The translations under genes and the position numbers were made by a program. From Paludibacter sp. (GTDB lineage Bacteria; Bacteroidota; Bacteroidia; Bacteroidales; Paludibacteraceae), in assembly GCA_028690665.1 (NCBI GenBank), contig JAQVAV010000002.1, positions 310,001-374,000 on the forward strand: DNA of 64,000 bases. The letters run 5' to 3'. Shown in pieces: positions 1 to 64,000 of the stretch. Within the stretch, counting starts at the first letter, position 1; each line of letters opens with the position of its first letter. Under the pieces are notes generated by a model. It saw nothing but the letters and a program-made list of their open reading frames with translations. It was not told the origin of the DNA and made no database searches.

Positions 1-2
1 TT

Positions 3-161
3 AAGTATGATAACACTATGACCAAAGAAAAATTTGTGGAATATGCCATTGAAGATGGTTTTGATTTTACAGTGGAGGAACTAACCCAGGTTTTGAGAGA
101 AAATGGTGATATGTTCGAATCTTATGGTAACCCTCCTAAAAAAAGTATCTGGCTGAAATAA
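3..161 (+). CDS. C-terminal end of a small Nif11-like protein (partial)
   Basis: The frame is open from the window edge to TAA at 159-161 and has an internal ATG at 18, so the full start is either at 18 or outside the window. The 47 residues from that ATG contain an acidic stretch with the pattern EKFVEYAIEDGFDFTVEEL. This resembles the conserved end of Nif11-type domains (A-x3-GFDFT-x-EEL), found in leader peptides and in stand-alone small proteins. The tail after it is short and ends KKSIWLK. A hairpin terminator follows about 50 bp downstream. The Nif11 assignment rests on one motif and is tentative; whether this is a RiPP precursor leader cannot be seen. Confidence 0.45.
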   Translation, partial: KYDNTMTKEKFVEYAIEDGFDFTVEELTQVLRENGDMFESYGNPPKKSIWLK

Positions 162-208
162 GTTTGAATTGATTGTAATTTTCTGTTTCGGTTCAGTTAA
201 AGGTAAAC

Positions 209-236
209 GCCCCGGTCTATACGATCGGGGTTTGTT
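209..236 (+). terminator. Rho-independent terminator after the Nif11-like gene
   Basis: An 8-bp stem starting CCCCGG and ending CGGGG encloses a 5-nt loop and is followed by a T-rich run (TTTGTTATTTT). It ends the transcript of the partial gene at the window edge. Confidence 0.75.
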
Positions 237-385
237 ATTTTATGGGGTTCGACTCGAATTTAACAATGAGTATTGTTAATGTTTTTATATGATTGGGGTT
301 TATAAGATTAATTAGAGTGGTTAGGAAAATTCTCGGTTTATAATATAGAAGTACATTGATTTATAAATTTTTTATAATGAACTTA

Positions 386-563
386 TCTTGACTTTTAAAT
401 CAAGGCAGAATTAACGAGTATAATATTCCCTTTTCAGACAGAAAATACAGAAAATACAGATTTTATTCTCTACAGATTTCTGTAATCCTGATTCTATCGA
501 GGAATCTTTTGTCTTATTTTTCTAATCTTTATTGAAACAAAGAATTACTACGAAAAGTCAAGA
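386..563. repeat. MITE-like repeat family B, copy 1
   Basis: The element is bounded by perfect 11-bp inverted repeats: TCTTGACTTTT at 386-396 and AAAAGTCAAGA at 553-563. The interior shares blocks with the copy at 21529-21703, including GACAGAAAATAC and TTTTGTCTTAT. No reading frame is carried. It fills most of the 487-bp gap between the terminator and the GH43 gene; the rest of that gap shows nothing else I can support. Confidence 0.7.
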
Positions 564-648
564 CGAGTTCAATATAATTTGAATTGATCTATTATTTTTA
601 CACCTTGTATTTTTAGGTTTTAAGCAGTTAATTTTATAAAGAAAAATT

Positions 649-1641
649 ATGCAGAAAAAATTTAAGGGGTCAGTTGCTTTCTTAACTTGTATTTTGTTTA
701 TTATTCCTCTTTGGGGACAAAAGTCAGGAAATCCTGTTTTCAAGGGTTGGTATGCTGATCCTGAAGGAGTTGTGTTTGAAAATAAGTATTGGGTTTTTCC
801 TACATACTCTGCTCCTTATAACGAACAAGTTTTTATGGATGCCTTTTCCTCGCCTGACCTGATAAACTGGACAAAACATAGCCATATTATAGATACAATT
901 TCTATTAAATGGGCAAAATGTGCTATGTGGGCACCTGCCATTGTGAAAAAAGGAAAACAGTATTTTTTATTTTTTAGTGCCAATGATATTCAGAATGATC
1001 ATTCGGTCGGAGGTATTGGTGTTGCAGTAGCTCAAAAACCGGAAGGTCCCTACAAAGATTATCTGGGCAAGCCATTATTGGATAAGTTTCATAATGGAGC
1101 GCAGCCTATTGACCAGTTCATTTTTCGTGATGTTGATGGGCAGCATTATATGATATACGGAGGTTGGCGTCATTGTAATATTGTTCGGTTAAGTAATGAT
1201 TTTAAGAGCATTTTACCTTATAAAGATGGAACAACCTTTCGTGAAATTACTCCGGATGGATACGTTGAAGGACCTTTTATGTTCTGCAAAAACGGGAGAT
1301 ATTATTTCATGTGGTCGGAAGGGGGCTGGACAGGTCCTGATTACAGGGTGGCTTATGCTATTGCGGATTCTCCTTTTGGGCCTTTTAAGAGGATCGGAAC
1401 GGTTTTGCAACAGGATCCGAAAGTTGCCACCGGTGCGGGACATCATTCTGTGATTAATGTTCCCGGAACAGACAAATGGTATATTGTGTATCATCGACGC
1501 CCGCTGGGTGAAACTGATGGAAATGCCCGTGTAACCTGTATCGACAAATTAGAATTTGACGAAAAAGGCTTTATTAAGCCTGTAGTAATTACTTTTGATG
1601 GTGTTGAGGCGAGGCCTCTGAAATGGTCCAAAGATAGATAA
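649..1641 (+). CDS. Glycoside hydrolase family 43 protein, secreted
   Basis: This 330-aa protein is a five-bladed beta-propeller glycosidase of GH43 type, a family of arabinofuranosidases, xylosidases and galactosidases. A signal peptide covers about residues 1-23 and ends before QKSG. The three acidic residues expected for GH43 are visible: the base Asp37 in YADPEG, the pKa-setting Asp155 in IDQFIF, and the acid Glu207 in YVEGPF. There is no lipobox and no sorting domain, so it is probably periplasmic. It is on the strand opposite to the alginate locus and is separated from it by a bidirectional terminator, so it need not belong to it. The exact substrate cannot be told from the sequence. 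Confidence 0.85.
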   Translation: MQKKFKGSVAFLTCILFIIPLWGQKSGNPVFKGWYADPEGVVFENKYWVFPTYSAPYNEQVFMDAFSSPDLINWTKHSHIIDTISIKWAKCAMWAPAIVKKGKQYFLFFSANDIQNDHSVGGIGVAVAQKPEGPYKDYLGKPLLDKFHNGAQPIDQFIFRDVDGQHYMIYGGWRHCNIVRLSNDFKSILPYKDGTTFREITPDGYVEGPFMFCKNGRYYFMWSEGGWTGPDYRVAYAIADSPFGPFKRIGTVLQQDPKVATGAGHHSVINVPGTDKWYIVYHRRPLGETDGNARVTCIDKLEFDEKGFIKPVVITFDGVEARPLKWSKDR

Positions 1642-1686
1642 CATAATTTCCAATCTCGTTTAGGATATTTATCGGAGGAGGTAAAA

Positions 1687-1725
1687 AATCCCTGCAACCG
1701 GGAAGTCAGTCCGGTTACAGGGATT
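1687..1725. terminator. Bidirectional hairpin terminator between convergent genes
   Basis: Two 15-bp arms, AATCCCTGCAACCGG and CCGGTTACAGGGATT, pair with one G-T mismatch around a 9-nt loop. The hairpin lies between the convergent GH43 and SDR genes and is flanked by an A-run on one side and T-rich sequence on the other, so it can stop both transcripts. Confidence 0.8.
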
Positions 1726-1752
1726 CGTTTCAGGTGTTAGTGTTTGTATAAT

Positions 1753-2505
1753 CTATGAGAAGAAAATTCCTCCATTGATGTCGATATTGGTACCTGTTAT
1801 ATAATCGGACTCATTGCAGGCAAGGAAAGTTACGAGATCAGCCACATCCTGTGTGTCGCCTTCTCTGCGTAAGGGGTAAATTCCTTTCATACGTTCACGA
1901 TTTTCAGGGGTGTTAAATCTGTCGTGGAACGATGTTGCAATTGTTCCAGGAGCAAGTGCATTCACTCTGATTCCTTGTGGACCAAGTTCTTTGGCCATTG
2001 AACGGGTAAATGTCATTACAGCACCTTTGGCAGTTGCGTATAATGATGCACCCGGGCCTCCACCATCTCTGGCTGCTAAAGATGAGAAATTGATGATTGA
2101 TGAGCCGGATGGCATATATGGAACAACTTCGCGAGTACATAGCCAGCAACTTTTCATATTTACATCCATGAGAAAGTTGTACCATTTTTCATCTTGTTCT
2201 ACAATTGTTTTGCGTCCTACAATGCCACCTACAACATTTACAAGTACATGAATCTGATCCCCGTATTTAGCAACAGCTTCATTAAAAAGATGTTTTACAT
2301 CTTCAGCTTTTGTCATATCTCCCTGGACGATGATTCCTTCACTTCCAAGATTCTGCACCATTTTCAAAGTTTCTTCAGCATCTGCCTGATTGTCAAAATA
2401 GTTGATAACAACTTTGGCGCCTTCTGATGCCAATCTTACTGAAATCGCACGTCCTAAATCGCGCGCACCACCTGTTATGATGGCTACTTTACCTTTTAAT
2501 CTCAT
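1753..2505 (-). CDS. SDR-family reductase, probable DEH (alginate monomer) reductase
   Basis: This 250-aa protein is a classical short-chain dehydrogenase. The cofactor-binding glycine motif is TGGARDLG (residues 11-18), the serine is Ser141 or Ser142, and the catalytic pair is Tyr156 and Lys160. The C-terminal DINGG motif is typical of FabG-like members. In known alginate loci an SDR of this size reduces 4-deoxy-L-erythro-5-hexoseulose uronate (DEH) to 2-keto-3-deoxygluconate. The place at the end of the PL17-cupin-transporter operon supports that role. It follows the transporter gene with a 49-bp gap. The SDR fold is certain; the substrate is inferred from neighbours. Confidence 0.85.
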   Translation of the reverse strand: MRLKGKVAIITGGARDLGRAISVRLASEGAKVVINYFDNQADAEETLKMVQNLGSEGIIVQGDMTKAEDVKHLFNEAVAKYGDQIHVLVNVVGGIVGRKTIVEQDEKWYNFLMDVNMKSCWLCTREVVPYMPSGSSIINFSSLAARDGGGPGASLYATAKGAVMTFTRSMAKELGPQGIRVNALAPGTIATSFHDRFNTPENRERMKGIYPLRREGDTQDVADLVTFLACNESDYITGTNIDINGGIFFS

Positions 2506-2554
2506 AATTAATTTAATATTATATATGCTTTAAAAATTCGTTTTTTCGGAATAA

Positions 2555-4018
2555 TTATTTAATCTGTTCTATTTTTCCAACAGTTATAAATACAGATGCT
2601 AATGAAAGAGGAACTAATGCTGCTAAAAGTCCGAACAGAAGCGGCCAGCTTGATATTTGTCCGGCAAAGAGTATGGCCAGGATAGTTCCGAATACAGCCG
2701 ATGCACCACCTAATCCGGCTAATGAACCGACGGATTTTCCACAGTGTAAATCGCTTGGCAGTGTTTGAATATTGGTAATTGTAAACTGGAATCCTCCCAG
2801 CACAAAAGCCATTAAAATAACTGCCACTACAGCATTGGGAACGAGTACGGAAGCAATCACTGCCGGGATAATAATCGAACCTCCGAGCAACATGGCTGTC
2901 TTGCGGGCTTTGTCCACACTGTGTCCTTTTTTAATCAAATGACCGGAGAACCATCCGCCGGAAATACTTCCAATCATGGCTCCAACATAGGGAATCCATG
3001 CTGAAAATGCCAGTTCTTTGATATTGAGTTGGAACTGATCGACCAGATACATTGGTAAATATGTTACGAACATCCACCAGATCGGGTCTAAAAAGAATCG
3101 TCCGAGTATGACAGAGTAATTCTTTTTATTAGACAATAACTCTTTCCAGCTTTTGCCTTTCTCGTTTGTTATTTTTGATTCGGGTTGACCGCTTAAAATA
3201 TATTCTCTTTCTTCAGAAGTTATCCAGTTGTGTTCTTTTGGCCCTTTTTTGTTAATGATAAGCCATGGAATAACCCAAAGAATTCCCATGCCACCGACAA
3301 TGGCAAATGTAATCTGCCAGCCAAGAGATATGTAGAGCATGAGGATGACAATTGGCGCCAGAATAGAGCCAATGGATGCTGCCGCTCCGAATAATCCCTG
3401 TGCAAATGCCCGTTCTTTTTGAGGAAACCATTCTGCATTGCTTTTGGTAGCTCCGGGCCAGGGACCGGCTTCACCCAATCCTAACATCATGCGGAATGAC
3501 GTCAGTGATACTTTGCCCCGGGCTAAGGATGTCAGTGCATCGGCTGTACCCCATATCAGTACCGAAACCAAAAATCCGTGACGGGTACCGATTTTGTCGT
3601 ATAATTTCCCCGAAAAAAGCTGGCTCAGACCATAAGCAATCATAAAAAAGATGGTAATTTCTCCAAGAAAATCTTTGGCTTGTTTAGCGGCAACTTCCGG
3701 GGCTGATTCTGTGTCGACAATTCCAAGATCGTAGGCAATTCCCTGGCGGTTAACTACCGTATTTCCATTATTTTTGAGTGAAATGCGATTTTTCGACTGC
3801 ACGATTTCATTTCCTTTTTTTGATACAAGCCGATATGAATTTGTAGCCGGAACATATTCCGCCTGATTTTCTTTAAGTTCGGGGTTAATTTTATCAACCA
3901 ATTTGTATTCGATATTGGCCACCCACATGTAATTGAGTGTTCCTCTATCAAGATAATTGATAATGGTAATAAGCATAATCAACCCGATAACCCACCAACG
4001 CAATCCTTTTATTTTCAT
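2555..4018 (-). CDS. MFS hexuronate transporter (ExuT-like) with a long periplasmic insert
   Basis: This 487-aa membrane protein matches the anion:cation symporter branch of the major facilitator superfamily, which includes ExuT. It begins KGLRWWVIG, has the GxLYDKIGTRHG-type loop between TM2 and TM3, and shares the SNAEWFPQKERA segment with hexuronate transporters. Twelve hydrophobic segments can be traced. An insert of about 75-80 polar residues (about 35-115) separates TM1 from TM2 and should face the periplasm; E. coli ExuT has no such insert. The gene lies 6 bp after the cupin gene. It most likely imports alginate-derived unsaturated mono-uronates or DEH across the inner membrane. Confidence 0.88.
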   Translation of the reverse strand: MKIKGLRWWVIGLIMLITIINYLDRGTLNYMWVANIEYKLVDKINPELKENQAEYVPATNSYRLVSKKGNEIVQSKNRISLKNNGNTVVNRQGIAYDLGIVDTESAPEVAAKQAKDFLGEITIFFMIAYGLSQLFSGKLYDKIGTRHGFLVSVLIWGTADALTSLARGKVSLTSFRMMLGLGEAGPWPGATKSNAEWFPQKERAFAQGLFGAAASIGSILAPIVILMLYISLGWQITFAIVGGMGILWVIPWLIINKKGPKEHNWITSEEREYILSGQPESKITNEKGKSWKELLSNKKNYSVILGRFFLDPIWWMFVTYLPMYLVDQFQLNIKELAFSAWIPYVGAMIGSISGGWFSGHLIKKGHSVDKARKTAMLLGGSIIIPAVIASVLVPNAVVAVILMAFVLGGFQFTITNIQTLPSDLHCGKSVGSLAGLGGASAVFGTILAILFAGQISSWPLLFGLLAALVPLSLASVFITVGKIEQIK

Positions 4019-4024
4019 ATCTGG

Positions 4025-4366
4025 TTATTTTATAAAGTCCTCCCGAACAGGACTGAATGTGTCAATTAAAATTCCATCTTCGAGGCATACTGCTCCGTGT
4101 GAAACATCCGGCTCGATGTAAAAGCCATCACCGCCTTCAAGAATACGTTTTTCTCCGTTTATATTTACCTCGAATTTTCCGCTAACCACGTATGTACTTT
4201 GTGAATGGTAGTGTTCGTGTACATAACCTATAGCACCTTTTTTAAATAGAACTTTTACTAACATGAGTTGTCCATCATAGCCCATGATTTGGCGTGTTAC
4301 GCCTTCCGATGGATTCTCCCACGGAAGTTCGGAACTGATTAAGAAATTCTTGCTTTTTGTTTCCAT
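4025..4366 (-). CDS. KdgF-like cupin, uronate linearisation
   Basis: This 113-aa single-domain cupin has metal ligands His50, His52 and Gln56 in a HEHYHSQ motif, and a second motif GDGFYIEPDVSHG with His90. KdgF proteins of this size convert 4,5-unsaturated mono-uronates, released by alginate or pectin lyases, into the linear keto form DEH. The gene sits between the PL17 lyase gene (8 bp away) and the transporter gene (6 bp), exactly where that step is needed. There is no signal peptide, so it acts in the cytoplasm. The cupin fold is clear; the KdgF role is inferred from context and motif. Confidence 0.82.
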   Translation of the reverse strand: METKSKNFLISSELPWENPSEGVTRQIMGYDGQLMLVKVLFKKGAIGYVHEHYHSQSTYVVSGKFEVNINGEKRILEGGDGFYIEPDVSHGAVCLEDGILIDTFSPVREDFIK

Positions 4367-4374
4367 CTCTATAC

Positions 4375-6558
4375 TTAGTTTTTAAATTCAGAAAAATAAT
4401 AATTGCCGGAGAATTTATAACTTTCTCCATTGTAAATGAAGCTATTATGTTCTTTTGATATATCATTTGAAATTGCTAATAGAAAACTTTCTCCCTCTGT
4501 GGTTTCTATTGATATAACAGAAAGTTGACTATCATCTTTAATCAATTTGATTAATTTGATATTGCTTTTGTAGTTGACGGTTACTTCCCTTGTAAGATCG
4601 TATAATCCGTGAGGTTCTATTACCGAAACGAAGGTCTGGTTTTGTGTTCCTTCAATTCTCTGCATAAAACAAGGCTCATCTCTGAGATTAAAGTTCGGGT
4701 CTCCAGCTCCGACTCTGGTAAATAAAAATTCGGAAGCAGGATTATTTAAAGTTGTTATGGTATAAAAACGGTTCCCGTTTACCCATGTGAATACTGCATT
4801 CGACTGATCGGTTTTGCCTGTTCCTTCGAGCCATAAATGCTGGTATCCGTTTTTTGATCCGAGAGCTTTCAGTTCGGTCACGTTTTTTTGTACTCCGAAA
4901 TTTGTAGCAACTAATTGTCCCCTGTAGTAAAACGGAAAATCGTAAGTATGTACAGTGTCCGAAATAATGCGGTAAATATCTATGATTACCGGAAATTCAA
5001 ACGCAGCGTTGTTTATCATGGCTAAGGTACGTTGCATTTTTACGCCTTTGTAAGCATTATTTTCTGTGCCGGATACAATTTGTACATCTTTGTTCGATAC
5101 ATCGCTGTAAAGTATATTGGAGTGATGTAAAGAGGATATTTTTATATCATCGTTGAAATTAGTTGTTCCGTCGACTGTAACTGTATTGTGCGCTATTGTT
5201 TGTTTTGCCCAGCTTTCGTTTTCTTTGGTATAACGTCCTCCGTCTTTGGGTTCTATGTTTAGAAAACGGACAGCTCCATAATCAGTCAGAATTTTATTTC
5301 CATTGTCATAGAGGGAAATGGATAATTTATCGAAATGGCCGTGTGACAATCCGTGAGAAGTTGCTTTGAACACCATGCAGGTGTTGTTGCTACGTAAAAT
5401 ACCTACTCCGCCTTCATCACCGTTTGGTCCATCACGCAAGATTTCCGATTTGAATTCGAGCGGTTCATATTTCTTTTTATGTACAGCCTTTGCTGTTGCA
5501 ATCCCTGCATCGGATATTATATAAGCATTCTGCTCTTTGGCAATGTTCAGCAAATCAGTGTTTGCCGGATTGTTTTTATAGGCTATATCAACAGCATAGA
5601 CCACTTCCTGTGTATGGTAAGTTTTGGGCAGGGCATCGTTTAAAAAGAAAAATTCTCCGTCGTAAGCACTTTGAACCAGGGCGTGTACTGCTTTATTTAA
5701 TATGCCATTGCGGTAATTAAAAATATTCAGTTCGGGTTGCTTATTTTGTATTACCTGAGCAAAAGTCATAAATGGCCATATAGCATAACGCTGATAATAA
5801 GGGCCTTCTGTGAAATATCCATCCGGTGAGAACAGAATGTCCAATTGCCGGATGAACCCGGATTTTCCGTCCTTGTTCGAACCGTACAATGCTTTATCTA
5901 CCAAATCTTTATCTCCCATCGCATAACCAATCATCCCGACGGCAGCCGTTGCCCATGTTCCATGATTATGCATCTTGTTGAATACTTCGTAATTGGCCTC
6001 ATTGCCGTTTGAAATAAACTCGGCTATTGGATAAAACAGGTTTTTCTCGATATATTTTCTATCTTTTTCGTCAATATAATTGTAGACACAGTCGTAAGCA
6101 CAGGAAGTATGCACCAACCATACTGCTTCATTCAATGCCTGCCAGAAAAGTTTTCCAGGTGTTGATGATTTTGCAGCCGGATGTAATCCGAGGGTAGGAT
6201 AGAGGTCGGCATATTTAAGCAGCATGTTTTGTACGAATTGGGCGTATCCTTTTTTACCTGTAAGCTGGTACATAATACCTGCGGCGTACATTTCGTAGTA
6301 GTTGTTTTTATGCTTTTCGTGGGTATAACCACCTCCGCCGTCTTTCGGAACCGGGACAATAATTTCTTCAGCTAAAGCCTGATCGGCAATTTGGCGTTGC
6401 TCGTCCAGCGATTTATCAAATCCGGGATATTTTCCCATAGATGATTTGATTTCTTTTACTCCCTTAGGGGTAAGTAAAAGCCCCGGATGTTGAGCATAAG
6501 CTGCTAACGAAAAGATAGTTGTCAGAATGAAGAATATTGTTTTTCTGGTTTTATTCAT
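4375..6558 (-). CDS. PL17 oligoalginate lyase
   Basis: This lyase of about 727 aa releases unsaturated monomers from alginate oligosaccharides. I take the start at 6558 (MNKTRK), because the longer frame to 6585 runs into the operator and lacks a signal peptide; from 6558 a signal peptide ends near AAYAQ. From this start, Asn198-His199 (MHNHGTW) and Tyr255 (PYYQRY) match the order and spacing of the PL17 catalytic residues, and a SHGLSHGHFDK segment near residue 405 carries the further histidine. The N-terminal half is an alpha/alpha toroid and the C-terminal half a heparinase II/III-like beta-sheet domain. It is the first gene of the operon PL17-cupin-MFS-SDR and has its own promoter with two operators. 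Confidence 0.92.
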   Translation of the reverse strand: MNKTRKTIFFILTTIFSLAAYAQHPGLLLTPKGVKEIKSSMGKYPGFDKSLDEQRQIADQALAEEIIVPVPKDGGGGYTHEKHKNNYYEMYAAGIMYQLTGKKGYAQFVQNMLLKYADLYPTLGLHPAAKSSTPGKLFWQALNEAVWLVHTSCAYDCVYNYIDEKDRKYIEKNLFYPIAEFISNGNEANYEVFNKMHNHGTWATAAVGMIGYAMGDKDLVDKALYGSNKDGKSGFIRQLDILFSPDGYFTEGPYYQRYAIWPFMTFAQVIQNKQPELNIFNYRNGILNKAVHALVQSAYDGEFFFLNDALPKTYHTQEVVYAVDIAYKNNPANTDLLNIAKEQNAYIISDAGIATAKAVHKKKYEPLEFKSEILRDGPNGDEGGVGILRSNNTCMVFKATSHGLSHGHFDKLSISLYDNGNKILTDYGAVRFLNIEPKDGGRYTKENESWAKQTIAHNTVTVDGTTNFNDDIKISSLHHSNILYSDVSNKDVQIVSGTENNAYKGVKMQRTLAMINNAAFEFPVIIDIYRIISDTVHTYDFPFYYRGQLVATNFGVQKNVTELKALGSKNGYQHLWLEGTGKTDQSNAVFTWVNGNRFYTITTLNNPASEFLFTRVGAGDPNFNLRDEPCFMQRIEGTQNQTFVSVIEPHGLYDLTREVTVNYKSNIKLIKLIKDDSQLSVISIETTEGESFLLAISNDISKEHNSFIYNGESYKFSGNYYFSEFKN

Positions 6559-6573
6559 AATACTGTTCTCTAA

Positions 6574-6585
6574 TTGGTCAACCAA
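6574..6585. promoter_or_regulatory. Uronate-regulator operator O1 of the PL17 operon
   Basis: The sequence TTGGTCAACCAA fits TTGGT-NN-ACCAA, the form of ExuR/UxuR-type (GntR, FCD subfamily) sites. It lies between the predicted transcription start (about 6590, minus strand) and the PL17 start codon, so a bound repressor would block elongation or clearance. Confidence 0.8.
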
Positions 6586-6596
6586 TTTATATATTG

Positions 6597-6626
6597 CAAA
6601 TATAGAAAATAAAATTGGTCAACCAA
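6597..6626 (-). promoter_or_regulatory. PL17 operon promoter with overlapping operator O2
   Basis: On the minus strand, TTG (6626-6624), a 19-bp spacer and TATATTTG (6604-6597) match the Bacteroidota promoter consensus TTG-N19-TAnnTTTG. A second operator, TTGGTCAACCAA at 6615-6626, covers the -33 element. The stop codon of the upstream PL6 gene is at 6638, so this promoter sits in the gap and makes the PL17 group a separate unit. Confidence 0.8.
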
Positions 6627-6637
6627 AATAATTAAGC

Positions 6638-8368
6638 CTAATTTTTTATAAAGATTTTTTTTGTTGATATAGTACCGTTTGTACCTGCAAATTGTAGCAG
6701 ATATATTCCCTCCGGAATATTGTCGATAGTAATTGTAATATTTTGATTAATAATATGTTTTGCTTGTAATTTTCCCTGTAGATTGAATAACCGGATTATT
6801 CCCGAATCTTCGGACTGAATAATAATGTCTGTATTTTGTATTGAAAAACTCAGTCCGGTATTTTGTGTTTGTAAAACTAATGTTGTATTCTTATTAATAA
6901 AACTAACTCCTGTATTGTTCTGGCCAGGCATTTCTTTTGAAATTGTGCCTGTTATCTGGCTTGCTCCGGGAAGTTTGGCTGTAGAATTTCTTTCTCTTCC
7001 TCTGATGTCGTCTGTTATTTCAGGAAAATCGTCGGATTTATAATTCTGCAGGGCGGATGAAGTTGATGGTTCGTAAATGGGTGTTGTTGTGTTTGTGAGG
7101 TACATTTTTGCATTTTTTCCGGTAATAATCTGGGTTGATGTATAACTGAAGTTCGTGTATTTGCCCTGATTCATTAGATTATTTTTCCAGTTGACAGACA
7201 TTTCCGATATGTTGGTTTTGTCTATGGTAACGTTGTTGTATGATGAGGACGTATTGTATACGTGATTGTCTGCAATGGTCGTATTTACAGGAGGCAACGT
7301 TATTGTAGAGCTGCTACTGTAATTTACGCAAAATGCCTGACTGCAATTGACAAAGGTGTTATAAGCAATCGTGGCGTTTTGAACCTGAAAATATTCATTC
7401 AGTGCAGAATGCTCTTTTCCACGGACAATGCAGACTGCTGCCCGGAAATTAGTGCCACGCAGATTTTCGAAGTAATTGTTGTAGACTTTATGATTTTCGC
7501 CGATAATGCGCACTCCTCCGGTTTCCGAAATGTCATTTCCTATAAAGTAATTTCCGGCGACAATGCAGTTATTTCCGTGCCTTAAAGTCAGGGTGCCTTT
7601 ACATTCAAGGAACAGATTATTGGTATAAATATTTCCGCAGGACTTATTGGATACAATCTCTATTTCGCCGTTGCATTTTTCGAAAAAGTTGTTGCTTACG
7701 GTTACATTTGCAAACGTCATGGAGGTGGAACTGTCGCCTATACGGATAATTTCCTGCCCGTTAATTTCGTTACCATTGGCGTCGAGGTTGGCATTGCGGT
7801 AACCGAAATAATTATTGGTGATGATATGGTTGGCACTTAGGCCATCGGTAAGCCATACGACCATTAAAGTACCGGAATTTGTTTTATTTTCGAAATGACA
7901 ATATTCGACAGTATTGTTGCTGCCGTAAAGGGATACCCATTTACTGTCTACTGTATTATCCGAAGGATTGTAGTTAATGATTGTGGTGTTTTTCAAGGTA
8001 CAATGTGAGGCCGTTTCGTCGGAAGATGTTCTGAATGAAATAACGTCGTTGTTACTCAAGTTTCCATCTTTGAAATATAAACCGGAAATTATAATATATG
8101 TACCGGAAAATGAAATTCGGGAACTCCCGGTCAAAATAACATTTCCGGCTGTCTCAGCCTGTATAACCACCGGATTTGTTGAGGTGCCGATAGCTTTAAA
8201 CGAAATGTTTTGATTGTTCCATGTCCCGTTTTGTAAAACAATAGTATCTCCTGCTGACCAAACTCCTTTATTAATGGCCGATGCAGAAGAGACTTCGGTT
8301 TGTCTGGCATAAGTTGATATTACCAGACTCAGGAAAAATATGATGGTTATATAGTGATTTTTTTTCAT
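6638..8368 (-). CDS. PL6 alginate lyase with T9SS sorting domain
   Basis: This protein of 576 aa is a right-handed beta-helix lyase of the chondroitinase B/PL6 group. I choose the start at 8368 (MKKNHYIT), which gives a signal peptide ending near STYARQ; the longer frame to 8416 would translate through a hairpin. The catalytic pair is visible as Lys242 in EIVSNKS and Arg263 in LTLRHGNN. The last 80 residues form a T9SS type A sorting domain (NIPEGIYLLQF and ISTKKIFIK), so the enzyme is exported across the outer membrane. It is the last gene of the long operon that starts at 20691. It should cut polymeric or oligomeric alginate endolytically. Confidence 0.9.
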   Translation of the reverse strand: MKKNHYITIIFFLSLVISTYARQTEVSSASAINKGVWSAGDTIVLQNGTWNNQNISFKAIGTSTNPVVIQAETAGNVILTGSSRISFSGTYIIISGLYFKDGNLSNNDVISFRTSSDETASHCTLKNTTIINYNPSDNTVDSKWVSLYGSNNTVEYCHFENKTNSGTLMVVWLTDGLSANHIITNNYFGYRNANLDANGNEINGQEIIRIGDSSTSMTFANVTVSNNFFEKCNGEIEIVSNKSCGNIYTNNLFLECKGTLTLRHGNNCIVAGNYFIGNDISETGGVRIIGENHKVYNNYFENLRGTNFRAAVCIVRGKEHSALNEYFQVQNATIAYNTFVNCSQAFCVNYSSSSTITLPPVNTTIADNHVYNTSSSYNNVTIDKTNISEMSVNWKNNLMNQGKYTNFSYTSTQIITGKNAKMYLTNTTTPIYEPSTSSALQNYKSDDFPEITDDIRGRERNSTAKLPGASQITGTISKEMPGQNNTGVSFINKNTTLVLQTQNTGLSFSIQNTDIIIQSEDSGIIRLFNLQGKLQAKHIINQNITITIDNIPEGIYLLQFAGTNGTISTKKIFIKN

Positions 8369-8378
8369 AAAGATAATA

Positions 8379-8408
8379 CCGAAGTGCAGCGAAAAATCTG
8401 CACTTCGG
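8379..8408 (-). terminator. Strong intergenic hairpin between the 342-aa and PL6 genes
   Basis: Perfect 11-bp arms (CCGAAGTGCAG and CTGCACTTCGG) surround an 8-nt loop. On the minus strand the hairpin is followed by only a weak T run and then the PL6 start codon 10 nt on. It may act as a partial terminator or as an mRNA-stabilising processing site that sets PL6 expression. Confidence 0.6.
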
Positions 8409-8426
8409 TTCGGCAATCATCTGATT

Positions 8427-9455
8427 TTAAAATAACTCAATTTTTCTAGAGTAGGTATTTCCTGTAATATCTGTAAAACGAGCTAAATATAAACCTTTTT
8501 TCAAAGAAGTGTCATATCTGCCGTTAGTAGGGGCATTGACCAATAATGAGCCTGAAAAATTGTATATACTGAGTGTTCCTTCATTTTCGGTGATAATTGA
8601 TTTTCCCAAGATACGGATTGGGCTACTTGTAATTGTCTTTACCCCGGTTCCGTCTCCTGTAAGTACGGCGTCCCATGATTTTCCGACACGAATGCCTCCA
8701 ATCTGGGCTCCGACACCACGTTGACGAAGATTAATCCCGATATTTGAAGGTTCACTATAATCACTCTGGACATCAATAGTTTCAAGTTTATTTGTTTGTT
8801 CAGCTTCCGATTTCGACAAATCCGGATTAATATATAAAGTCTGCTTGTCGTTATTGTCGCCATCTACAGCTTCATAAACAAATACGAGCAAGTTAGCAGT
8901 TCCTGTTGTTAATGTCAATCCTGAAATGGAACTTGATTCAACATAATTAGATGTAGATGAGGAGTTTTTGGTTATAGCAAAGGTTAATTCACTCCCTGCT
9001 GCATCAATTTTTGCAAATATACGTCCGCGTGTCATACTTCCGGTTTTTGATCCTTCGAAAGTAAAGAAATCGCGGTACGAATGATAACTGTGATTGGAAA
9101 CATTGATGAGAAATGCTGCATAGATTTTTTCTCCAACAACTGCGTGTAGGGTGTCGGTGCCAAATGCCACTATTTTTGTTGAAATACGTTGTGTTTCGGA
9201 TGTAGTACCTACTACCGAATCAAGAACAGCAACGTTTCCGACGCCTGATCCGGCATATCCGGTGAATGATAAAGAGCCTAGGGCAATTTTAGGGCTTACA
9301 CCCAGAGCATCTGCTGATTTTAAAGACACATACCAGTTGTTATAGCCTTCGAGATCTCCCCCGACAGTTGCAGTTTCAAAGTTTTCAACAAATACCTGTG
9401 CGTTGACTGCAAATGCAACTAAACAGGATAGCATAAGAAAAGTAATTTTTTTCAT
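8427..9455 (-). CDS. Secreted lectin-like protein with T9SS sorting domain
   Basis: This 342-aa protein has a signal peptide (residues 1-19, ending VNAQ), a beta-rich domain from about 20 to 255, and a C-terminal T9SS sorting domain (about 270-342, with SLKKGLYLARF). The central domain has no catalytic motif I recognise. Its end (GAQIGGIRVGKSWDAVL) matches the N-terminal domain of the 688-aa protein at 15629 (LVSGVRVSTSWTEA), so the two share one fold, probably concanavalin/LamG-like. It probably binds alginate or the cell surface. It lies 33 bp after the PF05426 lyase gene. Confidence 0.7.
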   Translation of the reverse strand: MKKITFLMLSCLVAFAVNAQVFVENFETATVGGDLEGYNNWYVSLKSADALGVSPKIALGSLSFTGYAGSGVGNVAVLDSVVGTTSETQRISTKIVAFGTDTLHAVVGEKIYAAFLINVSNHSYHSYRDFFTFEGSKTGSMTRGRIFAKIDAAGSELTFAITKNSSSTSNYVESSSISGLTLTTGTANLLVFVYEAVDGDNNDKQTLYINPDLSKSEAEQTNKLETIDVQSDYSEPSNIGINLRQRGVGAQIGGIRVGKSWDAVLTGDGTGVKTITSSPIRILGKSIITENEGTLSIYNFSGSLLVNAPTNGRYDTSLKKGLYLARFTDITGNTYSRKIELF

Positions 9456-9488
9456 GATGTATAAAATTTGAAAATAGAGTAATTTTTT

Positions 9489-10667
9489 TTAGTATAAAAT
9501 ATAATTGTTGTCCGTTCCATTTACCGGTAAGTATTGGGAATATGCTTCTTTGTAAGCAGGTTTTTTTAGAAAATTATCTGCCCGCAACAAAATCCAGCAA
9601 AATGCTGTTTGTACTTTTTCCCAGTCCTTAATTTGTTTATATGGAAAATCTTCCTGGCTTTTTCCTAAATATGGAAGCAAAAATTCAATGGCTTTGGTAA
9701 TACTTCGGCCATCCGATGATGTTTGATCGAACAAGTCAATATCCATGGATTTTGCCATGGCGGCCATATCTAAAAAATGAGTGAGATTAAATACCGAATA
9801 TCCGAATGCTGTTGTGCGTGCGAGTTCGAGCGGCTGGGCTCCATTGGGTTCAATCTGTTTAAATAATCTTTTTTCAGGAAACTCGTCGATATACTTCCGG
9901 GCAATATCATTTTTGCCAACAAAAAGAGCATATCTCACAATCTGTACATCGTATGCTACTCCGTGGTTATTTTTGGCAGAGGTTTCTTCCTGACCGATTT
10001 CGGAGGTGAGTAACCAGTCGAGATAGGTTGAAAACCAGTCGGTCAAAGCTTTTCTATCGCTTTTTGTAAATTCTTTGGATGATTTCAGCAATTCCACACC
10101 TTCGAGCATTTCTACAAAAGAATAGGTGTCAAGCACTCCTTCGCCGCGTCCCTTCCCTTCATTGTGTCCGGGTATGGTTTGTCCGAAATTCATGTTCGGG
10201 TTCATTTTTGTTTTTTTATCCATGAACCACATTCTCAGATTTTCGACAGCCTTTGATGCATATTTTTCATCTCCGGTCAGATAGTAAGCCAGTGACAGTG
10301 TGTAGACATTACGTGTAAATTTGGCCAACGGAACACGGTCCAATTTATCAATTTCCGGATTCACAACACCATCTTTCCGGATATATGGTAACCCGTCTGA
10401 TGTTTCCGGATTTGGCCACCAGTAACGTCCTATGCTCATATAGTCGTGTTTGTCTCCACTAGGTGGAGTCATTGGTTTATCCGTGATGGCAACCAATTCT
10501 ATATCTAAGTCTTTGCTGGCTTCCCGAATGGCTTTTTTTGATGCCTCGGTGGGTTTTAAGCGTGCGTTATCAATTGTTTTGATATTCCAAATAACGGGTT
10601 GAGCAGCAGAATAGCTATTCACTGTCATTATGGATAGAAGCACTAATATGAATCGAATATGTGGCAT
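9489..10667 (-). CDS. Alginate_lyase-domain (PF05426; PL5/PL38-like) polysaccharide lyase
   Basis: This 392-aa protein has a signal peptide (about 1-22) and one alpha/alpha-toroid domain. The family signature is seen in HDYMSIGRYWWPNP (residues 74-87). Asn234-His235 (KNNHGVAYD) and Tyr290 (TAFGYSVFNL) have the order and spacing of the His/Tyr catalytic residues of PL5 lyases. Bacteroidota members of this Pfam family are often placed in PL38, which includes glucuronan-active enzymes, so the true substrate may be poly-mannuronate or a glucuronan. It has no sorting domain and is probably periplasmic. It follows the MBL-fold gene with a 21-bp gap. Confidence 0.82.
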   Translation of the reverse strand: MPHIRFILVLLSIMTVNSYSAAQPVIWNIKTIDNARLKPTEASKKAIREASKDLDIELVAITDKPMTPPSGDKHDYMSIGRYWWPNPETSDGLPYIRKDGVVNPEIDKLDRVPLAKFTRNVYTLSLAYYLTGDEKYASKAVENLRMWFMDKKTKMNPNMNFGQTIPGHNEGKGRGEGVLDTYSFVEMLEGVELLKSSKEFTKSDRKALTDWFSTYLDWLLTSEIGQEETSAKNNHGVAYDVQIVRYALFVGKNDIARKYIDEFPEKRLFKQIEPNGAQPLELARTTAFGYSVFNLTHFLDMAAMAKSMDIDLFDQTSSDGRSITKAIEFLLPYLGKSQEDFPYKQIKDWEKVQTAFCWILLRADNFLKKPAYKEAYSQYLPVNGTDNNYILY

Positions 10668-10688
10668 ATATATTTTTGATTTAAAATA

Positions 10689-11525
10689 TTAATTTGATGA
10701 TTTAAGAAAGTATATTCCTGGAAATAAAGATTTTAATTGCTTTGTTTTCGATTCCCATTCGTCATATTTTTTTAATGGAACATGCATTAGGATTATTTTC
10801 TTGGGGTTTAACTTCTCTGTAATGTATTTAAGATTTTCAGATGAACTTAATAATCCGTAATACATAAAAGCTATATCAACATTCGGAATAGAGTTCTGAT
10901 CATTATCAAAATATGCTTTTAAATTATTAAAATCTACATCCCCAGAATGAAAAATTCTTACTCCATCAGTTTCTATTGTGTAAGCTGTATTGTACATATA
11001 CTCTTCCAGATCAATGCCATTTTTTATGTATGGCAAATGTTTTATTGAATGAGCAGTAATGTTTACGCCATCTACAGATTTTGATAAGCTTCTGTTCAAT
11101 TCCGGAGTGAGTTCAATAAACTGCTTCTTACAGCTTATAAAACCAAACTGGTCGCCATCGATAAAAACAAGAGCCGGTTTATTTGTTACTAATTGGATAT
11201 TCTGGAACTTTCTTAAGTACTTATAAACCATTGCAGGGTTGCAATGATCTTTATGATAATGGGTTAAAAAATAAAGGTTGATGCTGTCAAAAGGAGCAAT
11301 TCCATTCATAATAGCATTTAATGTATCTTTTGAGGGAGTATCGAAAACTCCGTAACTCTCAGTGAATAATGCATCAACCAGTATTTTATGTTGCGATGTT
11401 GTAATTAAATAACCTTCGTTTGCTATGTAAGTTATTTCTAATTTAGGATTTAATGCCTTTGCACTGTTTAAAAAACTATGTGCAAATAATACTGACCATA
11501 TAATTAAAATTTTTTTGAAATCCAT
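10689..11525 (-). CDS. Metallo-beta-lactamase-fold hydrolase, exported
   Basis: This 278-aa protein has the zinc motif THYHKDH (His89, His91, Asp93, His94), a later FHSGDVDF segment giving the bridging Asp, and a C-terminal histidine in ILMHVP. A hydrophobic N-terminus (about 1-24) suggests export to the periplasm. UlaG-like lactonases share this fold, but I cannot assign a substrate. In this operon it lies between the acetylesterase-like and PF05426 lyase genes. A role as a lactonase or as an enzyme acting on modified uronate oligosaccharides is only inference. Confidence 0.75.
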   Translation of the reverse strand: MDFKKILIIWSVLFAHSFLNSAKALNPKLEITYIANEGYLITTSQHKILVDALFTESYGVFDTPSKDTLNAIMNGIAPFDSINLYFLTHYHKDHCNPAMVYKYLRKFQNIQLVTNKPALVFIDGDQFGFISCKKQFIELTPELNRSLSKSVDGVNITAHSIKHLPYIKNGIDLEEYMYNTAYTIETDGVRIFHSGDVDFNNLKAYFDNDQNSIPNVDIAFMYYGLLSSSENLKYITEKLNPKKIILMHVPLKKYDEWESKTKQLKSLFPGIYFLKSSN

Positions 11526-11550
11526 GGATGCTGAAAATACAAAAGATTAA

Positions 11551-13098
11551 TCAATAGTTTGTTGCTTTAACGTTATGTGTCAGTAATTCAAAATGATCTG
11601 TTCTGAATGGAGATGCCGGAAATCCTGCCGTATTTTTCAGGTTGGCATCTGTCCAGTTGACCCAACCATAACGAACAGCTACAGGATGAGCAACCAATGG
11701 AGATGAAACTTCTATTTTGTCCCCCGTAATAACCGCTTCGGCCGGAACAAACTTTTTATCATCGCCACATATTGTAAAACCTTTAAGCTCTCCATCGGAA
11801 GTTAAGCCTCCGTATACAAAGTCGAATGACAGAACAGCTTTATTGGCTTTGATTTTCATGTTCTTACATAACGGGCCTGAGTAAGGAACATTCATGTCGT
11901 AAACGCGATTAAAAGCAATAGCGGCCAATCGTTTTCCCACAGGTTCTTTATATGTCGGGTGGATGTCATTCTTCTCACCCTTATCAATGCTGACAGCCAT
12001 GCCTGTGTTTTTTACTTTTTCCCAAGTTTGCAGTTGAGCTTCGCGCAACTCTGCCCAATAAGGTTTTACTCCATACGCCGGATGATCATAATCAGCCAGT
12101 TGCACGAAAAGAAAAGGCAAATTTTTGTTCTGCAGATCGGAACGCCATTCTGTAATGAGTGCCGGAAAGAGTGTTTTATACTGTTCTGCCCGTTTAGCAT
12201 TAGCTTCGCCCTGATACCAGATAACGCCTTTTGAACTGTATGGAATGATCCGTTTAAACATATTGTCGTATAAAACGTATGGGCGTTTATAGTTTTTGTC
12301 ACCCATGGGCTCCACCGGACGGACAGCATTCTCAAATCCGGATTTTACAGAATCCTTATAGAGTTTATACTCCGAAAGGTATTTTTTATACAGAGCTTCG
12401 TAACGATCGTTACCTAACGATTCTGTATATTCTTCATAAGATTTTACGATCGGAGCATGTTCCGGATTACTTAATAAAGTTTCACGGCTCATCCATACTT
12501 CTGCGGAGGTTCCTCCTTTATAGCAACAAATAATTCCAACCGGTACATTGAGTTTTTTCTGTAAATCTTTGGCGAAAAAATAGGCTACAGCCGACATGGG
12601 TGACATATTTTTGGTGGTTGCTGTGCGCCAGTTCATATCGCCCGGAGTTTTTTGTCCCGGATAGGTAATAACCGGGACCATAACAAAACGGATGTTTTTA
12701 TTTTGGGCGTTGGCAATTTCCTTTTCTCCGCCTTCTGCTTTGTCTAGCCTGAATCCCATATTCGATTGTCCACCCGCAATCCAAACTTCTCCAACGTAGA
12801 TTTCATTGAATTTTAGGGATGAAGTTCCACTTTTTACGGTCATTTCAAAAGGGCCGCCTGCTTTCAATGCTTTTAGTTCGTCGGTCCATTTTCCGTCAGT
12901 ATTTGTTTTTGTCCGAAAGTTTTTTCCCTGTATTTCTACTGTAACTTCACTTCCGGGGGAAGCTGTTCCCCAGATTAAAACTTTTGAGTTTTGCTGGAGA
13001 ACAGCTCCGTTATTGAATATCTCATTGATAGTGAGTTGCTGGGCTGTTGAAAGTATGCTTATAAAAAGCAGTCCGGCTATTAAACCTTTTAATTTCAT
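11551..13098 (-). CDS. Sialate O-acetylesterase-family (SGNH) esterase
   Basis: This 515-aa protein has a signal peptide ending STAQ and an N-terminal beta domain. A split SGNH hydrolase domain follows. The nucleophile is Ser112 in GGQSNMGF, the block III motif is WYQGEANA, and the Asp-His pair is in KNDIHPTY near residue 385. Family members remove O-acetyl groups from sugars, including plant and bacterial polysaccharides. In an alginate locus it may deacetylate O-acetylated mannuronate of bacterial alginate. Its ATG overlaps the stop of the preceding esterase gene by one base (TAATG), so the two are translationally coupled. Confidence 0.87.
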   Translation of the reverse strand: MKLKGLIAGLLFISILSTAQQLTINEIFNNGAVLQQNSKVLIWGTASPGSEVTVEIQGKNFRTKTNTDGKWTDELKALKAGGPFEMTVKSGTSSLKFNEIYVGEVWIAGGQSNMGFRLDKAEGGEKEIANAQNKNIRFVMVPVITYPGQKTPGDMNWRTATTKNMSPMSAVAYFFAKDLQKKLNVPVGIICCYKGGTSAEVWMSRETLLSNPEHAPIVKSYEEYTESLGNDRYEALYKKYLSEYKLYKDSVKSGFENAVRPVEPMGDKNYKRPYVLYDNMFKRIIPYSSKGVIWYQGEANAKRAEQYKTLFPALITEWRSDLQNKNLPFLFVQLADYDHPAYGVKPYWAELREAQLQTWEKVKNTGMAVSIDKGEKNDIHPTYKEPVGKRLAAIAFNRVYDMNVPYSGPLCKNMKIKANKAVLSFDFVYGGLTSDGELKGFTICGDDKKFVPAEAVITGDKIEVSSPLVAHPVAVRYGWVNWTDANLKNTAGFPASPFRTDHFELLTHNVKATNY

Positions 13099-15443
13099 TA
13101 TTTTACTATGATTTTAGAAATCGATTTGTTTGTTTTGGTAGCTATTTTTACTAAATAGATCCCTTTTTGAGATAACTGAATGTTTTTTTGTTGTGTGTTT
13201 ATCACCAGACTGCCAATGCAATTGTATATGCTTACATTGACATTTTCAGTTGAGTTAATCACAATATTTTGACCTGATACTGATATTTTTGAATCAGTTT
13301 TTGTTAATTCAGTTCCGGTGGACTGTTCATTGAGAATTTTGGTCAGGAATGTTGTTATTTCAGTTTGCATTTGCGTATTATACTCAGTAGAAAAGCCTCC
13401 GTGTCCACCATCGGGTACAGTCGTAAACATTGTTTCTACTCCGGCATTTACCAAGGCATCATGCAAGGTAACAGACTGACTGTAAGGAACAGTAGGGTCG
13501 GCATCGCCATGTATAATATAAGTTGGAGGAGTTTCTGCATTTACATAAGTAATTGGCGACAAAGAGTCAATATACGATTGATCGGATGCATGATCACCTA
13601 ACCAGTCTACCAATGAAGTGTAGAACATAAAATTAGTCAGATCGGCAGGACCGTATTTGTCGATTACGGCCATTACTTTATAATCATCTCCGGTATAAAG
13701 AGTACAATCGTTATCGAACAAAGGATCGTTTTTCAGGTATCCGGCAAGTAAAGCCAAATGTCCTCCGGCCGATCCACCCTGAAAGACGATTTTCATCGGA
13801 TCAATGTTGAGTTCCTGTGCATGGTTCAAAAGGTACTGCATGGCTCCGCGAACATCTTCAATGGCAGCCGGAGCTGTAGCTTCTCCTGTCATACGATATT
13901 CGACATTAGCTACAGCAAAACCCATATCGAAATACATACTGAACCCGCTCTGATCTTCTTTGTAACCATGATTCCAACCGCCTCCATGCATATTTATAAT
14001 AACAGGAACCGGAGCAGTAGGATTAGTCGGATAATAAATATCCATGCGCGTATTTGAACTGTTGACATCTTTGTACACCACATCAATTAATCCGTTATAA
14101 TTGTCCGGGTAGGCAATTGATCGCAGGGTTTGAAAGTTCAGTGTAATGTTTTTGGATAGGTTTGCTTCATTTCCGGTTTCAACAAGGGTTCCGGCCGAAA
14201 CCGTTAAGGTGTGATCCTGATTAACTCCGGGAGTTGTTGTCAGTGTTACGGGAATTGTAACAACATTATCTGTGATAACACAATTTTCTAACGGAATCGA
14301 AACGCCATCTAAAAGAATAGTTCCGCTACCGAGACTAACATTTTTATTGAAAGTAAGAGTTAATTCCTTTTTGAGATTTGAATAACATACTTCACCTTCA
14401 GTAGGCGAGGTGCTGCGCAATGTCAGTTCCATAGCTTCCTGATAGGTTTGTGTTACAATTTTATATATGTACAAACCACTGCCAGTATTGTTGACAATTC
14501 TTAACTTTGTAAGTTCATTTCTAAGTAATGGAATAACATAAATACTGTCCGGAGTTTTCCGGGTATCGTATGTGCCCACAGTTTGCCATTCTGCATTGAC
14601 AAGTTCTTCCAACCTGAAACTTTTATCGGTTGTTCCTGTGGCTGCATGTATTTCTACTTCTCCTACGGTATTCAGCGCCGGAAATTCTATGGCTCCTGAT
14701 TCAGTGTTTTTGTCCACTAAAATTCTGTTGGTATGTTTTTCTCCGGTGGTACAGGTAACCGATCCGGCATAAACAAATGCATGAACAAGATTAAATCCGT
14801 TTACAGTGGAACTGGGAAAGCTTCCGCTTGAATATGCTGTTGTTGCAACCTCACCCCAAGTACCATCGCCGAAGTCGGTGGAAATTTTATCCACAGATTC
14901 CGGAGTAACTATTGTTCCTGAATATTTACTTAGTTCAATATCGTCGACAATAAACCAACCCAAATTTACATATTCGGGATCTTCAGAAACTGTTGCGTAA
15001 AATATAATTTTAAAAGTATTCGTGGAATCATTAATCGGAACGGATATTTGTTCAAATCCGGGAGTTGCCGATTTATTAGGAAAATCGAATGCGTTATAAG
15101 TTTTTAAAATAGTAGTATCGTTACCAATGACTTTACCAATATACAAAGTCATATAAGTGGCATTGGCATTCTTCGATACATAAAAGGAAAGTGTATCGGC
15201 TCCTGTTACTTCCGGGCTGATCAGGTTCTTTCCATATCTTCCTGAACCGGCAGTATCAAACTTCGGAGCATAGGTCGCAGAGAAAGATAATCCGGTATGA
15301 TTAAGGGAAGATGTTGCACTACATTGTCTAATCCAACCATCAGGGGTAGATGTTGCAAAGCCTTCCTGAAAATGGTATTCGGTAGCGTATAGGGCAACGA
15401 TACCGATAAAAGATACCAAAAATGTGAATAATACTTTTTTCAT
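13098..15443 (-). CDS. Multidomain secreted alpha/beta-hydrolase esterase with T9SS domain
   Basis: This 781-aa protein has a signal peptide (1-20) and a beta-sandwich domain at about 25-180. A module at 187-333, shared with the 688-aa protein, follows, then a Big-like domain at about 340-435. The esterase domain spans 445-705. It has the oxyanion motif HGGG (486-489), Ser558 in GGSAGGH, Asp647 or Asp649 in HGDADP, and His681, as in BD-FAE/acetyl-xylan-esterase-like enzymes. The last 70 residues are a T9SS sorting domain. It is coupled to the SGNH esterase gene, so two esterases are made together, as expected for an acetylated substrate. The substrate is inferred. Confidence 0.85.
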   Translation of the reverse strand: MKKVLFTFLVSFIGIVALYATEYHFQEGFATSTPDGWIRQCSATSSLNHTGLSFSATYAPKFDTAGSGRYGKNLISPEVTGADTLSFYVSKNANATYMTLYIGKVIGNDTTILKTYNAFDFPNKSATPGFEQISVPINDSTNTFKIIFYATVSEDPEYVNLGWFIVDDIELSKYSGTIVTPESVDKISTDFGDGTWGEVATTAYSSGSFPSSTVNGFNLVHAFVYAGSVTCTTGEKHTNRILVDKNTESGAIEFPALNTVGEVEIHAATGTTDKSFRLEELVNAEWQTVGTYDTRKTPDSIYVIPLLRNELTKLRIVNNTGSGLYIYKIVTQTYQEAMELTLRSTSPTEGEVCYSNLKKELTLTFNKNVSLGSGTILLDGVSIPLENCVITDNVVTIPVTLTTTPGVNQDHTLTVSAGTLVETGNEANLSKNITLNFQTLRSIAYPDNYNGLIDVVYKDVNSSNTRMDIYYPTNPTAPVPVIINMHGGGWNHGYKEDQSGFSMYFDMGFAVANVEYRMTGEATAPAAIEDVRGAMQYLLNHAQELNIDPMKIVFQGGSAGGHLALLAGYLKNDPLFDNDCTLYTGDDYKVMAVIDKYGPADLTNFMFYTSLVDWLGDHASDQSYIDSLSPITYVNAETPPTYIIHGDADPTVPYSQSVTLHDALVNAGVETMFTTVPDGGHGGFSTEYNTQMQTEITTFLTKILNEQSTGTELTKTDSKISVSGQNIVINSTENVNVSIYNCIGSLVINTQQKNIQLSQKGIYLVKIATKTNKSISKIIVK

Positions 15444-15462
15444 TATAAATTACAAAATTTAA

Positions 15463-15613
15463 GAGGGTGTCCAATAAGTGTTTGTTCTGAACACAAATTA
15501 CGCAAATCGCACAAATTAACACAAATCCAATTTACAATATTGCCATATTATCAACAACTTATGATTTGCGTTAATCTGCGGATATTTGCGTTCTTTTTCT
15601 TTTTAGACACTCT
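15463..15613. repeat. Dispersed repeat family A, copy 1
   Basis: This 150-bp palindromic element is nearly the same as the copy at 51959-52108 and more distantly like 44690-44848. Its ends are imperfect inverted repeats carrying GAACACAAATTACGCAAAT and, reversed, GAACGCAAATATCCGC. It fills the 185-bp gap between two co-directional genes of the alginate locus. No coding capacity is seen. Confidence 0.8.
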
Positions 15614-15628
15614 CTATAGGGTGAAAAA

Positions 15629-17695
15629 TTATTGAATTGTTATTTTCTGAATTTTCCGGGTGCCGGAATGATTTGTGAATTTTACAATATAAAGTCCGGA
15701 TGACAAATTAGTATTTACAGACTTTGCATCCTCAACAGAAATAATTTGTGAACCTTGGATGTTGAATATCTGAATATTACCGGATTCTGAACAAATAACT
15801 TTTTTGTTTTTAGCAAAAATGATTAAATTTTCAGAATACTGGCCAACTGCGGTATTTATATCGTGCAAAGTGGTTACAGAAGAAGATTCGGCTGAGAGAA
15901 ATGAATCTGAATAATCGATGTCTCCATCGCCAATAGCCTGAACTTTATAGGTATAAGTAGAATCTGATTGTAACCCTGTTACTGCCTGACTTTCTGTTGC
16001 TTGTCCGTCTACATCGACCGTTGTAATATTGGAACTTCCTTTATAAATCCATATTTTATATCCTGTTGCATTTGCCACAGCTGACCAGTTGACCGTGAAT
16101 CCTGTGGTAGTTGCATTGCTTGCAGCAGATACGACAGGTTTATTCAGCAATACGGGATTGGTATTTCTGCTAATAATTTGATAAATGTATACACCTCCCG
16201 TAGTCGGATTTTCAATTTTTAATTTGGTCGGGGTTGTTCTCTGCAAAGAGATGATATAAATAGAATCGGTACCTGCTGCTTTAGTTCCGGCTTCGTAAAC
16301 ATAAGTGTCGCCAAGGGCATCCCACGAATTGGTTGTCTGGTTGAACTCTTTCAATTGAAACCCGTTTCCGGCTGTTCCGGCAGTAGCATGTATTTCAATT
16401 TGCTGCATTGCATTTATGGTAGGTAGGCTTATGCTACCACCGTAAGTTACTTTGTCCATAACAATGCGGTTGACATGGTATTCTCCTTTAATTCCTCTGG
16501 CTGATCCAGCATAGAATGTGGCTGAATTCAATTCGAACCCATTGACTGAATAACTTGGATAAGTGCCGGCAGATGGTTGAGAGGTAGCTATTTCACCCCA
16601 GGTTCCATCATTAAAATCGGTATTAAGAGCATTCGTTGCATAAGGATCGAGTGTTGTTATTTCAGTAGATGAAGCTGACGGGTCGGAATCGTTGTAATTG
16701 GTAACATCTCCTATGGCAATCACCTGATAAGTATAGCTCATTCCTGACATGAGCCCTGTAATTTCGGCAGATGAAGATGCCTGACCTTCAACGTTGGTTG
16801 TGCTTATAAGATTGGTTCCGAGATATACTTTTACATCGTATCCTATTGCATTACTTACCGGAGTCCAGTTGGCGGTGAAACCTGTTTCGGTAGCACTTGT
16901 AGGTGTTCCTACAACCGGAGCTGATAACTGGGGGGCATTTGACTGGATAGCAGTAGCTTCTGTCCAACTTGTTGATACTCTTACACCACTAACTAAAAAT
17001 TTTGCATAAGATGCTCCATTGTGTTTAAACATTAAATATCCTAATGATGTACGAGCGGTTCCATCCGAATCAGCACTTACATCGGCTGTTGGCTCGGTAG
17101 TGGTTCCTAACACAGGATTGACAAATAAGGATGCTGTTGTAGTAGCAAAATCATATTTAATAACAATTAGATACACTTCATCTGCATTGTAAGTGTTTGA
17201 CGACCATTGGATGTCGCCACTGGAAGTGCTTGATCTGGTTATACCAAGCCGGAATGGATTTTTAGTTTGATCTGCCTGCTTTCCTGCCCAAAGTTTTACG
17301 GCTGAGTTAGTAGTGCTGTTGGACAAACCCAAAACTTCGGAAGCTGTTTGTCCTTGATTTCCATTAGCCTGATATAGGTATGAAATATAAATGGCACCGG
17401 TTGTTATGGCATCAAAAGGTCTGTATGCTATGTAATTTGATCCTGCCGAGTAGTCCTGATTAATTTTGTTTCCTACACCTGAAAAAATGTAAGTTCCTCC
17501 TGTGTTTGAATAGACTAAACCTCCGGATTCTATGTTTCGACCTGTTCCGGTAGTAATAGTTCCTGTGTTTGTCCATGTTGAGGTTTCGTCGGCAAGATTT
17601 GCCACGGAGTAATTAAATGTTTCATCAATAATTACCGCTGCATTGGATAAAAATGTAAGAGTAAGCATTGATACTAATAAAGTAAATTTTTTCAT
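15629..17695 (-). CDS. Secreted lectin/FN3 protein with T9SS domain
   Basis: This 688-aa protein has a signal peptide (1-19), an N-terminal lectin-like domain (20-250) and a fibronectin III domain (about 255-350). A module at 358-510 also occurs in the esterase at 13098. A second FN3 domain (about 515-610) and a T9SS sorting domain (about 620-688) follow. I see no catalytic motif. It is most likely a carbohydrate-binding or surface scaffold protein made with the PL6 lyase, whose stop codon lies 29 bp upstream. The shared module with the motif DGTWGE and a VNRI strand could be an undescribed carbohydrate-binding module. Confidence 0.72.
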   Translation of the reverse strand: MKKFTLLVSMLTLTFLSNAAVIIDETFNYSVANLADETSTWTNTGTITTGTGRNIESGGLVYSNTGGTYIFSGVGNKINQDYSAGSNYIAYRPFDAITTGAIYISYLYQANGNQGQTASEVLGLSNSTTNSAVKLWAGKQADQTKNPFRLGITRSSTSSGDIQWSSNTYNADEVYLIVIKYDFATTTASLFVNPVLGTTTEPTADVSADSDGTARTSLGYLMFKHNGASYAKFLVSGVRVSTSWTEATAIQSNAPQLSAPVVGTPTSATETGFTANWTPVSNAIGYDVKVYLGTNLISTTNVEGQASSSAEITGLMSGMSYTYQVIAIGDVTNYNDSDPSASSTEITTLDPYATNALNTDFNDGTWGEIATSQPSAGTYPSYSVNGFELNSATFYAGSARGIKGEYHVNRIVMDKVTYGGSISLPTINAMQQIEIHATAGTAGNGFQLKEFNQTTNSWDALGDTYVYEAGTKAAGTDSIYIISLQRTTPTKLKIENPTTGGVYIYQIISRNTNPVLLNKPVVSAASNATTTGFTVNWSAVANATGYKIWIYKGSSNITTVDVDGQATESQAVTGLQSDSTYTYKVQAIGDGDIDYSDSFLSAESSSVTTLHDINTAVGQYSENLIIFAKNKKVICSESGNIQIFNIQGSQIISVEDAKSVNTNLSSGLYIVKFTNHSGTRKIQKITIQ

Positions 17696-17724
17696 GATAA
17701 TTTATTTTTATAGAGTTCTGTAAT

Positions 17725-20691
17725 TTATTCGGAAATAAGTTTTACGGTATAAATTTTATTCTCAAGTTTGATAACACAAAATATTAATCCTTTGTTTTTA
17801 ATAGATATTTGTGCTTGTCCCTGGTTCGTGTTTAAGATATTCTGTTGAATTTGTTGTCCGTTGGCATTATATAATGTCACAATTGCTTTACCTGAATTTG
17901 TTTCCGGCATTGTTAATAGTGTTGTCCCTTTAAATGGATTAGGGCTAATGCTTACTGCATGGTCAATGATTGTTTTACTACTGGTAAGCGTATTGATTTC
18001 ATACTCATAAGTTTCCGGAGCCGTAGGCCCTGCCTGAGATTCATCTACAGGCCCATTGTTTATAACTTCAGTGCCATTATATTCGTCAGCTCCGATGTCG
18101 CGAATACCAATAGCCGGTTGACCTTCAAAGTCGTAGTTTACATAATCATATCCTACCGATGCATTTATAGCCGGGCTTGAGGAAGTCAGTTTATATAAAG
18201 AGACAGGAAGTGAATAATCACAATTTTCTCCGGGAGCCCGGCAATCGGATTGTTCCAAAAGTGGATTCACCGTTTTTATTTCGGATTCGGTTGTTCCTGT
18301 CAGTCCTAAAGTTGCACTACCTGTGGGATACATGATATTATTCCGGAAACTTACTCCTGCCAGTGACGTAGTACTGTAGTATTTTATGAGTGGATTTTTC
18401 GTTCCTATGACTATGTTGTTGGCAATAACACAATTTTTGGGAGCTTTCTCATAATGTCCGCTGTTGTCATATCCTATTTCGATATTCGATTCATTGTTTA
18501 CAAAAGTGTTGAATGCAAACACAACATTTTCCGGTAAAAAATGACTTGCTAAGCTGGTAGAGCTATTGCTTACGTCTCCATTGGTGAGCGTGCAGGCAGC
18601 ATTCCATTTATCTCCGGTGAGACCTTCGAAGTAGTTGTTGTAGATTTTATGATTTAGTCCGTAGGCGCGTACCCCTCCGCATCCAATTATTCCTTCTTCA
18701 AAAATAGAGGTTTTTCCTTCTCCAAACATGAAATTTCCTTCCACAACACTGTTGTTTCCCTGTCTTAGACTAACTGTACCGAGGCAGTGGCGGAACGTGT
18801 TATTTCTGACTGTATCGCAATTGCTTTTTACCGATACAATTTCCGGGTCGCCATCACAGTCTTCGAACAGATTGTATTCTACAACAGTAAAGGCATCTTT
18901 ATGACTCAGATCACTTACTCCCATACGGATAGTTTCTTTTTCGTTGGCAACACGCGGAGTGTTATCTCTGAAAATATTATGGTCGATTCTGTCGTGTTTC
19001 GATATATCGGGAACTGTTCCGTGACTCCCATCAATAATCAGCCACGCTCCCTGATCGTGTTTTCCTTCAAACAGATTGTGGTCAACCCGGTTGTGATGAC
19101 TGTTACAAACGTCGTTGTCCCACAAGTCTCCGATAATAAGCCATTTTGATGTTTGCGTCGAATCTGATGAATCAATCATTGTGAAGTGGTTCCGTGTAAT
19201 GCGAACGTAACTGCAACCCTCTAATTTAAAAATTGTGCTTACGGGATTTACTTCGAAGTGAAATCCTTCGTAAGTTACATAGCTCTGTCCATACGGGTTG
19301 AAGTAGGATGATCCGATAATTTTTGCACCCAAAAGATTTTTTGATTTTATAATAATGGGTTTTAAAGCTGTTCCGCTCCGGGTTACTTTTACCCCGCCTA
19401 TATTGTAAGTACCGTCAAGAACTATGATTGTATCGCCCGGATCCATTTCAGATAATGCTGTTTTGAATTGGGTAGCAGTTGATACTGTTCTGATACCGGG
19501 AGAAACCTGAATTTCCGAAATATCAGCTCCTATTGACATAGAACTATTTATGACGAAAGTTTCCGGGTTGGTTGTTCCGCTAAGACTTCCTGTCCAACCA
19601 TTGAACTGGTATCCCGATGTTACATCTAAAGTTGCAGTAACGGTGGTGCCTTCGTAATAAGAGTCTTGTTGCGGCGACAACGTTATTGTTCCTCCGGTAG
19701 GCTGAGCCACTGAGATTGAATATTCAGCAGGCGGATTCTGTGTGTCAATCACCACATTGGCTCCTATGCTATAATTTTTATCCACAACAAATGATATTGG
19801 ATTCTCAGTACCGGAAAGGTCTCCCGTCCACCCGCTGAAAACATAATGTTCCGGAACAGAAATTGAAGCCAATACTTCATCATTTAACTGGTATGTTGTT
19901 TTTTGCGGATCTAATGTGATGGTTCCGTAATTCGGCTGAGTTATACTGATTGTCCTGTCGGGGGATGAAGCCTGGAATGCTATGCCAGCAATAGGAGTGG
20001 AGCCAATATAGATGTCATCAATAGCAACATTTGCTGTGCCCGACGACATGGAAAAACGGATGGAATGAAAATCGAATGATGTGGCTCCTGATTTTATTTC
20101 CCTGAAAGAGAATAGCTTATCAATCAATTCTCCATCTATCGCATATTGGCATCGAGTTCCGGTATTATCGATTTTTATTGAGATTCGTTTCCATACTCCT
20201 GCCGAATAAGACGGTTGTGTTGACCAACCAGAACTTCCATCGTATATTTTTATGTTTCCGGCAGGCAAAAATTCCAACATAAAATTCCGGTTAGTATAAG
20301 TTCCCAGATCGTACCCGGTAATACCGAAATTGGCAGTAGGAAGTTTTTTTACGTTGATCCAAAAATCGATATATACGTCTCCGGTTAAAGCCTCGATATC
20401 AGAATCGTAAGCGATATTGTCGGTTTGAATGGCGGTGTTGGTGGAGTAGAGGCGGAGTGACTGGTTTCCGGAGTATACATAATAGGCATCCGAAGTTATT
20501 TCTCCGTTTCCGGAACTTACTTCCCAGTTATTCTGATTGTTAATACTCCCGGAACTATAGCTTTCGTTACTTTCAAATGAGGTGCTGAGTAAAGTTTGTC
20601 CTTGTATCTCAGAAATAAATAAGGCAATAATAAGTAATACTAATGAGAATGTTTTTGATTCTTTGTTAAAAATAAGATACGTGTGATTCAT
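17725..20691 (-). CDS. Large PL6-family lyase with lectin and B-repeat domains, T9SS exported
   Basis: This 988-aa protein starts with a long signal peptide (about 1-32). A lectin-like domain follows (33-235), then two divergent InlB-type B-repeats (about 245-315 and 322-392), each with a FxGWTGxLSGTxNP motif. The PL6 beta-helix spans about 400-880 with Lys622 (IVSVKS) and Arg643 (SLRQGNN), and a T9SS sorting domain occupies about 905-988. Gln replaces the His that follows the catalytic Arg in the other two PL6 copies here, so it probably belongs to another PL6 subfamily. It is the first gene of the operon running to 6638, and its promoter has operators. Confidence 0.88.
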   Translation of the reverse strand: MNHTYLIFNKESKTFSLVLLIIALFISEIQGQTLLSTSFESNESYSSGSINNQNNWEVSSGNGEITSDAYYVYSGNQSLRLYSTNTAIQTDNIAYDSDIEALTGDVYIDFWINVKKLPTANFGITGYDLGTYTNRNFMLEFLPAGNIKIYDGSSGWSTQPSYSAGVWKRISIKIDNTGTRCQYAIDGELIDKLFSFREIKSGATSFDFHSIRFSMSSGTANVAIDDIYIGSTPIAGIAFQASSPDRTISITQPNYGTITLDPQKTTYQLNDEVLASISVPEHYVFSGWTGDLSGTENPISFVVDKNYSIGANVVIDTQNPPAEYSISVAQPTGGTITLSPQQDSYYEGTTVTATLDVTSGYQFNGWTGSLSGTTNPETFVINSSMSIGADISEIQVSPGIRTVSTATQFKTALSEMDPGDTIIVLDGTYNIGGVKVTRSGTALKPIIIKSKNLLGAKIIGSSYFNPYGQSYVTYEGFHFEVNPVSTIFKLEGCSYVRITRNHFTMIDSSDSTQTSKWLIIGDLWDNDVCNSHHNRVDHNLFEGKHDQGAWLIIDGSHGTVPDISKHDRIDHNIFRDNTPRVANEKETIRMGVSDLSHKDAFTVVEYNLFEDCDGDPEIVSVKSNCDTVRNNTFRHCLGTVSLRQGNNSVVEGNFMFGEGKTSIFEEGIIGCGGVRAYGLNHKIYNNYFEGLTGDKWNAACTLTNGDVSNSSTSLASHFLPENVVFAFNTFVNNESNIEIGYDNSGHYEKAPKNCVIANNIVIGTKNPLIKYYSTTSLAGVSFRNNIMYPTGSATLGLTGTTESEIKTVNPLLEQSDCRAPGENCDYSLPVSLYKLTSSSPAINASVGYDYVNYDFEGQPAIGIRDIGADEYNGTEVINNGPVDESQAGPTAPETYEYEINTLTSSKTIIDHAVSISPNPFKGTTLLTMPETNSGKAIVTLYNANGQQIQQNILNTNQGQAQISIKNKGLIFCVIKLENKIYTVKLISE

Positions 20692-20716
20692 TTCAGTTTT
20701 TATTTATATGCTTTAA

Positions 20717-20749
20717 TTGGTTGACCAATTAATTGGTTGACCAAAAGTA
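20717..20749 (-). promoter_or_regulatory. Promoter and paired operators of the 988-aa PL6 operon
   Basis: Two operators, TTGGTTGACCAA at 20717-20728 and 20733-20744, are 16 bp apart start to start. The minus-strand -7 element TACTTTTG lies at 20749-20742 and overlaps the second operator. No TTG is found at the ideal 19-bp spacing. The arrangement copies that at the SusC promoter, which supports repression by the same regulator. Confidence 0.75.
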
Positions 20750-20817
20750 ACGTATTTACTGGAAATAAAAAAAATATTTTCTGATTATTTTATCAAATGT
20801 GTTGTAAAACATGAAAA

Positions 20818-20829
20818 TTGGTCGACCAG
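20818..20829. promoter_or_regulatory. Distal operator upstream of the 988-aa PL6 promoter
   Basis: TTGGTCGACCAG matches the operator except for the last base and sits about 70 bp upstream of the -7 element. Its distance would allow DNA looping with the proximal pair. It might instead affect the divergent RRM gene, although that promoter is 190 bp away. Confidence 0.6.
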
Positions 20830-21014
20830 TTTTTTATACAGAGGTAAAACATGTTATTTCTTGTAGAAATACTGGAATAATTTTGATAACGGGGAATGAC
20901 TCTTTTTATTAATATTTAAATTTTCATGGGTTCTGTTTATGTCAAACTCACATTAAATTATAAATAAAATCAAGAATAATTGAATATTTATGATAGAATG
21001 ATACATATTATACT

Positions 21015-21022
21015 TACCTTTG
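21015..21022 (+). promoter_or_regulatory. Probable -7 element for the RRM protein gene
   Basis: TACCTTTG fits TAnnTTTG. No TTG lies 19 bp upstream. If used, transcripts would carry a leader of about 125 nt before the ATG at 21156, long enough for post-transcriptional control. Confidence 0.45.
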
Positions 21023-21155
21023 TCTCATAATTGAAAAAATAAGTCCGGGTCATCTACTATTCAATCCGTTTACTCTCTCTTAGGATTAAAAATAGAATTC
21101 ATTTCTCTGCCTTTCTTATTCAATTAACTATTAATTTATTAATTCTATTTTTTAA

Positions 21156-21464
21156 ATGAACATTTTTGTAGCAAAATTAAGCTTCGGAACTACAGACGAA
21201 GATCTTAAACAACTTTTTGGAGAGTATGGCGAAGTTAGCTCTGCTCACGTAGTAACAGATAAAATGACCGGGCGTTCAAAAGGATATGGTTTTATTGAAA
21301 TGCCTGATGATGAAGCCGCAAATAAGGCTATCAAGGAATTGAACGAATGTGAATATGACGGACGTGTAATTGCTGTTTCTCAAGCGCGTCCCAGAGAAGA
21401 AAAATCTTACTCTGACAACCGTGGAGGGTACGGAAATAACGGCAACCGTTCCAGAAGATATTAA
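21156..21464 (+). CDS. RRM RNA-binding protein
   Basis: This 102-aa protein is a single RNA-recognition motif followed by a short basic Gly/Asn/Arg tail. RNP2 is IFVAKLS near the N-terminus and RNP1 is KGYGFIEM at about residues 47-54. Such proteins are common in Bacteroidota as global RNA-binding proteins or chaperones, often cold-induced. A second family member lies at 27571. A strong terminator follows immediately. Confidence 0.92.
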   Translation: MNIFVAKLSFGTTDEDLKQLFGEYGEVSSAHVVTDKMTGRSKGYGFIEMPDDEAANKAIKELNECEYDGRVIAVSQARPREEKSYSDNRGGYGNNGNRSRRY

Positions 21465-21487
21465 TTAATTCTTTTGATATTTTAAAA

Positions 21488-21520
21488 AATGCCTTTATTC
21501 ACAATAAAGGCATTTTTTTT
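21488..21520 (+). terminator. Terminator of the RRM gene
   Basis: Arms AATGCCTTTATT and AATAAAGGCATT close a 3-nt loop and are followed by an eight-T run. This is a textbook intrinsic terminator. Confidence 0.88.
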
Positions 21521-21528
21521 ATTGAACA

Positions 21529-21703
21529 CGTCTTTGCTTTCGAATCAGATAGAATTAAAAATGTCATATTTCTTTTTTTAGACAGAAAATACTCCCGATA
21601 GACTATGGAATTACCGAAATCAGTAAGGTATAAGATCTGTTAATTTTGTCTTATATTTTCTAAATATTATCGAAAAAAGGGATTATTATGAAAAGTCAAG
21701 ACG
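21529..21703. repeat. MITE-like repeat family B, copy 2
   Basis: The ends are CGTCTTTGCTTTCG and, inverted, GAAAAGTCAAGACG, about 175 bp apart. The right half aligns closely with the copy at 386-563. It occupies the middle of the 440-bp gap between the RRM and cold-shock genes; the remaining AT-rich 200 bp up to 21904 shows no other feature I can support. Confidence 0.7.
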
Positions 21704-21904
21704 ACTTTATTATTTATTTCTTTTGAATATCCTGATTTTTATAAATAACTTTCTGAAAAACTTTTATTTGAAAACATAATTTGAAGTGCTCCTGACTTTT
21801 TTAATATAATGTTGATAAGAAAATTTGGGTATATTAAAAATACGAGAAGAATTCTTCTGTCAATTATTTTCAAAAACTTTTTTATTTAAATAAAATTATT
21901 TAAC

Positions 21905-22354
21905 ATGGCAAAACCTATTACACATAACAAACGTGATAATGAAAAAAAGAAACAAGAAAAACGCATAGAAAAACAAAAAAGAAAAGAAAAACGAAAACTT
22001 TCAGGTACAGATAGCTTTGATGATATGATTGCTTACGTAGATCAAAATGGTATGATTAGCTCTACCCCTCCTGAATACAATAAAACTGAAAATTCGAATG
22101 CCCGTGATACTGTTTCTGAAAAAAAGAGACAAAGTCCGGAAGAGTATAATAGCACAGTAGGAATCAAAGGCCGGGTTGAATATATAAATGCAGAAAAGGG
22201 GTATGGATTTATTAAAGAAATTATACGGACAGATAAATATTTCTTTCATGTAAGCGGGCTTTTGGACTCCGTCCAGGTTGGCGATATTGTTTTATTTGAT
22301 CTGGAACGAGGGAAAAAAGGATTTAATGCTGTAAGAATTAAAAAAGAAATATAA
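21905..22354 (+). CDS. Cold-shock-domain protein with basic N-terminal extension
   Basis: This 149-aa protein has a very Lys/Arg-rich, probably disordered segment (residues 1-40) and a linker. A C-terminal cold-shock domain starts near residue 80, with RNP1 KGYGFIKE and RNP2 YFFHVSG. It should bind single-stranded RNA or DNA. Bacteroidota commonly encode this longer CspA-like form. It belongs to a set of RNA-handling genes between the two halves of the alginate locus. An IS256-like element begins 30 bp after its stop. Confidence 0.9.
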   Translation: MAKPITHNKRDNEKKKQEKRIEKQKRKEKRKLSGTDSFDDMIAYVDQNGMISSTPPEYNKTENSNARDTVSEKKRQSPEEYNSTVGIKGRVEYINAEKGYGFIKEIIRTDKYFFHVSGLLDSVQVGDIVLFDLERGKKGFNAVRIKKEI

Positions 22355-22383
22355 TTATATCGCTTTATATTAGATTATAAAAA

Positions 22384-23801
22384 GACACTGTCCACAAAAT
22401 TGTGTAAATGCAAAACTACAGGATTGGATTCTTGTAGTTTTTTTTATTTTCAAGCCCCTCGTAATTTGGTGAGAGGGGATTCGAAAAGAAAAAACCATGA
22501 TTAGTAAGAAAAGTAATTATTAATTTTGTCATTGTTTAATTTTATGGACATTCCAAAAGATTTATTAAACAAGGAGTTTCTGTCACAATTTAAGACAGAC
22601 GAAGATGTCAGCAAGTTTTTGACCGACTTGCACGCCAGAGTATTGAAACAAATGCTCTAAGGTGAAATGGATTCTCATTTAGGATATTAGAAACACTCAC
22701 CGGAAGGCAATGACAGTGGTAATTCACGAAACGGCAAGTATCCAAAAAAGATACAAACTCATTACGGAGAGTCAGTTATTGAAGTGCCACGTGACCGCCA
22801 GAGGAAATTTGAACCCACGGTAGTTCCTAAACATCAAAGTCGTGGTTTATCAATAGAAAAACTAGTTATCTCACTTTATGCCAAAGGCATGAGCGTATCG
22901 GATATTGAAGAAGAAATGAAAGAAATCTATGGCATTAGTCTTTCTACCTCAGCAATATCTATCATAACCAATAAAGTAACACAGGCCGCCATAGAATGGC
23001 AGAACAGACCATTGGAAAGCCTTTATCTGATTGTTTGGTTGGACGGTATTGTATTCAAAGTTCGGGATCAGGGCAAGGTTATCAATAAAACTGTTTATCT
23101 CTGTGTTGGCCTCAATAAAGAAGGCATAAAAGAAGTTTCTGGGTATGTGGATTGGCAAATCTGAAAGTTCCAGTTTCTGAACAGACGTTTTGACTGATTT
23201 AAAAGCTAGTGGAGTAGAAGATATTCTGGTAACAGTAACTGATAATTTGAATGGATTCACCGATTCAATAAAAGCTGTATTTCCCAATGCAATCACTCAA
23301 ATATGTGTTGTTCACCAGATACGCAATTCCTGTCGGTATGTGGTTTGGAAAGAAAAGAAAGAATTTACCTCTGATTTAAAGAATATCTACAATGCTCCAA
23401 CCAAAGAATCAGGCTGCTTCAGAGCTTGATTTATTTGATCAAAAATGGGCTAAGAAATATCCTTATGCCATACGTTCCTGGCGTGTAAATTAGGATGAAC
23501 TGACCGCATTCTTTGATTTTCCAATTGAGATCAGAAAAATCATTTATACAACCAATTTAATTGAAAATCTTAATGGGAAAATCAGAAAATACACCAAAAA
23601 CAAACTGTCATTTCCTAATGATGATGCTCTTAAGGAAGTGGTATTTTTTTTCTCTAACTGAAATACAGAAAAGTTGGGATCAACCTATTTGGAACTGGGG
23701 CTTGATTTTTAATCAATTTCTAACTATATTTAAAAACAGGATTCAAGTCTAAAACCTGAATCCTGTAGTTTGACGTTTACACAAAATTTTGGATAGTCCC
23801 T
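22384..23801 (+). mobile_element. Decayed IS256-family insertion sequence
   Basis: Inverted ends of about 40 bp can be matched: the left end from 22384 and the right end, reversed from 23801, share TTGTGTAAA and ACTACAGGATT. Between them is a broken IS256-type transposase reading rightward. I do not see a clear target-site duplication, and the arms have drifted, which fits an old insertion. Confidence 0.85.
22544..23710 (+). pseudogene. IS256-family transposase remnant
   Basis: The frame from ATG 22544 (MDIPKDLL) has in-frame stops at 22658 (TAA) and 22688 (TAG). It then reads through a typical IS256 core with VWLDG near 23038. It shifts frame near 23150 and again near 23420, has another stop near 23490, and shifts once more near 23640. 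DDE-type positions are still recognisable in WLDGIVF, VTDNLNGF and TTNLIENLNGK. With at least three stops and three frameshifts it cannot make an active transposase. Confidence 0.85.
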
Positions 23802-23906
23802 TAAATTTTGATTTCACTTTACATCTCTGTTCCCCGAAAACTTAATTACAGCTCTCCTTGATTTGTCATTTTCCATGACAACCTACAATGCCTATGCGAT
23901 CTCTCG

Positions 23907-24146
23907 TTATATTTTTGATTTGTGTAACCTGATGTAATTGGCTACACGTTCATCTCTTTCTTCCTGAGATAAATCGGCCGGAAGTTCAATGGATGTTCTA
24001 TTGTTTATAATAACGCGAACAACATCTCCTTTTTTTTCTTTCATTTCTTTTAGTATAGAAACAATTTGTTTGGTTGCAGATGCTTTTTCTGTAAGAGTTA
24101 TTCTGCCTTCTTTTTTATTGTTGTTGAAGTTTTGTTTTATCGTCAT
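23907..24146 (-). CDS. Small basic protein downstream of DEAD-box helicase, function unknown
   Basis: This 79-aa protein has no signal peptide or membrane segment. It has a helical basic centre (KQIVSILKEMKEKKGD), a short strand segment (VVRVIINNRTSIELP) and a C-terminal helix. It lies 31 bp after the helicase stop on the same strand and is probably co-transcribed. I do not recognise the family. A helicase cofactor or a small RNA-binding partner is a guess from position only. Confidence 0.6.
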   Translation of the reverse strand: MTIKQNFNNNKKEGRITLTEKASATKQIVSILKEMKEKKGDVVRVIINNRTSIELPADLSQEERDERVANYIRLHKSKI

Positions 24147-24177
24147 AGTAATTCTTAATTAAATTAGCATATTATTT

Positions 24178-25293
24178 TTATTTTGCTATCCGTAAATTTT
24201 TTCCGGTTAACTTTTGAATGTCATTCAGTAGTATTTTTTCCTCTTGCGTACAGAATGTAAGAGCGATTCCTGTATGGCCGGCCCTGCCGGTTCGTCCAAT
24301 ACGATGTACATAGGTTTCTGCTATGTCTGGTAGATCGTAATTTATCACTAATTCTAATTTATCAATATCTATTCCCCGAGCTGCAATATCTGTAGCAATA
24401 AGAGCTCTTGTTTTGTTCGTTCTGAAATTGGTCAGGGCACGTTGTCTGGCACTTTGCGATTTGTTTCCATGAATTGCTTCACTTCCAATACCGGCTTTGC
24501 AAAGCAATCTGGCTATTTTATCAGCACCATGTTTTGTGCGGGAAAATATCAGAGCCGATTGTTGTTTTTTGTTGTTTAGCAAATTAATCAGTAAATCTTT
24601 TTTGTCTGGTTTTTCTACGAAATACAGATATTGCTGAACAGTATCAACCACAGATGAAGTAGGAGCAACTTCTACTTTTACCGGATTCTTTAAAATAGTT
24701 TGAGATAAAGTGGCAATTGTTCGAGGCATAGTTGCCGAAAAGAAGAGTGTCTGTTTCTCTTTTGGTAATTTTGGCAGTAATCGTTTAATGTCGTGAATAA
24801 AACCCATATCAAGCATTCTGTCCGCTTCATCTAAAACAAAATAACGGATTGAATTCAGATTTACAAATCCCTGATTCATCAAATCTAATAAACGTCCGGG
24901 TGTGGCAGTTAAAATATCAACGCCTGATTTTAAAGCATTTACCTGACTGTTTTGATTAACACCTCCGTATATCACGCTGTGGCGTATCTCGATATATTTC
25001 GTATAATCTTTAATACAATCATCAATTTGAATAGAGAGTTCCCGAGTAGGAGTCAGAATTAGTGCCTTAATTTCTTTTTTCTTTTTCTTTTCGTTGTCTT
25101 GGTATAACCGTTGGATGATAGGAATGGCAAAAGCGGCTGTTTTACCAGTTCCTGTTTGTGCCAGACCTAAAATATCTTTGTTGTTTAAAACGAAAGGAAT
25201 AGCTTGTTCCTGTATTAATGTCGGATTTACATATCCTTTTTCATGTAGAGCCTTCAATATAGGCTCAATAATATTTAATTCTTTAAATGTCAT
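24178..25293 (-). CDS. DEAD-box ATP-dependent RNA helicase (RhlE-like)
   Basis: This 371-aa protein contains all core helicase motifs: the Q motif near residue 28, motif I AQTGTGKT (45-52), PTREL (82-86), DEAD (155-158), SAT near 185, and HRIGRTGRAG near the C-terminus. There is almost no tail after the second RecA domain, as in short RhlE-type enzymes. It unwinds structured RNA, for example in ribosome assembly or cold adaptation. Its neighbours are a small basic protein, RRM and cold-shock proteins, which supports a role in RNA remodelling under stress. Confidence 0.95.
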   Translation of the reverse strand: MTFKELNIIEPILKALHEKGYVNPTLIQEQAIPFVLNNKDILGLAQTGTGKTAAFAIPIIQRLYQDNEKKKKKEIKALILTPTRELSIQIDDCIKDYTKYIEIRHSVIYGGVNQNSQVNALKSGVDILTATPGRLLDLMNQGFVNLNSIRYFVLDEADRMLDMGFIHDIKRLLPKLPKEKQTLFFSATMPRTIATLSQTILKNPVKVEVAPTSSVVDTVQQYLYFVEKPDKKDLLINLLNNKKQQSALIFSRTKHGADKIARLLCKAGIGSEAIHGNKSQSARQRALTNFRTNKTRALIATDIAARGIDIDKLELVINYDLPDIAETYVHRIGRTGRAGHTGIALTFCTQEEKILLNDIQKLTGKNLRIAK

Positions 25294-25373
25294 AATTTTT
25301 TTTAATGGTGTTGTAAACCAAAGATCTAGTTTGTTTTACAAACAGTAATTTATTGTTGTAAAATGTTTTGTTT

Positions 25374-26414
25374 TTAGTTATACTCTGAAAGCATGGTATT
25401 ATATGTTTGTGCAATTCTGAAAAAACGGGATGAATGTTCTTTTATCGGCGAGTGAGGATAGTTGTTTAATACGGAAGTAATATTCTTTTTTAGAAAAACA
25501 AGCAACAGTAGATCCGAAGAATTTTTATCTATAGTCAGGTTTATGTTTTTTGCTGTAATGTATTCTGTTATTCGTTTGTATTCCTCAATAGCAACATGAA
25601 TTATGTCCTCGTCTTTATCAAGAAGAGATAGCGTAATTGCTTCCGGAGAATTTAAATTAAAAGTAAGAAGCTCGTCATACAGTAGCCCCGCATTGTTGGA
25701 AAACGACTCACCAACTTTAAATAATTCTCCCATTCGGATGACAAAGTCGTGAACATCTATAAATTTGCCACGATGTGACTTCAATCGCTCATTGGTTGCC
25801 TGTAGTAGTTTCTGAATAATAATATCTCCGGATTTGGTAATTAAACCTAATTGATTTATTAAAAGTTTTTCTTCTTTTGATAAATATCGGGCATGTAACT
25901 TATATTGTAAATCATGTTCAATTTCATTGTATACATGTGATAATAAGCTGCATACCTGTATTTCACATAATGTGTCTTTTAAATTGAAATTGTCTGCTAA
26001 ATATTCTGAAGGTAGGGTAACCAAGCAATGCGTGGCTTTATAGTATTTACCAGCTATGCCGCTTTTGTCTTTGACTTCAATCTGTACTTGGTGTTTGCCT
26101 GAGAAAATATTCCGGATTGCTTCTACTATTTTAGGGATGTCTGTTTCCTGATAGGTAAGTATCCTGACTCCTGCGAGGTCACTTATTTTATCAAAAACAT
26201 CTTCTGCTGATTTGTATTCTGTTGATTTTCTTAATTTTTCGGTCAGGCTTGCCGGGCTTTTTGTACGATGCTGTACTGTTGCCCTAATTGTTAGATTTTC
26301 ATGTAAAATATTTTCACAGATGTTGAAAACAATATCTGCTAATTTTTTATATCGGTCGTATTCCCTGATATATCTTTTTACCGTTTCTTCTACTAATTTA
26401 TCATTTGTTTTCAT
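25374..26414 (-). CDS. RelA/SpoT-domain protein, alarmone synthetase-like
   Basis: This 346-aa protein has a RelA/SpoT nucleotidyltransferase domain at about residues 45-190. Recognisable parts are HRTKSPASLTEKLRK (substrate loop), DLAGVRI, and EIQVCSLLSHVYNEIEHD with the catalytic-type Glu. There is no HD hydrolase, TGS or ACT domain. The C-terminal 150 residues are helical and unassigned. It could be a pyrophosphokinase making (p)ppGpp, or a toxin-type synthetase. Its ATG overlaps the TGA of the upstream gene (ATGA), so its translation is coupled to the nitronate monooxygenase-like gene. No antitoxin-like small gene adjoins it. Confidence 0.82.
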   Translation of the reverse strand: MKTNDKLVEETVKRYIREYDRYKKLADIVFNICENILHENLTIRATVQHRTKSPASLTEKLRKSTEYKSAEDVFDKISDLAGVRILTYQETDIPKIVEAIRNIFSGKHQVQIEVKDKSGIAGKYYKATHCLVTLPSEYLADNFNLKDTLCEIQVCSLLSHVYNEIEHDLQYKLHARYLSKEEKLLINQLGLITKSGDIIIQKLLQATNERLKSHRGKFIDVHDFVIRMGELFKVGESFSNNAGLLYDELLTFNLNSPEAITLSLLDKDEDIIHVAIEEYKRITEYITAKNINLTIDKNSSDLLLLVFLKKNITSVLNNYPHSPIKEHSSRFFRIAQTYNTMLSEYN

Positions 26415-27493
26415 GGGATGTTTTTACAATACTTTTTTTCGGCGGCATTATATTCCTTTTTCAGAATATCAATAATCTCTTTTACACTACTTATTTTTTG
26501 AGCTAAATAAGCATTGCTTCCGGCAAAAGCATACCCTTTTTCCATGTTTCCTAGGGCCGCATTAAATAGTGCGGCCATTATACAATAGGGGCTTTTAGTA
26601 TAATTACAGGTTTTGATACAATGTACCGGGCAACTTTTAGGAACTTCCAGACCAGCTGTAACTCTGTTTAAAAACTCACTTCGGATCGCTCTTCCGGGCA
26701 TACCGACAGGGCTGTTTATGATTTGAAGATCTGTTTTTTTAGCATTGATGTATGTTTGCTTAAAAGTTTCAGAAGCATCGCATTCATTTGTTGTTACAAA
26801 TAGACTGCCTAATTGAACTGCGGAAACTCCTCCTTTAATAAAATGATATATATCTTCTCCATTAGAAATACCTCCGGCAGCTATAACAGGTATGTTTTTA
26901 ATTCCATTATAACTCTCTGCTATTTTCAATACTTCTGGAATTATATGTTCTAAAGAGTATGATTCATCAAAAATTTGTTCTTTTTTAAATCCTAAGTGTC
27001 CACCGGCTTTGGGGCCCTCAACAACGATTGCATCCGGTAAATAATTATAATTCATATTCCACTTTTCACAAATAATTTTTGCAGCCCGGGCAGATGAAAC
27101 AATTGGAACCAATTTCGTTTTGCTGTCGGGGATTAGGAACGAAGGCAAATCTAAAGGAAGACCTGCTCCGGAAAAAATCATGTCGGCTTTTTCTGCAATG
27201 GATGTCCGAACCATATCTGCAAAATTTGATAAAGCGACCATGATATTTACTCCTACTATTCCTTTTGTTTTCTCCCGGGCCAGGCGTAGTTCTTCTTTTA
27301 ATCCCCAGATGCTACTTTGAATAAAGTTTCCATGCCCTTTATAAATCAGTCCTAATCCTGCGCAGGAAATCACTCCTATGCCACCTTCGTTGGCAACTGC
27401 TGCTGCTAATCCGGAAAGAGATACTCCAACTCCCATACCGCCTTGTATAATAGGAAGTTTTATTTCTATATTGCCTATTTTAAATGTATTCAT
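26411..27493 (-). CDS. Nitronate monooxygenase (2-nitropropane dioxygenase)-like flavoprotein
   Basis: This 360-aa TIM-barrel flavoprotein starts with the family signature IIQGGMGVGVSLSGLAAAVA and has GGISNGEDIYHFIKGG and GAxAVQLGS-like phosphate-binding elements near residue 210-235. A Cys-rich segment (CPVHCIKTCNY, near 290) is typical of one bacterial branch. FMN-dependent oxidation of nitronates is known for the family, but many members have other substrates. It shares a 4-bp overlap with the RelA/SpoT-domain gene. A terminator between it and the RRM gene suggests its own expression. Confidence 0.88.
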   Translation of the reverse strand: MNTFKIGNIEIKLPIIQGGMGVGVSLSGLAAAVANEGGIGVISCAGLGLIYKGHGNFIQSSIWGLKEELRLAREKTKGIVGVNIMVALSNFADMVRTSIAEKADMIFSGAGLPLDLPSFLIPDSKTKLVPIVSSARAAKIICEKWNMNYNYLPDAIVVEGPKAGGHLGFKKEQIFDESYSLEHIIPEVLKIAESYNGIKNIPVIAAGGISNGEDIYHFIKGGVSAVQLGSLFVTTNECDASETFKQTYINAKKTDLQIINSPVGMPGRAIRSEFLNRVTAGLEVPKSCPVHCIKTCNYTKSPYCIMAALFNAALGNMEKGYAFAGSNAYLAQKISSVKEIIDILKKEYNAAEKKYCKNIP

Positions 27494-27503
27494 GTTTATA
27501 AAA

Positions 27504-27538
27504 AAAGCAGGAAACTTTATAAAAAAGTTTCCTGCTTT
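27504..27538 (-). terminator. Terminator after the second RRM gene
   Basis: Arms AAAGCAGGAAACTT and AAGTTTCCTGCTTT form a 14-bp stem; on the minus strand a T run follows. It lies between the RRM gene and the nitronate monooxygenase gene, so it terminates or attenuates the RRM transcript. Confidence 0.85.
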
Positions 27539-27570
27539 CGTATTTAACTTTTTCTTTTAACTGTAAATGA

Positions 27571-27819
27571 TCAATAAGAGCGTGGAATCGCCTCTTTTAC
27601 TACTATTGGACGTCCTTTTATCACTTTTCCATTCAAAGACTGGATTGCATTGTTAGCCTCATTACTGTCCGCCATTTCAACAAATCCGAAACCTTTTGAC
27701 TTTCCGCTATATTTGTCTGTAACAATTTTGGTTGATGATACAGTTCCAAATTCTTCCATGATTTGTTGTAAATCATTTTCACTTACCTCAAAATAGAGAT
27801 TTCCTACGTAAATGTTCAT
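27571..27819 (-). CDS. RRM RNA-binding protein, second copy
   Basis: This protein has 82 aa when started at 27819 (MNIYVGNLYF), the start that matches the family and the paralogue at 21156; the longer frame adds 12 unrelated hydrophobic residues. RNP2 is IYVGNLYF and RNP1 is KGFGFVEM. It has no Gly-rich tail. The two RRM genes flank the RNA/stress island and face away from the insertion sequence. Confidence 0.9.
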   Translation of the reverse strand: MNIYVGNLYFEVSENDLQQIMEEFGTVSSTKIVTDKYSGKSKGFGFVEMADSNEANNAIQSLNGKVIKGRPIVVKEAIPRSY

Positions 27820-28173
27820 AAAAATAAAATTAATTGTAAATATATTGATAAACAAAAGAGTTGAAAAGAGGTCTATTTCGACAAAAGGAGAGACTTAATA
27901 AGATATTAAGAAGTTGTTTGTAATGTGGATAAAGGACAAAAAAAGAACCCATTTGCTTATTATTTGTAAATGTACGTATAAAATATCGATTTTATGGTAT
28001 AAAATAAAATTTACAGGTGTTTTGTCTCCTAAAATTAAGCATTGGCTATATATTTACATTAAAATTAATCTTTGGAGTCTCTGTCAGTTGAAAAAATGTT
28101 TTACACTGATTTGTGATTTCTACAAAGTGAAAGTATAAAATGACACAAATGCCAGATTTGTACGAATATGGAG
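27820..28173. other. Non-coding gap between the RRM gene and the lyase gene
   Basis: This 354-bp, very AT-rich stretch must contain the promoter of the RRM gene. I find no good TAnnTTTG element, hairpin or repeat in it. A 74-codon open frame on the plus strand has the composition of random AT-rich DNA and no start signal. Confidence 0.5.
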
Positions 28174-29271
28174 TTATATGTATATTTTTTTTGAGTAGGT
28201 TTTATAATCTGTTTGTAAAATTAGTATGTAGATGCCGGGAGGCAATCCGCAATTTTTAATTATAAATTTATGATTGCCATTTTGCTGATGTTCATAATTT
28301 ATAAATTTTCGGACAGTTTGACCATTGAGATTTTTACAAGATAGATTTATTATGTTGTTTTCACTTAATTCATAATTGATGATTATTTCTTTATTAGTGA
28401 AGTTCTGATTGATATTGAAATTCTCGGAGTTGGAATAGGTATTTGTATTTACATCTGTCGAGATTTCTTCTGCAATGGAAAAATATGAAAACCGGACAGC
28501 TTCATCCCGTAAATCGGAAGAGTTGAGTAAACTCCGGTATATGCCCCATTTCGGGCGGATAAAATCATTGTCTGGGCGGATAGTTCGCAATTTACTGTTG
28601 CTGTACGACATAATTATATTTCCGGTTTGTGAATCCTGTATATTGATTGAATAGGAGCCATCTGTACTATCGATTTTGATTCTTTCTGTGGCTTCTACCC
28701 ATTTGCCTTTAAAAAGTGACAAGTCGGCTGAAGTCAGTTTTACCTGAGCCTGGTCGGAACTTTCGTAATAATTTAGTTCCAATTTATCAGGATTCCCTTT
28801 GCGGGCAGTGAGTACGAATACCGGATCGTCATCATCTCCGTTTACAGCCTTTACCTGGTGAATGTGGGTAAAACTTGCGGATGGTTGAAATCCATCCGGG
28901 AGTTTGAATTGCCATTTATAAACGACTGTTTCTCCCAATTTTCCTTTAAGATTTTCGGGAGAAGGTTCGTAGGTTTTTATTTCTACACGTTGTCTGTCGA
29001 AATTTATACAACGGTCGTTGTCAGGGGTAACATGTATGTAAAATACGAAAACATATTTTTGCAGGTCATTGTCCCATATTTCTGCTATGTGACGTCCGAA
29101 TTCGGGATGTACACACTCGGGGTTTTCAACAGCTGTGTAACCCGGAGCGAGTACACTGTTGATTAATTCGTAGGTATTTCCCGGACCATCAGCTTCGAGA
29201 ACTGTCTGACTTTTTACAAGCAGGGACAAGGTGATCAAGCATAAAAATAAGGTTAACTTTTGCATTTCCAT
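28174..29271 (-). CDS. Secreted jelly-roll lyase-like protein with T9SS domain
   Basis: This protein of about 365 aa starts at 29271 or 29265; both starts give a signal peptide ending KSQT. The central domain (about 25-270) looks like a beta-jelly-roll polysaccharide lyase. It has an RVEIKTY strand, a FTHIHQVK strand and a PKWGIYRS strand, resembling the RxEL, QIH and YFKAG-Y pattern of PL7-like lyases without matching it exactly. The last 80 residues are a T9SS sorting domain. It is the last gene of the SusC operon. An alginate or glucuronan lyase is the best guess; the family cannot be fixed by eye. Confidence 0.7.
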   Translation of the reverse strand: MEMQKLTLFLCLITLSLLVKSQTVLEADGPGNTYELINSVLAPGYTAVENPECVHPEFGRHIAEIWDNDLQKYVFVFYIHVTPDNDRCINFDRQRVEIKTYEPSPENLKGKLGETVVYKWQFKLPDGFQPSASFTHIHQVKAVNGDDDDPVFVLTARKGNPDKLELNYYESSDQAQVKLTSADLSLFKGKWVEATERIKIDSTDGSYSINIQDSQTGNIIMSYSNSKLRTIRPDNDFIRPKWGIYRSLLNSSDLRDEAVRFSYFSIAEEISTDVNTNTYSNSENFNINQNFTNKEIIINYELSENNIINLSCKNLNGQTVRKFINYEHQQNGNHKFIIKNCGLPPGIYILILQTDYKTYSKKIYI

Positions 29272-29389
29272 TTTATGGGTGATTTGTTTTTTATAAAATG
29301 GGTTGGATATTCGAAACACAGACATAATTTACATGTTTTTACAGATAATGATAATTAGCTGATTAATATGTAAATTATGCTTGGATTGT

Positions 29390-31771
29390 TTATCTTAATC
29401 CGATATTGCTGTTATCGGTTCCCATGCCTGCTAATTTTGATTTTTTAGAAAGAGTGTAGCTCTTTTTTTCAAACTTCGGGGCATCATGTACTATGGTCTG
29501 AGATTGAGCTCCATTTGAGATTTTGACATCAGTACAATCGTAAAAACAGCAGTTGGTGATTGTGTTTTTTTCGCCTGATAGTCTTACACTTTGTTTGGCT
29601 AACGAATAACAAAATATCGAATTGGCTATGTTTACCGTCACTATGCCGTTTGTTTTTAGCATAGTTTGTTTTTCATCGTCGGCAACCCTGTCGAATACAC
29701 AATGATCTACCTGCAAATTTCCGCCGAGAGTTGATTCATCATTTCCTCCCCGGTAGTAGTCAATCAGATATTGGGTGAAATTTTTAAATACAGTATTGTC
29801 GAATACAACCGTTTCTGCATTATATTTTCCAATATCATCTTTTTCGTCGGCGAGTGAGAAACCGCGAAATGCATCATGGAGATAGGAGTTTTTTATCACA
29901 ACAGAGTCTGCAACAGAGCCTTTATATGCTTTGAATATGGATCCTGATTCTACCTTAAAATCATGAATTTCACAATTATTAATGATAAGTTTATACCCAA
30001 ATGCACTTTCTTTGGAGGTTATAAAAGCATATTTCGCCGGATATTCGGCCTTGCTGTCTCCGTCAATATCTACGTTTGAAATATAAACTTGTGCATTTTC
30101 ACCAATTTCGAAGCAAGAGTTATTGCCCCGTGATGATTTTAATCTTATAATCGCTTTGTTCTTGGGGTCAGCGCTTGTTATTGTCAGATCTTTTGAGATC
30201 CGGATTTTGTTGGTAATGATATGCTCGCCGGCCGAAAGGACTAAAATATCTCCTGTACCTGCTTTTTTTACGGCTTTATACAAATTATCTGTTCCGGCAT
30301 CAACCTGAATTGTTTTTCCTTTATGATTTTCCGCTTTGACTGAGTTACTTAGCGGTTTATACCATGCCGGGCCACAGTTGGCTGATGTTGCCATTTCTAT
30401 AGCAGGATTTTCCAAATTTTGAAATGCACCTATGACAACATCTTTTCTTTCTCTTCCCAAAATATCGTATTTGACAAAAGGTAACTTTTTTGCTTTTGCG
30501 GCAGTATATACGAAGTCAATATTATTGACTTTTGCCCTGTTTACATCACCAGCGACACCTCCAAGTTCTTTGGCTATACCATTACTATTATATATCAGGT
30601 TGTTATCGAATTTAACCCCATCGCAAATATCATCGAATTTTACAATATCAGTGGAATTCGGAGCATAAACAAGATTGTTGAGTAACAGCATATTTTCCGG
30701 ACGTACAGTTCTGTTTCGTTGTTTTGAACCGATTCCGAATGCCCATGTATAAGCGCAATCATAATAGGTGTTATTGGCAACTATAACATTTTTGACCGGA
30801 GCATAACCGTTGGCCGGGGAATCCGGTATGCCGTTCATCACAGCCAATCCCGACCTGAAATCGTCGCCGGTAAGTTTATAAAAATAATTGTTATAAATTT
30901 TATGACCTTCATTGATAACCCGGACACCTCCTGTAAAAGGTTTACCATTACCAATGAACCAGTTGCCCGAAACCAGGGCATTGTCCCCGTGGCGGAGTAC
31001 CAGACTTCCTTCGCATTCGTAAAATGTATTGTTAACGAGTTTGTTGTTCCCTGATTTATTTGAAATAATTTCGACTTCGCCGTTGCAGTGTTCAAAATAA
31101 TTTCCGTCGACAATTGATGCTGAATTCAAATGGCAGACATGGCTGGTTCCTATACGGATAGTTTCGCCTCCATTGGCTCCCAGACGGGGACGTGGACCGA
31201 AATAATTCCGGTAGATCAGATGCCCGTTGTCGATACTGTTTGAATCGTTCGGCCAGATAACCATAGTCGTTCCCTGATTGTTTTTCCCTCCGAAATAACA
31301 ATATTCAACCGTGTTTTTTTTACCATATATGTCTATCCAATGGTCATCGGAATCTTTTACCTGTTGGTTGTAATGATCAATTACACATTCGGATACGACC
31401 GAATTATAGGCATAATCAGCAGAACCTGTTCTAAACTCGATAACCGAATTTTTCGGGGTCGATCCGTTGATAAATACCAATCCCGAGACATAAAGATATT
31501 TGCCCGACAACTGGAGTTTTGATTTTCCTTCAATGGTTACTTTGCCGGGAGTTTCGGCGACCAGGTAAATATATTTACCCGGTTCGCCTTCCCCTTTAAA
31601 TTTAAACATCACATCTTTCCATACCCCGTTAACTAATACGAGGGAATCTCCCGGTAACAGCTTTTTTACGGCTGTATTATATTGTTCTGAATTGGTTACT
31701 TTATAATTAGCTCCGGATAATATCGCTATTGATATAAGAGCTGAAACCAAGAACAGTAACGTTTTTTTCAT
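29390..31771 (-). CDS. Two-domain PL6 alginate lyase
   Basis: This 793-aa protein has a signal peptide (1-21) and an N-terminal PL6 beta-helix with Lys239 (EIISNKS) and Arg260 (LVLRHGDN). A second parallel beta-helix domain runs from about 485 to the end and begins with a TGDILVLSAGEHI strand. The two-helix layout is like exo-acting members of PL6 subfamily 1. There is no sorting domain, unlike the other two PL6 proteins, so it may be periplasmic or surface-held. It is in the SusC-SusD-lipoprotein operon, 32 bp after the lipoprotein gene. Confidence 0.9.
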   Translation of the reverse strand: MKKTLLFLVSALISIAILSGANYKVTNSEQYNTAVKKLLPGDSLVLVNGVWKDVMFKFKGEGEPGKYIYLVAETPGKVTIEGKSKLQLSGKYLYVSGLVFINGSTPKNSVIEFRTGSADYAYNSVVSECVIDHYNQQVKDSDDHWIDIYGKKNTVEYCYFGGKNNQGTTMVIWPNDSNSIDNGHLIYRNYFGPRPRLGANGGETIRIGTSHVCHLNSASIVDGNYFEHCNGEVEIISNKSGNNKLVNNTFYECEGSLVLRHGDNALVSGNWFIGNGKPFTGGVRVINEGHKIYNNYFYKLTGDDFRSGLAVMNGIPDSPANGYAPVKNVIVANNTYYDCAYTWAFGIGSKQRNRTVRPENMLLLNNLVYAPNSTDIVKFDDICDGVKFDNNLIYNSNGIAKELGGVAGDVNRAKVNNIDFVYTAAKAKKLPFVKYDILGRERKDVVIGAFQNLENPAIEMATSANCGPAWYKPLSNSVKAENHKGKTIQVDAGTDNLYKAVKKAGTGDILVLSAGEHIITNKIRISKDLTITSADPKNKAIIRLKSSRGNNSCFEIGENAQVYISNVDIDGDSKAEYPAKYAFITSKESAFGYKLIINNCEIHDFKVESGSIFKAYKGSVADSVVIKNSYLHDAFRGFSLADEKDDIGKYNAETVVFDNTVFKNFTQYLIDYYRGGNDESTLGGNLQVDHCVFDRVADDEKQTMLKTNGIVTVNIANSIFCYSLAKQSVRLSGEKNTITNCCFYDCTDVKISNGAQSQTIVHDAPKFEKKSYTLSKKSKLAGMGTDNSNIGLR

Positions 31772-31803
31772 TTTTGATATTTTATGAATGATTAAACCGA
31801 TAT

Positions 31804-33306
31804 TTATTTTTGCCAGATAATGTCGAACGTAAGTTCCGGTATTCTGTTGTTAACAGCTTCTTTGGGCATACCAGTTATTTTTATAATACCGTTTTTCCCG
31901 GTAGTATAGTTTCTGACCCAGCCAATATTATTTTTATCAATGCAGAAATGTCCGGATGCAACATTATATCCGGCATCATCGACCGATTTGTATATTCTTG
32001 GAGAACTGGTTGATGGTAGACTGATTCCTGTAAAGAAGTCATCGTTTAATTCAACAATAGTTCCTGCATCAAAAGCATCCAGTACGGCCAGATGATTCGT
32101 AGAATCACGGCTTAATACCCTGAATTTAGTCTGGATTCCTCCTGTTCCGTAGAAATCATCCCAACTACCATCCTTTGGATCGATGCTTACACCATTACAT
32201 TTGAAGTTTTTAATCGTACTGGAGCCATTGTGAGGTCCGTAGAGCTGCACATAACCAGATTGATCGTAAAGGTAGAAATCGATGACAGATCTGTTCTCAT
32301 AAGCGGAACAACTATTGAATACAGTACCTGTTTCGGCATCAAAAAATGCATCTTCTGTACCTCCGTAAGCAATTCGGGCACTTAGTAAAACATCGGTGTA
32401 ACTGTAATACCTCGGTTCGTTCGGATCGGCTGTTACCTGAAAATCATCTGTCAATACAATTTGTCTTGCACCGTAATAAATACCGGTTAAGGCTCCGCTC
32501 ATATTTCCGCCAAAATAATCGGTCGGCATGTCGATAGTGATTTCCGTATCGGTTTTAAGCTTGATGAGCATTTTTACACTTCCTACGAAAATAGAATCGA
32601 TCAGCGTAAGTCTTTCTCCCTGAATGGTTACAGGAGTATATTTGGTGAGAGATGTCGGGCAATACGATACGGAAGGAGCTTCTTTCAGAATAGTGAATGT
32701 AGAACCTTCGGGGCCGACTAAAACATTTTCTGTCCCGTTGAAATAAGCATATCTTAAAGTTACCGGAGTTTCATCTTCCGCATAAGGTACTTTAAATACA
32801 ATTTCATTTGCCCGTTGACTTATGATGGTTACTTTTTCTCCGCCAACCAATATAGAATCAATTACGTTTAGGTATTCACCTTCAATTACTACTTCTTCAT
32901 TTACAGTACCTGATGTCGGATAGTTTTCCGGTGCGATATAAGGTGTGAGGTAAGTTACCGTAAATTCGTTGGTAGATTCCGATTTTCCTTTAGAGTTGGA
33001 AACAACAACTTTACCATCCCGACAAGTGCTGACAACTTTGGCAACCAATTTTGTGCTGCTGATTCTGTATTTTATTTCAGCAAGTCCTCCACCTACCAAA
33101 ACCGTGTCTACCTTTTGCAGATTTTCTCCGGTAATGGTGATTACACTGCCTACTTCACCTGAGTTAGGACTGAAAGAGGTTATTGTGGGAGCTTTAACTT
33201 CGATGGTTTCAATATAGGTGTCTTCCTGGCAGGCAGATAATAATCCTACTATAAGTATGATAATCAGATATAAGCTTTTTATGTTTGTTTTCATTTGTAT
33301 TTTCAT
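31804..33306 (-). CDS. IPT/TIG-domain surface glycan-binding lipoprotein
   Basis: This 500-aa protein has a lipobox ending LLSAC, fitting a start at 33306 or, slightly better, at 33294 (MKTNIKS). Three IPT/TIG immunoglobulin-like repeats follow (about 38-115, 120-205 and 210-290), each with a DxxxVGG-like strand. A C-terminal domain of about 200 residues is rich in aromatic residues and is probably the glycan-binding part. Its place directly after SusD is that of SusE/SusF-type surface glycan-binding proteins. It should hold alginate at the cell surface for the SusCD importer. Confidence 0.85.
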   Translation of the reverse strand: MKIQMKTNIKSLYLIIILIVGLLSACQEDTYIETIEVKAPTITSFSPNSGEVGSVITITGENLQKVDTVLVGGGLAEIKYRISSTKLVAKVVSTCRDGKVVVSNSKGKSESTNEFTVTYLTPYIAPENYPTSGTVNEEVVIEGEYLNVIDSILVGGEKVTIISQRANEIVFKVPYAEDETPVTLRYAYFNGTENVLVGPEGSTFTILKEAPSVSYCPTSLTKYTPVTIQGERLTLIDSIFVGSVKMLIKLKTDTEITIDMPTDYFGGNMSGALTGIYYGARQIVLTDDFQVTADPNEPRYYSYTDVLLSARIAYGGTEDAFFDAETGTVFNSCSAYENRSVIDFYLYDQSGYVQLYGPHNGSSTIKNFKCNGVSIDPKDGSWDDFYGTGGIQTKFRVLSRDSTNHLAVLDAFDAGTIVELNDDFFTGISLPSTSSPRIYKSVDDAGYNVASGHFCIDKNNIGWVRNYTTGKNGIIKITGMPKEAVNNRIPELTFDIIWQK

Positions 33307-33333
33307 TTTGGGTATATTACGAATAAAATTTAA

Positions 33334-34791
33334 TTAATATCCCATGTTCTGACTAATGTTGGGATTAATGTCAATTTCCTTTTGAGGAATTGGAAGCAGA
33401 ATATTATTATCATTAAGCGGTCCTGCTCCGGAGGTCGATTCATAATATTCTTCGGTGCTGTAATGTTCGTTCATCACTTCTATAGCCCTTCCTGTACGGA
33501 CAAGGTCAAACCAGCGTTGATTCTCAAAAGCGAGTTCGAGACGTCGTTCTTTTTCTATAGCCATTCGCATCGAGTGTTTATTGGGTAATGAACTTTCTTT
33601 CAATTCTGTGAGTCCGGCTCTTGTTCTGGTTTCGTTTATGAGTGGCAAAGCCGCAGCTACACCATCAAGTTCGTTTTCAACTTCTGCATAAAGAAGTATT
33701 ACATCTGCAAAGCGAAGTATAGGCCAGTCTTTATCTCCATCATCTTTGATAGTCACAGGAGACAGGTATTTTTTTATATATCTGCGATCTATAACCTGAT
33801 TGTTGTCATTGACATAGTTTAATGCGATAGTAACATCTTCACGGGTGTCAGAACTATTGTATGCCTGAACCAAATCGCTTGATGGATAATTGTATCCGCT
33901 TCCGTCTCCGTTAATAACACTCGATCCGCTAAGTTGGGGAGCAAATCTGTTCCCGAAAATAGATCCAAGTCCAAGTCCTCCAGAAGTAAAGCGCACGGTG
34001 AATAAAATTTCATCATTAACTTCGTTGTTTATGTCGAATACGCTTTCATAGGTATCCATGAGCCTGTAGCCACTGTTTTCATATACATCTTTCAATAAAG
34101 CCTGTGTCGTTTCATCAATCAATCCTTCAGTCATGTAAACTTTAGCCAACAAAGCTTTGGCAGCCCAACTTGTGACACGTCCTTTTTCATCATCCGAATA
34201 TTCGCTGGGTAATTTATCAATGGCATCTTTCAGATCGCTTTCAATCAGTGCATATACATCTTCAACGGAGCTTCTGTCATATTGTTTAGCTTCTTCTGCA
34301 CTGATACGTTCGGTAATAATAAACACCGGCCCAAATAAACGTACCAAATTAAAATAATGGTATGCCCGGATAAATTTAGCTTCTCCTTCGTATTGATTTC
34401 TCAAACTGTCGGTGGTCACTACTGCCAAGTGATCAGGATCCAGTACTGTATTGCAGCGGGCTATGTTGTGGTAAACAGTTTGCCAGTAGTCGTACACTCT
34501 GGTGTTTGTAGCTGATACTTTAGCCTGATCAAATTCGAACAGCAATGTGTTGTTGGAGGATGTTGTGGCCGTATTGTATAGTCGACTGTTGTCCGAACGC
34601 AATTCGGTAAGCATCCATTCGAATTCAAGCGGTGCCTGCAATCCGTTGTAGCAGGCAATTACCGCAGAGTTAATTTCGTCTGTAGTTTGGTAAAAGCTAC
34701 CTTCTCCAATTTCTGAAATAGGTTGAAGATTCAGATCACAACTGTATAAGGTAAAAAGAAATAATAGAGGAATATATTTGAATAATTTCAT
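33334..34791 (-). CDS. susD: SusD-family outer-membrane lipoprotein
   Basis: This 485-aa protein has a lipobox ending LYSC at about residue 18. TPR-like helices with family motifs such as AKFIRAYHYFNLVRLFG (about 137-153) and RxWFDLVRTGRA near the C-terminus identify SusD. It caps the SusC channel and binds the oligosaccharide. It follows SusC by 35 bp, as is usual. With PL6, PL17 and KdgF-like neighbours the ligand is most probably alginate oligosaccharides. Confidence 0.95.
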   Translation of the reverse strand: MKLFKYIPLLFLFTLYSCDLNLQPISEIGEGSFYQTTDEINSAVIACYNGLQAPLEFEWMLTELRSDNSRLYNTATTSSNNTLLFEFDQAKVSATNTRVYDYWQTVYHNIARCNTVLDPDHLAVVTTDSLRNQYEGEAKFIRAYHYFNLVRLFGPVFIITERISAEEAKQYDRSSVEDVYALIESDLKDAIDKLPSEYSDDEKGRVTSWAAKALLAKVYMTEGLIDETTQALLKDVYENSGYRLMDTYESVFDINNEVNDEILFTVRFTSGGLGLGSIFGNRFAPQLSGSSVINGDGSGYNYPSSDLVQAYNSSDTREDVTIALNYVNDNNQVIDRRYIKKYLSPVTIKDDGDKDWPILRFADVILLYAEVENELDGVAAALPLINETRTRAGLTELKESSLPNKHSMRMAIEKERRLELAFENQRWFDLVRTGRAIEVMNEHYSTEEYYESTSGAGPLNDNNILLPIPQKEIDINPNISQNMGY

Positions 34792-34826
34792 AATGTGCTG
34801 CTTTTAAAGTTTTGAAGTTGAATGAT

Positions 34827-37800
34827 TTAAAAAACAATTTCGAGACCTATCGAGTAAGTTCTTTGTAAAGGGAATGCTCCTCTTTGGTAGCCACTTACTA
34901 AAGGAGATGAGTAGGAACTACTGGTTGAACGTGCTTCTGGATTAATTCCTTTATAGCTGTTCGACCAGAGATATAAAAGGTTCTGTCCGGATGCATACAG
35001 GCGTAAAGAATTTATTTTTAATTTTTTGATAGGTTTTTTATCAAATTTATAACCTACACTTACATCTCTTATAGCAGCATACGAAGCATCTTGCAACAAA
35101 TAATCTGTCAGCTCCCAAGACATACCATCACCATTGGCAAAGGTTGGTGTTTTGCCATCCCCTGGATATTCAGCAGATATATATCTGTTGGTTGTATAAG
35201 CTTTGTTTATTTTTTTTGTTTCACTGTAATAACCATCACCATTCAGTACGGTTATCCCCTGAACTCCCTGCATTTGAACAGAAAAATCAAAATTTGAAAT
35301 TGTAAAAGTATTAGTCATACCCCATGTAAAATCAGGGAATGGATCTCCTAATACGACACGGTCGTCGGCATTAATTATATTGTTACCGTCCTGATCTATT
35401 ACTTTCAATGTCCCGGGACGTACGGTTTTTCCTACAAGAAAAGTATATCCGCTGTTGTCAATTTCGTCCTGCGAAAGCCAAACGCCGTCGGTCTGGTAAC
35501 CATAATACTGAATAGACGGAGCTCCAACTTCTGCAATATACACTTCACTGCGTTCGCCATAACTAAGTAACCGTTCTTCGCCGCTTCCGAGCTGGAGCAG
35601 ACGGTTGACATTGGTTGAAAAATTAAGCGATGTTTGCCATTCGAATTTTTTCTTTTTAATATTATAAGTATTAAGCTCAATCTCCAATCCTTTGTTCCTT
35701 ACTTTACCAATGTTATTCCAGTATTCGGTGTATCCGGTAATAGCCATGGCAGGCTGTTCGAAAAGTAGGCTTTTGGTAATGGAATAGTATCCATCTAACG
35801 ACAAATTAATGCGGTTTCGTAAAATACTAAGGTCAAAGCCAACGTTATATTCATAACTTTGTTCCCATGTTATAGCTTTGTTTCCCAGTACACTGCTTGT
35901 GTTAGCCAGTCCTGCATATAATGTAGAACCTGTTCCGAAAACATAATTTGCATTCTGCAATTTATCGTATGCAGCATAGTTGGTAATGTCATTATTTCCT
36001 GTTACACCCCAGCTTGCTCTGAATTTTAATTGATCTATTTTTCTCAAATCTTTGATAAAGTTCTCTTCTGAAGCACGCCAACCCAACGATAATGACGGGA
36101 ACCAGCCTAACTGGTTTTCCGGACCAAATTTGGAACTTGCATCACCACGAATACTTCCAGAAAACAAATATTTGTTATCGTAGCTGTAAGTAATACGCCC
36201 CAGACCGGAAAGCAATAATTCTTCTTCGGATAACGTATAGGTTCTTCGCGTACCGTCTGTTTCGTCTATCGTTATTGCTGTTGCTGCATTTATAGTAGGT
36301 ACATAATCTGTTGGAAATCCGGTACCTTTGATTCCTGCTGATTTTGTAATGACTTTGTTGGCTGTGTAGCCTAATAGTCCGGTAAAATCATGTTTGCCTA
36401 TAGTTTTACTATAATTCAATGTGTTTTCGCTCAATAAATCGACAGAAAATTTATTAGTATAAATAGCATAATTAGCATCTCCGTCACTTTTTGCATTCGC
36501 GTTGTGATATACGTTGTTTTCTTTATATTCTATGTAGTATCCGTTAGAAGTTTTGAATTCGAGTCCCTTTAATATTTTAATATTCATATAAGCCGAATTT
36601 CTCATTCGGTAGTCATAAGTGAAATCACTTTCATTATCCATTACACATCTTGGGTTGTTATTTGCAGTACCCCACGGACTTGCTGTAAATGTATTGCCAT
36701 CGGCGTCAGTATAGTCTTTGTTGTTAAAGTCTCTTCCGCTTGCGTACGAACCAATAGGTTTCCCGGTAATGGCTGAAGTTGCGGCAGTGTGGCGTACCGG
36801 AAGCCATGAATAAGTTCTGTAGAAATCAATAAAGTTGGTAGCAGGTGATTCCTTTTTAGAGTATGAACTGCTTAGATTTAATCCAATGTCTACTTTTTTA
36901 GATAAGGAGGCATCCAATTTTGTTCTGAAATTGAATTTGTCATATTTGCTATGTATCATAACTCCTTCGTCACTTGTATAACTTGCAGAAATATAGTATT
37001 TAGCCTCTTTTTTGCCGCCGGAAACGCTAAACTGAGCATTGGTGATTTTAGCCACATCCCGGAGTCCTTCTTGTTGCCAGTCGGTGTAATTGTCAATGCA
37101 TTTCCAGGCACGTTCTGATGTTGTCGGGCCTGTGCCTCCTTTCGATTCTTCATCAAGCAACATATCAACATATTCATTGGCACTCATAAGATCGTGCAAC
37201 TGATATACTGTTTTGTAACCGGTATAAGCTTTGAAACTATATTTGGCTTTGGAAATATTACCACTTTTGGTGGTTATCAGGATAACTCCGTTTGCTCCTC
37301 TTGAACCGTATATAGCGGCGGATGCTGCATCTTTCAATACTTCGATAGATTCAACATCGTTCATATCAACAGATGAAAGACCATCTGAAACCGGATAACC
37401 ATCAATGACTACGAGTGGATCGCTACTGGCACTGATCGATCCCATGCCGCGAACTCTGACCTGAGGAGCAGCACCGGCTTCGGTAGTGGTATTCTGAATA
37501 CTGACTCCTGCAATTTTACCCTGCATTGCCTGATCAAGACGAGATACGGCCATGTCTCCTAATTTATCGTCTTGATACTTGGAAATAGATCCGGTTAGAT
37601 GAGATTTTTTCTGAACTCCGTAACCAACGACCACTACTTCATCAATACTGTGGACATCTTCATCGAGAACAATATCTATCGTGGAGTTTTTTCCAACTGT
37701 TTTTTCAATAGTCTTGTAGCCGATGTATGAGAAGCCTAATACAGATTTACTGTTTGGCACTTCAATCATGTATTTCCCGTTAAAATCGGTTATGGTTCCA

Positions 37801-37967
37801 GATGAGGCTCCTTCTACTTTAATATTTACTCCAATGAGAGGCTCATTGTTTTTGTCAGTAACTGTGCCTTGTACAGTTATTTGTGCAAATGATACAAGCG
37901 TGCTTGTTGCTATGAAAATAAAAGCAATAGCTGTTTTTTTGAAAAATTGTTGATTTTTTCTTTTCAT
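34827..37967 (-). CDS. susC: SusC-family TonB-linked outer-membrane transporter
   Basis: This 1046-aa protein has a signal peptide ending SFAQ, a carboxypeptidase-regulatory-like domain (about 30-110), a plug domain with VVVGYGVQKK and ASAAIYGSRGANGVILITTK, and a TonB-dependent barrel ending in an aromatic residue (GLEIVF). It imports oligosaccharides across the outer membrane with TonB energy. It is the first gene of a five-gene operon and is transcribed from a promoter with two operators. Confidence 0.96.
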   Translation of the reverse strand: MKRKNQQFFKKTAIAFIFIATSTLVSFAQITVQGTVTDKNNEPLIGVNIKVEGASSGTITDFNGKYMIEVPNSKSVLGFSYIGYKTIEKTVGKNSTIDIVLDEDVHSIDEVVVVGYGVQKKSHLTGSISKYQDDKLGDMAVSRLDQAMQGKIAGVSIQNTTTEAGAAPQVRVRGMGSISASSDPLVVIDGYPVSDGLSSVDMNDVESIEVLKDAASAAIYGSRGANGVILITTKSGNISKAKYSFKAYTGYKTVYQLHDLMSANEYVDMLLDEESKGGTGPTTSERAWKCIDNYTDWQQEGLRDVAKITNAQFSVSGGKKEAKYYISASYTSDEGVMIHSKYDKFNFRTKLDASLSKKVDIGLNLSSSYSKKESPATNFIDFYRTYSWLPVRHTAATSAITGKPIGSYASGRDFNNKDYTDADGNTFTASPWGTANNNPRCVMDNESDFTYDYRMRNSAYMNIKILKGLEFKTSNGYYIEYKENNVYHNANAKSDGDANYAIYTNKFSVDLLSENTLNYSKTIGKHDFTGLLGYTANKVITKSAGIKGTGFPTDYVPTINAATAITIDETDGTRRTYTLSEEELLLSGLGRITYSYDNKYLFSGSIRGDASSKFGPENQLGWFPSLSLGWRASEENFIKDLRKIDQLKFRASWGVTGNNDITNYAAYDKLQNANYVFGTGSTLYAGLANTSSVLGNKAITWEQSYEYNVGFDLSILRNRINLSLDGYYSITKSLLFEQPAMAITGYTEYWNNIGKVRNKGLEIELNTYNIKKKKFEWQTSLNFSTNVNRLLQLGSGEERLLSYGERSEVYIAEVGAPSIQYYGYQTDGVWLSQDEIDNSGYTFLVGKTVRPGTLKVIDQDGNNIINADDRVVLGDPFPDFTWGMTNTFTISNFDFSVQMQGVQGITVLNGDGYYSETKKINKAYTTNRYISAEYPGDGKTPTFANGDGMSWELTDYLLQDASYAAIRDVSVGYKFDKKPIKKLKINSLRLYASGQNLLYLWSNSYKGINPEARSTSSSYSSPLVSGYQRGAFPLQRTYSIGLEIVF

Positions 37968-38016
37968 GTATTAAATTGATTTTTAATTTTGATTCTTGAG
38001 CTGTAGTCCTTGATAA

Positions 38017-38069
38017 TTGGTTGACCAAAATTGGTTGACCAAAATTACAATTAAGTTTTATAATCGCAA
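38017..38069 (-). promoter_or_regulatory. SusC promoter with two uronate-regulator operators
   Basis: On the minus strand, TTG (38069-38067), 19 bp and TAATTTTG (38047-38040) form a consensus Bacteroidota promoter. Two operators, TTGGTTGACCAA at 38017-38028 and 38031-38042, lie 14 bp apart start to start; the second overlaps the -7 element and the first covers the region just after the start site. This layout is typical of direct repression. Confidence 0.85.
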
Positions 38070-38105
38070 TAAAATTTCAATTTTTTTTTCTTCGAAAGCA
38101 AAAAA

Positions 38106-38136
38106 AAACCACTCTGTGCTTTATAGAGTGGTTTTT
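38106..38136 (-). terminator. Terminator of the GntR regulator gene
   Basis: Arms AAACCACTCT and AGAGTGGTTT with a 9-nt loop are followed on the minus strand by a run of nine T. It separates the regulator transcript from the SusC operon promoter. Confidence 0.88.
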
Positions 38137-38158
38137 ATGGTTAATATTGTGTGTGAAT

Positions 38159-38887
38159 TTATTTGCATGAATTTAAATTTGATTTTGCAAATTCGGTTAC
38201 ACCCCGTAAATGTTCTTTCATTAGTTTTACAGCCAAATCACCATCCCGGTTTTTAATTGCTTTAAGCATTTCCTCGTGCTCTTTCACAACTTCCGGATTA
38301 GGATCACAAATGCGGTCCCGCAAATATATTTTCATAATGTCCGGTATAATAATCATTAACATCGCTTTGGAAACCGGGTTATGACTTCCCTCTGCAATAG
38401 CACGGTGAAAGGCAAAATCGTGACTTACTCTGTCCGGAGAGTCAAAGTACTTCACAAAATTCTCATGGGTGTGCTCCAGTATTTCCATATCTTGAGGTGT
38501 ATATCTTTCCGCACATAGTTTTACTACATGTTCTTCCAAAATCAATCTTGTTTCAACAAGCGAGAAGAAATCATAAGTTTGCAGATTTAATACATCCGAA
38601 ATCAGACCATCAAGTGTTGTAATATCCAACCCGTTTATTACCGAACCACTTTGAGGTAATGTTTTAACTATCCCGTAGAATTCCAGTTTATGCAATGCTT
38701 CTCTGATTTGGGCCCTGCCCACACCGAAATCTGATGCTAATTTTCGCTCAGAAGGTAATCTGTCTCCTGGTTTAATTTGACCGGAGTTAATAAGTTCTTT
38801 AATGTTTTCAATGACTATGTCTGCTGTTTTTGTTTCAAAAACATTGTCTAGATTGAAGGTTGCCATTGATAGCGAATTTTCTTCCAT
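38159..38887 (-). CDS. GntR-family (FCD subfamily) regulator of alginate use
   Basis: This 242-aa protein has an N-terminal winged helix (about 18-90, with the GDRLPSERKLASDFGVGRAQIREAL signature split over two helices) and a C-terminal all-helical FCD ligand domain (about 105-235, with SHDFAFHRAIAEGSHN). FCD regulators such as ExuR and UxuR sense uronates. The DNA motif repeated at locus promoters, TTGGTNNACCAA, has the form known for ExuR/UxuR. One degenerate copy lies upstream of its own promoter. It probably represses until an unsaturated uronate, DEH or KDG binds. The start could also be at codon 8. Confidence 0.92.
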   Translation of the reverse strand: MEENSLSMATFNLDNVFETKTADIVIENIKELINSGQIKPGDRLPSERKLASDFGVGRAQIREALHKLEFYGIVKTLPQSGSVINGLDITTLDGLISDVLNLQTYDFFSLVETRLILEEHVVKLCAERYTPQDMEILEHTHENFVKYFDSPDRVSHDFAFHRAIAEGSHNPVSKAMLMIIIPDIMKIYLRDRICDPNPEVVKEHEEMLKAIKNRDGDLAVKLMKEHLRGVTEFAKSNLNSCK

Positions 38888-38945
38888 TAAGAATGAAGTT
38901 TAATATATAGTAATTTACAGTTAAATATAATAATGAAAATTAATG

Positions 38946-38975
38946 CAAAGATATATTGATTTTATGAATATACAA
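38946..38975 (-). promoter_or_regulatory. Promoter of the GntR regulator gene
   Basis: On the minus strand, TTG (38975-38973), a 19-bp spacer and TATCTTTG (38953-38946) fit the consensus; the leader would be about 50 nt. Confidence 0.75.
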
Positions 38976-38988
38976 CTTTATAGTATAA

Positions 38989-39000
38989 ATGGTAGACCAA
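38989..39000. promoter_or_regulatory. Candidate autoregulatory operator between regulator and E2 genes
   Basis: ATGGTAGACCAA keeps the TGGT-NN-ACCA core with one outer mismatch. It lies 14 bp upstream of the regulator's -33 element and about 100 bp upstream of the E2 gene's likely -7 element, so it could serve either side of the 335-bp divergent gap. Confidence 0.6.
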
Positions 39001-39098
39001 TTTATTAGAAAGATAATCGAATTTAATTTTTTTGAAAGGATTACAAAAAACAAAGATTTTCTATCAAAAAACGTGAGTTTATTGTTCTTTGAAAAAAA

Positions 39099-39106
39099 TA
39101 CTTTTG
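39099..39106 (+). promoter_or_regulatory. Probable -7 element of the E2-E3-E1 cluster
   Basis: TACTTTTG fits TAnnTTTG; a TTG occurs upstream but at only 14 bp. The leader to the ATG at 39223 would be about 110 nt. Confidence 0.45.
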
Positions 39107-39222
39107 TACACATAGAATTCCAAGTGCTGTGATATTTGCAAAATTGGGCCCTATTAAAAGGCTATTGCAAGGTTAATCCGAAGAATTCTTAGACCTGATA
39201 TTCTAATCATAAAAATCACATA

Positions 39223-40584
39223 ATGGCTGTAGTCGTAATTATGCCCAAACAGGGGCAATCTGTCGAAACCTGTATTATCTCTGAGATAAAAAAGAAAAAA
39301 GGAGATGCTGTAGCAAAAGGGGAGATTCTGTTCTCTTACGAAACCGATAAAGCTTCTTTCGAAGAAGAATCGCCGGCTGATGGAGTCGTACTTGAATGTT
39401 TTTACAATGATGGTGACGAAGTGCCTGTATTGCAAAACATGATGGTGATCGGGCAACCGGGAGAAGATTATACGGCATTATTAGGAGATGTAGCTCCAAC
39501 TTCAGAGAGCCAGGAGCCAGAAATCAAGAATCAGGACATAGAATCTGCAAAGGAGCCTCAGGCTATCGTTGAAAACAGTCACGATGAACCTCAATTGACC
39601 AATCAACCCACCAACCCATCAACTTTTATCAGTCCACGCGCCAAAGTATTAGCAGAAAAAGAAGCCTTGGATTATTCGTCGATTGCAGGTTCAGGTCCTA
39701 AGGGTCGTATTATAGAAAAAGATGTATTGGCTGTGCTCGAAAGCCGTCCTAAACTTACTCCGCTTGCAAAGAAAATTGCTGCCGAAGAAGGAGTACAACC
39801 TCAGGGCAGCGGTTCTGGACTGGCAGGAACAGCAAAATCGGTCGATTTACTTCCACCGCCGGTAAATACAGTTTACGGAGTGGATTACGAAGACAAAAAA
39901 TTGTCGAACATGCGTAAGATTATTGCCAAATCTATGCATGCGTCATTACAAAATTCAGCTCAGCTTACTCACCATCTCGGTGCCGATGCACGACGTATAC
40001 AGGCATTACGTAAAAAAGCCAAAAAAGCATTCGAAGCAGGAACTCTTTCGGCAAATCTTACCATAAATGATTTTGTTTGCTTTGCCGTAATCAAAGCGTT
40101 GAAGAAATTCCCGAATGTGAATTCTCACTTCTTGGGCGACAGCATGCGTCTATTTAGCAAAGTACATCTTGGATTAGCCGTGGATACAGATCGTGGATTA
40201 ATGGTTCCGGCTGTCCGTAATGCAGACGATTTGTCTATTATCGGTTTGTCAAATCAGCTGAAAGAAATTGCCAATGCCTGCAAAAAAGGTTCGATATCAC
40301 CTGAATTGTTATCGTCGGAAGCGGCTTCATTTACCGTGTCAAATCTCGGAAATTATGGCGTTGAGATATTTACTCCGGTCATCAATCTGCCGCAATCGGC
40401 TATTTTGGGCGTGAATACCATTGTTCCGCGTCCGAAAGATTTGGGCGATGGTGTTTATGGTTTTGTGCCTTATATTGGTCTCAGCCTTACTTACGATCAT
40501 CGGGCTTTAGATGGGGGAGAAGCTACCCGTTTTCTGAAACAAATTGCTATTGAGATAGAGACATTGGAGCTGGATATATTTTAA
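39223..40584 (+). CDS. E2 dihydrolipoamide acyltransferase of a 2-oxo acid dehydrogenase
   Basis: This 453-aa protein has one lipoyl domain (1-78) with the lipoylated Lys43 in ETDKAS. An acidic and then Pro/Thr-rich linker follows, then a peripheral-subunit-binding domain (about 138-175, SPRAKVLAEK and GPKGRI) and a catalytic acyltransferase domain from about 225 with YDHRALDGG near the C-terminus. It takes acyl groups from E1 and passes them to CoA. The same cluster encodes E3 and a fused E1, and lipoate ligase further on, so a whole complex can be made. Whether it uses pyruvate, branched-chain oxo acids or acetoin cannot be read from the sequence. Confidence 0.92.
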   Translation: MAVVVIMPKQGQSVETCIISEIKKKKGDAVAKGEILFSYETDKASFEEESPADGVVLECFYNDGDEVPVLQNMMVIGQPGEDYTALLGDVAPTSESQEPEIKNQDIESAKEPQAIVENSHDEPQLTNQPTNPSTFISPRAKVLAEKEALDYSSIAGSGPKGRIIEKDVLAVLESRPKLTPLAKKIAAEEGVQPQGSGSGLAGTAKSVDLLPPPVNTVYGVDYEDKKLSNMRKIIAKSMHASLQNSAQLTHHLGADARRIQALRKKAKKAFEAGTLSANLTINDFVCFAVIKALKKFPNVNSHFLGDSMRLFSKVHLGLAVDTDRGLMVPAVRNADDLSIIGLSNQLKEIANACKKGSISPELLSSEAASFTVSNLGNYGVEIFTPVINLPQSAILGVNTIVPRPKDLGDGVYGFVPYIGLSLTYDHRALDGGEATRFLKQIAIEIETLELDIF

Positions 40585-40587
40585 TGT

Positions 40588-40735
40588 GCTAATGGATTAA
40601 TATGCCAATGTGCCAATAAGTCGATTAAATACAATTGTAACTGGTATATTTGTATATAGATTTTTAAAAAATTAATTCATAAACAATGGTTGAATGTTCT
40701 ATAATCCCCAATGATTGGCATATTAATCCATTGGC
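40588..40735. repeat. Inverted-repeat element D between E2 and E3
   Basis: Perfect 19-bp arms (AATGGATTAATATGCCAAT at 40591-40609 and its reverse complement at 40714-40732) enclose about 104 bp of AT-rich DNA. It fills nearly the whole gap and codes for nothing. It is MITE-like and not related in sequence to families A, B or C. Confidence 0.85.
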
Positions 40736-40750
40736 AAATTTAGTAAAATT

Positions 40751-42106
40751 ATGTACGATTTAATGATTGTCGGCGGTGGTCCTGCCGGATATGTTGCAGC
40801 AGAACGGGCTGGTCATAAAGGACTTAATGTACTGCTTTTCGAAAAAAACAAAATGGGTGGCGTATGTTTAAATGAAGGGTGTATCCCGACAAAAACGTTG
40901 CTTTATAGTGCGAAAACTTATGATAATGCATTACACGGAGATAAATATGGTGTGTATGCAGAACAGGTGAGTTTCGATTTTGGTAAAATCATGGCGCGTA
41001 AAAATAAAGTAGTGCGCAAGTTGGTTGCCGGGGTCGAAAGTAAAATGAAGCTGAACCACGTGACTGTCGTAAAAGGTGAAGCTACGATTGTCGGACGCAG
41101 CCCGAAAGGAGTTGAAGTGACTTGTGCCGGCGAGAGCTATCTGGGAGCCAACCTGCTTATATGTACAGGTTCGGAAGCATTTGTTCCGCCTATTCCAGGT
41201 TTGGCGGAAGCCGGAGATATGATTGTAACCAACCGTGAAATTCTGGAATTGAAGGAACAGCCCAAATCGTTGGTGATCATTGGCGGTGGTGTAATCGGGA
41301 TGGAGTTTGCCAGCTTTTATAACAGCCTTGGAACGGAGGTAACTGTTGTAGAAATGTTACCTGAAATTTTGGGAGCAAATGACTTCGAAATTTCTGCCAT
41401 GCTTCGTGACATGTATGCGAAAAAAGGAATCAACTTCAATTTGAATTCCAAAGTGATGAAAATTGAAGGGAATAAAGTGATTTTTGAAAAAGATGGACAA
41501 ATGCAGACTGTTGAAGGCGAAAAAATACTTGTAAGTGTAGGCCGCCGGGCCGTTACTATGGGCTTCGGATTGGAAAATCTGAATGTTGAGTTAGTGAAAG
41601 GAGGCATTAAAGTAGATGAAAAAATGCGTACCAATGTTCCCGGAGTGTTTGCTGCCGGTGATGTTACAGGATTTTCTCTGTTGGCCCATACTGCCAGTCG
41701 TGAAGGCGAAGTGGTTGTCAATAATCTGCTGGGACGTGCTGATAGTATGCGTTACAATGCAATTCCCGGAGTAGTTTATACCAATCCCGAAGTGGCCGGA
41801 GTCGGGGAGACCGAAGAATCTGCCAAGTCCAAAGGTATAGCGTACAAAGTGGCAAAACTCCCTATGGCTTATGCTGGACGTTTTATAGCTGAAAACGAAG
41901 GAGGATCCGGACTTTGTAAAGTCTTGGTGGGTGAAAAGTACGGCGAAGTTATAGGCGTACATATAATAGGAAACCCGTCGAGCGAAATGATTTATGGTGC
42001 TTGTATGGCTATCGAACAGGAAATGACCGTTGAAGAATTACAGGAAGTTGTCTTCCCGCATCCAACAGTGAGTGAGATATTTAAAGAAACGATATTTACA
42101 ATATGA
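40751..42106 (+). CDS. lpdA: E3 dihydrolipoamide dehydrogenase
   Basis: This 451-aa flavoprotein has the FAD motif GGGPAGYVAAERA (8-20), the redox disulfide Cys39/Cys44 in GGVCLNEGCIPTK, an NAD motif GGGVIGMEFAS near residue 178, a second FAD motif with VFAAGDV near 300, and a C-terminal HPTVSE active-site His. It reoxidises the lipoyl arm of E2 with NAD+. It lies between E2 and E1 on the same strand but is separated from both by palindromic elements. Confidence 0.95.
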   Translation: MYDLMIVGGGPAGYVAAERAGHKGLNVLLFEKNKMGGVCLNEGCIPTKTLLYSAKTYDNALHGDKYGVYAEQVSFDFGKIMARKNKVVRKLVAGVESKMKLNHVTVVKGEATIVGRSPKGVEVTCAGESYLGANLLICTGSEAFVPPIPGLAEAGDMIVTNREILELKEQPKSLVIIGGGVIGMEFASFYNSLGTEVTVVEMLPEILGANDFEISAMLRDMYAKKGINFNLNSKVMKIEGNKVIFEKDGQMQTVEGEKILVSVGRRAVTMGFGLENLNVELVKGGIKVDEKMRTNVPGVFAAGDVTGFSLLAHTASREGEVVVNNLLGRADSMRYNAIPGVVYTNPEVAGVGETEESAKSKGIAYKVAKLPMAYAGRFIAENEGGSGLCKVLVGEKYGEVIGVHIIGNPSSEMIYGACMAIEQEMTVEELQEVVFPHPTVSEIFKETIFTI

Positions 42107-42107
42107 T

Positions 42108-42201
42108 TTCTAACCCCAAAAGGGGAATGATGTGTTACAATTCTAAAATAAAATTTTAATAATTAATACTAACATCTCTTATGCCCCTTTAGGGGTTAGG
42201 G
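42108..42201. repeat. Inverted-repeat element C, copy 1
   Basis: The arms are CTAACCCCAAAAGGGGAA on the left and GCCCCTTTAGGGGTTAGGG on the right, the latter being nearly its reverse complement. Each arm is also a small palindrome (CCCCTTTAGGGG). It fills the gap between E3 and E1. Related copies are at 49037-49168 and, as a half, at 46099-46118. Confidence 0.8.
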
Positions 42202-42218
42202 ATACATCTAATACAACC

Positions 42219-44678
42219 ATGCCAAAAATCCAATTTATCAATCCGGCAGATGTCCGGAAACCTGGAATGATCGAGTTTCAACCTATTCCGGTGAACCAGT
42301 ATCAGAAAACCGTAAAGGACGAAAAAGGTAATTTTACGGATGAAGAATTCAAGGCTATTTATCATGATATGGTATTGATTCGTGAGTTTGAAACCATGTT
42401 GAACCTCATCAAAACAAAGGGTGAGTACAATGGAACTGCCTACAATCATCCCGGTCCGGCGCATTTGTCTATCGGACAGGAATCTGCGGCTGTTGGAATG
42501 GCCTGGACATTGACGGTTGACGATTTTATTTTCGGCAGTCATCGTTCACACGGGGAAATTCTTGCCAAAGGTATGTCGGCTATTCATAAATTGGATGACA
42601 AAGAGTTGATGAATATTATGGAGTCTTTCTTTGATGGCGCAGTACTCAATGTAGTAAAAAAAGATTTCAACGGTACTACGAAGGAATTGGCCCGTCGTTT
42701 TCTTGTTTACGGAACTTTGTCCGAAATTTTTGCACGTGAGACAGGTTTCAATCGTGGCTTAGGAGGATCGATGCACGCATTTTTTACTCCGTTCGGGGTG
42801 TATCCGAATAATGCTATTGTGGGTGGTTCCGGCGATATTGCCGTGGGTGCTGCATTGTATAAAAAAGTGAATCGCAAACCGGGTATGGTGGTCGCCAATA
42901 TCGGAGATGCTTCCATGGCTTGCGGCCCTGTTTGGGAAGGACTTTCGTTCGCTGCCATGGATCAGTTTACCCAACTTTGGGAAGGCGATATGAAAGGTGG
43001 TCTTCCGGTTATTATTAATATTATGAATAATCAATACGGAATGGGTGGACAGACTTGTGGCGAAACCATGGGATACGGTATCGCTGCCCGTATTGGCGCC
43101 GGAGTAAATGCTGATCAAATGCATGCCGAACGTGTGGACGGTTACAATCCACTGGCTGTGATTGATGCCTACAAACGTAAACGTAAAATTATAGAAGAAA
43201 AACGCGGTCCGGTATTGTTGGATGTGCTTACATACCGTTATAGCGGACATTCACCTTCCGATGCATCGTCATATCGTTCAAAAGAAGAGGTGGAAGCATG
43301 GGAAAAACAGGATTGTATCGTTTCGTATGGCGAGCAGTTAGTTGATGCAGGAGTGGCTTCTCAAGACGATTTGGATGCCATTCAGATAGACATTAAGGCA
43401 TTGGTTTATGATATTTTCCTAAAAGCCATTGATGAGGAAACTTCTCCGCGAATGAGTAATCCGGATATAATTGGTAATATGATGTTTTCGAATGGTTCGG
43501 TGGATTCGTTCTCGGATGCTAAACCGGATGTACTGATGCCGATGGAAGAAAATTTACGGGTAAAGAAAATTGCCAATAAAGAACGTTTTGCTTTCGATGC
43601 CGAGGGGAAGCCATTCAGTAAAATGAAGCAGTTCCAGCTACGCGATGGTATTTTTGAAGCTATGATGGATCGCTTTTATAAAGATGCTTCACTCATTGCT
43701 TATGGAGAAGAAAACCGTGATTGGGGAGGTGCTTTTGCCGTTTACGGCGGTATGACCGAAGCATTGCCTTATCATCGTTTGTTCAATTCTCCGATTTCCG
43801 AAGCTTCGATTATTGGTACTGCTATTGGTTATGCTATGTGTGGCGGACGTGTGGTACCTGAAATTATGTATTGCGACTTTTTGGGTCGTTGTGGCGATGA
43901 GGTATTTAATCAACTTCCGAAATGGCAGGCAATGAGTGGTAACGTACTCAAAATGCCTGTTGTGGTACGTGTTTCTGTGGGTTCAAAATATGGAGCGCAA
44001 CACTCTCAGGATTGGACTTCGCTTGTGGCCCAGATTCCGGGTATCAAAGTTTGTTTCCCGGTGACTCCTTACGATGCCAAGGGTTTGATGAACTCAGCTC
44101 TTCAGGGAACCGACCCGGTGATTTTTTTCGAAAGTCAGCGTATTTACGAAATAGGGGAGCAATTTCATGATGGTGGTGTGCCCGAAGGTTATTACGAAAT
44201 TCCGTTCGGAGAACCCGATGTAAAGAAGTCTGGAAAAGATATTACCTTCCTGACCATTGGTCATACGCTTTATCCAGCTTTGACAGCAGCAAAAGAATTA
44301 GAAGAAAAATACGGCATGAGTGCCGAGGTGATTGATGCACGCAGTCTGACCCCGTTTAATTACGAAAAGGTAGTGGAGTCGGTGAAGAAAACCGGCAAAA
44401 TTATCGTCGCAAGCGATGCCACCACCCGGGGCTCGTTTCTCAACGATTTAGCGGCTAATATCAGTCAACTTTGTTTCGATTATTTGGATGCTCCGGTTTG
44501 TGTGCTTGGTTCGCGTAACTGGATTACTCCGGCCTTTGAATTAGAAAAAGCATTCTTTGCACAACCGTCGTGGTTTTTAGACATGATTAACGAACGTATC
44601 CAGCCATTGACAGGCTATGTGCCAGGCGAAAATTTTACGGATGCTGAGTTTATAAGAAGATCCAAAATGGGAGTATAA
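42219..44678 (+). CDS. Fused E1 alpha-beta subunit of a 2-oxo acid dehydrogenase
   Basis: This 819-aa protein joins both halves of a thiamine-diphosphate E1. The alpha part (about 45-420) has GSHRSHGE, a GDASMACG motif and MNNQYGMGG for the cofactor and its metal. The beta part (from about 470) has SEASIIGTAIG with the catalytic-type Glu and GAQHSQDW. An extra segment near residues 125-165, between the substrate loop and the cofactor motif, is longer than in usual E1 alpha chains. Decarboxylation of a 2-oxo acid and reductive acylation of E2 are expected. Fused E1 genes are common in Bacteroidota. The substrate is unknown. Confidence 0.92.
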   Translation: MPKIQFINPADVRKPGMIEFQPIPVNQYQKTVKDEKGNFTDEEFKAIYHDMVLIREFETMLNLIKTKGEYNGTAYNHPGPAHLSIGQESAAVGMAWTLTVDDFIFGSHRSHGEILAKGMSAIHKLDDKELMNIMESFFDGAVLNVVKKDFNGTTKELARRFLVYGTLSEIFARETGFNRGLGGSMHAFFTPFGVYPNNAIVGGSGDIAVGAALYKKVNRKPGMVVANIGDASMACGPVWEGLSFAAMDQFTQLWEGDMKGGLPVIINIMNNQYGMGGQTCGETMGYGIAARIGAGVNADQMHAERVDGYNPLAVIDAYKRKRKIIEEKRGPVLLDVLTYRYSGHSPSDASSYRSKEEVEAWEKQDCIVSYGEQLVDAGVASQDDLDAIQIDIKALVYDIFLKAIDEETSPRMSNPDIIGNMMFSNGSVDSFSDAKPDVLMPMEENLRVKKIANKERFAFDAEGKPFSKMKQFQLRDGIFEAMMDRFYKDASLIAYGEENRDWGGAFAVYGGMTEALPYHRLFNSPISEASIIGTAIGYAMCGGRVVPEIMYCDFLGRCGDEVFNQLPKWQAMSGNVLKMPVVVRVSVGSKYGAQHSQDWTSLVAQIPGIKVCFPVTPYDAKGLMNSALQGTDPVIFFESQRIYEIGEQFHDGGVPEGYYEIPFGEPDVKKSGKDITFLTIGHTLYPALTAAKELEEKYGMSAEVIDARSLTPFNYEKVVESVKKTGKIIVASDATTRGSFLNDLAANISQLCFDYLDAPVCVLGSRNWITPAFELEKAFFAQPSWFLDMINERIQPLTGYVPGENFTDAEFIRRSKMGV

Positions 44679-44689
44679 ATTTATTCACT

Positions 44690-44848
44690 GGGGCGTCTAA
44701 AAGAGATTTTTGAACACAAATTCGTAAATTTTTAAAATAAACATTGATTGTTTATCTCATATCTTGCAGTAATATAGCTTTTTATGATTTGTGAAAAAAT
44801 TGCGTTTATTCGCGTAATTTGTGTTCTTTTTACTTTTGATACACTTCT
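44690..44848. repeat. Dispersed repeat family A, copy 2 (diverged)
   Basis: The ends GTCTAAAA...GAACACAAATTCG and GCGTAATTTGTGTTC are related to the copies at 15463 and 51959, while the interior is different. It lies in the 273-bp gap between E1 and the PHP gene. Confidence 0.65.
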
Positions 44849-44951
44849 GTGAATAAAATTATACGACCATAACTTTAAATCGAAAAACAATTGACCTTTA
44901 ATAAACTTTAAGCATCTGCTTCCGGATGCCTTAAAGACTTAATCTAATATC

Positions 44952-46103
44952 ATGAAAAAAGTAAATGCACACCTGCATTCGCCTTACTCGTTCAGTGCTT
45001 TCAAAAATATCGATGAGGCCTTGGATATCGCTTTGGCTGATAATGTAAAGGTGGTGGGAATCAATGATTTTTATAGTGCTGCCGGATATAAGGAATGGGC
45101 TGAAGGTTGCAAAAAACGTGGCTTGTATCCGCTTTTCAATATCGAATTTATTTCGCTTAATGAAACTGATCAGAAAGCCGGATTGAGAGTGAACGACCCC
45201 AGAAATCCTGGTCGAACTTACCTGAGTGGTAAAGGACTTTCGTATCCGTTTAAACTTAGCGAACCTTATGTATCGCAATTGGCGGGAGTTATTCATGAGT
45301 CGAATGCTCAGGTGGAAGCCATGTGTGCTAAAGTCAATGAGATTCTGGCCGCAAATAATTCCGGATTTTTGCTGGATTTTGAATGGATTAAAAAGGAATT
45401 GACCAATGGTTTGATTCGAGAGCGCCATTTGGCAAAAGCGATTCGTGTGAAAGCTTATGAATACTGCCGCAATAATCCGCTTGACCTTCGTTTATTATTT
45501 TATAAACTTTTTGGTGGAAAACAAATCAAATCGGAGATTACAGATTTTGCTGGTGTCGAAAACGAAATTCGTGGAAATATGCTGAAAGCCGGTGGAGCTG
45601 CTTTCGTTCCGGAAGATCCGAAAGCTTTTTTGCCGATGCAAATCGTTTGCGATATCATTGTTGCTGGTGGCGGTATTCCGACTTATCCATTTTTAGCTGA
45701 CGATGCTAAAGGTGAATATACTGATTTTGAAGGTGATCTAAAACGGGTTGCAAAACAACTGACCGAACGCGGTTTTCATTCGGTAGAGTTTATTACAACC
45801 CGCAACGATGTAAAGTTACTCGAAAAGTATGCATCGTATTTATACGATCAGGGATTTGTGGTGACTTTCGGAAGCGAACATAATACGCCGGCTATGGAAC
45901 CTGTTGAACTTTTTGCCCGGAATAAAGCTCCTCTGACTGAACGCTTGATGCAAATTAATTATGATGGCGCTTGTGTGGTGGCTGCTCATCAATATCTGGT
46001 TTCTCAGGGAAAGTCCGGATATGTCGACGACAAGGGCTTCGCCGACAGACGTAAACGGGAAGAGTTTGTAAAATTAGGTAAAAAACTGATTGAAGTTTCC
46101 TAA
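44952..46103 (+). CDS. PHP-domain phosphoesterase
   Basis: This 383-aa protein starts with the PHP metal motif NAHLHSPYSFS (His7, His9) and ends its barrel with GSEHNTPAMEP, another metal-binding element. No polymerase domain is attached. PHP enzymes include histidinol phosphatase and other phosphoesterases. Here it may remove phosphate from a sugar phosphate made by the aldolase/reductase genes downstream, but that is inference from position. The family (PHP next to a class II aldolase-SDR fusion) is not one I can name. Its stop codon lies inside a half-copy of repeat C. Confidence 0.78.
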   Translation: MKKVNAHLHSPYSFSAFKNIDEALDIALADNVKVVGINDFYSAAGYKEWAEGCKKRGLYPLFNIEFISLNETDQKAGLRVNDPRNPGRTYLSGKGLSYPFKLSEPYVSQLAGVIHESNAQVEAMCAKVNEILAANNSGFLLDFEWIKKELTNGLIRERHLAKAIRVKAYEYCRNNPLDLRLLFYKLFGGKQIKSEITDFAGVENEIRGNMLKAGGAAFVPEDPKAFLPMQIVCDIIVAGGGIPTYPFLADDAKGEYTDFEGDLKRVAKQLTERGFHSVEFITTRNDVKLLEKYASYLYDQGFVVTFGSEHNTPAMEPVELFARNKAPLTERLMQINYDGACVVAAHQYLVSQGKSGYVDDKGFADRRKREEFVKLGKKLIEVS

Positions 46104-46118
46104 CTACAAAAGGGGAAC
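46099..46118. repeat. Half-copy of inverted-repeat element C
   Basis: CCTAACTACAAAAGGGGAAC matches the left arm of copy 1 (CTAACCCCAAAAGGGGAA). No right arm is found before the next gene. The PHP stop codon is part of it. Confidence 0.5.
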
Positions 46119-46260
46119 AATAGAAATTCTCCGGGCTTATAGTAATATTATTTGAATTTTATGACTATAGCTAGATTGAAGTATTGAATATTAGATTTAT
46201 TCTCGAAATTGTGTGCTCATAATTGATTACTATATTGAGAAAGTTATAAAAGATTAATTC

Positions 46261-46268
46261 TAACTTTG
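46261..46268 (+). promoter_or_regulatory. -7 element for the 244-aa gene
   Basis: TAACTTTG fits TAnnTTTG and lies 21 bp before the ATG; a TTG at 46235-46237 is 23 bp upstream, slightly long. It suggests that the 244-aa gene has its own transcription start. Confidence 0.5.
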
Positions 46269-46289
46269 ATGCTCAAAAGTACATAAGTT

Positions 46290-47024
46290 ATGAATAGAAG
46301 AATATGTTTATCTCTGTTTTTTATATTGCTGATTTGTTTCAGCTTAATGAGTCAAACCGACAAAATAAGGATTGCCTTAGTATCTCAGGTTGATGCAGGT
46401 TTTGCATTGTTGAAATGTAAAGAAAATCCTGATTTTTTGCGTTATCGAACTGAATATACATTTGTACAATCAGAGATTTTTGATTTTGATATAAAAGAAA
46501 AATGGCTTGAATTTTTCAGAATGAATCTTGATTCGGATAAATACGAAATCCGATTTGAAGCAATGCCGGAAGAAGTTAAAGATAATTATTTGTTTAGTAT
46601 TTATAAGGGAACTAACGGATTTGGACACGCAAGTTCAAAACTCAAAAAATGGTTTTCCGAATTGTATGAAAATAACGGATATGATATAGTTATTATGTTA
46701 TTTAAAGCAATTTTAGATTCAAGGTATTCCGCTATTTTCGAGTTGAATCAATATCCTCCATGCGGTGTAATACAGAATGAAAACTGGATATACTCGTTGT
46801 ATAATATAAACGTTTATCAATCCCGAGATGGTAAAATTTTGTTTCGGAAAAAGTCAGGTGGGTATAATGATTATCTCAGAACACTGAAGAAAGTAAATTT
46901 ATCCAAATTGTCTTTTAATGAAATTACGGAAGAGGATTTAGAACCAGCTATTGATGAAATTGTAATGATGAATAGTGATGTAGGGAGAAAGATTTGTAAA
47001 AGAATCATTGCTTATAGCAATTAA
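46290..47024 (+). CDS. Exported protein of unknown function
   Basis: This 244-aa protein has a signal peptide (about 1-21, ending SLMSQT). The rest is soluble, rich in Asn, Lys, Tyr and Phe, with a segment FSELYENNGYDIVIMLFKA and later GKILFRKKSGG. I recognise no domain or catalytic motif. The gene is more AT-rich than its neighbours, has its own -7 element and interrupts a run of metabolic genes. This looks like an insertion into the cluster. Its position after a half-repeat C supports that. Confidence 0.65.
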   Translation: MNRRICLSLFFILLICFSLMSQTDKIRIALVSQVDAGFALLKCKENPDFLRYRTEYTFVQSEIFDFDIKEKWLEFFRMNLDSDKYEIRFEAMPEEVKDNYLFSIYKGTNGFGHASSKLKKWFSELYENNGYDIVIMLFKAILDSRYSAIFELNQYPPCGVIQNENWIYSLYNINVYQSRDGKILFRKKSGGYNDYLRTLKKVNLSKLSFNEITEEDLEPAIDEIVMMNSDVGRKICKRIIAYSN

Positions 47025-47062
47025 TATTGAGAAATTTATGGAGATAGTATTCTAATTATAAT

Positions 47063-49036
47063 ATGAAAGAAATACAAGAACTAATTGAAATATCGCAATT
47101 TTATGGGAGTGACAGCCGTTTTGTGATTGCGGGGGGAGGGAATACCTCTTATAAAAATGCAGAGAAAATCTGGGTAAAAGCCAGTGGTTCATCTCTGGCA
47201 ACTATTACCGAAGATGGTTTTGCAATACTCGATCGAGCCAAACTAAATCTCATGTCAGACAAAGTTTACAGTGCTGATACAGCCAAACGTGAAGAGCAGG
47301 TCAAAAACGATTTGGCGGATGCTACGATTACCAAAGGCAAACGTCCATCGGTGGAAACATCTATGCATAATGTTATTGACTATGCTTTTGTGGTGCATTT
47401 ACACCCAACAGCTGTAAACGGTTTAATGTGCGCTCAAAATGCCGAATCGGATTTGAAAAAACTGTTCGGTGAAAAAGCATTGTATATCGAATATACCGAT
47501 CCGGGTTATGTGTTGTTCAAAAAAGTAGAAGATGAGATTAAGTCATTCCGTGCAACTTCTCAGGAAGAACCTCAGGTAATCTGGTTGCAGAATCATGGTA
47601 TTTTTGTGGGTGCTAACAGCATTGCAGAAATCAAAGAAATATATGCTCAAATTATAGATACACTTGGCAAAGAGAGTGTTCGACTCCCTAATGAAAGTGG
47701 TGAAGTTCCCCTTATAGAGGGGCTAGGGAGTGTCGAGCAAATTGTTCCGGCTCTTCGAATGATGTTGTCGAAAGATGGTTTGAAAACGCTGAAAGTCCGT
47801 AAAAATGAACTTATCAAGTTTTATTATGATAGTGTTGAAGAGCAAGCCAATATTGTTCGTCCATTTTCGCCGGATGCTATCGTTTATTGTAAATCGAACT
47901 ATATTTTCCTGAATAAAGAGAAGCCCGAAGCAGTGATTGCTGAAGCAGCAAAACAAATTCCAGCTTTCTCGGCTAAGTTTGGATATCAGCCCAAAGTTAT
48001 TCTGATAAAAGGAATCGGAATCGTGGCGGTTGGCGATAATGCTAAACAGTGCGACATTATTCTCGATGTTTTTGAAGATTCGATGAAGATTGCTTATTTG
48101 TCGAAATCATTCGGTGGAGCTCACCCTATGACACAGAAACAAATTGACTTTATAGATAACTGGGAAGTGGAGAATTATCGTCGCAGTGTGGCAGCCGGAG
48201 GAGTTGCCGGTCGTGCCGAAAACAAAAACATTGTGGTGACAGGAGCTGCTCAGGGTTTTGGTGAGGGTATTGCCCGTTGTTTGTTGCAGCAAGGTGCGAA
48301 CATTGTGGTGGCCGACCTGAATGAGTCTGTTGGACAGGCAACCGTATTGCGTTTTAATAAACTGGCTAAAAGTAACCGAGCCATTTTTGTAAAAACAAAT
48401 GTGAGTGAAATTCCGAGTATTGAAAATTTGATACATGAAACAGTTTGTAATTTCGGAGCGATTGATTGCTTTATCAGTAATGCAGGTGTACTTCGTGCCG
48501 GAGGATTAGATGATATGACACCGGAAAATTTTGAATTTGTAACCAAAATCAATTATAACGCTTATTTCTATTGTACTAAAGTAGTTAGTCGTGTAATGAA
48601 GTTGCAAACTAAATACGCCGTTTCAAATTATTATGCCGATGTGATTCAGATAAACTCAAAATCGGGACTTCGAGGCAGTAAAGCCAACTTTGCCTATGCA
48701 GGAGGAAAATTTGGAGGAATCGGACTGACACAATCATTTGCACTCGAATTGGCTCCGTTCCGTATCAAAGTAAATTCCATTTGCCCGGGTAATTTTTACG
48801 AAGGTCCGCTCTGGAGCGATCCGGAAAACGGGCTTTTTGTACAATACCTGCATGCGGGGAAAGTACCGGGAGCCAAAACGGTAGAAGACGTCAAAGCATT
48901 TTATTTAGCTCAGGTTCCTATGCAAAAAGGTTGTTCTCCCGAAGATGTAACTAAAGGAGCACTTTACCTGATGGAACAATGTGGCGAAACCGGTCAGGCT
49001 TTACCGATTACCGGAGGCCAGGTGATGCTGAGTTGA
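47063..49036 (+). CDS. Class II aldolase fused to a SorD/SrlD-like dehydrogenase
   Basis: This 657-aa protein joins two enzymes. Residues 1-215 are a class II (RhaD/FucA-type) aldolase with GGGNTSYK, a zinc motif HLHP preceded by VETSMHN, and QNHGIFVG for the third histidine. Residues 220-380 are a linker or half-aldolase region. Residues 390-657 are an SDR with TGAAQGFGEG, SNAG, QINSKSG and Tyr-x3-Lys (YAGGK). The SDR part resembles sorbitol-6-phosphate dehydrogenase SrlD/SorD (QINSKSG, AKFGG-like and ITGGQVM endings). Rhamnulose-1-phosphate aldolase/dehydrogenase fusions are known at about 690-700 aa; this one is shorter. DHAP-type ketose phosphate cleavage and hexitol phosphate oxidation are inferred. 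Confidence 0.85.
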   Translation: MKEIQELIEISQFYGSDSRFVIAGGGNTSYKNAEKIWVKASGSSLATITEDGFAILDRAKLNLMSDKVYSADTAKREEQVKNDLADATITKGKRPSVETSMHNVIDYAFVVHLHPTAVNGLMCAQNAESDLKKLFGEKALYIEYTDPGYVLFKKVEDEIKSFRATSQEEPQVIWLQNHGIFVGANSIAEIKEIYAQIIDTLGKESVRLPNESGEVPLIEGLGSVEQIVPALRMMLSKDGLKTLKVRKNELIKFYYDSVEEQANIVRPFSPDAIVYCKSNYIFLNKEKPEAVIAEAAKQIPAFSAKFGYQPKVILIKGIGIVAVGDNAKQCDIILDVFEDSMKIAYLSKSFGGAHPMTQKQIDFIDNWEVENYRRSVAAGGVAGRAENKNIVVTGAAQGFGEGIARCLLQQGANIVVADLNESVGQATVLRFNKLAKSNRAIFVKTNVSEIPSIENLIHETVCNFGAIDCFISNAGVLRAGGLDDMTPENFEFVTKINYNAYFYCTKVVSRVMKLQTKYAVSNYYADVIQINSKSGLRGSKANFAYAGGKFGGIGLTQSFALELAPFRIKVNSICPGNFYEGPLWSDPENGLFVQYLHAGKVPGAKTVEDVKAFYLAQVPMQKGCSPEDVTKGALYLMEQCGETGQALPITGGQVMLS

Positions 49037-49168
49037 CCCTCTGGCCCCTAAAGGGGTGGCTTTCGGGTGTTTGCATAAATTAAAAGTATTATTAATATAA
49101 ACAATAAAATTCTCTAAATGGAACTTTAAGAAACGAAAGTAACTTAGTTCCCCTTTAGGGGTTAGGGG
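49037..49168. repeat. Inverted-repeat element C, copy 2
   Basis: GGCCCCTAAAGGGGTGG at the left and CCCCTTTAGGGGTTAGGGG at the right are inverted copies. It fills the gap between the fusion gene and the SorE-like gene and ends 4 bp before the next ATG, so it overlaps the ribosome-binding region. Confidence 0.8.
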
Positions 49169-49172
49169 TAAC

Positions 49173-50447
49173 ATGAACACCAAAGCAATTCGTTTATATG
49201 GCAAAAAAGATCTTCGGATGGAAGAATTTGAATTGCCGCAAATTAAAGAGAATGAAATTCTTGCAAAAGTAGTTTCGGATTCTCTGTGTATGTCATCTTA
49301 TAAAGCTACAAATCAGGGGACTGATCACAAAAGAATTCCGGATGATGTGGCTGAAAAACCAATTATTATTGGGCATGAGTTTGCCGGAGAATTGGTCGAA
49401 GTTGGAGCAAAATGGGCACATAAGTTTAAAGCGGGTGATAAATTTTCAATTCAGCCTGCTTTATATTATGAATATGGTCCGGTAGGTGTTTTAAGTGCTC
49501 CCGGATATAGTTATCAGTATATTGGTGGTGATGCAACTTATATTATAATTCCGAATGAAGTTATGGAGAAAGATTGTCTGCTGCCTTTTAAAGGGGAAGG
49601 GTTTTATCCGGCATCTCTATCCGAACCTCTTTCGTGTGTGATTGGTACAATGCATGCTGTGTATCATACAACTCCGGGTAGTTATATTCACAAAATGGAT
49701 ATTACACCCGGAGGTAAAATGGCAATTCTTGCAGGAGTTGGGCCCATGGGCTTAGCTGCTATCAATTATGCCTTGAGGCGTGAGGATATAAAACCTGCTT
49801 TATTGGTTGTTACTGATGTTAACCAGGCCCGTCTCGACAGAGCAGCTCAAATCTACACGGTCGAATTTGCAGCTTCGAGAGGCATTGACCTGCGTTATAT
49901 AAATACTGGTTCGATGCAAAACCCGGCTGAAGAATTGAAGGCTCTTACTGGTGGCACAGGTTACAATGAAGTGTTGGTCTTTGCCCCTGTAAAACCCGTT
50001 GTTGAACAGGCCGATGCGATATTGGCATTTGATGGTTGTTTAAACTTTTTTGCAGGTCCGAGTGATCCTAATTTTAGTGCTATGTTTAATTTCTACAATG
50101 TGCACTATGCTTATACTCATGTGGTTGGAACCAGCGGTGGAAACACCGATGACATGATTGAAGCACTTGATATGATGAGTGGAGGTTTGGATCCGGCAGG
50201 TCTGGTTACACATATAGGAGGACTGAATGCGGTAATTGAAGCAACGAAACATTTGCCTGATATTCCAGGAGGTAAAAAATTGATCTATACTCATATAACC
50301 ATGCCATTGACGCCGATTGGTGATTTTGCAAAATTGGGTGAAACTAACGAAGTTTTTAAAAAGTTAGCAGAAATATGTGACAAAAATATGGGCTTGTGGA
50401 GCATTGAAGCTGAAAGTTATTTGTTGGCTAATGCTGATAAACTTTGA
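49173..50447 (+). CDS. SorE-like zinc dehydrogenase (L-sorbose-1-phosphate reductase family)
   Basis: This 424-aa medium-chain dehydrogenase has SDSLCMSSYKATNQG, IIIGHEFAGE (zinc-ligand region), a nucleotide-binding GVGPMGLAA near residue 190, and FNFYNVHYAYTHVVGTSGGNTDD near 310. These are hallmarks of L-sorbose-1-phosphate reductase (SorE). SorE makes glucitol-6-phosphate from sorbose-1-phosphate, and SorD oxidises that to fructose-6-phosphate. A SorD-like domain is fused to the aldolase just upstream, so the pair is kept together as in Klebsiella sor operons. The true ketose phosphate is unknown. A terminator follows. Confidence 0.87.
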   Translation: MNTKAIRLYGKKDLRMEEFELPQIKENEILAKVVSDSLCMSSYKATNQGTDHKRIPDDVAEKPIIIGHEFAGELVEVGAKWAHKFKAGDKFSIQPALYYEYGPVGVLSAPGYSYQYIGGDATYIIIPNEVMEKDCLLPFKGEGFYPASLSEPLSCVIGTMHAVYHTTPGSYIHKMDITPGGKMAILAGVGPMGLAAINYALRREDIKPALLVVTDVNQARLDRAAQIYTVEFAASRGIDLRYINTGSMQNPAEELKALTGGTGYNEVLVFAPVKPVVEQADAILAFDGCLNFFAGPSDPNFSAMFNFYNVHYAYTHVVGTSGGNTDDMIEALDMMSGGLDPAGLVTHIGGLNAVIEATKHLPDIPGGKKLIYTHITMPLTPIGDFAKLGETNEVFKKLAEICDKNMGLWSIEAESYLLANADKL

Positions 50448-50457
50448 GAATATTGAA

Positions 50458-50511
50458 GTGAACTTTGTATGAGTTTGGATTTTTCCGGCTTTGCAAAGTT
50501 CATTTTTTTTA
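50458..50511 (+). terminator. Terminator after the SorE-like gene
   Basis: Nine-base arms TGAACTTTG and CAAAGTTCA, 27-nt loop, then a run of eight T. It ends the unit that includes the fusion and SorE-like genes. Confidence 0.7.
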
Positions 50512-50601
50512 TAAAATAGTTTCGTTGAAATAAAGACTCATTTTGCCGTTTTTTACAGTTCTAATATCATTTTTCTAAATATCCGGATGATTTGTTTGTC
50601 G

Positions 50602-50609
50602 TAATTTTG
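50602..50609 (+). promoter_or_regulatory. -7 element of the tandem aldolase gene
   Basis: TAATTTTG fits TAnnTTTG, with a leader of about 30 nt to the ATG at 50644. Together with the terminator upstream it marks a new transcription unit. Confidence 0.5.
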
Positions 50610-50643
50610 CACCCAGGTAAAACATAATTTAAAATAAAAAATA

Positions 50644-51942
50644 ATGAAACAACTTGATGTGAAATTCATGCACCCGATGGAACAAATTAATGTTATTATC
50701 GGGCGAATTTACAGAAGTGGAATGACTACTACTTCGGGTGGAAATATTTCCATTATGGACGATAACGGAGATATTTGGATTACTCCTTCGGGCATTGATA
50801 AGGGGTCGCTTACTGTGAATGATATTATTTGCATGAAAAAGGATGGTACAAAAATAGGCCCTCATAAGCCATCGTCAGAATATCCTTTTCATAAAGCAAT
50901 TTATGAAGCACGCCCTGAAATAAAAGCAATTATACATGCTCATCCACCGGCATTAGTTGCATTCAGTATTGCGCGCCAGGTGCCGGATACTAATATTGTT
51001 CCTCAGGCAAAAAAAATCTGTGGCGAAATCGGTTACGCGCCTTATGGTTGTCCAGGAAGCGAAGATCTTGGACGAAAAATTGCTGAACAGTTTAAAAACA
51101 AACAATATAAAGCTGTGATTATGGAAAATCACGGTGTGGTGTTGGGTGGAACCGATATGATGGATGCTTACCAGCGTTTCGAAACACTCGAATTCTGCTG
51201 TCGTACCATTGTCAACGCAGGTAAATTGGGTAAAGTAAATACACTGACTGATCAGCAAATCGACGCTTATATCAATCATTTTCCTAAGAATGTCAATCAT
51301 TATATGGATGTACAATATCCATCGGATGAACGCATAATCCGTAGTGATATGGTAAAAATGATTCGTCGCGCCTGCGATCAGGGATTGATGATTTCTACTT
51401 ACGGAACTGTTTCCGTCCGCTGGAAAAATAACGATTTCTTGATTACTCCCCGTGATGTTGCCCGTTGGGATATTCAACCCAAGGAAATTGTTCAGATTAA
51501 AAATGGCATGGCCGAAGCAGGAAAAGTGCCAAGTCGTTCTGTTGCACTGCATCACCGTATTTATCAGTTGAATCCGCATATCAATTCCATTATCATGACT
51601 CAGCCGACAAACCTTATGGCTCATGCGGTGAGCGGAACCAAGTTTGATGTACGTACTATTCCCGAAAGCTGGATTTTTTTGCAGGATGTTCCTTCCATTC
51701 CTTTCAGCATGCTTTATGGCGATGTTGACGAAGTGGCGAAATTATTCTCTAAAAACAGAGTTGTGCTGGTTGAAAATGACAGTGTTATTGTTACCGGCGA
51801 TAAATTACTGAATACATTCGATTATCTTGAGGTTGCCGAATTCTCGGCAAATTCATTGGTAATGGCTTCTTCAATCGGCCCGCTTCAGCCAATGGGTGAT
51901 GCTGAAATAGATGAACTTAGAATTGCCTTCAACGTAAAATAA
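50644..51942 (+). CDS. Tandem class II aldolase, second domain degenerate
   Basis: This 432-aa protein has two class II aldolase/adducin domains. The first (about 10-190) keeps GGNIS (32-36), Glu79, the zinc pair His98/His100 (HAHPPA) and His163 (ENHGVV), as in FucA and RhaD. The second (about 230-425) has STYGTVSV for the glycine loop, MTQP where the HAHP zinc pair should be (318-321), and VENDSVIV in place of ENHG, so it cannot bind zinc. The first half should be an active DHAP- or aldehyde-forming aldolase and the second a regulatory or assembly domain. Neighbouring FucO points to lactaldehyde as a product. Confidence 0.85.
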   Translation: MKQLDVKFMHPMEQINVIIGRIYRSGMTTTSGGNISIMDDNGDIWITPSGIDKGSLTVNDIICMKKDGTKIGPHKPSSEYPFHKAIYEARPEIKAIIHAHPPALVAFSIARQVPDTNIVPQAKKICGEIGYAPYGCPGSEDLGRKIAEQFKNKQYKAVIMENHGVVLGGTDMMDAYQRFETLEFCCRTIVNAGKLGKVNTLTDQQIDAYINHFPKNVNHYMDVQYPSDERIIRSDMVKMIRRACDQGLMISTYGTVSVRWKNNDFLITPRDVARWDIQPKEIVQIKNGMAEAGKVPSRSVALHHRIYQLNPHINSIIMTQPTNLMAHAVSGTKFDVRTIPESWIFLQDVPSIPFSMLYGDVDEVAKLFSKNRVVLVENDSVIVTGDKLLNTFDYLEVAEFSANSLVMASSIGPLQPMGDAEIDELRIAFNVK

Positions 51943-51958
51943 ACGTACCAAATAAAGA

Positions 51959-52108
51959 GAGGATGTCCAATAAGTGCTTATTCTGAACACAAATTCCGCA
52001 AATCGCACAAATCTACGCAAATTTAATTTGCATTATTGACACATTATCAATAACTTATGATTTGTGTTAATTTGCGGAATTTGCGTTTTTTTTTCTTTTT
52101 TAGACACC
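51959..52108. repeat. Dispersed repeat family A, copy 3
   Basis: It aligns almost end to end with the copy at 15463-15613 (GATGTCCAATAAGTG at the left, TTTTTAGACACC at the right), with an inverted relation between the two ends. It lies between the tandem aldolase and fucO genes. Confidence 0.85.
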
Positions 52109-52174
52109 TTTTTTATTGTATGGTGATTAAAATCAGCTTATATTTTTTATTCATAAATAGATTAAAATACGGAA

Positions 52175-53332
52175 ATGAGTATTCAAAGATTTGTATTAAA
52201 TGAAACATCTTGGTTTGGACCGGGATGCCGTTCGGTATTAGCCGATGAAATTAAAAAAAGAGGGTTCAAAAAAGTATTGGTCGTTACAGATAATGATTTA
52301 GTAAAGTTTAATGTAGCCGCACAGGTTACATCTGTTCTTGAAGCAGGAAATATCCCGTTTCAGATGTTTACGGATGTAAAACAAAACCCGACTGTTAAGC
52401 AGGTGAAAGCAGGGGTTGCCGAGTTTCAAAAGTCCGGGGCAGATGTAATTGTTGCTATTGGCGGAGGTTCGCCGATTGACACAGCAAAAGCTATTGGGAT
52501 TATTTCTAATAATCCGGAGTTTGCCGATGTTGTTTCTTTGGAAGGAGTCGCTAATACGAAAAATAAATCGGTTCCGGTGATTGCGTTACCAACAACGGCC
52601 GGTACTGCTGCCGAGGTCACTATCAACTATGTAATTACAGATGAGGAAAATGTGAAGAAAATGGTTTGTGTCGACCCTAACGATATTCCTGTTATGTCCA
52701 TTGTTGATGCCGAGCTTATGCTGAGTATGCCCAAAGGCCTGACCGCTGCAACCGGTATGGATGCACTGACACATGCTATCGAAGGATATATTACCAAAGG
52801 AGCCTGGGCAATGTCGGATATGTTTGAACTGAAAGCTGTTGAGTTGATTGCTAAATATCTTCCTCAGGTTGTGGAAAATCCGAAAAACGTTGAAGCCCGT
52901 GATAGTATGGCGGTTGCTCAGTACATTGCAGGTATGGGATTTTCGAATGTAGGTTTAGGTTTGGTGCATGGAATGGCTCATCCGCTCGGTGCATATTTTG
53001 ATGTGCCTCATGGCGTTGCAAATGCCCTTTTGTTGCCTACAATCATGCAATTTAATATGGAAGCCGCTGTTGATAAATATGTGGATATTGCCAAAGCTAT
53101 GGGGGTTGATGTGACAGGGATGAGTAAAGAAGTTGCTGCTCAGGCAGCTGTAGATGCAGTGAAAACTCTTGCAGTGAAAGTAGGAATTCCGGCAACTTTA
53201 CGCGATCTGAACGTTCCGGAAGATGGCCTTGAAAAACTGTCTGTGTCTGCATTCAACGATGTATGTACTCCCGGAAATCCACGTGATGTAAAGCAGGAAG
53301 AAATATTGGAACTTTATAAAAAGGTATACTAA
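52175..53332 (+). CDS. fucO: Lactaldehyde reductase (iron-dependent alcohol dehydrogenase)
   Basis: This 385-aa protein closely matches E. coli FucO along its length, for example in RFVLNETSWFG, IGGGSPIDT (NAD-binding, near 95-103), LPTTAGTAAEVTINYVITDEE and the metal region. The iron ligands Asp196, His200, His265 and His279 are at the expected spacing. It reduces L-lactaldehyde to 1,2-propanediol with NADH, recycling NAD+ during fucose or rhamnose fermentation. It follows the tandem aldolase gene across a repeat A element and is ended by a strong terminator. Confidence 0.93.
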   Translation: MSIQRFVLNETSWFGPGCRSVLADEIKKRGFKKVLVVTDNDLVKFNVAAQVTSVLEAGNIPFQMFTDVKQNPTVKQVKAGVAEFQKSGADVIVAIGGGSPIDTAKAIGIISNNPEFADVVSLEGVANTKNKSVPVIALPTTAGTAAEVTINYVITDEENVKKMVCVDPNDIPVMSIVDAELMLSMPKGLTAATGMDALTHAIEGYITKGAWAMSDMFELKAVELIAKYLPQVVENPKNVEARDSMAVAQYIAGMGFSNVGLGLVHGMAHPLGAYFDVPHGVANALLLPTIMQFNMEAAVDKYVDIAKAMGVDVTGMSKEVAAQAAVDAVKTLAVKVGIPATLRDLNVPEDGLEKLSVSAFNDVCTPGNPRDVKQEEILELYKKVY

Positions 53333-53364
53333 ATTGTACTAATTGAATTGTATTTTATGTCTTT

Positions 53365-53400
53365 AAAACGTCTGATTGAGTTGTATCGTCAGACGTTTTT
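53365..53400 (+). terminator. Terminator after fucO
   Basis: AAAACGTCTGA and TCAGACGTTTT arms with a 13-nt loop, followed by TTCTTATTTTT. It overlaps the -33 element of the lplA promoter. Confidence 0.85.
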
Positions 53401-53410
53401 CTTATTTTTG
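53381..53410 (+). promoter_or_regulatory. Promoter of the lipoate ligase gene
   Basis: TTG (53381-53383), 19 bp, TATTTTTG (53403-53410) fit the consensus. The TTG is inside the loop of the fucO terminator hairpin, so lplA is a separate unit. Confidence 0.75.
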
Positions 53411-53433
53411 TTATCTGCATTTTAAATTTTACC

Positions 53434-54156
53434 ATGAAAATCATACATTCTTCATCGTTATCACCTGCTGTTAATTTAGCCACAGAGGAATTCCTTTTTT
53501 ATGAGTCGGAGGATGATATGCTTTTTTTTTATGTTAACCTGCCTTCTGTGATAATTGGTTCGAATCAGGTAGTACAAAATGAAGTGAATATCGATTTTTG
53601 CCGGAAGTATAATATCGAAATTATTCGCAGAATGTCGGGTGGGGGAGCCGTCTATCATGACACGGGAAACCTGAACTACAGTTTTATTACCAACCGAAAA
53701 CAAGATCAATCGGCACTAAGCGATGAATTTCTACATCCGGTTGTTGAAGTTTTGAAAGAATTAAATGTTCCTGTCGTTATTGGTACACGAAAAGATTTAT
53801 GGCTGTCCGGATCCAAAGTTAGCGGAACGGCTTCGCACGTAAGCAAAAACAGGGAATTGCATCATGGAACACTTCTGTTTGATGCCAGTCTGGAAAATTT
53901 ACATCGGGCATTGAATGCCATAAATACAGATCTGTCCGTTAAGGGTACGGCTTCGGTATCAAGTCAGGTAATGAATATCTCCGAATATTTGAGAATGAAT
54001 AAAAGTTCACTTGATATGAACACATTCCGACAGAAGTTTATAAGTGCCTGTGAATGCCGGTTTACTTCAAAATCGGAACCATTTTTCCTGAACGAAAATA
54101 TCAATAAACTTGTTTTAGAAAAATATCAGACTCAGGAGTGGAATTTTAAAAAATAA
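53434..54156 (+). CDS. lplA: Lipoate-protein ligase A
   Basis: This 240-aa BPL/LplA-type catalytic domain has RRMSGGGAVYHDTGNLNYSF at about residues 65-84, the lipoate-binding loop, and a VSGTASH motif near 126. The small C-terminal domain of E. coli LplA is reduced here. It activates lipoate with ATP and attaches it to lipoyl lysines, in this context Lys43 of the E2 encoded at 39223. It lies on the same strand as the complex genes but has its own promoter. Confidence 0.88.
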   Translation: MKIIHSSSLSPAVNLATEEFLFYESEDDMLFFYVNLPSVIIGSNQVVQNEVNIDFCRKYNIEIIRRMSGGGAVYHDTGNLNYSFITNRKQDQSALSDEFLHPVVEVLKELNVPVVIGTRKDLWLSGSKVSGTASHVSKNRELHHGTLLFDASLENLHRALNAINTDLSVKGTASVSSQVMNISEYLRMNKSSLDMNTFRQKFISACECRFTSKSEPFFLNENINKLVLEKYQTQEWNFKK

Positions 54157-54248
54157 CGACTTGTTTTCTGATTTTGTTTGTCAATCTTGATAAGAAGTGC
54201 CCTGATTTTTGTATTTGAAATTCGGTAGCGTCAAAAAAATATATAAAA

Positions 54249-55187
54249 ATGAGATACTTACAGTTTAAAAATGGGGATTTTATACCTCAATTTGGTTTAG
54301 GAACATGGTTGTCTGAACCCAATAAGGTTTATAATGCAGTGATTGAAGCTATAAAATGCGGATACCGTCATATTGATTGTGCTTTTATTTACGGAAATGA
54401 AAAAGAAATCGGAGAAGCTCTGAAATTCGCTTTTTCTTCGGGATTAGTAAAACGGGAAGAATTATTTGTGACATCGAAATTATGGAACAGTTTTCATGCT
54501 CCGGAAGATGTTGAGACTGCATTATATCAAAGTTTGAAAGATTTACAGCTTGATTATCTTGATCTGTATTTAATTCATTGGCCTATTGCCTTCAAACCTG
54601 GATATTTGCATGCGAAATCTGTAGACCAACTTGGTACTTTGGATGAATACCCTCTTGATGCTACTTGGATGGCCATGTCAGCTTTGAAAGAAAAAGGTTT
54701 AGTACGGCATATCGGCGTTTCTAATTTTAATATTTTTAAATTGGAAAAACTCTTTCAAAAAACTTCGTTGATACCCGAAGTAAATCAGATAGAACTTCAT
54801 CCTTTTTTTCAGCAAGATGACATGCTGACTTATGCAAAAGAAAAAGGTATCATCCTGACTGCGTATGCACCTTTGGGCGGGCGCCGTTTGATCAAAACCG
54901 ATGATGGCATTCAGAAAAATCAGATTATTGTAGAACTGGCAGAAAAGTATAAGTGTTCGGAAACACAATTGATTTTGGCGTGGGGACTTCAAAGAGGAAC
55001 GGTGGTGATTCCTAAATCGGTGAATGCTACAAGAATTAACGATAATTTTGCTGCCCTGTGTATCATATTAGAAAGTGCTGATATGGACAGAATTACGGAA
55101 ATTGATAGAAAACAGCGCAATTCACAGGGGCTATTCGCTGTGTTGCCAGGAGGGTGTTATACATACGAGAATATCTGGAACGAATAG
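54249..55187 (+). CDS. Aldo/keto reductase
   Basis: This 312-aa TIM-barrel oxidoreductase has the full catalytic set Asp43, Tyr48, Lys77 and His110 (AFIYGN, TSKLWN, LIHWP). The C-terminal phosphate-binding IPKSVN motif near residue 255 suits NADPH. Substrates could be aldehydes or sugar ketones; none can be assigned. It lies 92 bp after lplA and is ended by a bidirectional terminator. Confidence 0.92.
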   Translation: MRYLQFKNGDFIPQFGLGTWLSEPNKVYNAVIEAIKCGYRHIDCAFIYGNEKEIGEALKFAFSSGLVKREELFVTSKLWNSFHAPEDVETALYQSLKDLQLDYLDLYLIHWPIAFKPGYLHAKSVDQLGTLDEYPLDATWMAMSALKEKGLVRHIGVSNFNIFKLEKLFQKTSLIPEVNQIELHPFFQQDDMLTYAKEKGIILTAYAPLGGRRLIKTDDGIQKNQIIVELAEKYKCSETQLILAWGLQRGTVVIPKSVNATRINDNFAALCIILESADMDRITEIDRKQRNSQGLFAVLPGGCYTYENIWNE

Positions 55188-55241
55188 AATAAATTGTAAT
55201 TATCCGACACATTCGTTTCCACTTTGTTCGGATCAAAAAAA

Positions 55242-55270
55242 ATGACTGACGATTTATTGTCGTCAGCCAT
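55242..55270. terminator. Bidirectional terminator between AKR and htrA
   Basis: ATGACTGACGA and TCGTCAGCCAT form a near-perfect stem with A-runs on the left and T-runs on the right, between convergent genes. Confidence 0.85.
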
Positions 55271-55296
55271 CTTTTTATAAAGTGAATTATTCGTTT

Positions 55297-56799
55297 TTAG
55301 TCAGCTAAACTGATACCGTATACAGCTATTTTCCCATTCGGATAAATACCCGCAATGTTGAATGATTTAAACTGATCGGAAGAATTAATCGCATCGTTAA
55401 ATGCTTCATTCAAATCATCGATTGAGCGGATAGCCTGATCGTTGACTTTTACAATAATGAATCCTGGTTTAATGCCGGCATCTTTGAACTTACCTTTGTC
55501 TACCGATTTTACTTCTACTCCATAGTCAATCTGGTATTTGTCCTTTTGGCTGCTTGTGAGTTCCTGAAATTCAGCACCCAGCATAGCTGTGTTCGATTCT
55601 GAAGATACTACACCTGAGTTTCCGTGGCTGTTTTTGAGTTCGGCTGTTACTGTTATTTCTTTGTTGTCGCGGATAACTGTGATTTTTACTTTGTCGCCCG
55701 GGCTGTATCTTCCGATTTGCTCTTGAAGCTGGCTTGCTGTTTTTACTTCAACATCATCGACTTTTACAATAATATCTTCTTTTTTAATGCCGGCTTTTGC
55801 CGCAGCGCTGTTGTCAACAATATCGGCAACATAAGCTCCGTTCATGGATTTTAATTTCAGCTTTTTGGCAATCTCGTCGGTTACGGTTTGCATTTTTACT
55901 CCGAGAACTGCACGTTGCACAATACCATACTGGCGAATGTCTGAAACTACTTTTTGCACAATACTTACAGGAACGGCAAATGCATATCCTGCGTAAGATC
56001 CTGTTTGAGATGCAATAGCTGTGTTAATCCCGACAAGTTGACCTCTGGTGTTGACCAAAGCGCCTCCGCTGTTACCCGGATTTACTGCCGCATCTGTCTG
56101 AATAAATGATTCGATAGGCATTTTCGAATTGATGATGTTTATGCTTCTGGCTTTGGCACTTACGATTCCTGCTGTAACAGTAGAAGTCAGGTTGAAAGGA
56201 TTGCCGACAGCTAGTACCCATTCACCGACTTTAAGCGAATCGGAATTTCCGAAAAGAATAACCGGTAATTTTTCAGCATCTATTTTTATCAGAGCAATAT
56301 CTGTGTTTGGATCTGTCCCGACAAGTTTTGCTTTAAATGTTCGGTTGTCGTTGAGTGTTACTTCAATTTCTTTGGATTTGTCAATTACGTGATTGTTTGT
56401 TACGATATAACCATCGCTTGAAATAATCACACCTGAACCGGAAGCTTCCTGCATAGGCTGTTCCTGTTGCTGTTTTTGTTGAGGACGTCCGAAAAAGTAT
56501 TCGAAAAACGGATCGTTTGGAATTCCGAAAGATTGAACTTGTACCGGAATTTTTGTTTTTACGTGCACTACCGCATGTACCGAAAGTTCGGCAGCTTTTG
56601 TGAAATCAACTCCTGTTGAAGCAGCCTCGGCAGAATGTCCGCCCAAAGAGGTGTATGAGACAGGAATATTATTTCCTTTAAATACGTATCCGTTGCTTTG
56701 GTTGTTTTTTAAGTAGCTTGTCGTTAAGTTTGTAGCTACGCTTACGGCTATAACAGCAACAAATAAGCCGAGCAGTTTGGTTTTCTTTGAAACATTCAT
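55297..56799 (-). CDS. degP: Periplasmic serine protease Do/HtrA
   Basis: This 500-aa protein has an N-terminal signal or anchor segment (8-28) and a trypsin-like domain with the triad His137 (NNHVID), Asp167 (NTDIAL) and Ser244 (NPGNSGGA). Two PDZ domains follow (about 285-375 and 395-490). A Gln-rich loop is seen near 107-117. It degrades or refolds damaged envelope proteins. An organism that exports many large T9SS and SusCD proteins would need such quality control, but no direct link to the nearby genes is shown. Confidence 0.95.
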   Translation of the reverse strand: MNVSKKTKLLGLFVAVIAVSVATNLTTSYLKNNQSNGYVFKGNNIPVSYTSLGGHSAEAASTGVDFTKAAELSVHAVVHVKTKIPVQVQSFGIPNDPFFEYFFGRPQQKQQQEQPMQEASGSGVIISSDGYIVTNNHVIDKSKEIEVTLNDNRTFKAKLVGTDPNTDIALIKIDAEKLPVILFGNSDSLKVGEWVLAVGNPFNLTSTVTAGIVSAKARSINIINSKMPIESFIQTDAAVNPGNSGGALVNTRGQLVGINTAIASQTGSYAGYAFAVPVSIVQKVVSDIRQYGIVQRAVLGVKMQTVTDEIAKKLKLKSMNGAYVADIVDNSAAAKAGIKKEDIIVKVDDVEVKTASQLQEQIGRYSPGDKVKITVIRDNKEITVTAELKNSHGNSGVVSSESNTAMLGAEFQELTSSQKDKYQIDYGVEVKSVDKGKFKDAGIKPGFIIVKVNDQAIRSIDDLNEAFNDAINSSDQFKSFNIAGIYPNGKIAVYGISLAD

Positions 56800-56990
56800 A
56801 ATCTTCTTACTTTATAAGTTTATATTTTCTGTTTTTATTATTGTTTCTGATGCGAAAATATACAAAACAAATACCTCTCAATTCATTGACATGTTTTATT
56901 TGATATCTTTTAATAGAGGGATTTGTGTGCTTAACGGGTCTTAACGGAGGAGTATTTTAAATTAAAAAAAATCTGAAATGGAGAACAAAA

Positions 56991-57018
56991 AAGGCTACCT
57001 GATTGTCAGGTAACCTTT
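56991..57018 (-). terminator. Terminator of the enolase gene
   Basis: On the minus strand the stem AAGGTTACCTGA/TCAGGTAGCCTT with a 3-nt loop is followed by a T-rich run. Confidence 0.8.
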
Positions 57019-57057
57019 TATATTAGTCTAAGTTGTCAGTGAAAAATTGTCAGTCGA

Positions 57058-58392
<1,335 letters not shown>

Positions 58393-58513
58393 CTAAATTG
58401 TTCGCCTTTTATAGTTTTTTGATTTTAAATTTTACAAAAGGGTAATAGTTATTATATGTGAGTCCTCCTATGGTTAATTTAAGTAGTTTGTTACATGAAT
58501 TTACAGCGTGATT

Positions 58514-58948
58514 TTATTCTTTGGGCTCGGCAGCTACATTTCCTGCTATATTATTATCTTCTTCCGGTGTTTTGTATGCCAGAGGCAATTTTTTCTTCGA
58601 TATTTTTTTTAGTTGGGTGTTTTCTGCTTTCAATATAGTATTCTCTGTAGTTAGTTCAATGATTTTTTCTATGAGCATTTTTAGAGATGGATCATCACTC
58701 GGAGAAAACCGTATTTTTTCGAGGCAGGGTAAACTTGTACTGGATGGTTTGAGCATTTTCCCTGTACCCAGAAACAGCCATTCCGGATTTAAATCAGTAT
58801 ATTGGGAGCATATAATCTCGCATTTATCGCTTCCTATGGCTCCATCTTTGTCCAAGAATCCGTTTGAAATACCTGTTTCTTTATAAAATTTGTATTTGCT
58901 GATTTGTTTGTAACGTAGATATTCAATGATTCTTTTACGAATTGACAT
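58514..58948 (-). CDS. Phage-repressor-like HTH protein with coiled coil
   Basis: This 144-aa protein has an XRE/CI-like helix-turn-helix at residues 1-65, ending in NPEWLFLGTG, a motif shared by phage-type repressors of Bacteroidota. A coiled coil (about 85-120) follows and a polar tail. It is divergent from the 58-aa HTH gene at 59104, with operator-like palindromes between. This is a CI/Cro-like arrangement, probably a prophage or conjugative-element remnant. No integrase is seen nearby. Confidence 0.75.
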   Translation of the reverse strand: MSIRKRIIEYLRYKQISKYKFYKETGISNGFLDKDGAIGSDKCEIICSQYTDLNPEWLFLGTGKMLKPSSTSLPCLEKIRFSPSDDPSLKMLIEKIIELTTENTILKAENTQLKKISKKKLPLAYKTPEEDNNIAGNVAAEPKE

Positions 58949-58970
58949 AATTTTTATGATGATAATTATG

Positions 58971-58996
58971 ATTTGTAAGAAAAATTTCTAACAAAT
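58971..58996. promoter_or_regulatory. Operator-like inverted repeat in the divergent HTH gap
   Basis: ATTTGTAAGAAA and TTTCTAACAAAT are 12-bp arms with a 2-bp gap and one mismatched pair. The repeat lies just upstream of the rightward -33 element, suited to repressor binding. Confidence 0.6.
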
Positions 58997-58998
58997 TT

Positions 58999-59028
58999 TT
59001 GATAATAGATAATATTCTCGTAAATTTG
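58999..59028 (+). promoter_or_regulatory. Promoter of the 58-aa HTH gene
   Basis: TTG (58999-59001), 19 bp, TAAATTTG (59021-59028) match the Bacteroidota consensus exactly. The leader of about 70 nt contains an 18-bp near-palindrome, ATGTCTCAATTGGGACAT at 59062-59079, a second candidate control site. Confidence 0.75.
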
Positions 59029-59103
59029 CACAGACTAAATTTTTATGTAACCATTGTAAAAATGTCTCAATTGGGACATGATTTGCAAATATAAACTTTT
59101 TCG

Positions 59104-59280
59104 ATGAATAATTTTACTGAAAAACAAATCCCCCGGCATGGCTATATATCAGAGTTAGCCAAATTATGCAATTGTAGTCGCAAAACGGTTTCCAGAGCTT
59201 TATTTCATGGATTTCACGGCCCAAAGTCAGATAAGGTTATAGATCTTTATCATAAAATATACAAATGTGGTAAAGAGTGA
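59104..59280 (+). CDS. Small HTH protein (58 aa), Cro-like position
   Basis: This 58-aa frame runs from ATG 59104 to TGA 59278-59280. It contains ISELAKLCNCSRKTVSRAL, a good helix-turn-helix, so it is a likely DNA-binding protein although very short. It has an excellent promoter and is divergent from the repressor-like gene. Such small HTH proteins occur in Bacteroidota mobile elements. Confidence 0.65.
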   Translation: MNNFTEKQIPRHGYISELAKLCNCSRKTVSRALFHGFHGPKSDKVIDLYHKIYKCGKE

Positions 59281-59498
59281 ACTAGTTCTCTTCCTGAAAA
59301 GTATTTAGATCATCACAAAATTAATGCGTTCATCTTTTAATAAAGATTTATTAATTGACTATCTGAATTTTTTATTTTTTGATGAAAAATTTGTGTGAAT
59401 ATTTTTGTCTATTGAAAAATTAGTTTCTGTTTTGTTTATTTTCTAAGTTTTAAATTACTCACGGGGAGATGTGTTTCTCTTCGTGAGTAATTGTTTTG

Positions 59499-60413
<915 letters not shown>

Positions 60414-60624
60414 GAAAATTTACATATAATTCTTCGGTTTTGTAAAATTGTTTTTACTCTGTGTTTCGTCTCGTTTGTAATGATGGGGGGATGTTTGTAA
60501 TGTTGAAAATATTTACATGCTGTAAATAAGTAACACCTTACAATGCAGAAATCGGGTGCTGGTTCCCGTTTGGATTACCTCTGGAAAATATATTACAATG
60601 GAGATAAAAGTCGAAAATATTCCA

Positions 60625-60632
60625 TACTTTTG
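60625..60632 (+). promoter_or_regulatory. -7 element of the DUF4197 gene
   Basis: TACTTTTG fits TAnnTTTG, 28 bp before the ATG at 60660. No TTG lies at 19 bp. Confidence 0.45.
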
Positions 60633-60659
60633 AATTCGAAAAAATGAAAAAAGAATAAT

Positions 60660-61418
60660 ATGAGAAAAATATTGCTACTTTTTGCGGTTGCTGTGCTAAT
60701 GACTTCCTGTGCCCAACTTCTGAATATTGCGAATCAGGTTTCAACGGCTACCGGTACAACTTCAATAACTAATGCCGATAATATAGCCGGCCTTAAAAGT
60801 GCTTTAAATATTGGAATTGAAAATGCAGTTTCCGTACTTGGAAAAGAAAATGGTTTTTTCAATGATGCTACTTTAAAATTATTTTTACCGGAGGAAGCAC
60901 AAGGTATTATAGATAATATTAAGCTGATTCCTGGAGGCCAGAGTTTAGTGGATAAAGCCGTATTGTCGATAAACCGGTCAGCGGAAGACGCGGTTAAAAC
61001 TGCAACGCCGATTTTTACCAAAGCTATTACCAATATGACAATTAGCGATGCCGTCGGAATCCTTTTTGGAAATCAGGATGCAGCCACGCAATATTTTCGC
61101 AAAACAACGTATACCGAGTTAAAATCTGCTTTTTCTCCTAAAGTAAAGGAGTCGTTGAGTAAACCGTTAGTTGCCAATGTGTCAACTACGCAATCATGGA
61201 ATACTCTGACATCCACTTATAACAAAGTTGCCAACAGCACCGTCGGAACTGTTGCGGGACTAAAATCTGTAAATGTAAATCTAAACGATTATGTTACGGA
61301 AAAAGCTTTGGATGCTCTTTTTTCAAAAATTGCCACAGAAGAGAAATCTATCCGGGCAAATCCTCAGGCTCGTGTCAATGATATACTGAAGAAAGTTTTC
61401 GGACAATTGGATAAATAA
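60660..61418 (+). CDS. DUF4197-family lipoprotein
   Basis: This 252-aa protein has a lipobox MTSCAQ (Cys17). The rest is helical with the DUF4197 features GLKSALNIGIENAV near 45, NDATLKLFLPEEA near 68-80, DAVGILFG and a C-terminal ALDALFSKIATEEKSIRANP. The family is widespread in Bacteroidota and Proteobacteria and has no proven function. It is a single-gene unit. Confidence 0.9.
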   Translation: MRKILLLFAVAVLMTSCAQLLNIANQVSTATGTTSITNADNIAGLKSALNIGIENAVSVLGKENGFFNDATLKLFLPEEAQGIIDNIKLIPGGQSLVDKAVLSINRSAEDAVKTATPIFTKAITNMTISDAVGILFGNQDAATQYFRKTTYTELKSAFSPKVKESLSKPLVANVSTTQSWNTLTSTYNKVANSTVGTVAGLKSVNVNLNDYVTEKALDALFSKIATEEKSIRANPQARVNDILKKVFGQLDK

Positions 61419-61547
61419 GGAGTAAATACATTTTATACCGCATAAAATTCTTGTCTGAAAAAACATGGAGTTTCCAAGCCCGGCAAATTCGAGTTGTAAA
61501 TTTTGATGTGCGTAATTTGTAAAGATTAGCGTTCCTTTGTGTCGCGG

Positions 61548-63992
61548 TTATTCCAAATCTACTACGGTTATTCCGGCACCGCCAAATTGTACATGTTCGT
61601 CGCGATATTTTTTTACGCCGTGTACCGTTCCGAGATATTGACGGATAAGCTGGCGCAATGCTCCGGTACCTGTCCCGTGGAGAATGCGTACTGAAGCTAC
61701 TCCGACCATAATGGCATCGTCGATAAAATAAGTTACAGCCTGTAGAGCTTCGTCACCGCGCATACCACGGACATCAATGTCCGATTTAAAGCTCAGCTTA
61801 CGCTGGCGGACTTCATCGGTCGTGGTTTTTCCCAGATTTTCAAACTTATTTTTTTCTTTTCTCAGTTGATTGTTGCTGACTGTTTCTAACTTAGAGAGTT
61901 TTACGGTCGATTTCAATTGCCCGAAAGCTACTATGGCCTGTTTGTCCTGAATTTCGATAATTGTTCCTGTAGCTGTCTGACCTTTAAGCCGTACTGTACT
62001 TCCAACCACGATTTTTTTCTCCAAAGGGGAGACGGGCTGCGGGATTGGAACTTTTTTATGATTGGGAGAAACATTTTTTTTTACCTCACCTGATGAAGAA
62101 GGGGCGGGGGTAATGTGTTTTTTGAAATCCTCAAAATCTTTTCTTATTTCTTTTGTTTTTTCTTTTTCTGCTTGGGCTTCTTTTATTTGCCGTATGGTGT
62201 TTTCTATTTTTGCATTCGTTTCATTTAAAAGATTTTGTGCGTCGTTTTTGGCTTGCTGCGTGATTTCTTTACGCTGTTTATCAATGGTCGACATTTCTGT
62301 CTCGTATTTGGCTAATGTAGCTTCCAATTTCTTTTCTTTCAGTCGGATGTCCCGGCGTTTATTCTCCCAGTAACGTTTGTCCCGTGCAATATCCTGCAAA
62401 TGTTTGTCGTAATCCATGCGGTCTGAACCTACTTTTTCGGCAGCTTCAGCAATCAGGTCTTCTGGTAATCCTATTTTACGGGCAATTTCCACGGCAAACG
62501 AACTTCCCGGATTCCCAATACTCAGTTGGAAAAGCGGCTGGAGGTGATGACGGTCGTAAAGCATGGCTCCGTTTACAATTCCCTCAGTGGCATCTGCATA
62601 AAGTTTCAGATTGGTGTAGTGTGTGGTAATAACGCCGAAAGTTTTATTCCGGTTGAACCGTTCAAGCGTGGCTTCGGCAATGGCGCCTCCTATGGTTGGT
62701 TCCGTGCCTGTCCCGAATTCATCAATCAGCAACAGGGTTTTGGGATTGCTGTGCCGAATAAAATATTTCATATTCATCAGATGAGAACTGTAAGTCGACA
62801 AGTCGTTTTCGATTGATTGTTCGTCGCCAATGTCGATAAACAGCCGTTCGAAAATGCCGGCCCGGCTGCTGTCGTGCACCGGAATTAATAATCCGCATTG
62901 CAACATGTATTGTAGCAAAACCACTGTTTTCAGACAAACGGACTTTCCTCCGGCATTAGGTCCTGAAATTAATAAAATACGTTGATTCTCATTCAAAACA
63001 ATATCCAACGGGACAATTTCTTTGTGTTGCTTTTTGAGTGACAGAAACAGTAAAGGATGTTTTGCCTTGTTCCACTCCAACTGGCAAATGTTGTCAATGC
63101 GTGGGTTGATAGCGTTGATTTCTAATGCAAAAAGTGCTTTTGCGCGTAGAAAATCAATAAGACCGAGAAAATCCTGCGAAGCAAAAATTTCTTCGGAATA
63201 AGGACGGACAAAGTTGGTAAACTCCACCAGAATGCGGATAATTTCGCGGCGTTCTTCTCCTTCGAGTTCGCGGATGCGATTGTTGGCTTCCACTACCTGT
63301 TGCGGTTCAATGAATACGGTTTTTCCGGTAGCCGATTCATCATGCACAATTCCGCTGATTTTTCGTTTAAAAGCCGGAGAAACAGGTAAAACCAGACGAC
63401 CTTCGCGCATGGTAGGAGCCGCATCTTTTTCGACATAACCATCGGCCTGCGCCTGACGGAGAATAGCATTCAGTGTTCGCGATACAGAGTTTTCTACCTG
63501 TTGTATATCGTGCCGGATGTGTGCTAATTCCGTTGATGCATTATCCTTGATTTTACCGAATTTATTGAGAATACTTTCAATTTTTTTTGAAATAAGCGGA
63601 AAGGTTTCGGTTCCGGGCAAAAGTTCTGACAGATACGGATAAGGTGTTTCTTCGTTACGTGAAAGAAATGCCACTAATTTTCGGACAGCTTCCAATGCCC
63701 GCCATAAACCAAATACTTCGGCTTCATCCAAAAATAAACCTTCGACCCGAACACGGGATAATGCTTGACGGATATCGAAAAAATCGCCGATGGGCAAATC
63801 TTCCCCATCTGTAGTGAGCACGCTTACCATTTCGTTGGTCTCGTTAAGCTTACGGGTTATTTCTTCAAAATCGGTTGAAAATTCTATATGGTCTACCTGT
63901 TCCGCACCGAGCGAGCTGATACATTTTTCTTTCAGCAAGCGGCGGATGGTTGTAAAATCTGTTTTATGTTCGAAATGTTGTGGATAAAGCAT
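61548..63992 (-). CDS. mutS2: Endonuclease MutS2
   Basis: This 814-aa protein has a MutS-like core with Walker A GPNAGGKS near residue 343, LLIDEFGTGTEP (Walker B region), then a long charged coiled coil (about 510-640) and a C-terminal Smr domain (about 735-814) with DVRGMRGDEA and HGTGTGALR. It lacks the mismatch-recognition domain of MutS1. Family members act on recombination intermediates and on stalled, collided ribosomes. The ATG at 63992 is 9 bp from the window edge and the length is normal, so the gene is complete. Confidence 0.95.
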   Translation of the reverse strand: MLYPQHFEHKTDFTTIRRLLKEKCISSLGAEQVDHIEFSTDFEEITRKLNETNEMVSVLTTDGEDLPIGDFFDIRQALSRVRVEGLFLDEAEVFGLWRALEAVRKLVAFLSRNEETPYPYLSELLPGTETFPLISKKIESILNKFGKIKDNASTELAHIRHDIQQVENSVSRTLNAILRQAQADGYVEKDAAPTMREGRLVLPVSPAFKRKISGIVHDESATGKTVFIEPQQVVEANNRIRELEGEERREIIRILVEFTNFVRPYSEEIFASQDFLGLIDFLRAKALFALEINAINPRIDNICQLEWNKAKHPLLFLSLKKQHKEIVPLDIVLNENQRILLISGPNAGGKSVCLKTVVLLQYMLQCGLLIPVHDSSRAGIFERLFIDIGDEQSIENDLSTYSSHLMNMKYFIRHSNPKTLLLIDEFGTGTEPTIGGAIAEATLERFNRNKTFGVITTHYTNLKLYADATEGIVNGAMLYDRHHLQPLFQLSIGNPGSSFAVEIARKIGLPEDLIAEAAEKVGSDRMDYDKHLQDIARDKRYWENKRRDIRLKEKKLEATLAKYETEMSTIDKQRKEITQQAKNDAQNLLNETNAKIENTIRQIKEAQAEKEKTKEIRKDFEDFKKHITPAPSSSGEVKKNVSPNHKKVPIPQPVSPLEKKIVVGSTVRLKGQTATGTIIEIQDKQAIVAFGQLKSTVKLSKLETVSNNQLRKEKNKFENLGKTTTDEVRQRKLSFKSDIDVRGMRGDEALQAVTYFIDDAIMVGVASVRILHGTGTGALRQLIRQYLGTVHGVKKYRDEHVQFGGAGITVVDLE

Positions 63993-64000
63993 GTGACCCC

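Follow-up and report, generated by a model that had tools for sequence, protein, structure and literature searches.

A conserved SrlD/SorE-like gene set with a lipoate-dependent complex in Paludibacter sp.: a candidate module for L-rhamnose and L-fucose breakdown

Gene content of the locus

The locus raises the question of which pathway is served by a class II aldolase fused to a SrlD/SorD-like short-chain dehydrogenase (SDR), followed directly by a SorE-like reductase, a tandem aldolase and FucO. Here, the window denotes the entire 64,000-nucleotide stretch of Paludibacter sp. DNA that was analyzed. The four open reading frames (ORFs) of this region were verified, each beginning with ATG, and they are real and conserved. 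The conserved unit is larger than this region, beginning upstream with E2, E3 and E1 genes (39223-44678) followed by a PHP gene (44952-46103). The core therefore consists of a lipoyl E2–E3–E1 complex of the 2-oxoacid dehydrogenase type, the PHP phosphoesterase, the SrlD-like SDR and the SorE-like reductase, all on the forward strand. The initial annotation had overlooked its main partner, namely this complex with its lipoate supply.

E2 (39223..40584), comprising a lipoyl domain and an acyltransferase, is matched by pyruvate dehydrogenase (PDH) and 2-oxoglutarate dehydrogenase E2 models, all below cut-off, and by E2 structures in the PDB; it is PDH/SucB-like and has no alpha/beta-hydrolase, AcoC-like fold. 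The dihydrolipoyl dehydrogenase E3 (40751..42106) passes TIGR01350 with 497 bits (cut-off 408.8). E1 (42219..44678) is a thiamine-diphosphate enzyme with fused alpha and beta parts, for which no model reaches its cut-off. The PDH equivalog scores all fall below threshold (E1beta 217 of 321, E1alpha 191 of 394, E2 262 of 722 bits), and the best PDB match of E1beta is PDH. In the E1 tree, the window E1 and E1s from rhizobial sugar operons form one clade with support of 100/100, separate from two PDH rows and not placed beside acetoin dehydrogenase, the sister branch being ambiguous. L053, L071 and L075 were left out of this tree, and L185 and L186 out of the E1 alignment (long branches). His344 and His595, invariant in 27 of 27 aligned rows, are retained in the window E1, while Lys590 and Asp598, specific to the clade, flank His595; this arrangement is only suggestive of an active-site trait. 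AcoC is the best model for the E2s of the rhizobial clade-mates in their sugar operons, at 153-202 of 307 bits and thus below cut-off.

Downstream lies a lipoate-protein ligase (53434..54156, forward strand; TIGR00545 240 bits, below 280) as the source of lipoate for E2, and in L057 genes read as LipB and LipA adjoin E2 in its place. Divergent from E2, a gene whose sequence reads as a FadR/GntR-type regulator (38159..38887, reverse strand) possibly controls the unit; genes read as GntR lie directly upstream of E2 also in L161 and L191-L193. Further upstream, alginate-lyase-like genes lie at 1-38 kb of the window, and those stretches of relatives that were read carry other genes upstream of E2, such as sugar kinases.

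The fusion gene (47063-49036, 657 aa) matches Aldolase_II at residues 6-191 and adh_short at 388-578. Its first part (47063..48199) is a RhaE-like class II aldolase domain (PF00596) with a middle domain, and its second (48209..49036) is the SDR, whose best solved relative is the sorbitol-6-phosphate dehydrogenase 5o3z (132 bits, next 104). Against PRK12384, the SrlD/SorD sorbitol-6-phosphate dehydrogenase model, the SDR scores 197.4 bits and does not reach the cut-off of 307. The SorE/YggP-family zinc reductase (49173..50447, 424 aa) aligns along its entire length with annotated Klebsiella SorE at 50.8-50.9% identity and is 52.5% identical to E. coli YggP, with conserved blocks common to both. 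The SorD/SrlD and SorE likenesses read in the initial annotation are thus borne out. The PHP-type metal-dependent phosphoesterase (44952..46103) scores 25.0 bits against PF02811, slightly below 26.4. Its predicted structure (pLDDT 92.7) finds RNase AM 9etk and 2yb1 as best Foldseek matches, and it is probably a sugar-phosphate phosphatase. A small forward ORF between PHP and fusion (46290..47024) lies outside the conserved set; a search at E 0.001 brought up nothing in Pfam or NCBIfam, and no match is shown in the compared loci of relatives. A scan of 11 ORFs from 39223 to 55187 gave no match to a PTS family, and the window genome had none to a GatZ/KbaZ subunit.

Distribution across genomes and linkage to rhamnose and fucose genes

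All or most of the core is shared by members of Bacteroidota, Bacillota, Atribacterota and Spirochaetota. Its genes are found together in dozens of genomes, so their linkage is not due to chance. Carriers of the SorE-like gene were defined by an identity of at least 57%, fragments included, and L-rhamnose isomerase RhaA was counted at E < 1e-100 (88 of 90 matching genomes, G111 and G375 being dropped as weak pieces). Among 393 Bacteroidales genomes, RhaA is present in 45 of 51 carriers versus 43 of 342 non-carriers (Fisher p 6e-28, with genomes counted singly and kinship ignored). In FucI-free genomes the corresponding values are 14/17 and 25/288. Within the 88 RhaA genomes, RhaD exceeds its cut-off in 5 of 45 carriers versus 35 of 43 non-carriers, so that the module and classical RhaD are almost mutually exclusive; RhaD is retained beside the module in the five. 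Carriers lacking RhaD fall in 18 families and non-carriers with RhaD in 19, three of which (f20, f30, f72) are common to both. Neither RhaA nor FucI passes its cut-off in three carriers (G136, G169, G294).

Counts of E1, FucO and aldolases were taken from genomes at least 90% complete, 80 of 94 being used (43 carriers, 37 non-carriers); eight carriers and five non-carriers below 90% were left out, as was G333, the fourth of its genus. The clade E1 is present in every one of the 43 carriers, in three of them as pieces, versus 2 of 37 non-carriers. Outside Bacteroidota, an SDR locus was seen in 14 genomes, and the complex occurs in 13 of these, adjacent or not. Among 31 contig-locus genomes, which are drafts and mostly lie outside Bacteroidota, seven have the SorE-like gene without clade E1 (G394, G410, G413, G414, G417, G420, G422), and RhaA was not seen in 11. 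The two locus sets overlap (for instance L017 = L111 and L039 = L113, same contigs), and counts from them are not independent.

The aldolases and FucO are less constant. The SDR is the conserved part of the fusion, being retained in several relatives from which the aldolase domain is absent. Stand-alone RhaE-like homologues adjoin rhaA in L153, L161 and L169; in L152 some 7 kb separate the two genes. The tandem class II aldolase (50644..51942, forward strand, 432 aa) contains two Aldolase_II stretches, the second of which, as read from the sequence, is without the usual zinc histidines and acidic residue. It occurs in 21 of 43 carriers and in 4 of the 37 non-carriers; G007 and G143 retain short remnants of it, and in L153-L162 it stands at the rhaA locus. 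It was consequently rejected as an essential part; it is optional and probably an alternative rhamnulose-1-phosphate aldolase. FucO lactaldehyde reductase (52175..53332, forward strand, 385 aa; 630 versus 537 bits for the lactaldehyde-reductase models, TIGR02638 over cut-off) passes its cut-off in only one carrier of 43, the window genome itself, versus 16 of 37 non-carriers. Slightly lower scores were obtained in G379 and G096 (508 and 495 of 523), where FucO-like and tandem aldolase genes adjoin each other. FucO was found in none of 54 Bacteroidota contig loci, and 66 other loci gave two distant matches of 25-27%; it was rejected as a member of the system. The co-occurrence expected in the initial annotation holds for the fusion, SorE-like and PHP genes, with the tandem aldolase optional; its inclusion of FucO in the pathway is not upheld.

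The loci of relatives adjoin rhaA/rhaB in several genomes and fuc operons in others; in the window genome isomerase and kinase lie apart from the cluster. The order in L062 is E2-E3-E1-SorE-fusion-PHP-RhaB-RhaA, and that in G379 (L161, L123) is rhaT-rhaA-RhaE-kinase-fucO-tandem aldolase ... E2-E3-E1-PHP-SDR-PGP-SorE-FSA. Fuc genes, over cut-off where scanned, appear as fucI-fucK-fucP-FSA-E2-E3-E1 in G257 and G164 and as fucI-fucK-fucU-fucP ... E2-E3-E1 in G238, for which aldolase searches found no FucA/RhaD-type aldolase. The rha and fuc operons that adjoin the core in relatives tie its substrates to L-rhamnose and L-fucose. The earlier statement that kinase, isomerase and transporter are missing is correct for this stretch, but not for the genome: another contig (L151) carries RhaA (644 bits, over cut-off) beside a rhamnulokinase-like gene and a gene read from its sequence as RhaT-like, and two FucI genes are present, with FucO and no RhaD over cut-off.

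Proposed route and competing explanations

On the gene set, the linkage to rha and fuc genes, the near-exclusion of RhaD and FucO, and the protein families, we infer a catabolic 6-deoxyhexose module with acetoin-like cleavage, mostly replacing RhaD/FucA and FucO, a reading to which we give an even chance. The substrates would be L-rhamnose in the window genome and L-fucose in relatives, with the module acting downstream of isomerase and 1-kinase. The SorE-like enzyme, proposed as a 6-deoxyketose-1-phosphate reductase, would reduce C2 of its substrate to give a deoxyhexitol phosphate. Subsequently, the SDR, proposed as a 1-deoxyhexitol-6-phosphate dehydrogenase, would oxidise the carbinol beside the methyl group, yielding an acyloin akin to acetoin, the 1-deoxyketose-6-phosphate CH3-CO-CHOH-R. 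The dedicated complex, with a proposed 1-deoxyketose-phosphate-cleaving E1, would then use CoA and NAD+ to form acetyl-CoA and a tetrose phosphate. In the part of PMC3424233 available, a mutant E. coli PDH E1 permits formation of 1-deoxyxylulose-5-phosphate in vivo, a synthesis that is, by analogy, the reverse of the proposed cleavage.

Two variants may be envisaged. In the first, an aldolase would initially produce DHAP and L-lactaldehyde, from which a fructose-type aldolase would form 6-deoxy-L-sorbose-1-phosphate, with the configuration of the SorE substrate, leading to acetyl-CoA and erythrose-4-phosphate. DHAP and lactaldehyde, named in the initial annotation, can be an intermediate stage at most; its frame of ketose-1-phosphate chemistry is judged right. 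Against this variant, the FucA/RhaD-type aldolase that it requires is seemingly absent from G238. In the second, rhamnulose- or fuculose-1-phosphate would be taken directly to acetyl-CoA and threose-4-phosphate, to be handled by aldolases and PHP/HAD phosphatases; against it, the resulting tetrose is uncommon. Carriers differ in their aldolases, with fused or free RhaE-like, tandem, FSA-like or TalB enzymes, and this variation suggests that the pathway is completed in more than one manner. Points against the proposal as a whole are this variation, that the PHP step is left without explanation, and that the E1 clade is not beside acetoin dehydrogenase and the window E2 is not AcoC-like. The exceptions given above also speak against it: three carriers with neither RhaA nor FucI over cut-off, five that retain RhaD, the near-threshold FucO of G379 and G096, and, among the contig-locus genomes, seven lacking clade E1 and 11 in which RhaA was not seen. 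The wider claim, that 6-deoxyhexoses are fermented without propanediol by shifting the carbonyl to the carbon that adjoins the methyl group, for cutting by a lipoate-dependent 1-deoxyketose-phosphate dehydrogenase, with the rhizobial E1s belonging to a broader deoxyketose-cleaving class, is tentative and a little short of even.

A RhaEW-type route, in which the fusion cleaves rhamnulose-1-phosphate and oxidises L-lactaldehyde to lactate, which passes to pyruvate and an ordinary PDH, is unlikely. The available text of PMC3870299 describes RhaEW as producing lactate and DHAP. RhaEW of B. subtilis (YuxG) and Chloroflexus, a bifunctional rhamnulose-1-phosphate aldolase/lactaldehyde dehydrogenase, shares the order of aldolase before SDR domain, a similar length and, in part, the link to rhamnose, since relatives of the fusion adjoin fuc operons as well; the free aldolases beside rhaA and the PDB match of E1beta also fit. 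However, the fusion is 23-26% identical to its best annotated plasmid relatives and reaches only 220 of 567.75 bits for TIGR02632 and 223 of 1014 for PRK08324, so that plain RhaEW was rejected as the sole reading. Moreover, its SDR is closer to SrlD and persists where the dispensable aldolase domain is lost, SorE-like and PHP genes would have no role, and E1 stands apart from the PDH rows. PFOR matches occur in 43 of 43 carriers, 41 over cut-off, so PDH is not needed there.

Distinctly improbable is a C3 route, in which SDR and SorE-like enzymes would make hydroxyacetone or methylglyoxal from lactaldehyde for conversion by the complex to acetyl-CoA and a C1 unit. L-lactaldehyde arises from both rhamnose and fucose after the aldolase, acetoin-type E1s accept small acyloins, and a gene read as pyruvate formate-lyase is next after the SorE-like gene in L039 and L043. 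Conversely, the known SorE substrate is a ketose-1-phosphate, no C1-handling gene was noticed by eye among widely conserved neighbours, no FucA/RhaD-type aldolase is seen in G238, and the phosphatases are unaccounted for. More improbable still is the originally suggested interconversion of ketose-1-phosphate, hexitol phosphate and DHAP plus lactaldehyde, with FucO leading to 1,2-propanediol and the complex a mere neighbour: every part is found in the window, and FucO-like and tandem aldolase genes pair in G379 and G096, but the distributions of FucO and of the complex oppose it. Location shared without a common pathway has very little probability, since co-occurrence spans four phyla and 393 genomes, although gene order varies between phyla.

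Relation to known systems and significance

Among known systems, the L-sorbose operon of Klebsiella and E. coli CFT073 likewise places a SorE-family reductase (51%) beside a hexitol-phosphate-type SDR, SorD, with the logic ketose-1-phosphate to hexitol-6-phosphate to ketose-6-phosphate. It differs in its PTS genes and in its SorD, to which the window SDR is only 25% identical, whereas the proposed module would be fed by a 6-deoxyhexose isomerase and kinase and coupled to an acyl-CoA-forming complex. The acetoin dehydrogenase complex (AcoABC, LpdA, LipA) is similarly a thiamine/lipoate complex in a catabolic operon with its own lipoate supply, and shares the AcoC-like E2 with the window E1's clade-mates; in contrast, the window complex has a fused E1 of its own clade and a PDH-like E2, and is sugar-linked. 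With the classical RhaABD/FucIKA plus FucO route the module shares linkage to RhaA, RhaB, FucI, FucK and FucP, but seldom RhaD or FucO. A pathway with this gene set was not found in open-access literature, in agreement with the initial annotation, and the accessible part of PMC6620236 holds nothing on lipoate complexes.

A gut-microbiome survey, in the portion of PMC5583593 available, names as an open problem the missing L-fuculose-phosphate aldolase in 23 genomes of Bacteroidetes, Clostridia and some Actinobacteria. Because the fuc run of G238 adjoins the core and searches of that genome found no FucA/RhaD-type aldolase, the module is a candidate answer, testable for part of such cases (the 23 genomes lie outside this comparison). 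In many gut and sediment bacteria, the conserved set seemingly serves to degrade rhamnose and fucose, apparently by forming acetyl-CoA through a dedicated complex and not along the textbook route. If the chemistry is true, models of rhamnose and fucose fermentation would change, with acetate and not propanediol arising from the methyl end; the fused E1 clade, now annotated as alpha-ketoacid dehydrogenase, would acquire a function, and lipoate complexes would gain a sugar-cleaving reaction. Even without it, a rhamnose/fucose route mostly lacking RhaD and FucO is well marked by this gene set. Furthermore, an MtlD-like gene lies beside the SorE-like gene in L025, L059, L063 and L069 (families scanned in L025), and one idea is that it stands in for the SDR.

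Conserved gene set around the SorE-like gene

The four ORFs claimed by the initial annotation were all found: the fusion of a RhaE-like class II aldolase with a SrlD/SorD-like SDR (47063-49036, 657 aa), the SorE-like gene (49173-50447), the tandem aldolase (50644-51942) and FucO (52175-53332). Both fusion domains, class II aldolase and SDR, were recovered in a Pfam scan. The fusion is similar to RhaEW proteins, yet it scores just 220 of the 567 bits of TIGR02632; its best plasmid-borne relatives share 23-26% identity. The proposed SorD/SrlD resemblance of the SDR half is borne out by its nearest structure, the sorbitol-6-phosphate dehydrogenase 5o3z, although identity to Klebsiella SorD is only 25%. 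As had been suggested, the adjacent gene is SorE-like: its product belongs over its full length to the SorE/YggP family, sharing 50.9% of its residues with an annotated SorE and 52.5% with E. coli YggP. An SDR lacking the aldolase domain was observed at 12 of the loci L111-L150, at L052 and at 6 loci of other phyla, a count that excludes L013, L016, L018 and L035, treated as contig ends. The aldolase-less SDR gene is complete in L118, L126 and L130, because the PHP gene directly precedes it. The constant part of the fusion is the SDR, not the aldolase.

The conserved unit exceeds these four ORFs. Surveys covered 80 loci from named genome contigs and 393 Bacteroidales genomes; L024, L050 and L051 come from cultured Proteiniphilum or Parabacteroides strains. 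In L111-L150, 40 Bacteroidales stretches around a SorE-like gene, the SDR was present in 32/40, PHP (window 44952-46103) in 27/40, E1 in 27/40 and E2 in 24/40 (E2-E3-E1, window 39223-44678). The 54 Bacteroidota contig loci contained the SDR in 45, PHP in 37, E1 in 35, the tandem aldolase in 39 and FucO in none, while the corresponding values for the 26 loci of non-Bacteroidota phyla were 14 (SDR), 12 (PHP) and 10 (E1); the two locus surveys share some members, and many stretches stop at contig borders. Gene order varies, L055 and L060 reading SorE-SDR-E2-E3-E1-LplA-PHP, and in L057 LipB and LipA (names read from sequence) replace the lipoate ligase (window 53434-54156).

Within 80 genomes at least 90% complete, E1 was present in 43/43 carriers of the SorE-like gene versus 2/37 non-carriers, the latter being G014 (contig edge) and G112 (partial); E1 is in pieces in carriers G058, G197 and G294. 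In G294 (C71:24709-26798) these pieces contain stop codons, and the cluster is possibly decaying. The RhaE-like aldolase, counted at E below 1e-60, occurred in 38/43 carriers versus one non-carrier of 37 (G014). The co-occurrence initially envisaged stood for the SDR and PHP genes, which recur with the SorE-like gene in the loci surveys, but the tandem aldolase is optional (21/43 carriers versus 4/37 non-carriers, at least 55% identity over 345 residues). FucO exceeded its curated cut-off in 1/43 carriers, the window genome, versus 16/37 non-carriers, and lay slightly below it in carriers G379 and G096. Among the 31 genomes behind the contig loci, mostly non-Bacteroidota drafts, 24 contained an E1 of the same clade and 20 RhaA; for the 14 non-Bacteroidota drafts with the SDR at the locus, these values were 13 (E1 adjacent or not) and 10.

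The PHP protein narrowly missed the Pfam PHP cut-off. Its high-confidence structure model (pLDDT 92.7) predicts a phosphoesterase that shares its fold with RNase AM and 2yb1. In the alignment, NDF in the Bacteroidota form stands against MDH in the Bacillota type, and one metal-site histidine seems to be replaced in the former. The ORF between PHP and the fusion (46290-47024) displayed no family match and has a signal-peptide-like start. At L039 (on the contig of L113) and L043, a SorE-like gene lies apart from the cluster, directly 5' of a putative pyruvate formate-lyase gene, named from reading the sequence.

Association with rhamnose and fucose genes

RhaA or FucI is present in 48 of the 51 carriers, here those of the 393 Bacteroidales genomes whose SorE-like match reaches 57% identity or more. 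RhaA was found in 45/51 carriers versus 43/342 non-carriers (p 6e-28), and RhaD exceeded its cut-off in 5/45 carriers versus 35/43 non-carriers among these 88 RhaA genomes (p 1.6e-11). FucI is also commoner in carriers (34/51 versus 54/342, p 2e-13), and therefore FucI-free genomes were taken as a control. Here RhaA occurred in 14/17 carriers versus 25/288 non-carriers (p 1.6e-11) and the SorE-RhaA link stands; all these statistics ignore kinship, and switches within families f20, f30 and f72 go in the same direction.

In the window genome, RhaA is located on a separate contig beside RhaT-like, rhamnulokinase-like and polysaccharide-degrading genes, the RhaT and glycosidase names coming from reading the sequence. 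L062 displays the run E2-E3-E1-SorE-fusion-PHP-RhaB-RhaA, with RhaA over its cut-off (671 of 572 bits) and RhaB under (498 of 528), and in L054 RhaA and RhaB are divergent from PHP. A single run in G379 (L161, L123) begins with rhaT, rhaA, a stand-alone RhaE-like aldolase, a kinase, a FucO-like gene, the tandem aldolase and an SDR, and continues as E2-E3-E1-PHP-SDR-PGP-SorE-FSA. The cluster borders fuc operons in G257, G164 and G238; FucI is over cut-off in all three; G257 and G238 also have FucK and FucP above their cut-offs, and G238 has FucU above its own as well.

The E1/E2/E3 complex

Neither E1 nor E2 passed a curated NCBIfam cut-off. Pyruvate:ferredoxin oxidoreductase was matched in 43/43 carriers, over cut-off in 41, so that a second pyruvate enzyme is unnecessary. 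In a maximum-likelihood tree, E1s of Bacteroidota, Clostridia and Limnochordia together with four rhizobial E1s form one clade (100/100) on a long stem, separate from the sequences of the PDH, acetoin and branched-chain types and with no sister group supported. H344 and H595, which we take to be catalytic, are invariant across all 27 aligned E1 rows and retained in the window E1, H595 aligning with the HS motif of PDH E1beta.

The rhizobial E1 genes are 51-53% identical and lie near sugar transporters, kinases and regulators. The rhizobial E2s scanned are of the split acetoin-dehydrogenase type, a lipoyl protein plus an alpha/beta hydrolase, with NF011457 as best model, under cut-off. L173-L176 (Rhizobium, Agrobacterium and Pleomorphomonas plasmids) are sugar operons in which a fused E1 is accompanied by a very small lipoyl protein and an AcoC-like acyltransferase. 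These operons may act on a deoxyketose; the L173 operon (pRL8) is near homoserine-type genes. On an Arthrobacter plasmid (L184, 1-4642), a more distantly related fused E1 directly follows a class II fructose-bisphosphate aldolase and is itself followed by genes for a lipoyl protein and an FGGY kinase.

Proposed chemistry

In the L-sorbose pathway, the known SorE is an L-sorbose-1-phosphate reductase and SorD a glucitol-6-phosphate dehydrogenase (PMC2831201). Applied to a 6-deoxyketose-1-phosphate, these steps would yield CH3-CO-CHOH-R, the sugar counterpart of acetoin. Among the substrates of E1/E2/E3 complexes, acetoin is the classical example that is not an acid. In support of E1 enzymes being able to handle substrates of this kind, mutants of the E. 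coli PDH E1 permit formation of 1-deoxyxylulose-5-phosphate (PMC3424233), and an Enterobacter strain is reported to oxidise L-rhamnitol to 1-deoxy-L-fructose (PMC3869271). The cluster is filed as a variant form, itself new, of 6-deoxyhexose catabolism; searches of the open-access literature listed no description of such a pathway, and were the proposed cleavage by the complex shown, the pathway would be of a new kind.

In one sub-variant, a fructose-type aldolase would rejoin DHAP and L-lactaldehyde to 6-deoxy-L-sorbose-1-phosphate, to be converted to 1-deoxy-D-fructose-6-phosphate and then erythrose-4-phosphate, intermediates derived by stereochemical bookkeeping. This route would account for the two aldolases and for the TalB gene that follows the cluster in L024 (502 bits, cut-off 396), homologues of which occur in L030, L041, L045 and, farther away, L140. 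The phosphoglycolate-phosphatase-like gene, which scores 158 of 225 bits in L118, may be explained by it too: erythrose-4-phosphate gives rise to 4-phosphoerythronate as a side product, and human PGP clears this compound (PMC7041631). In the other sub-variant, rhamnulose- or fuculose-1-phosphate would be used directly, giving threose-4-phosphate. This suits G238, in which the fuc operon borders the cluster yet the genome search returned no match for the tandem aldolase, the RhaE-like aldolase or the RhaD model; it also suits the FSA-like aldolase (under cut-off) and the phosphatases.

Upstream in the window, the genes at 649-37967 read as a locus for the use of alginate or uronates, with PL6-like, heparinase-like, SDR, MFS and SusC/SusD members named from reading. 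L025 (2720-10961) combines an FBA-like aldolase, an isomerase, an FGGY kinase and MtlD-like, SorE-like and E2 genes in one run, possibly the same module in a form for another sugar.
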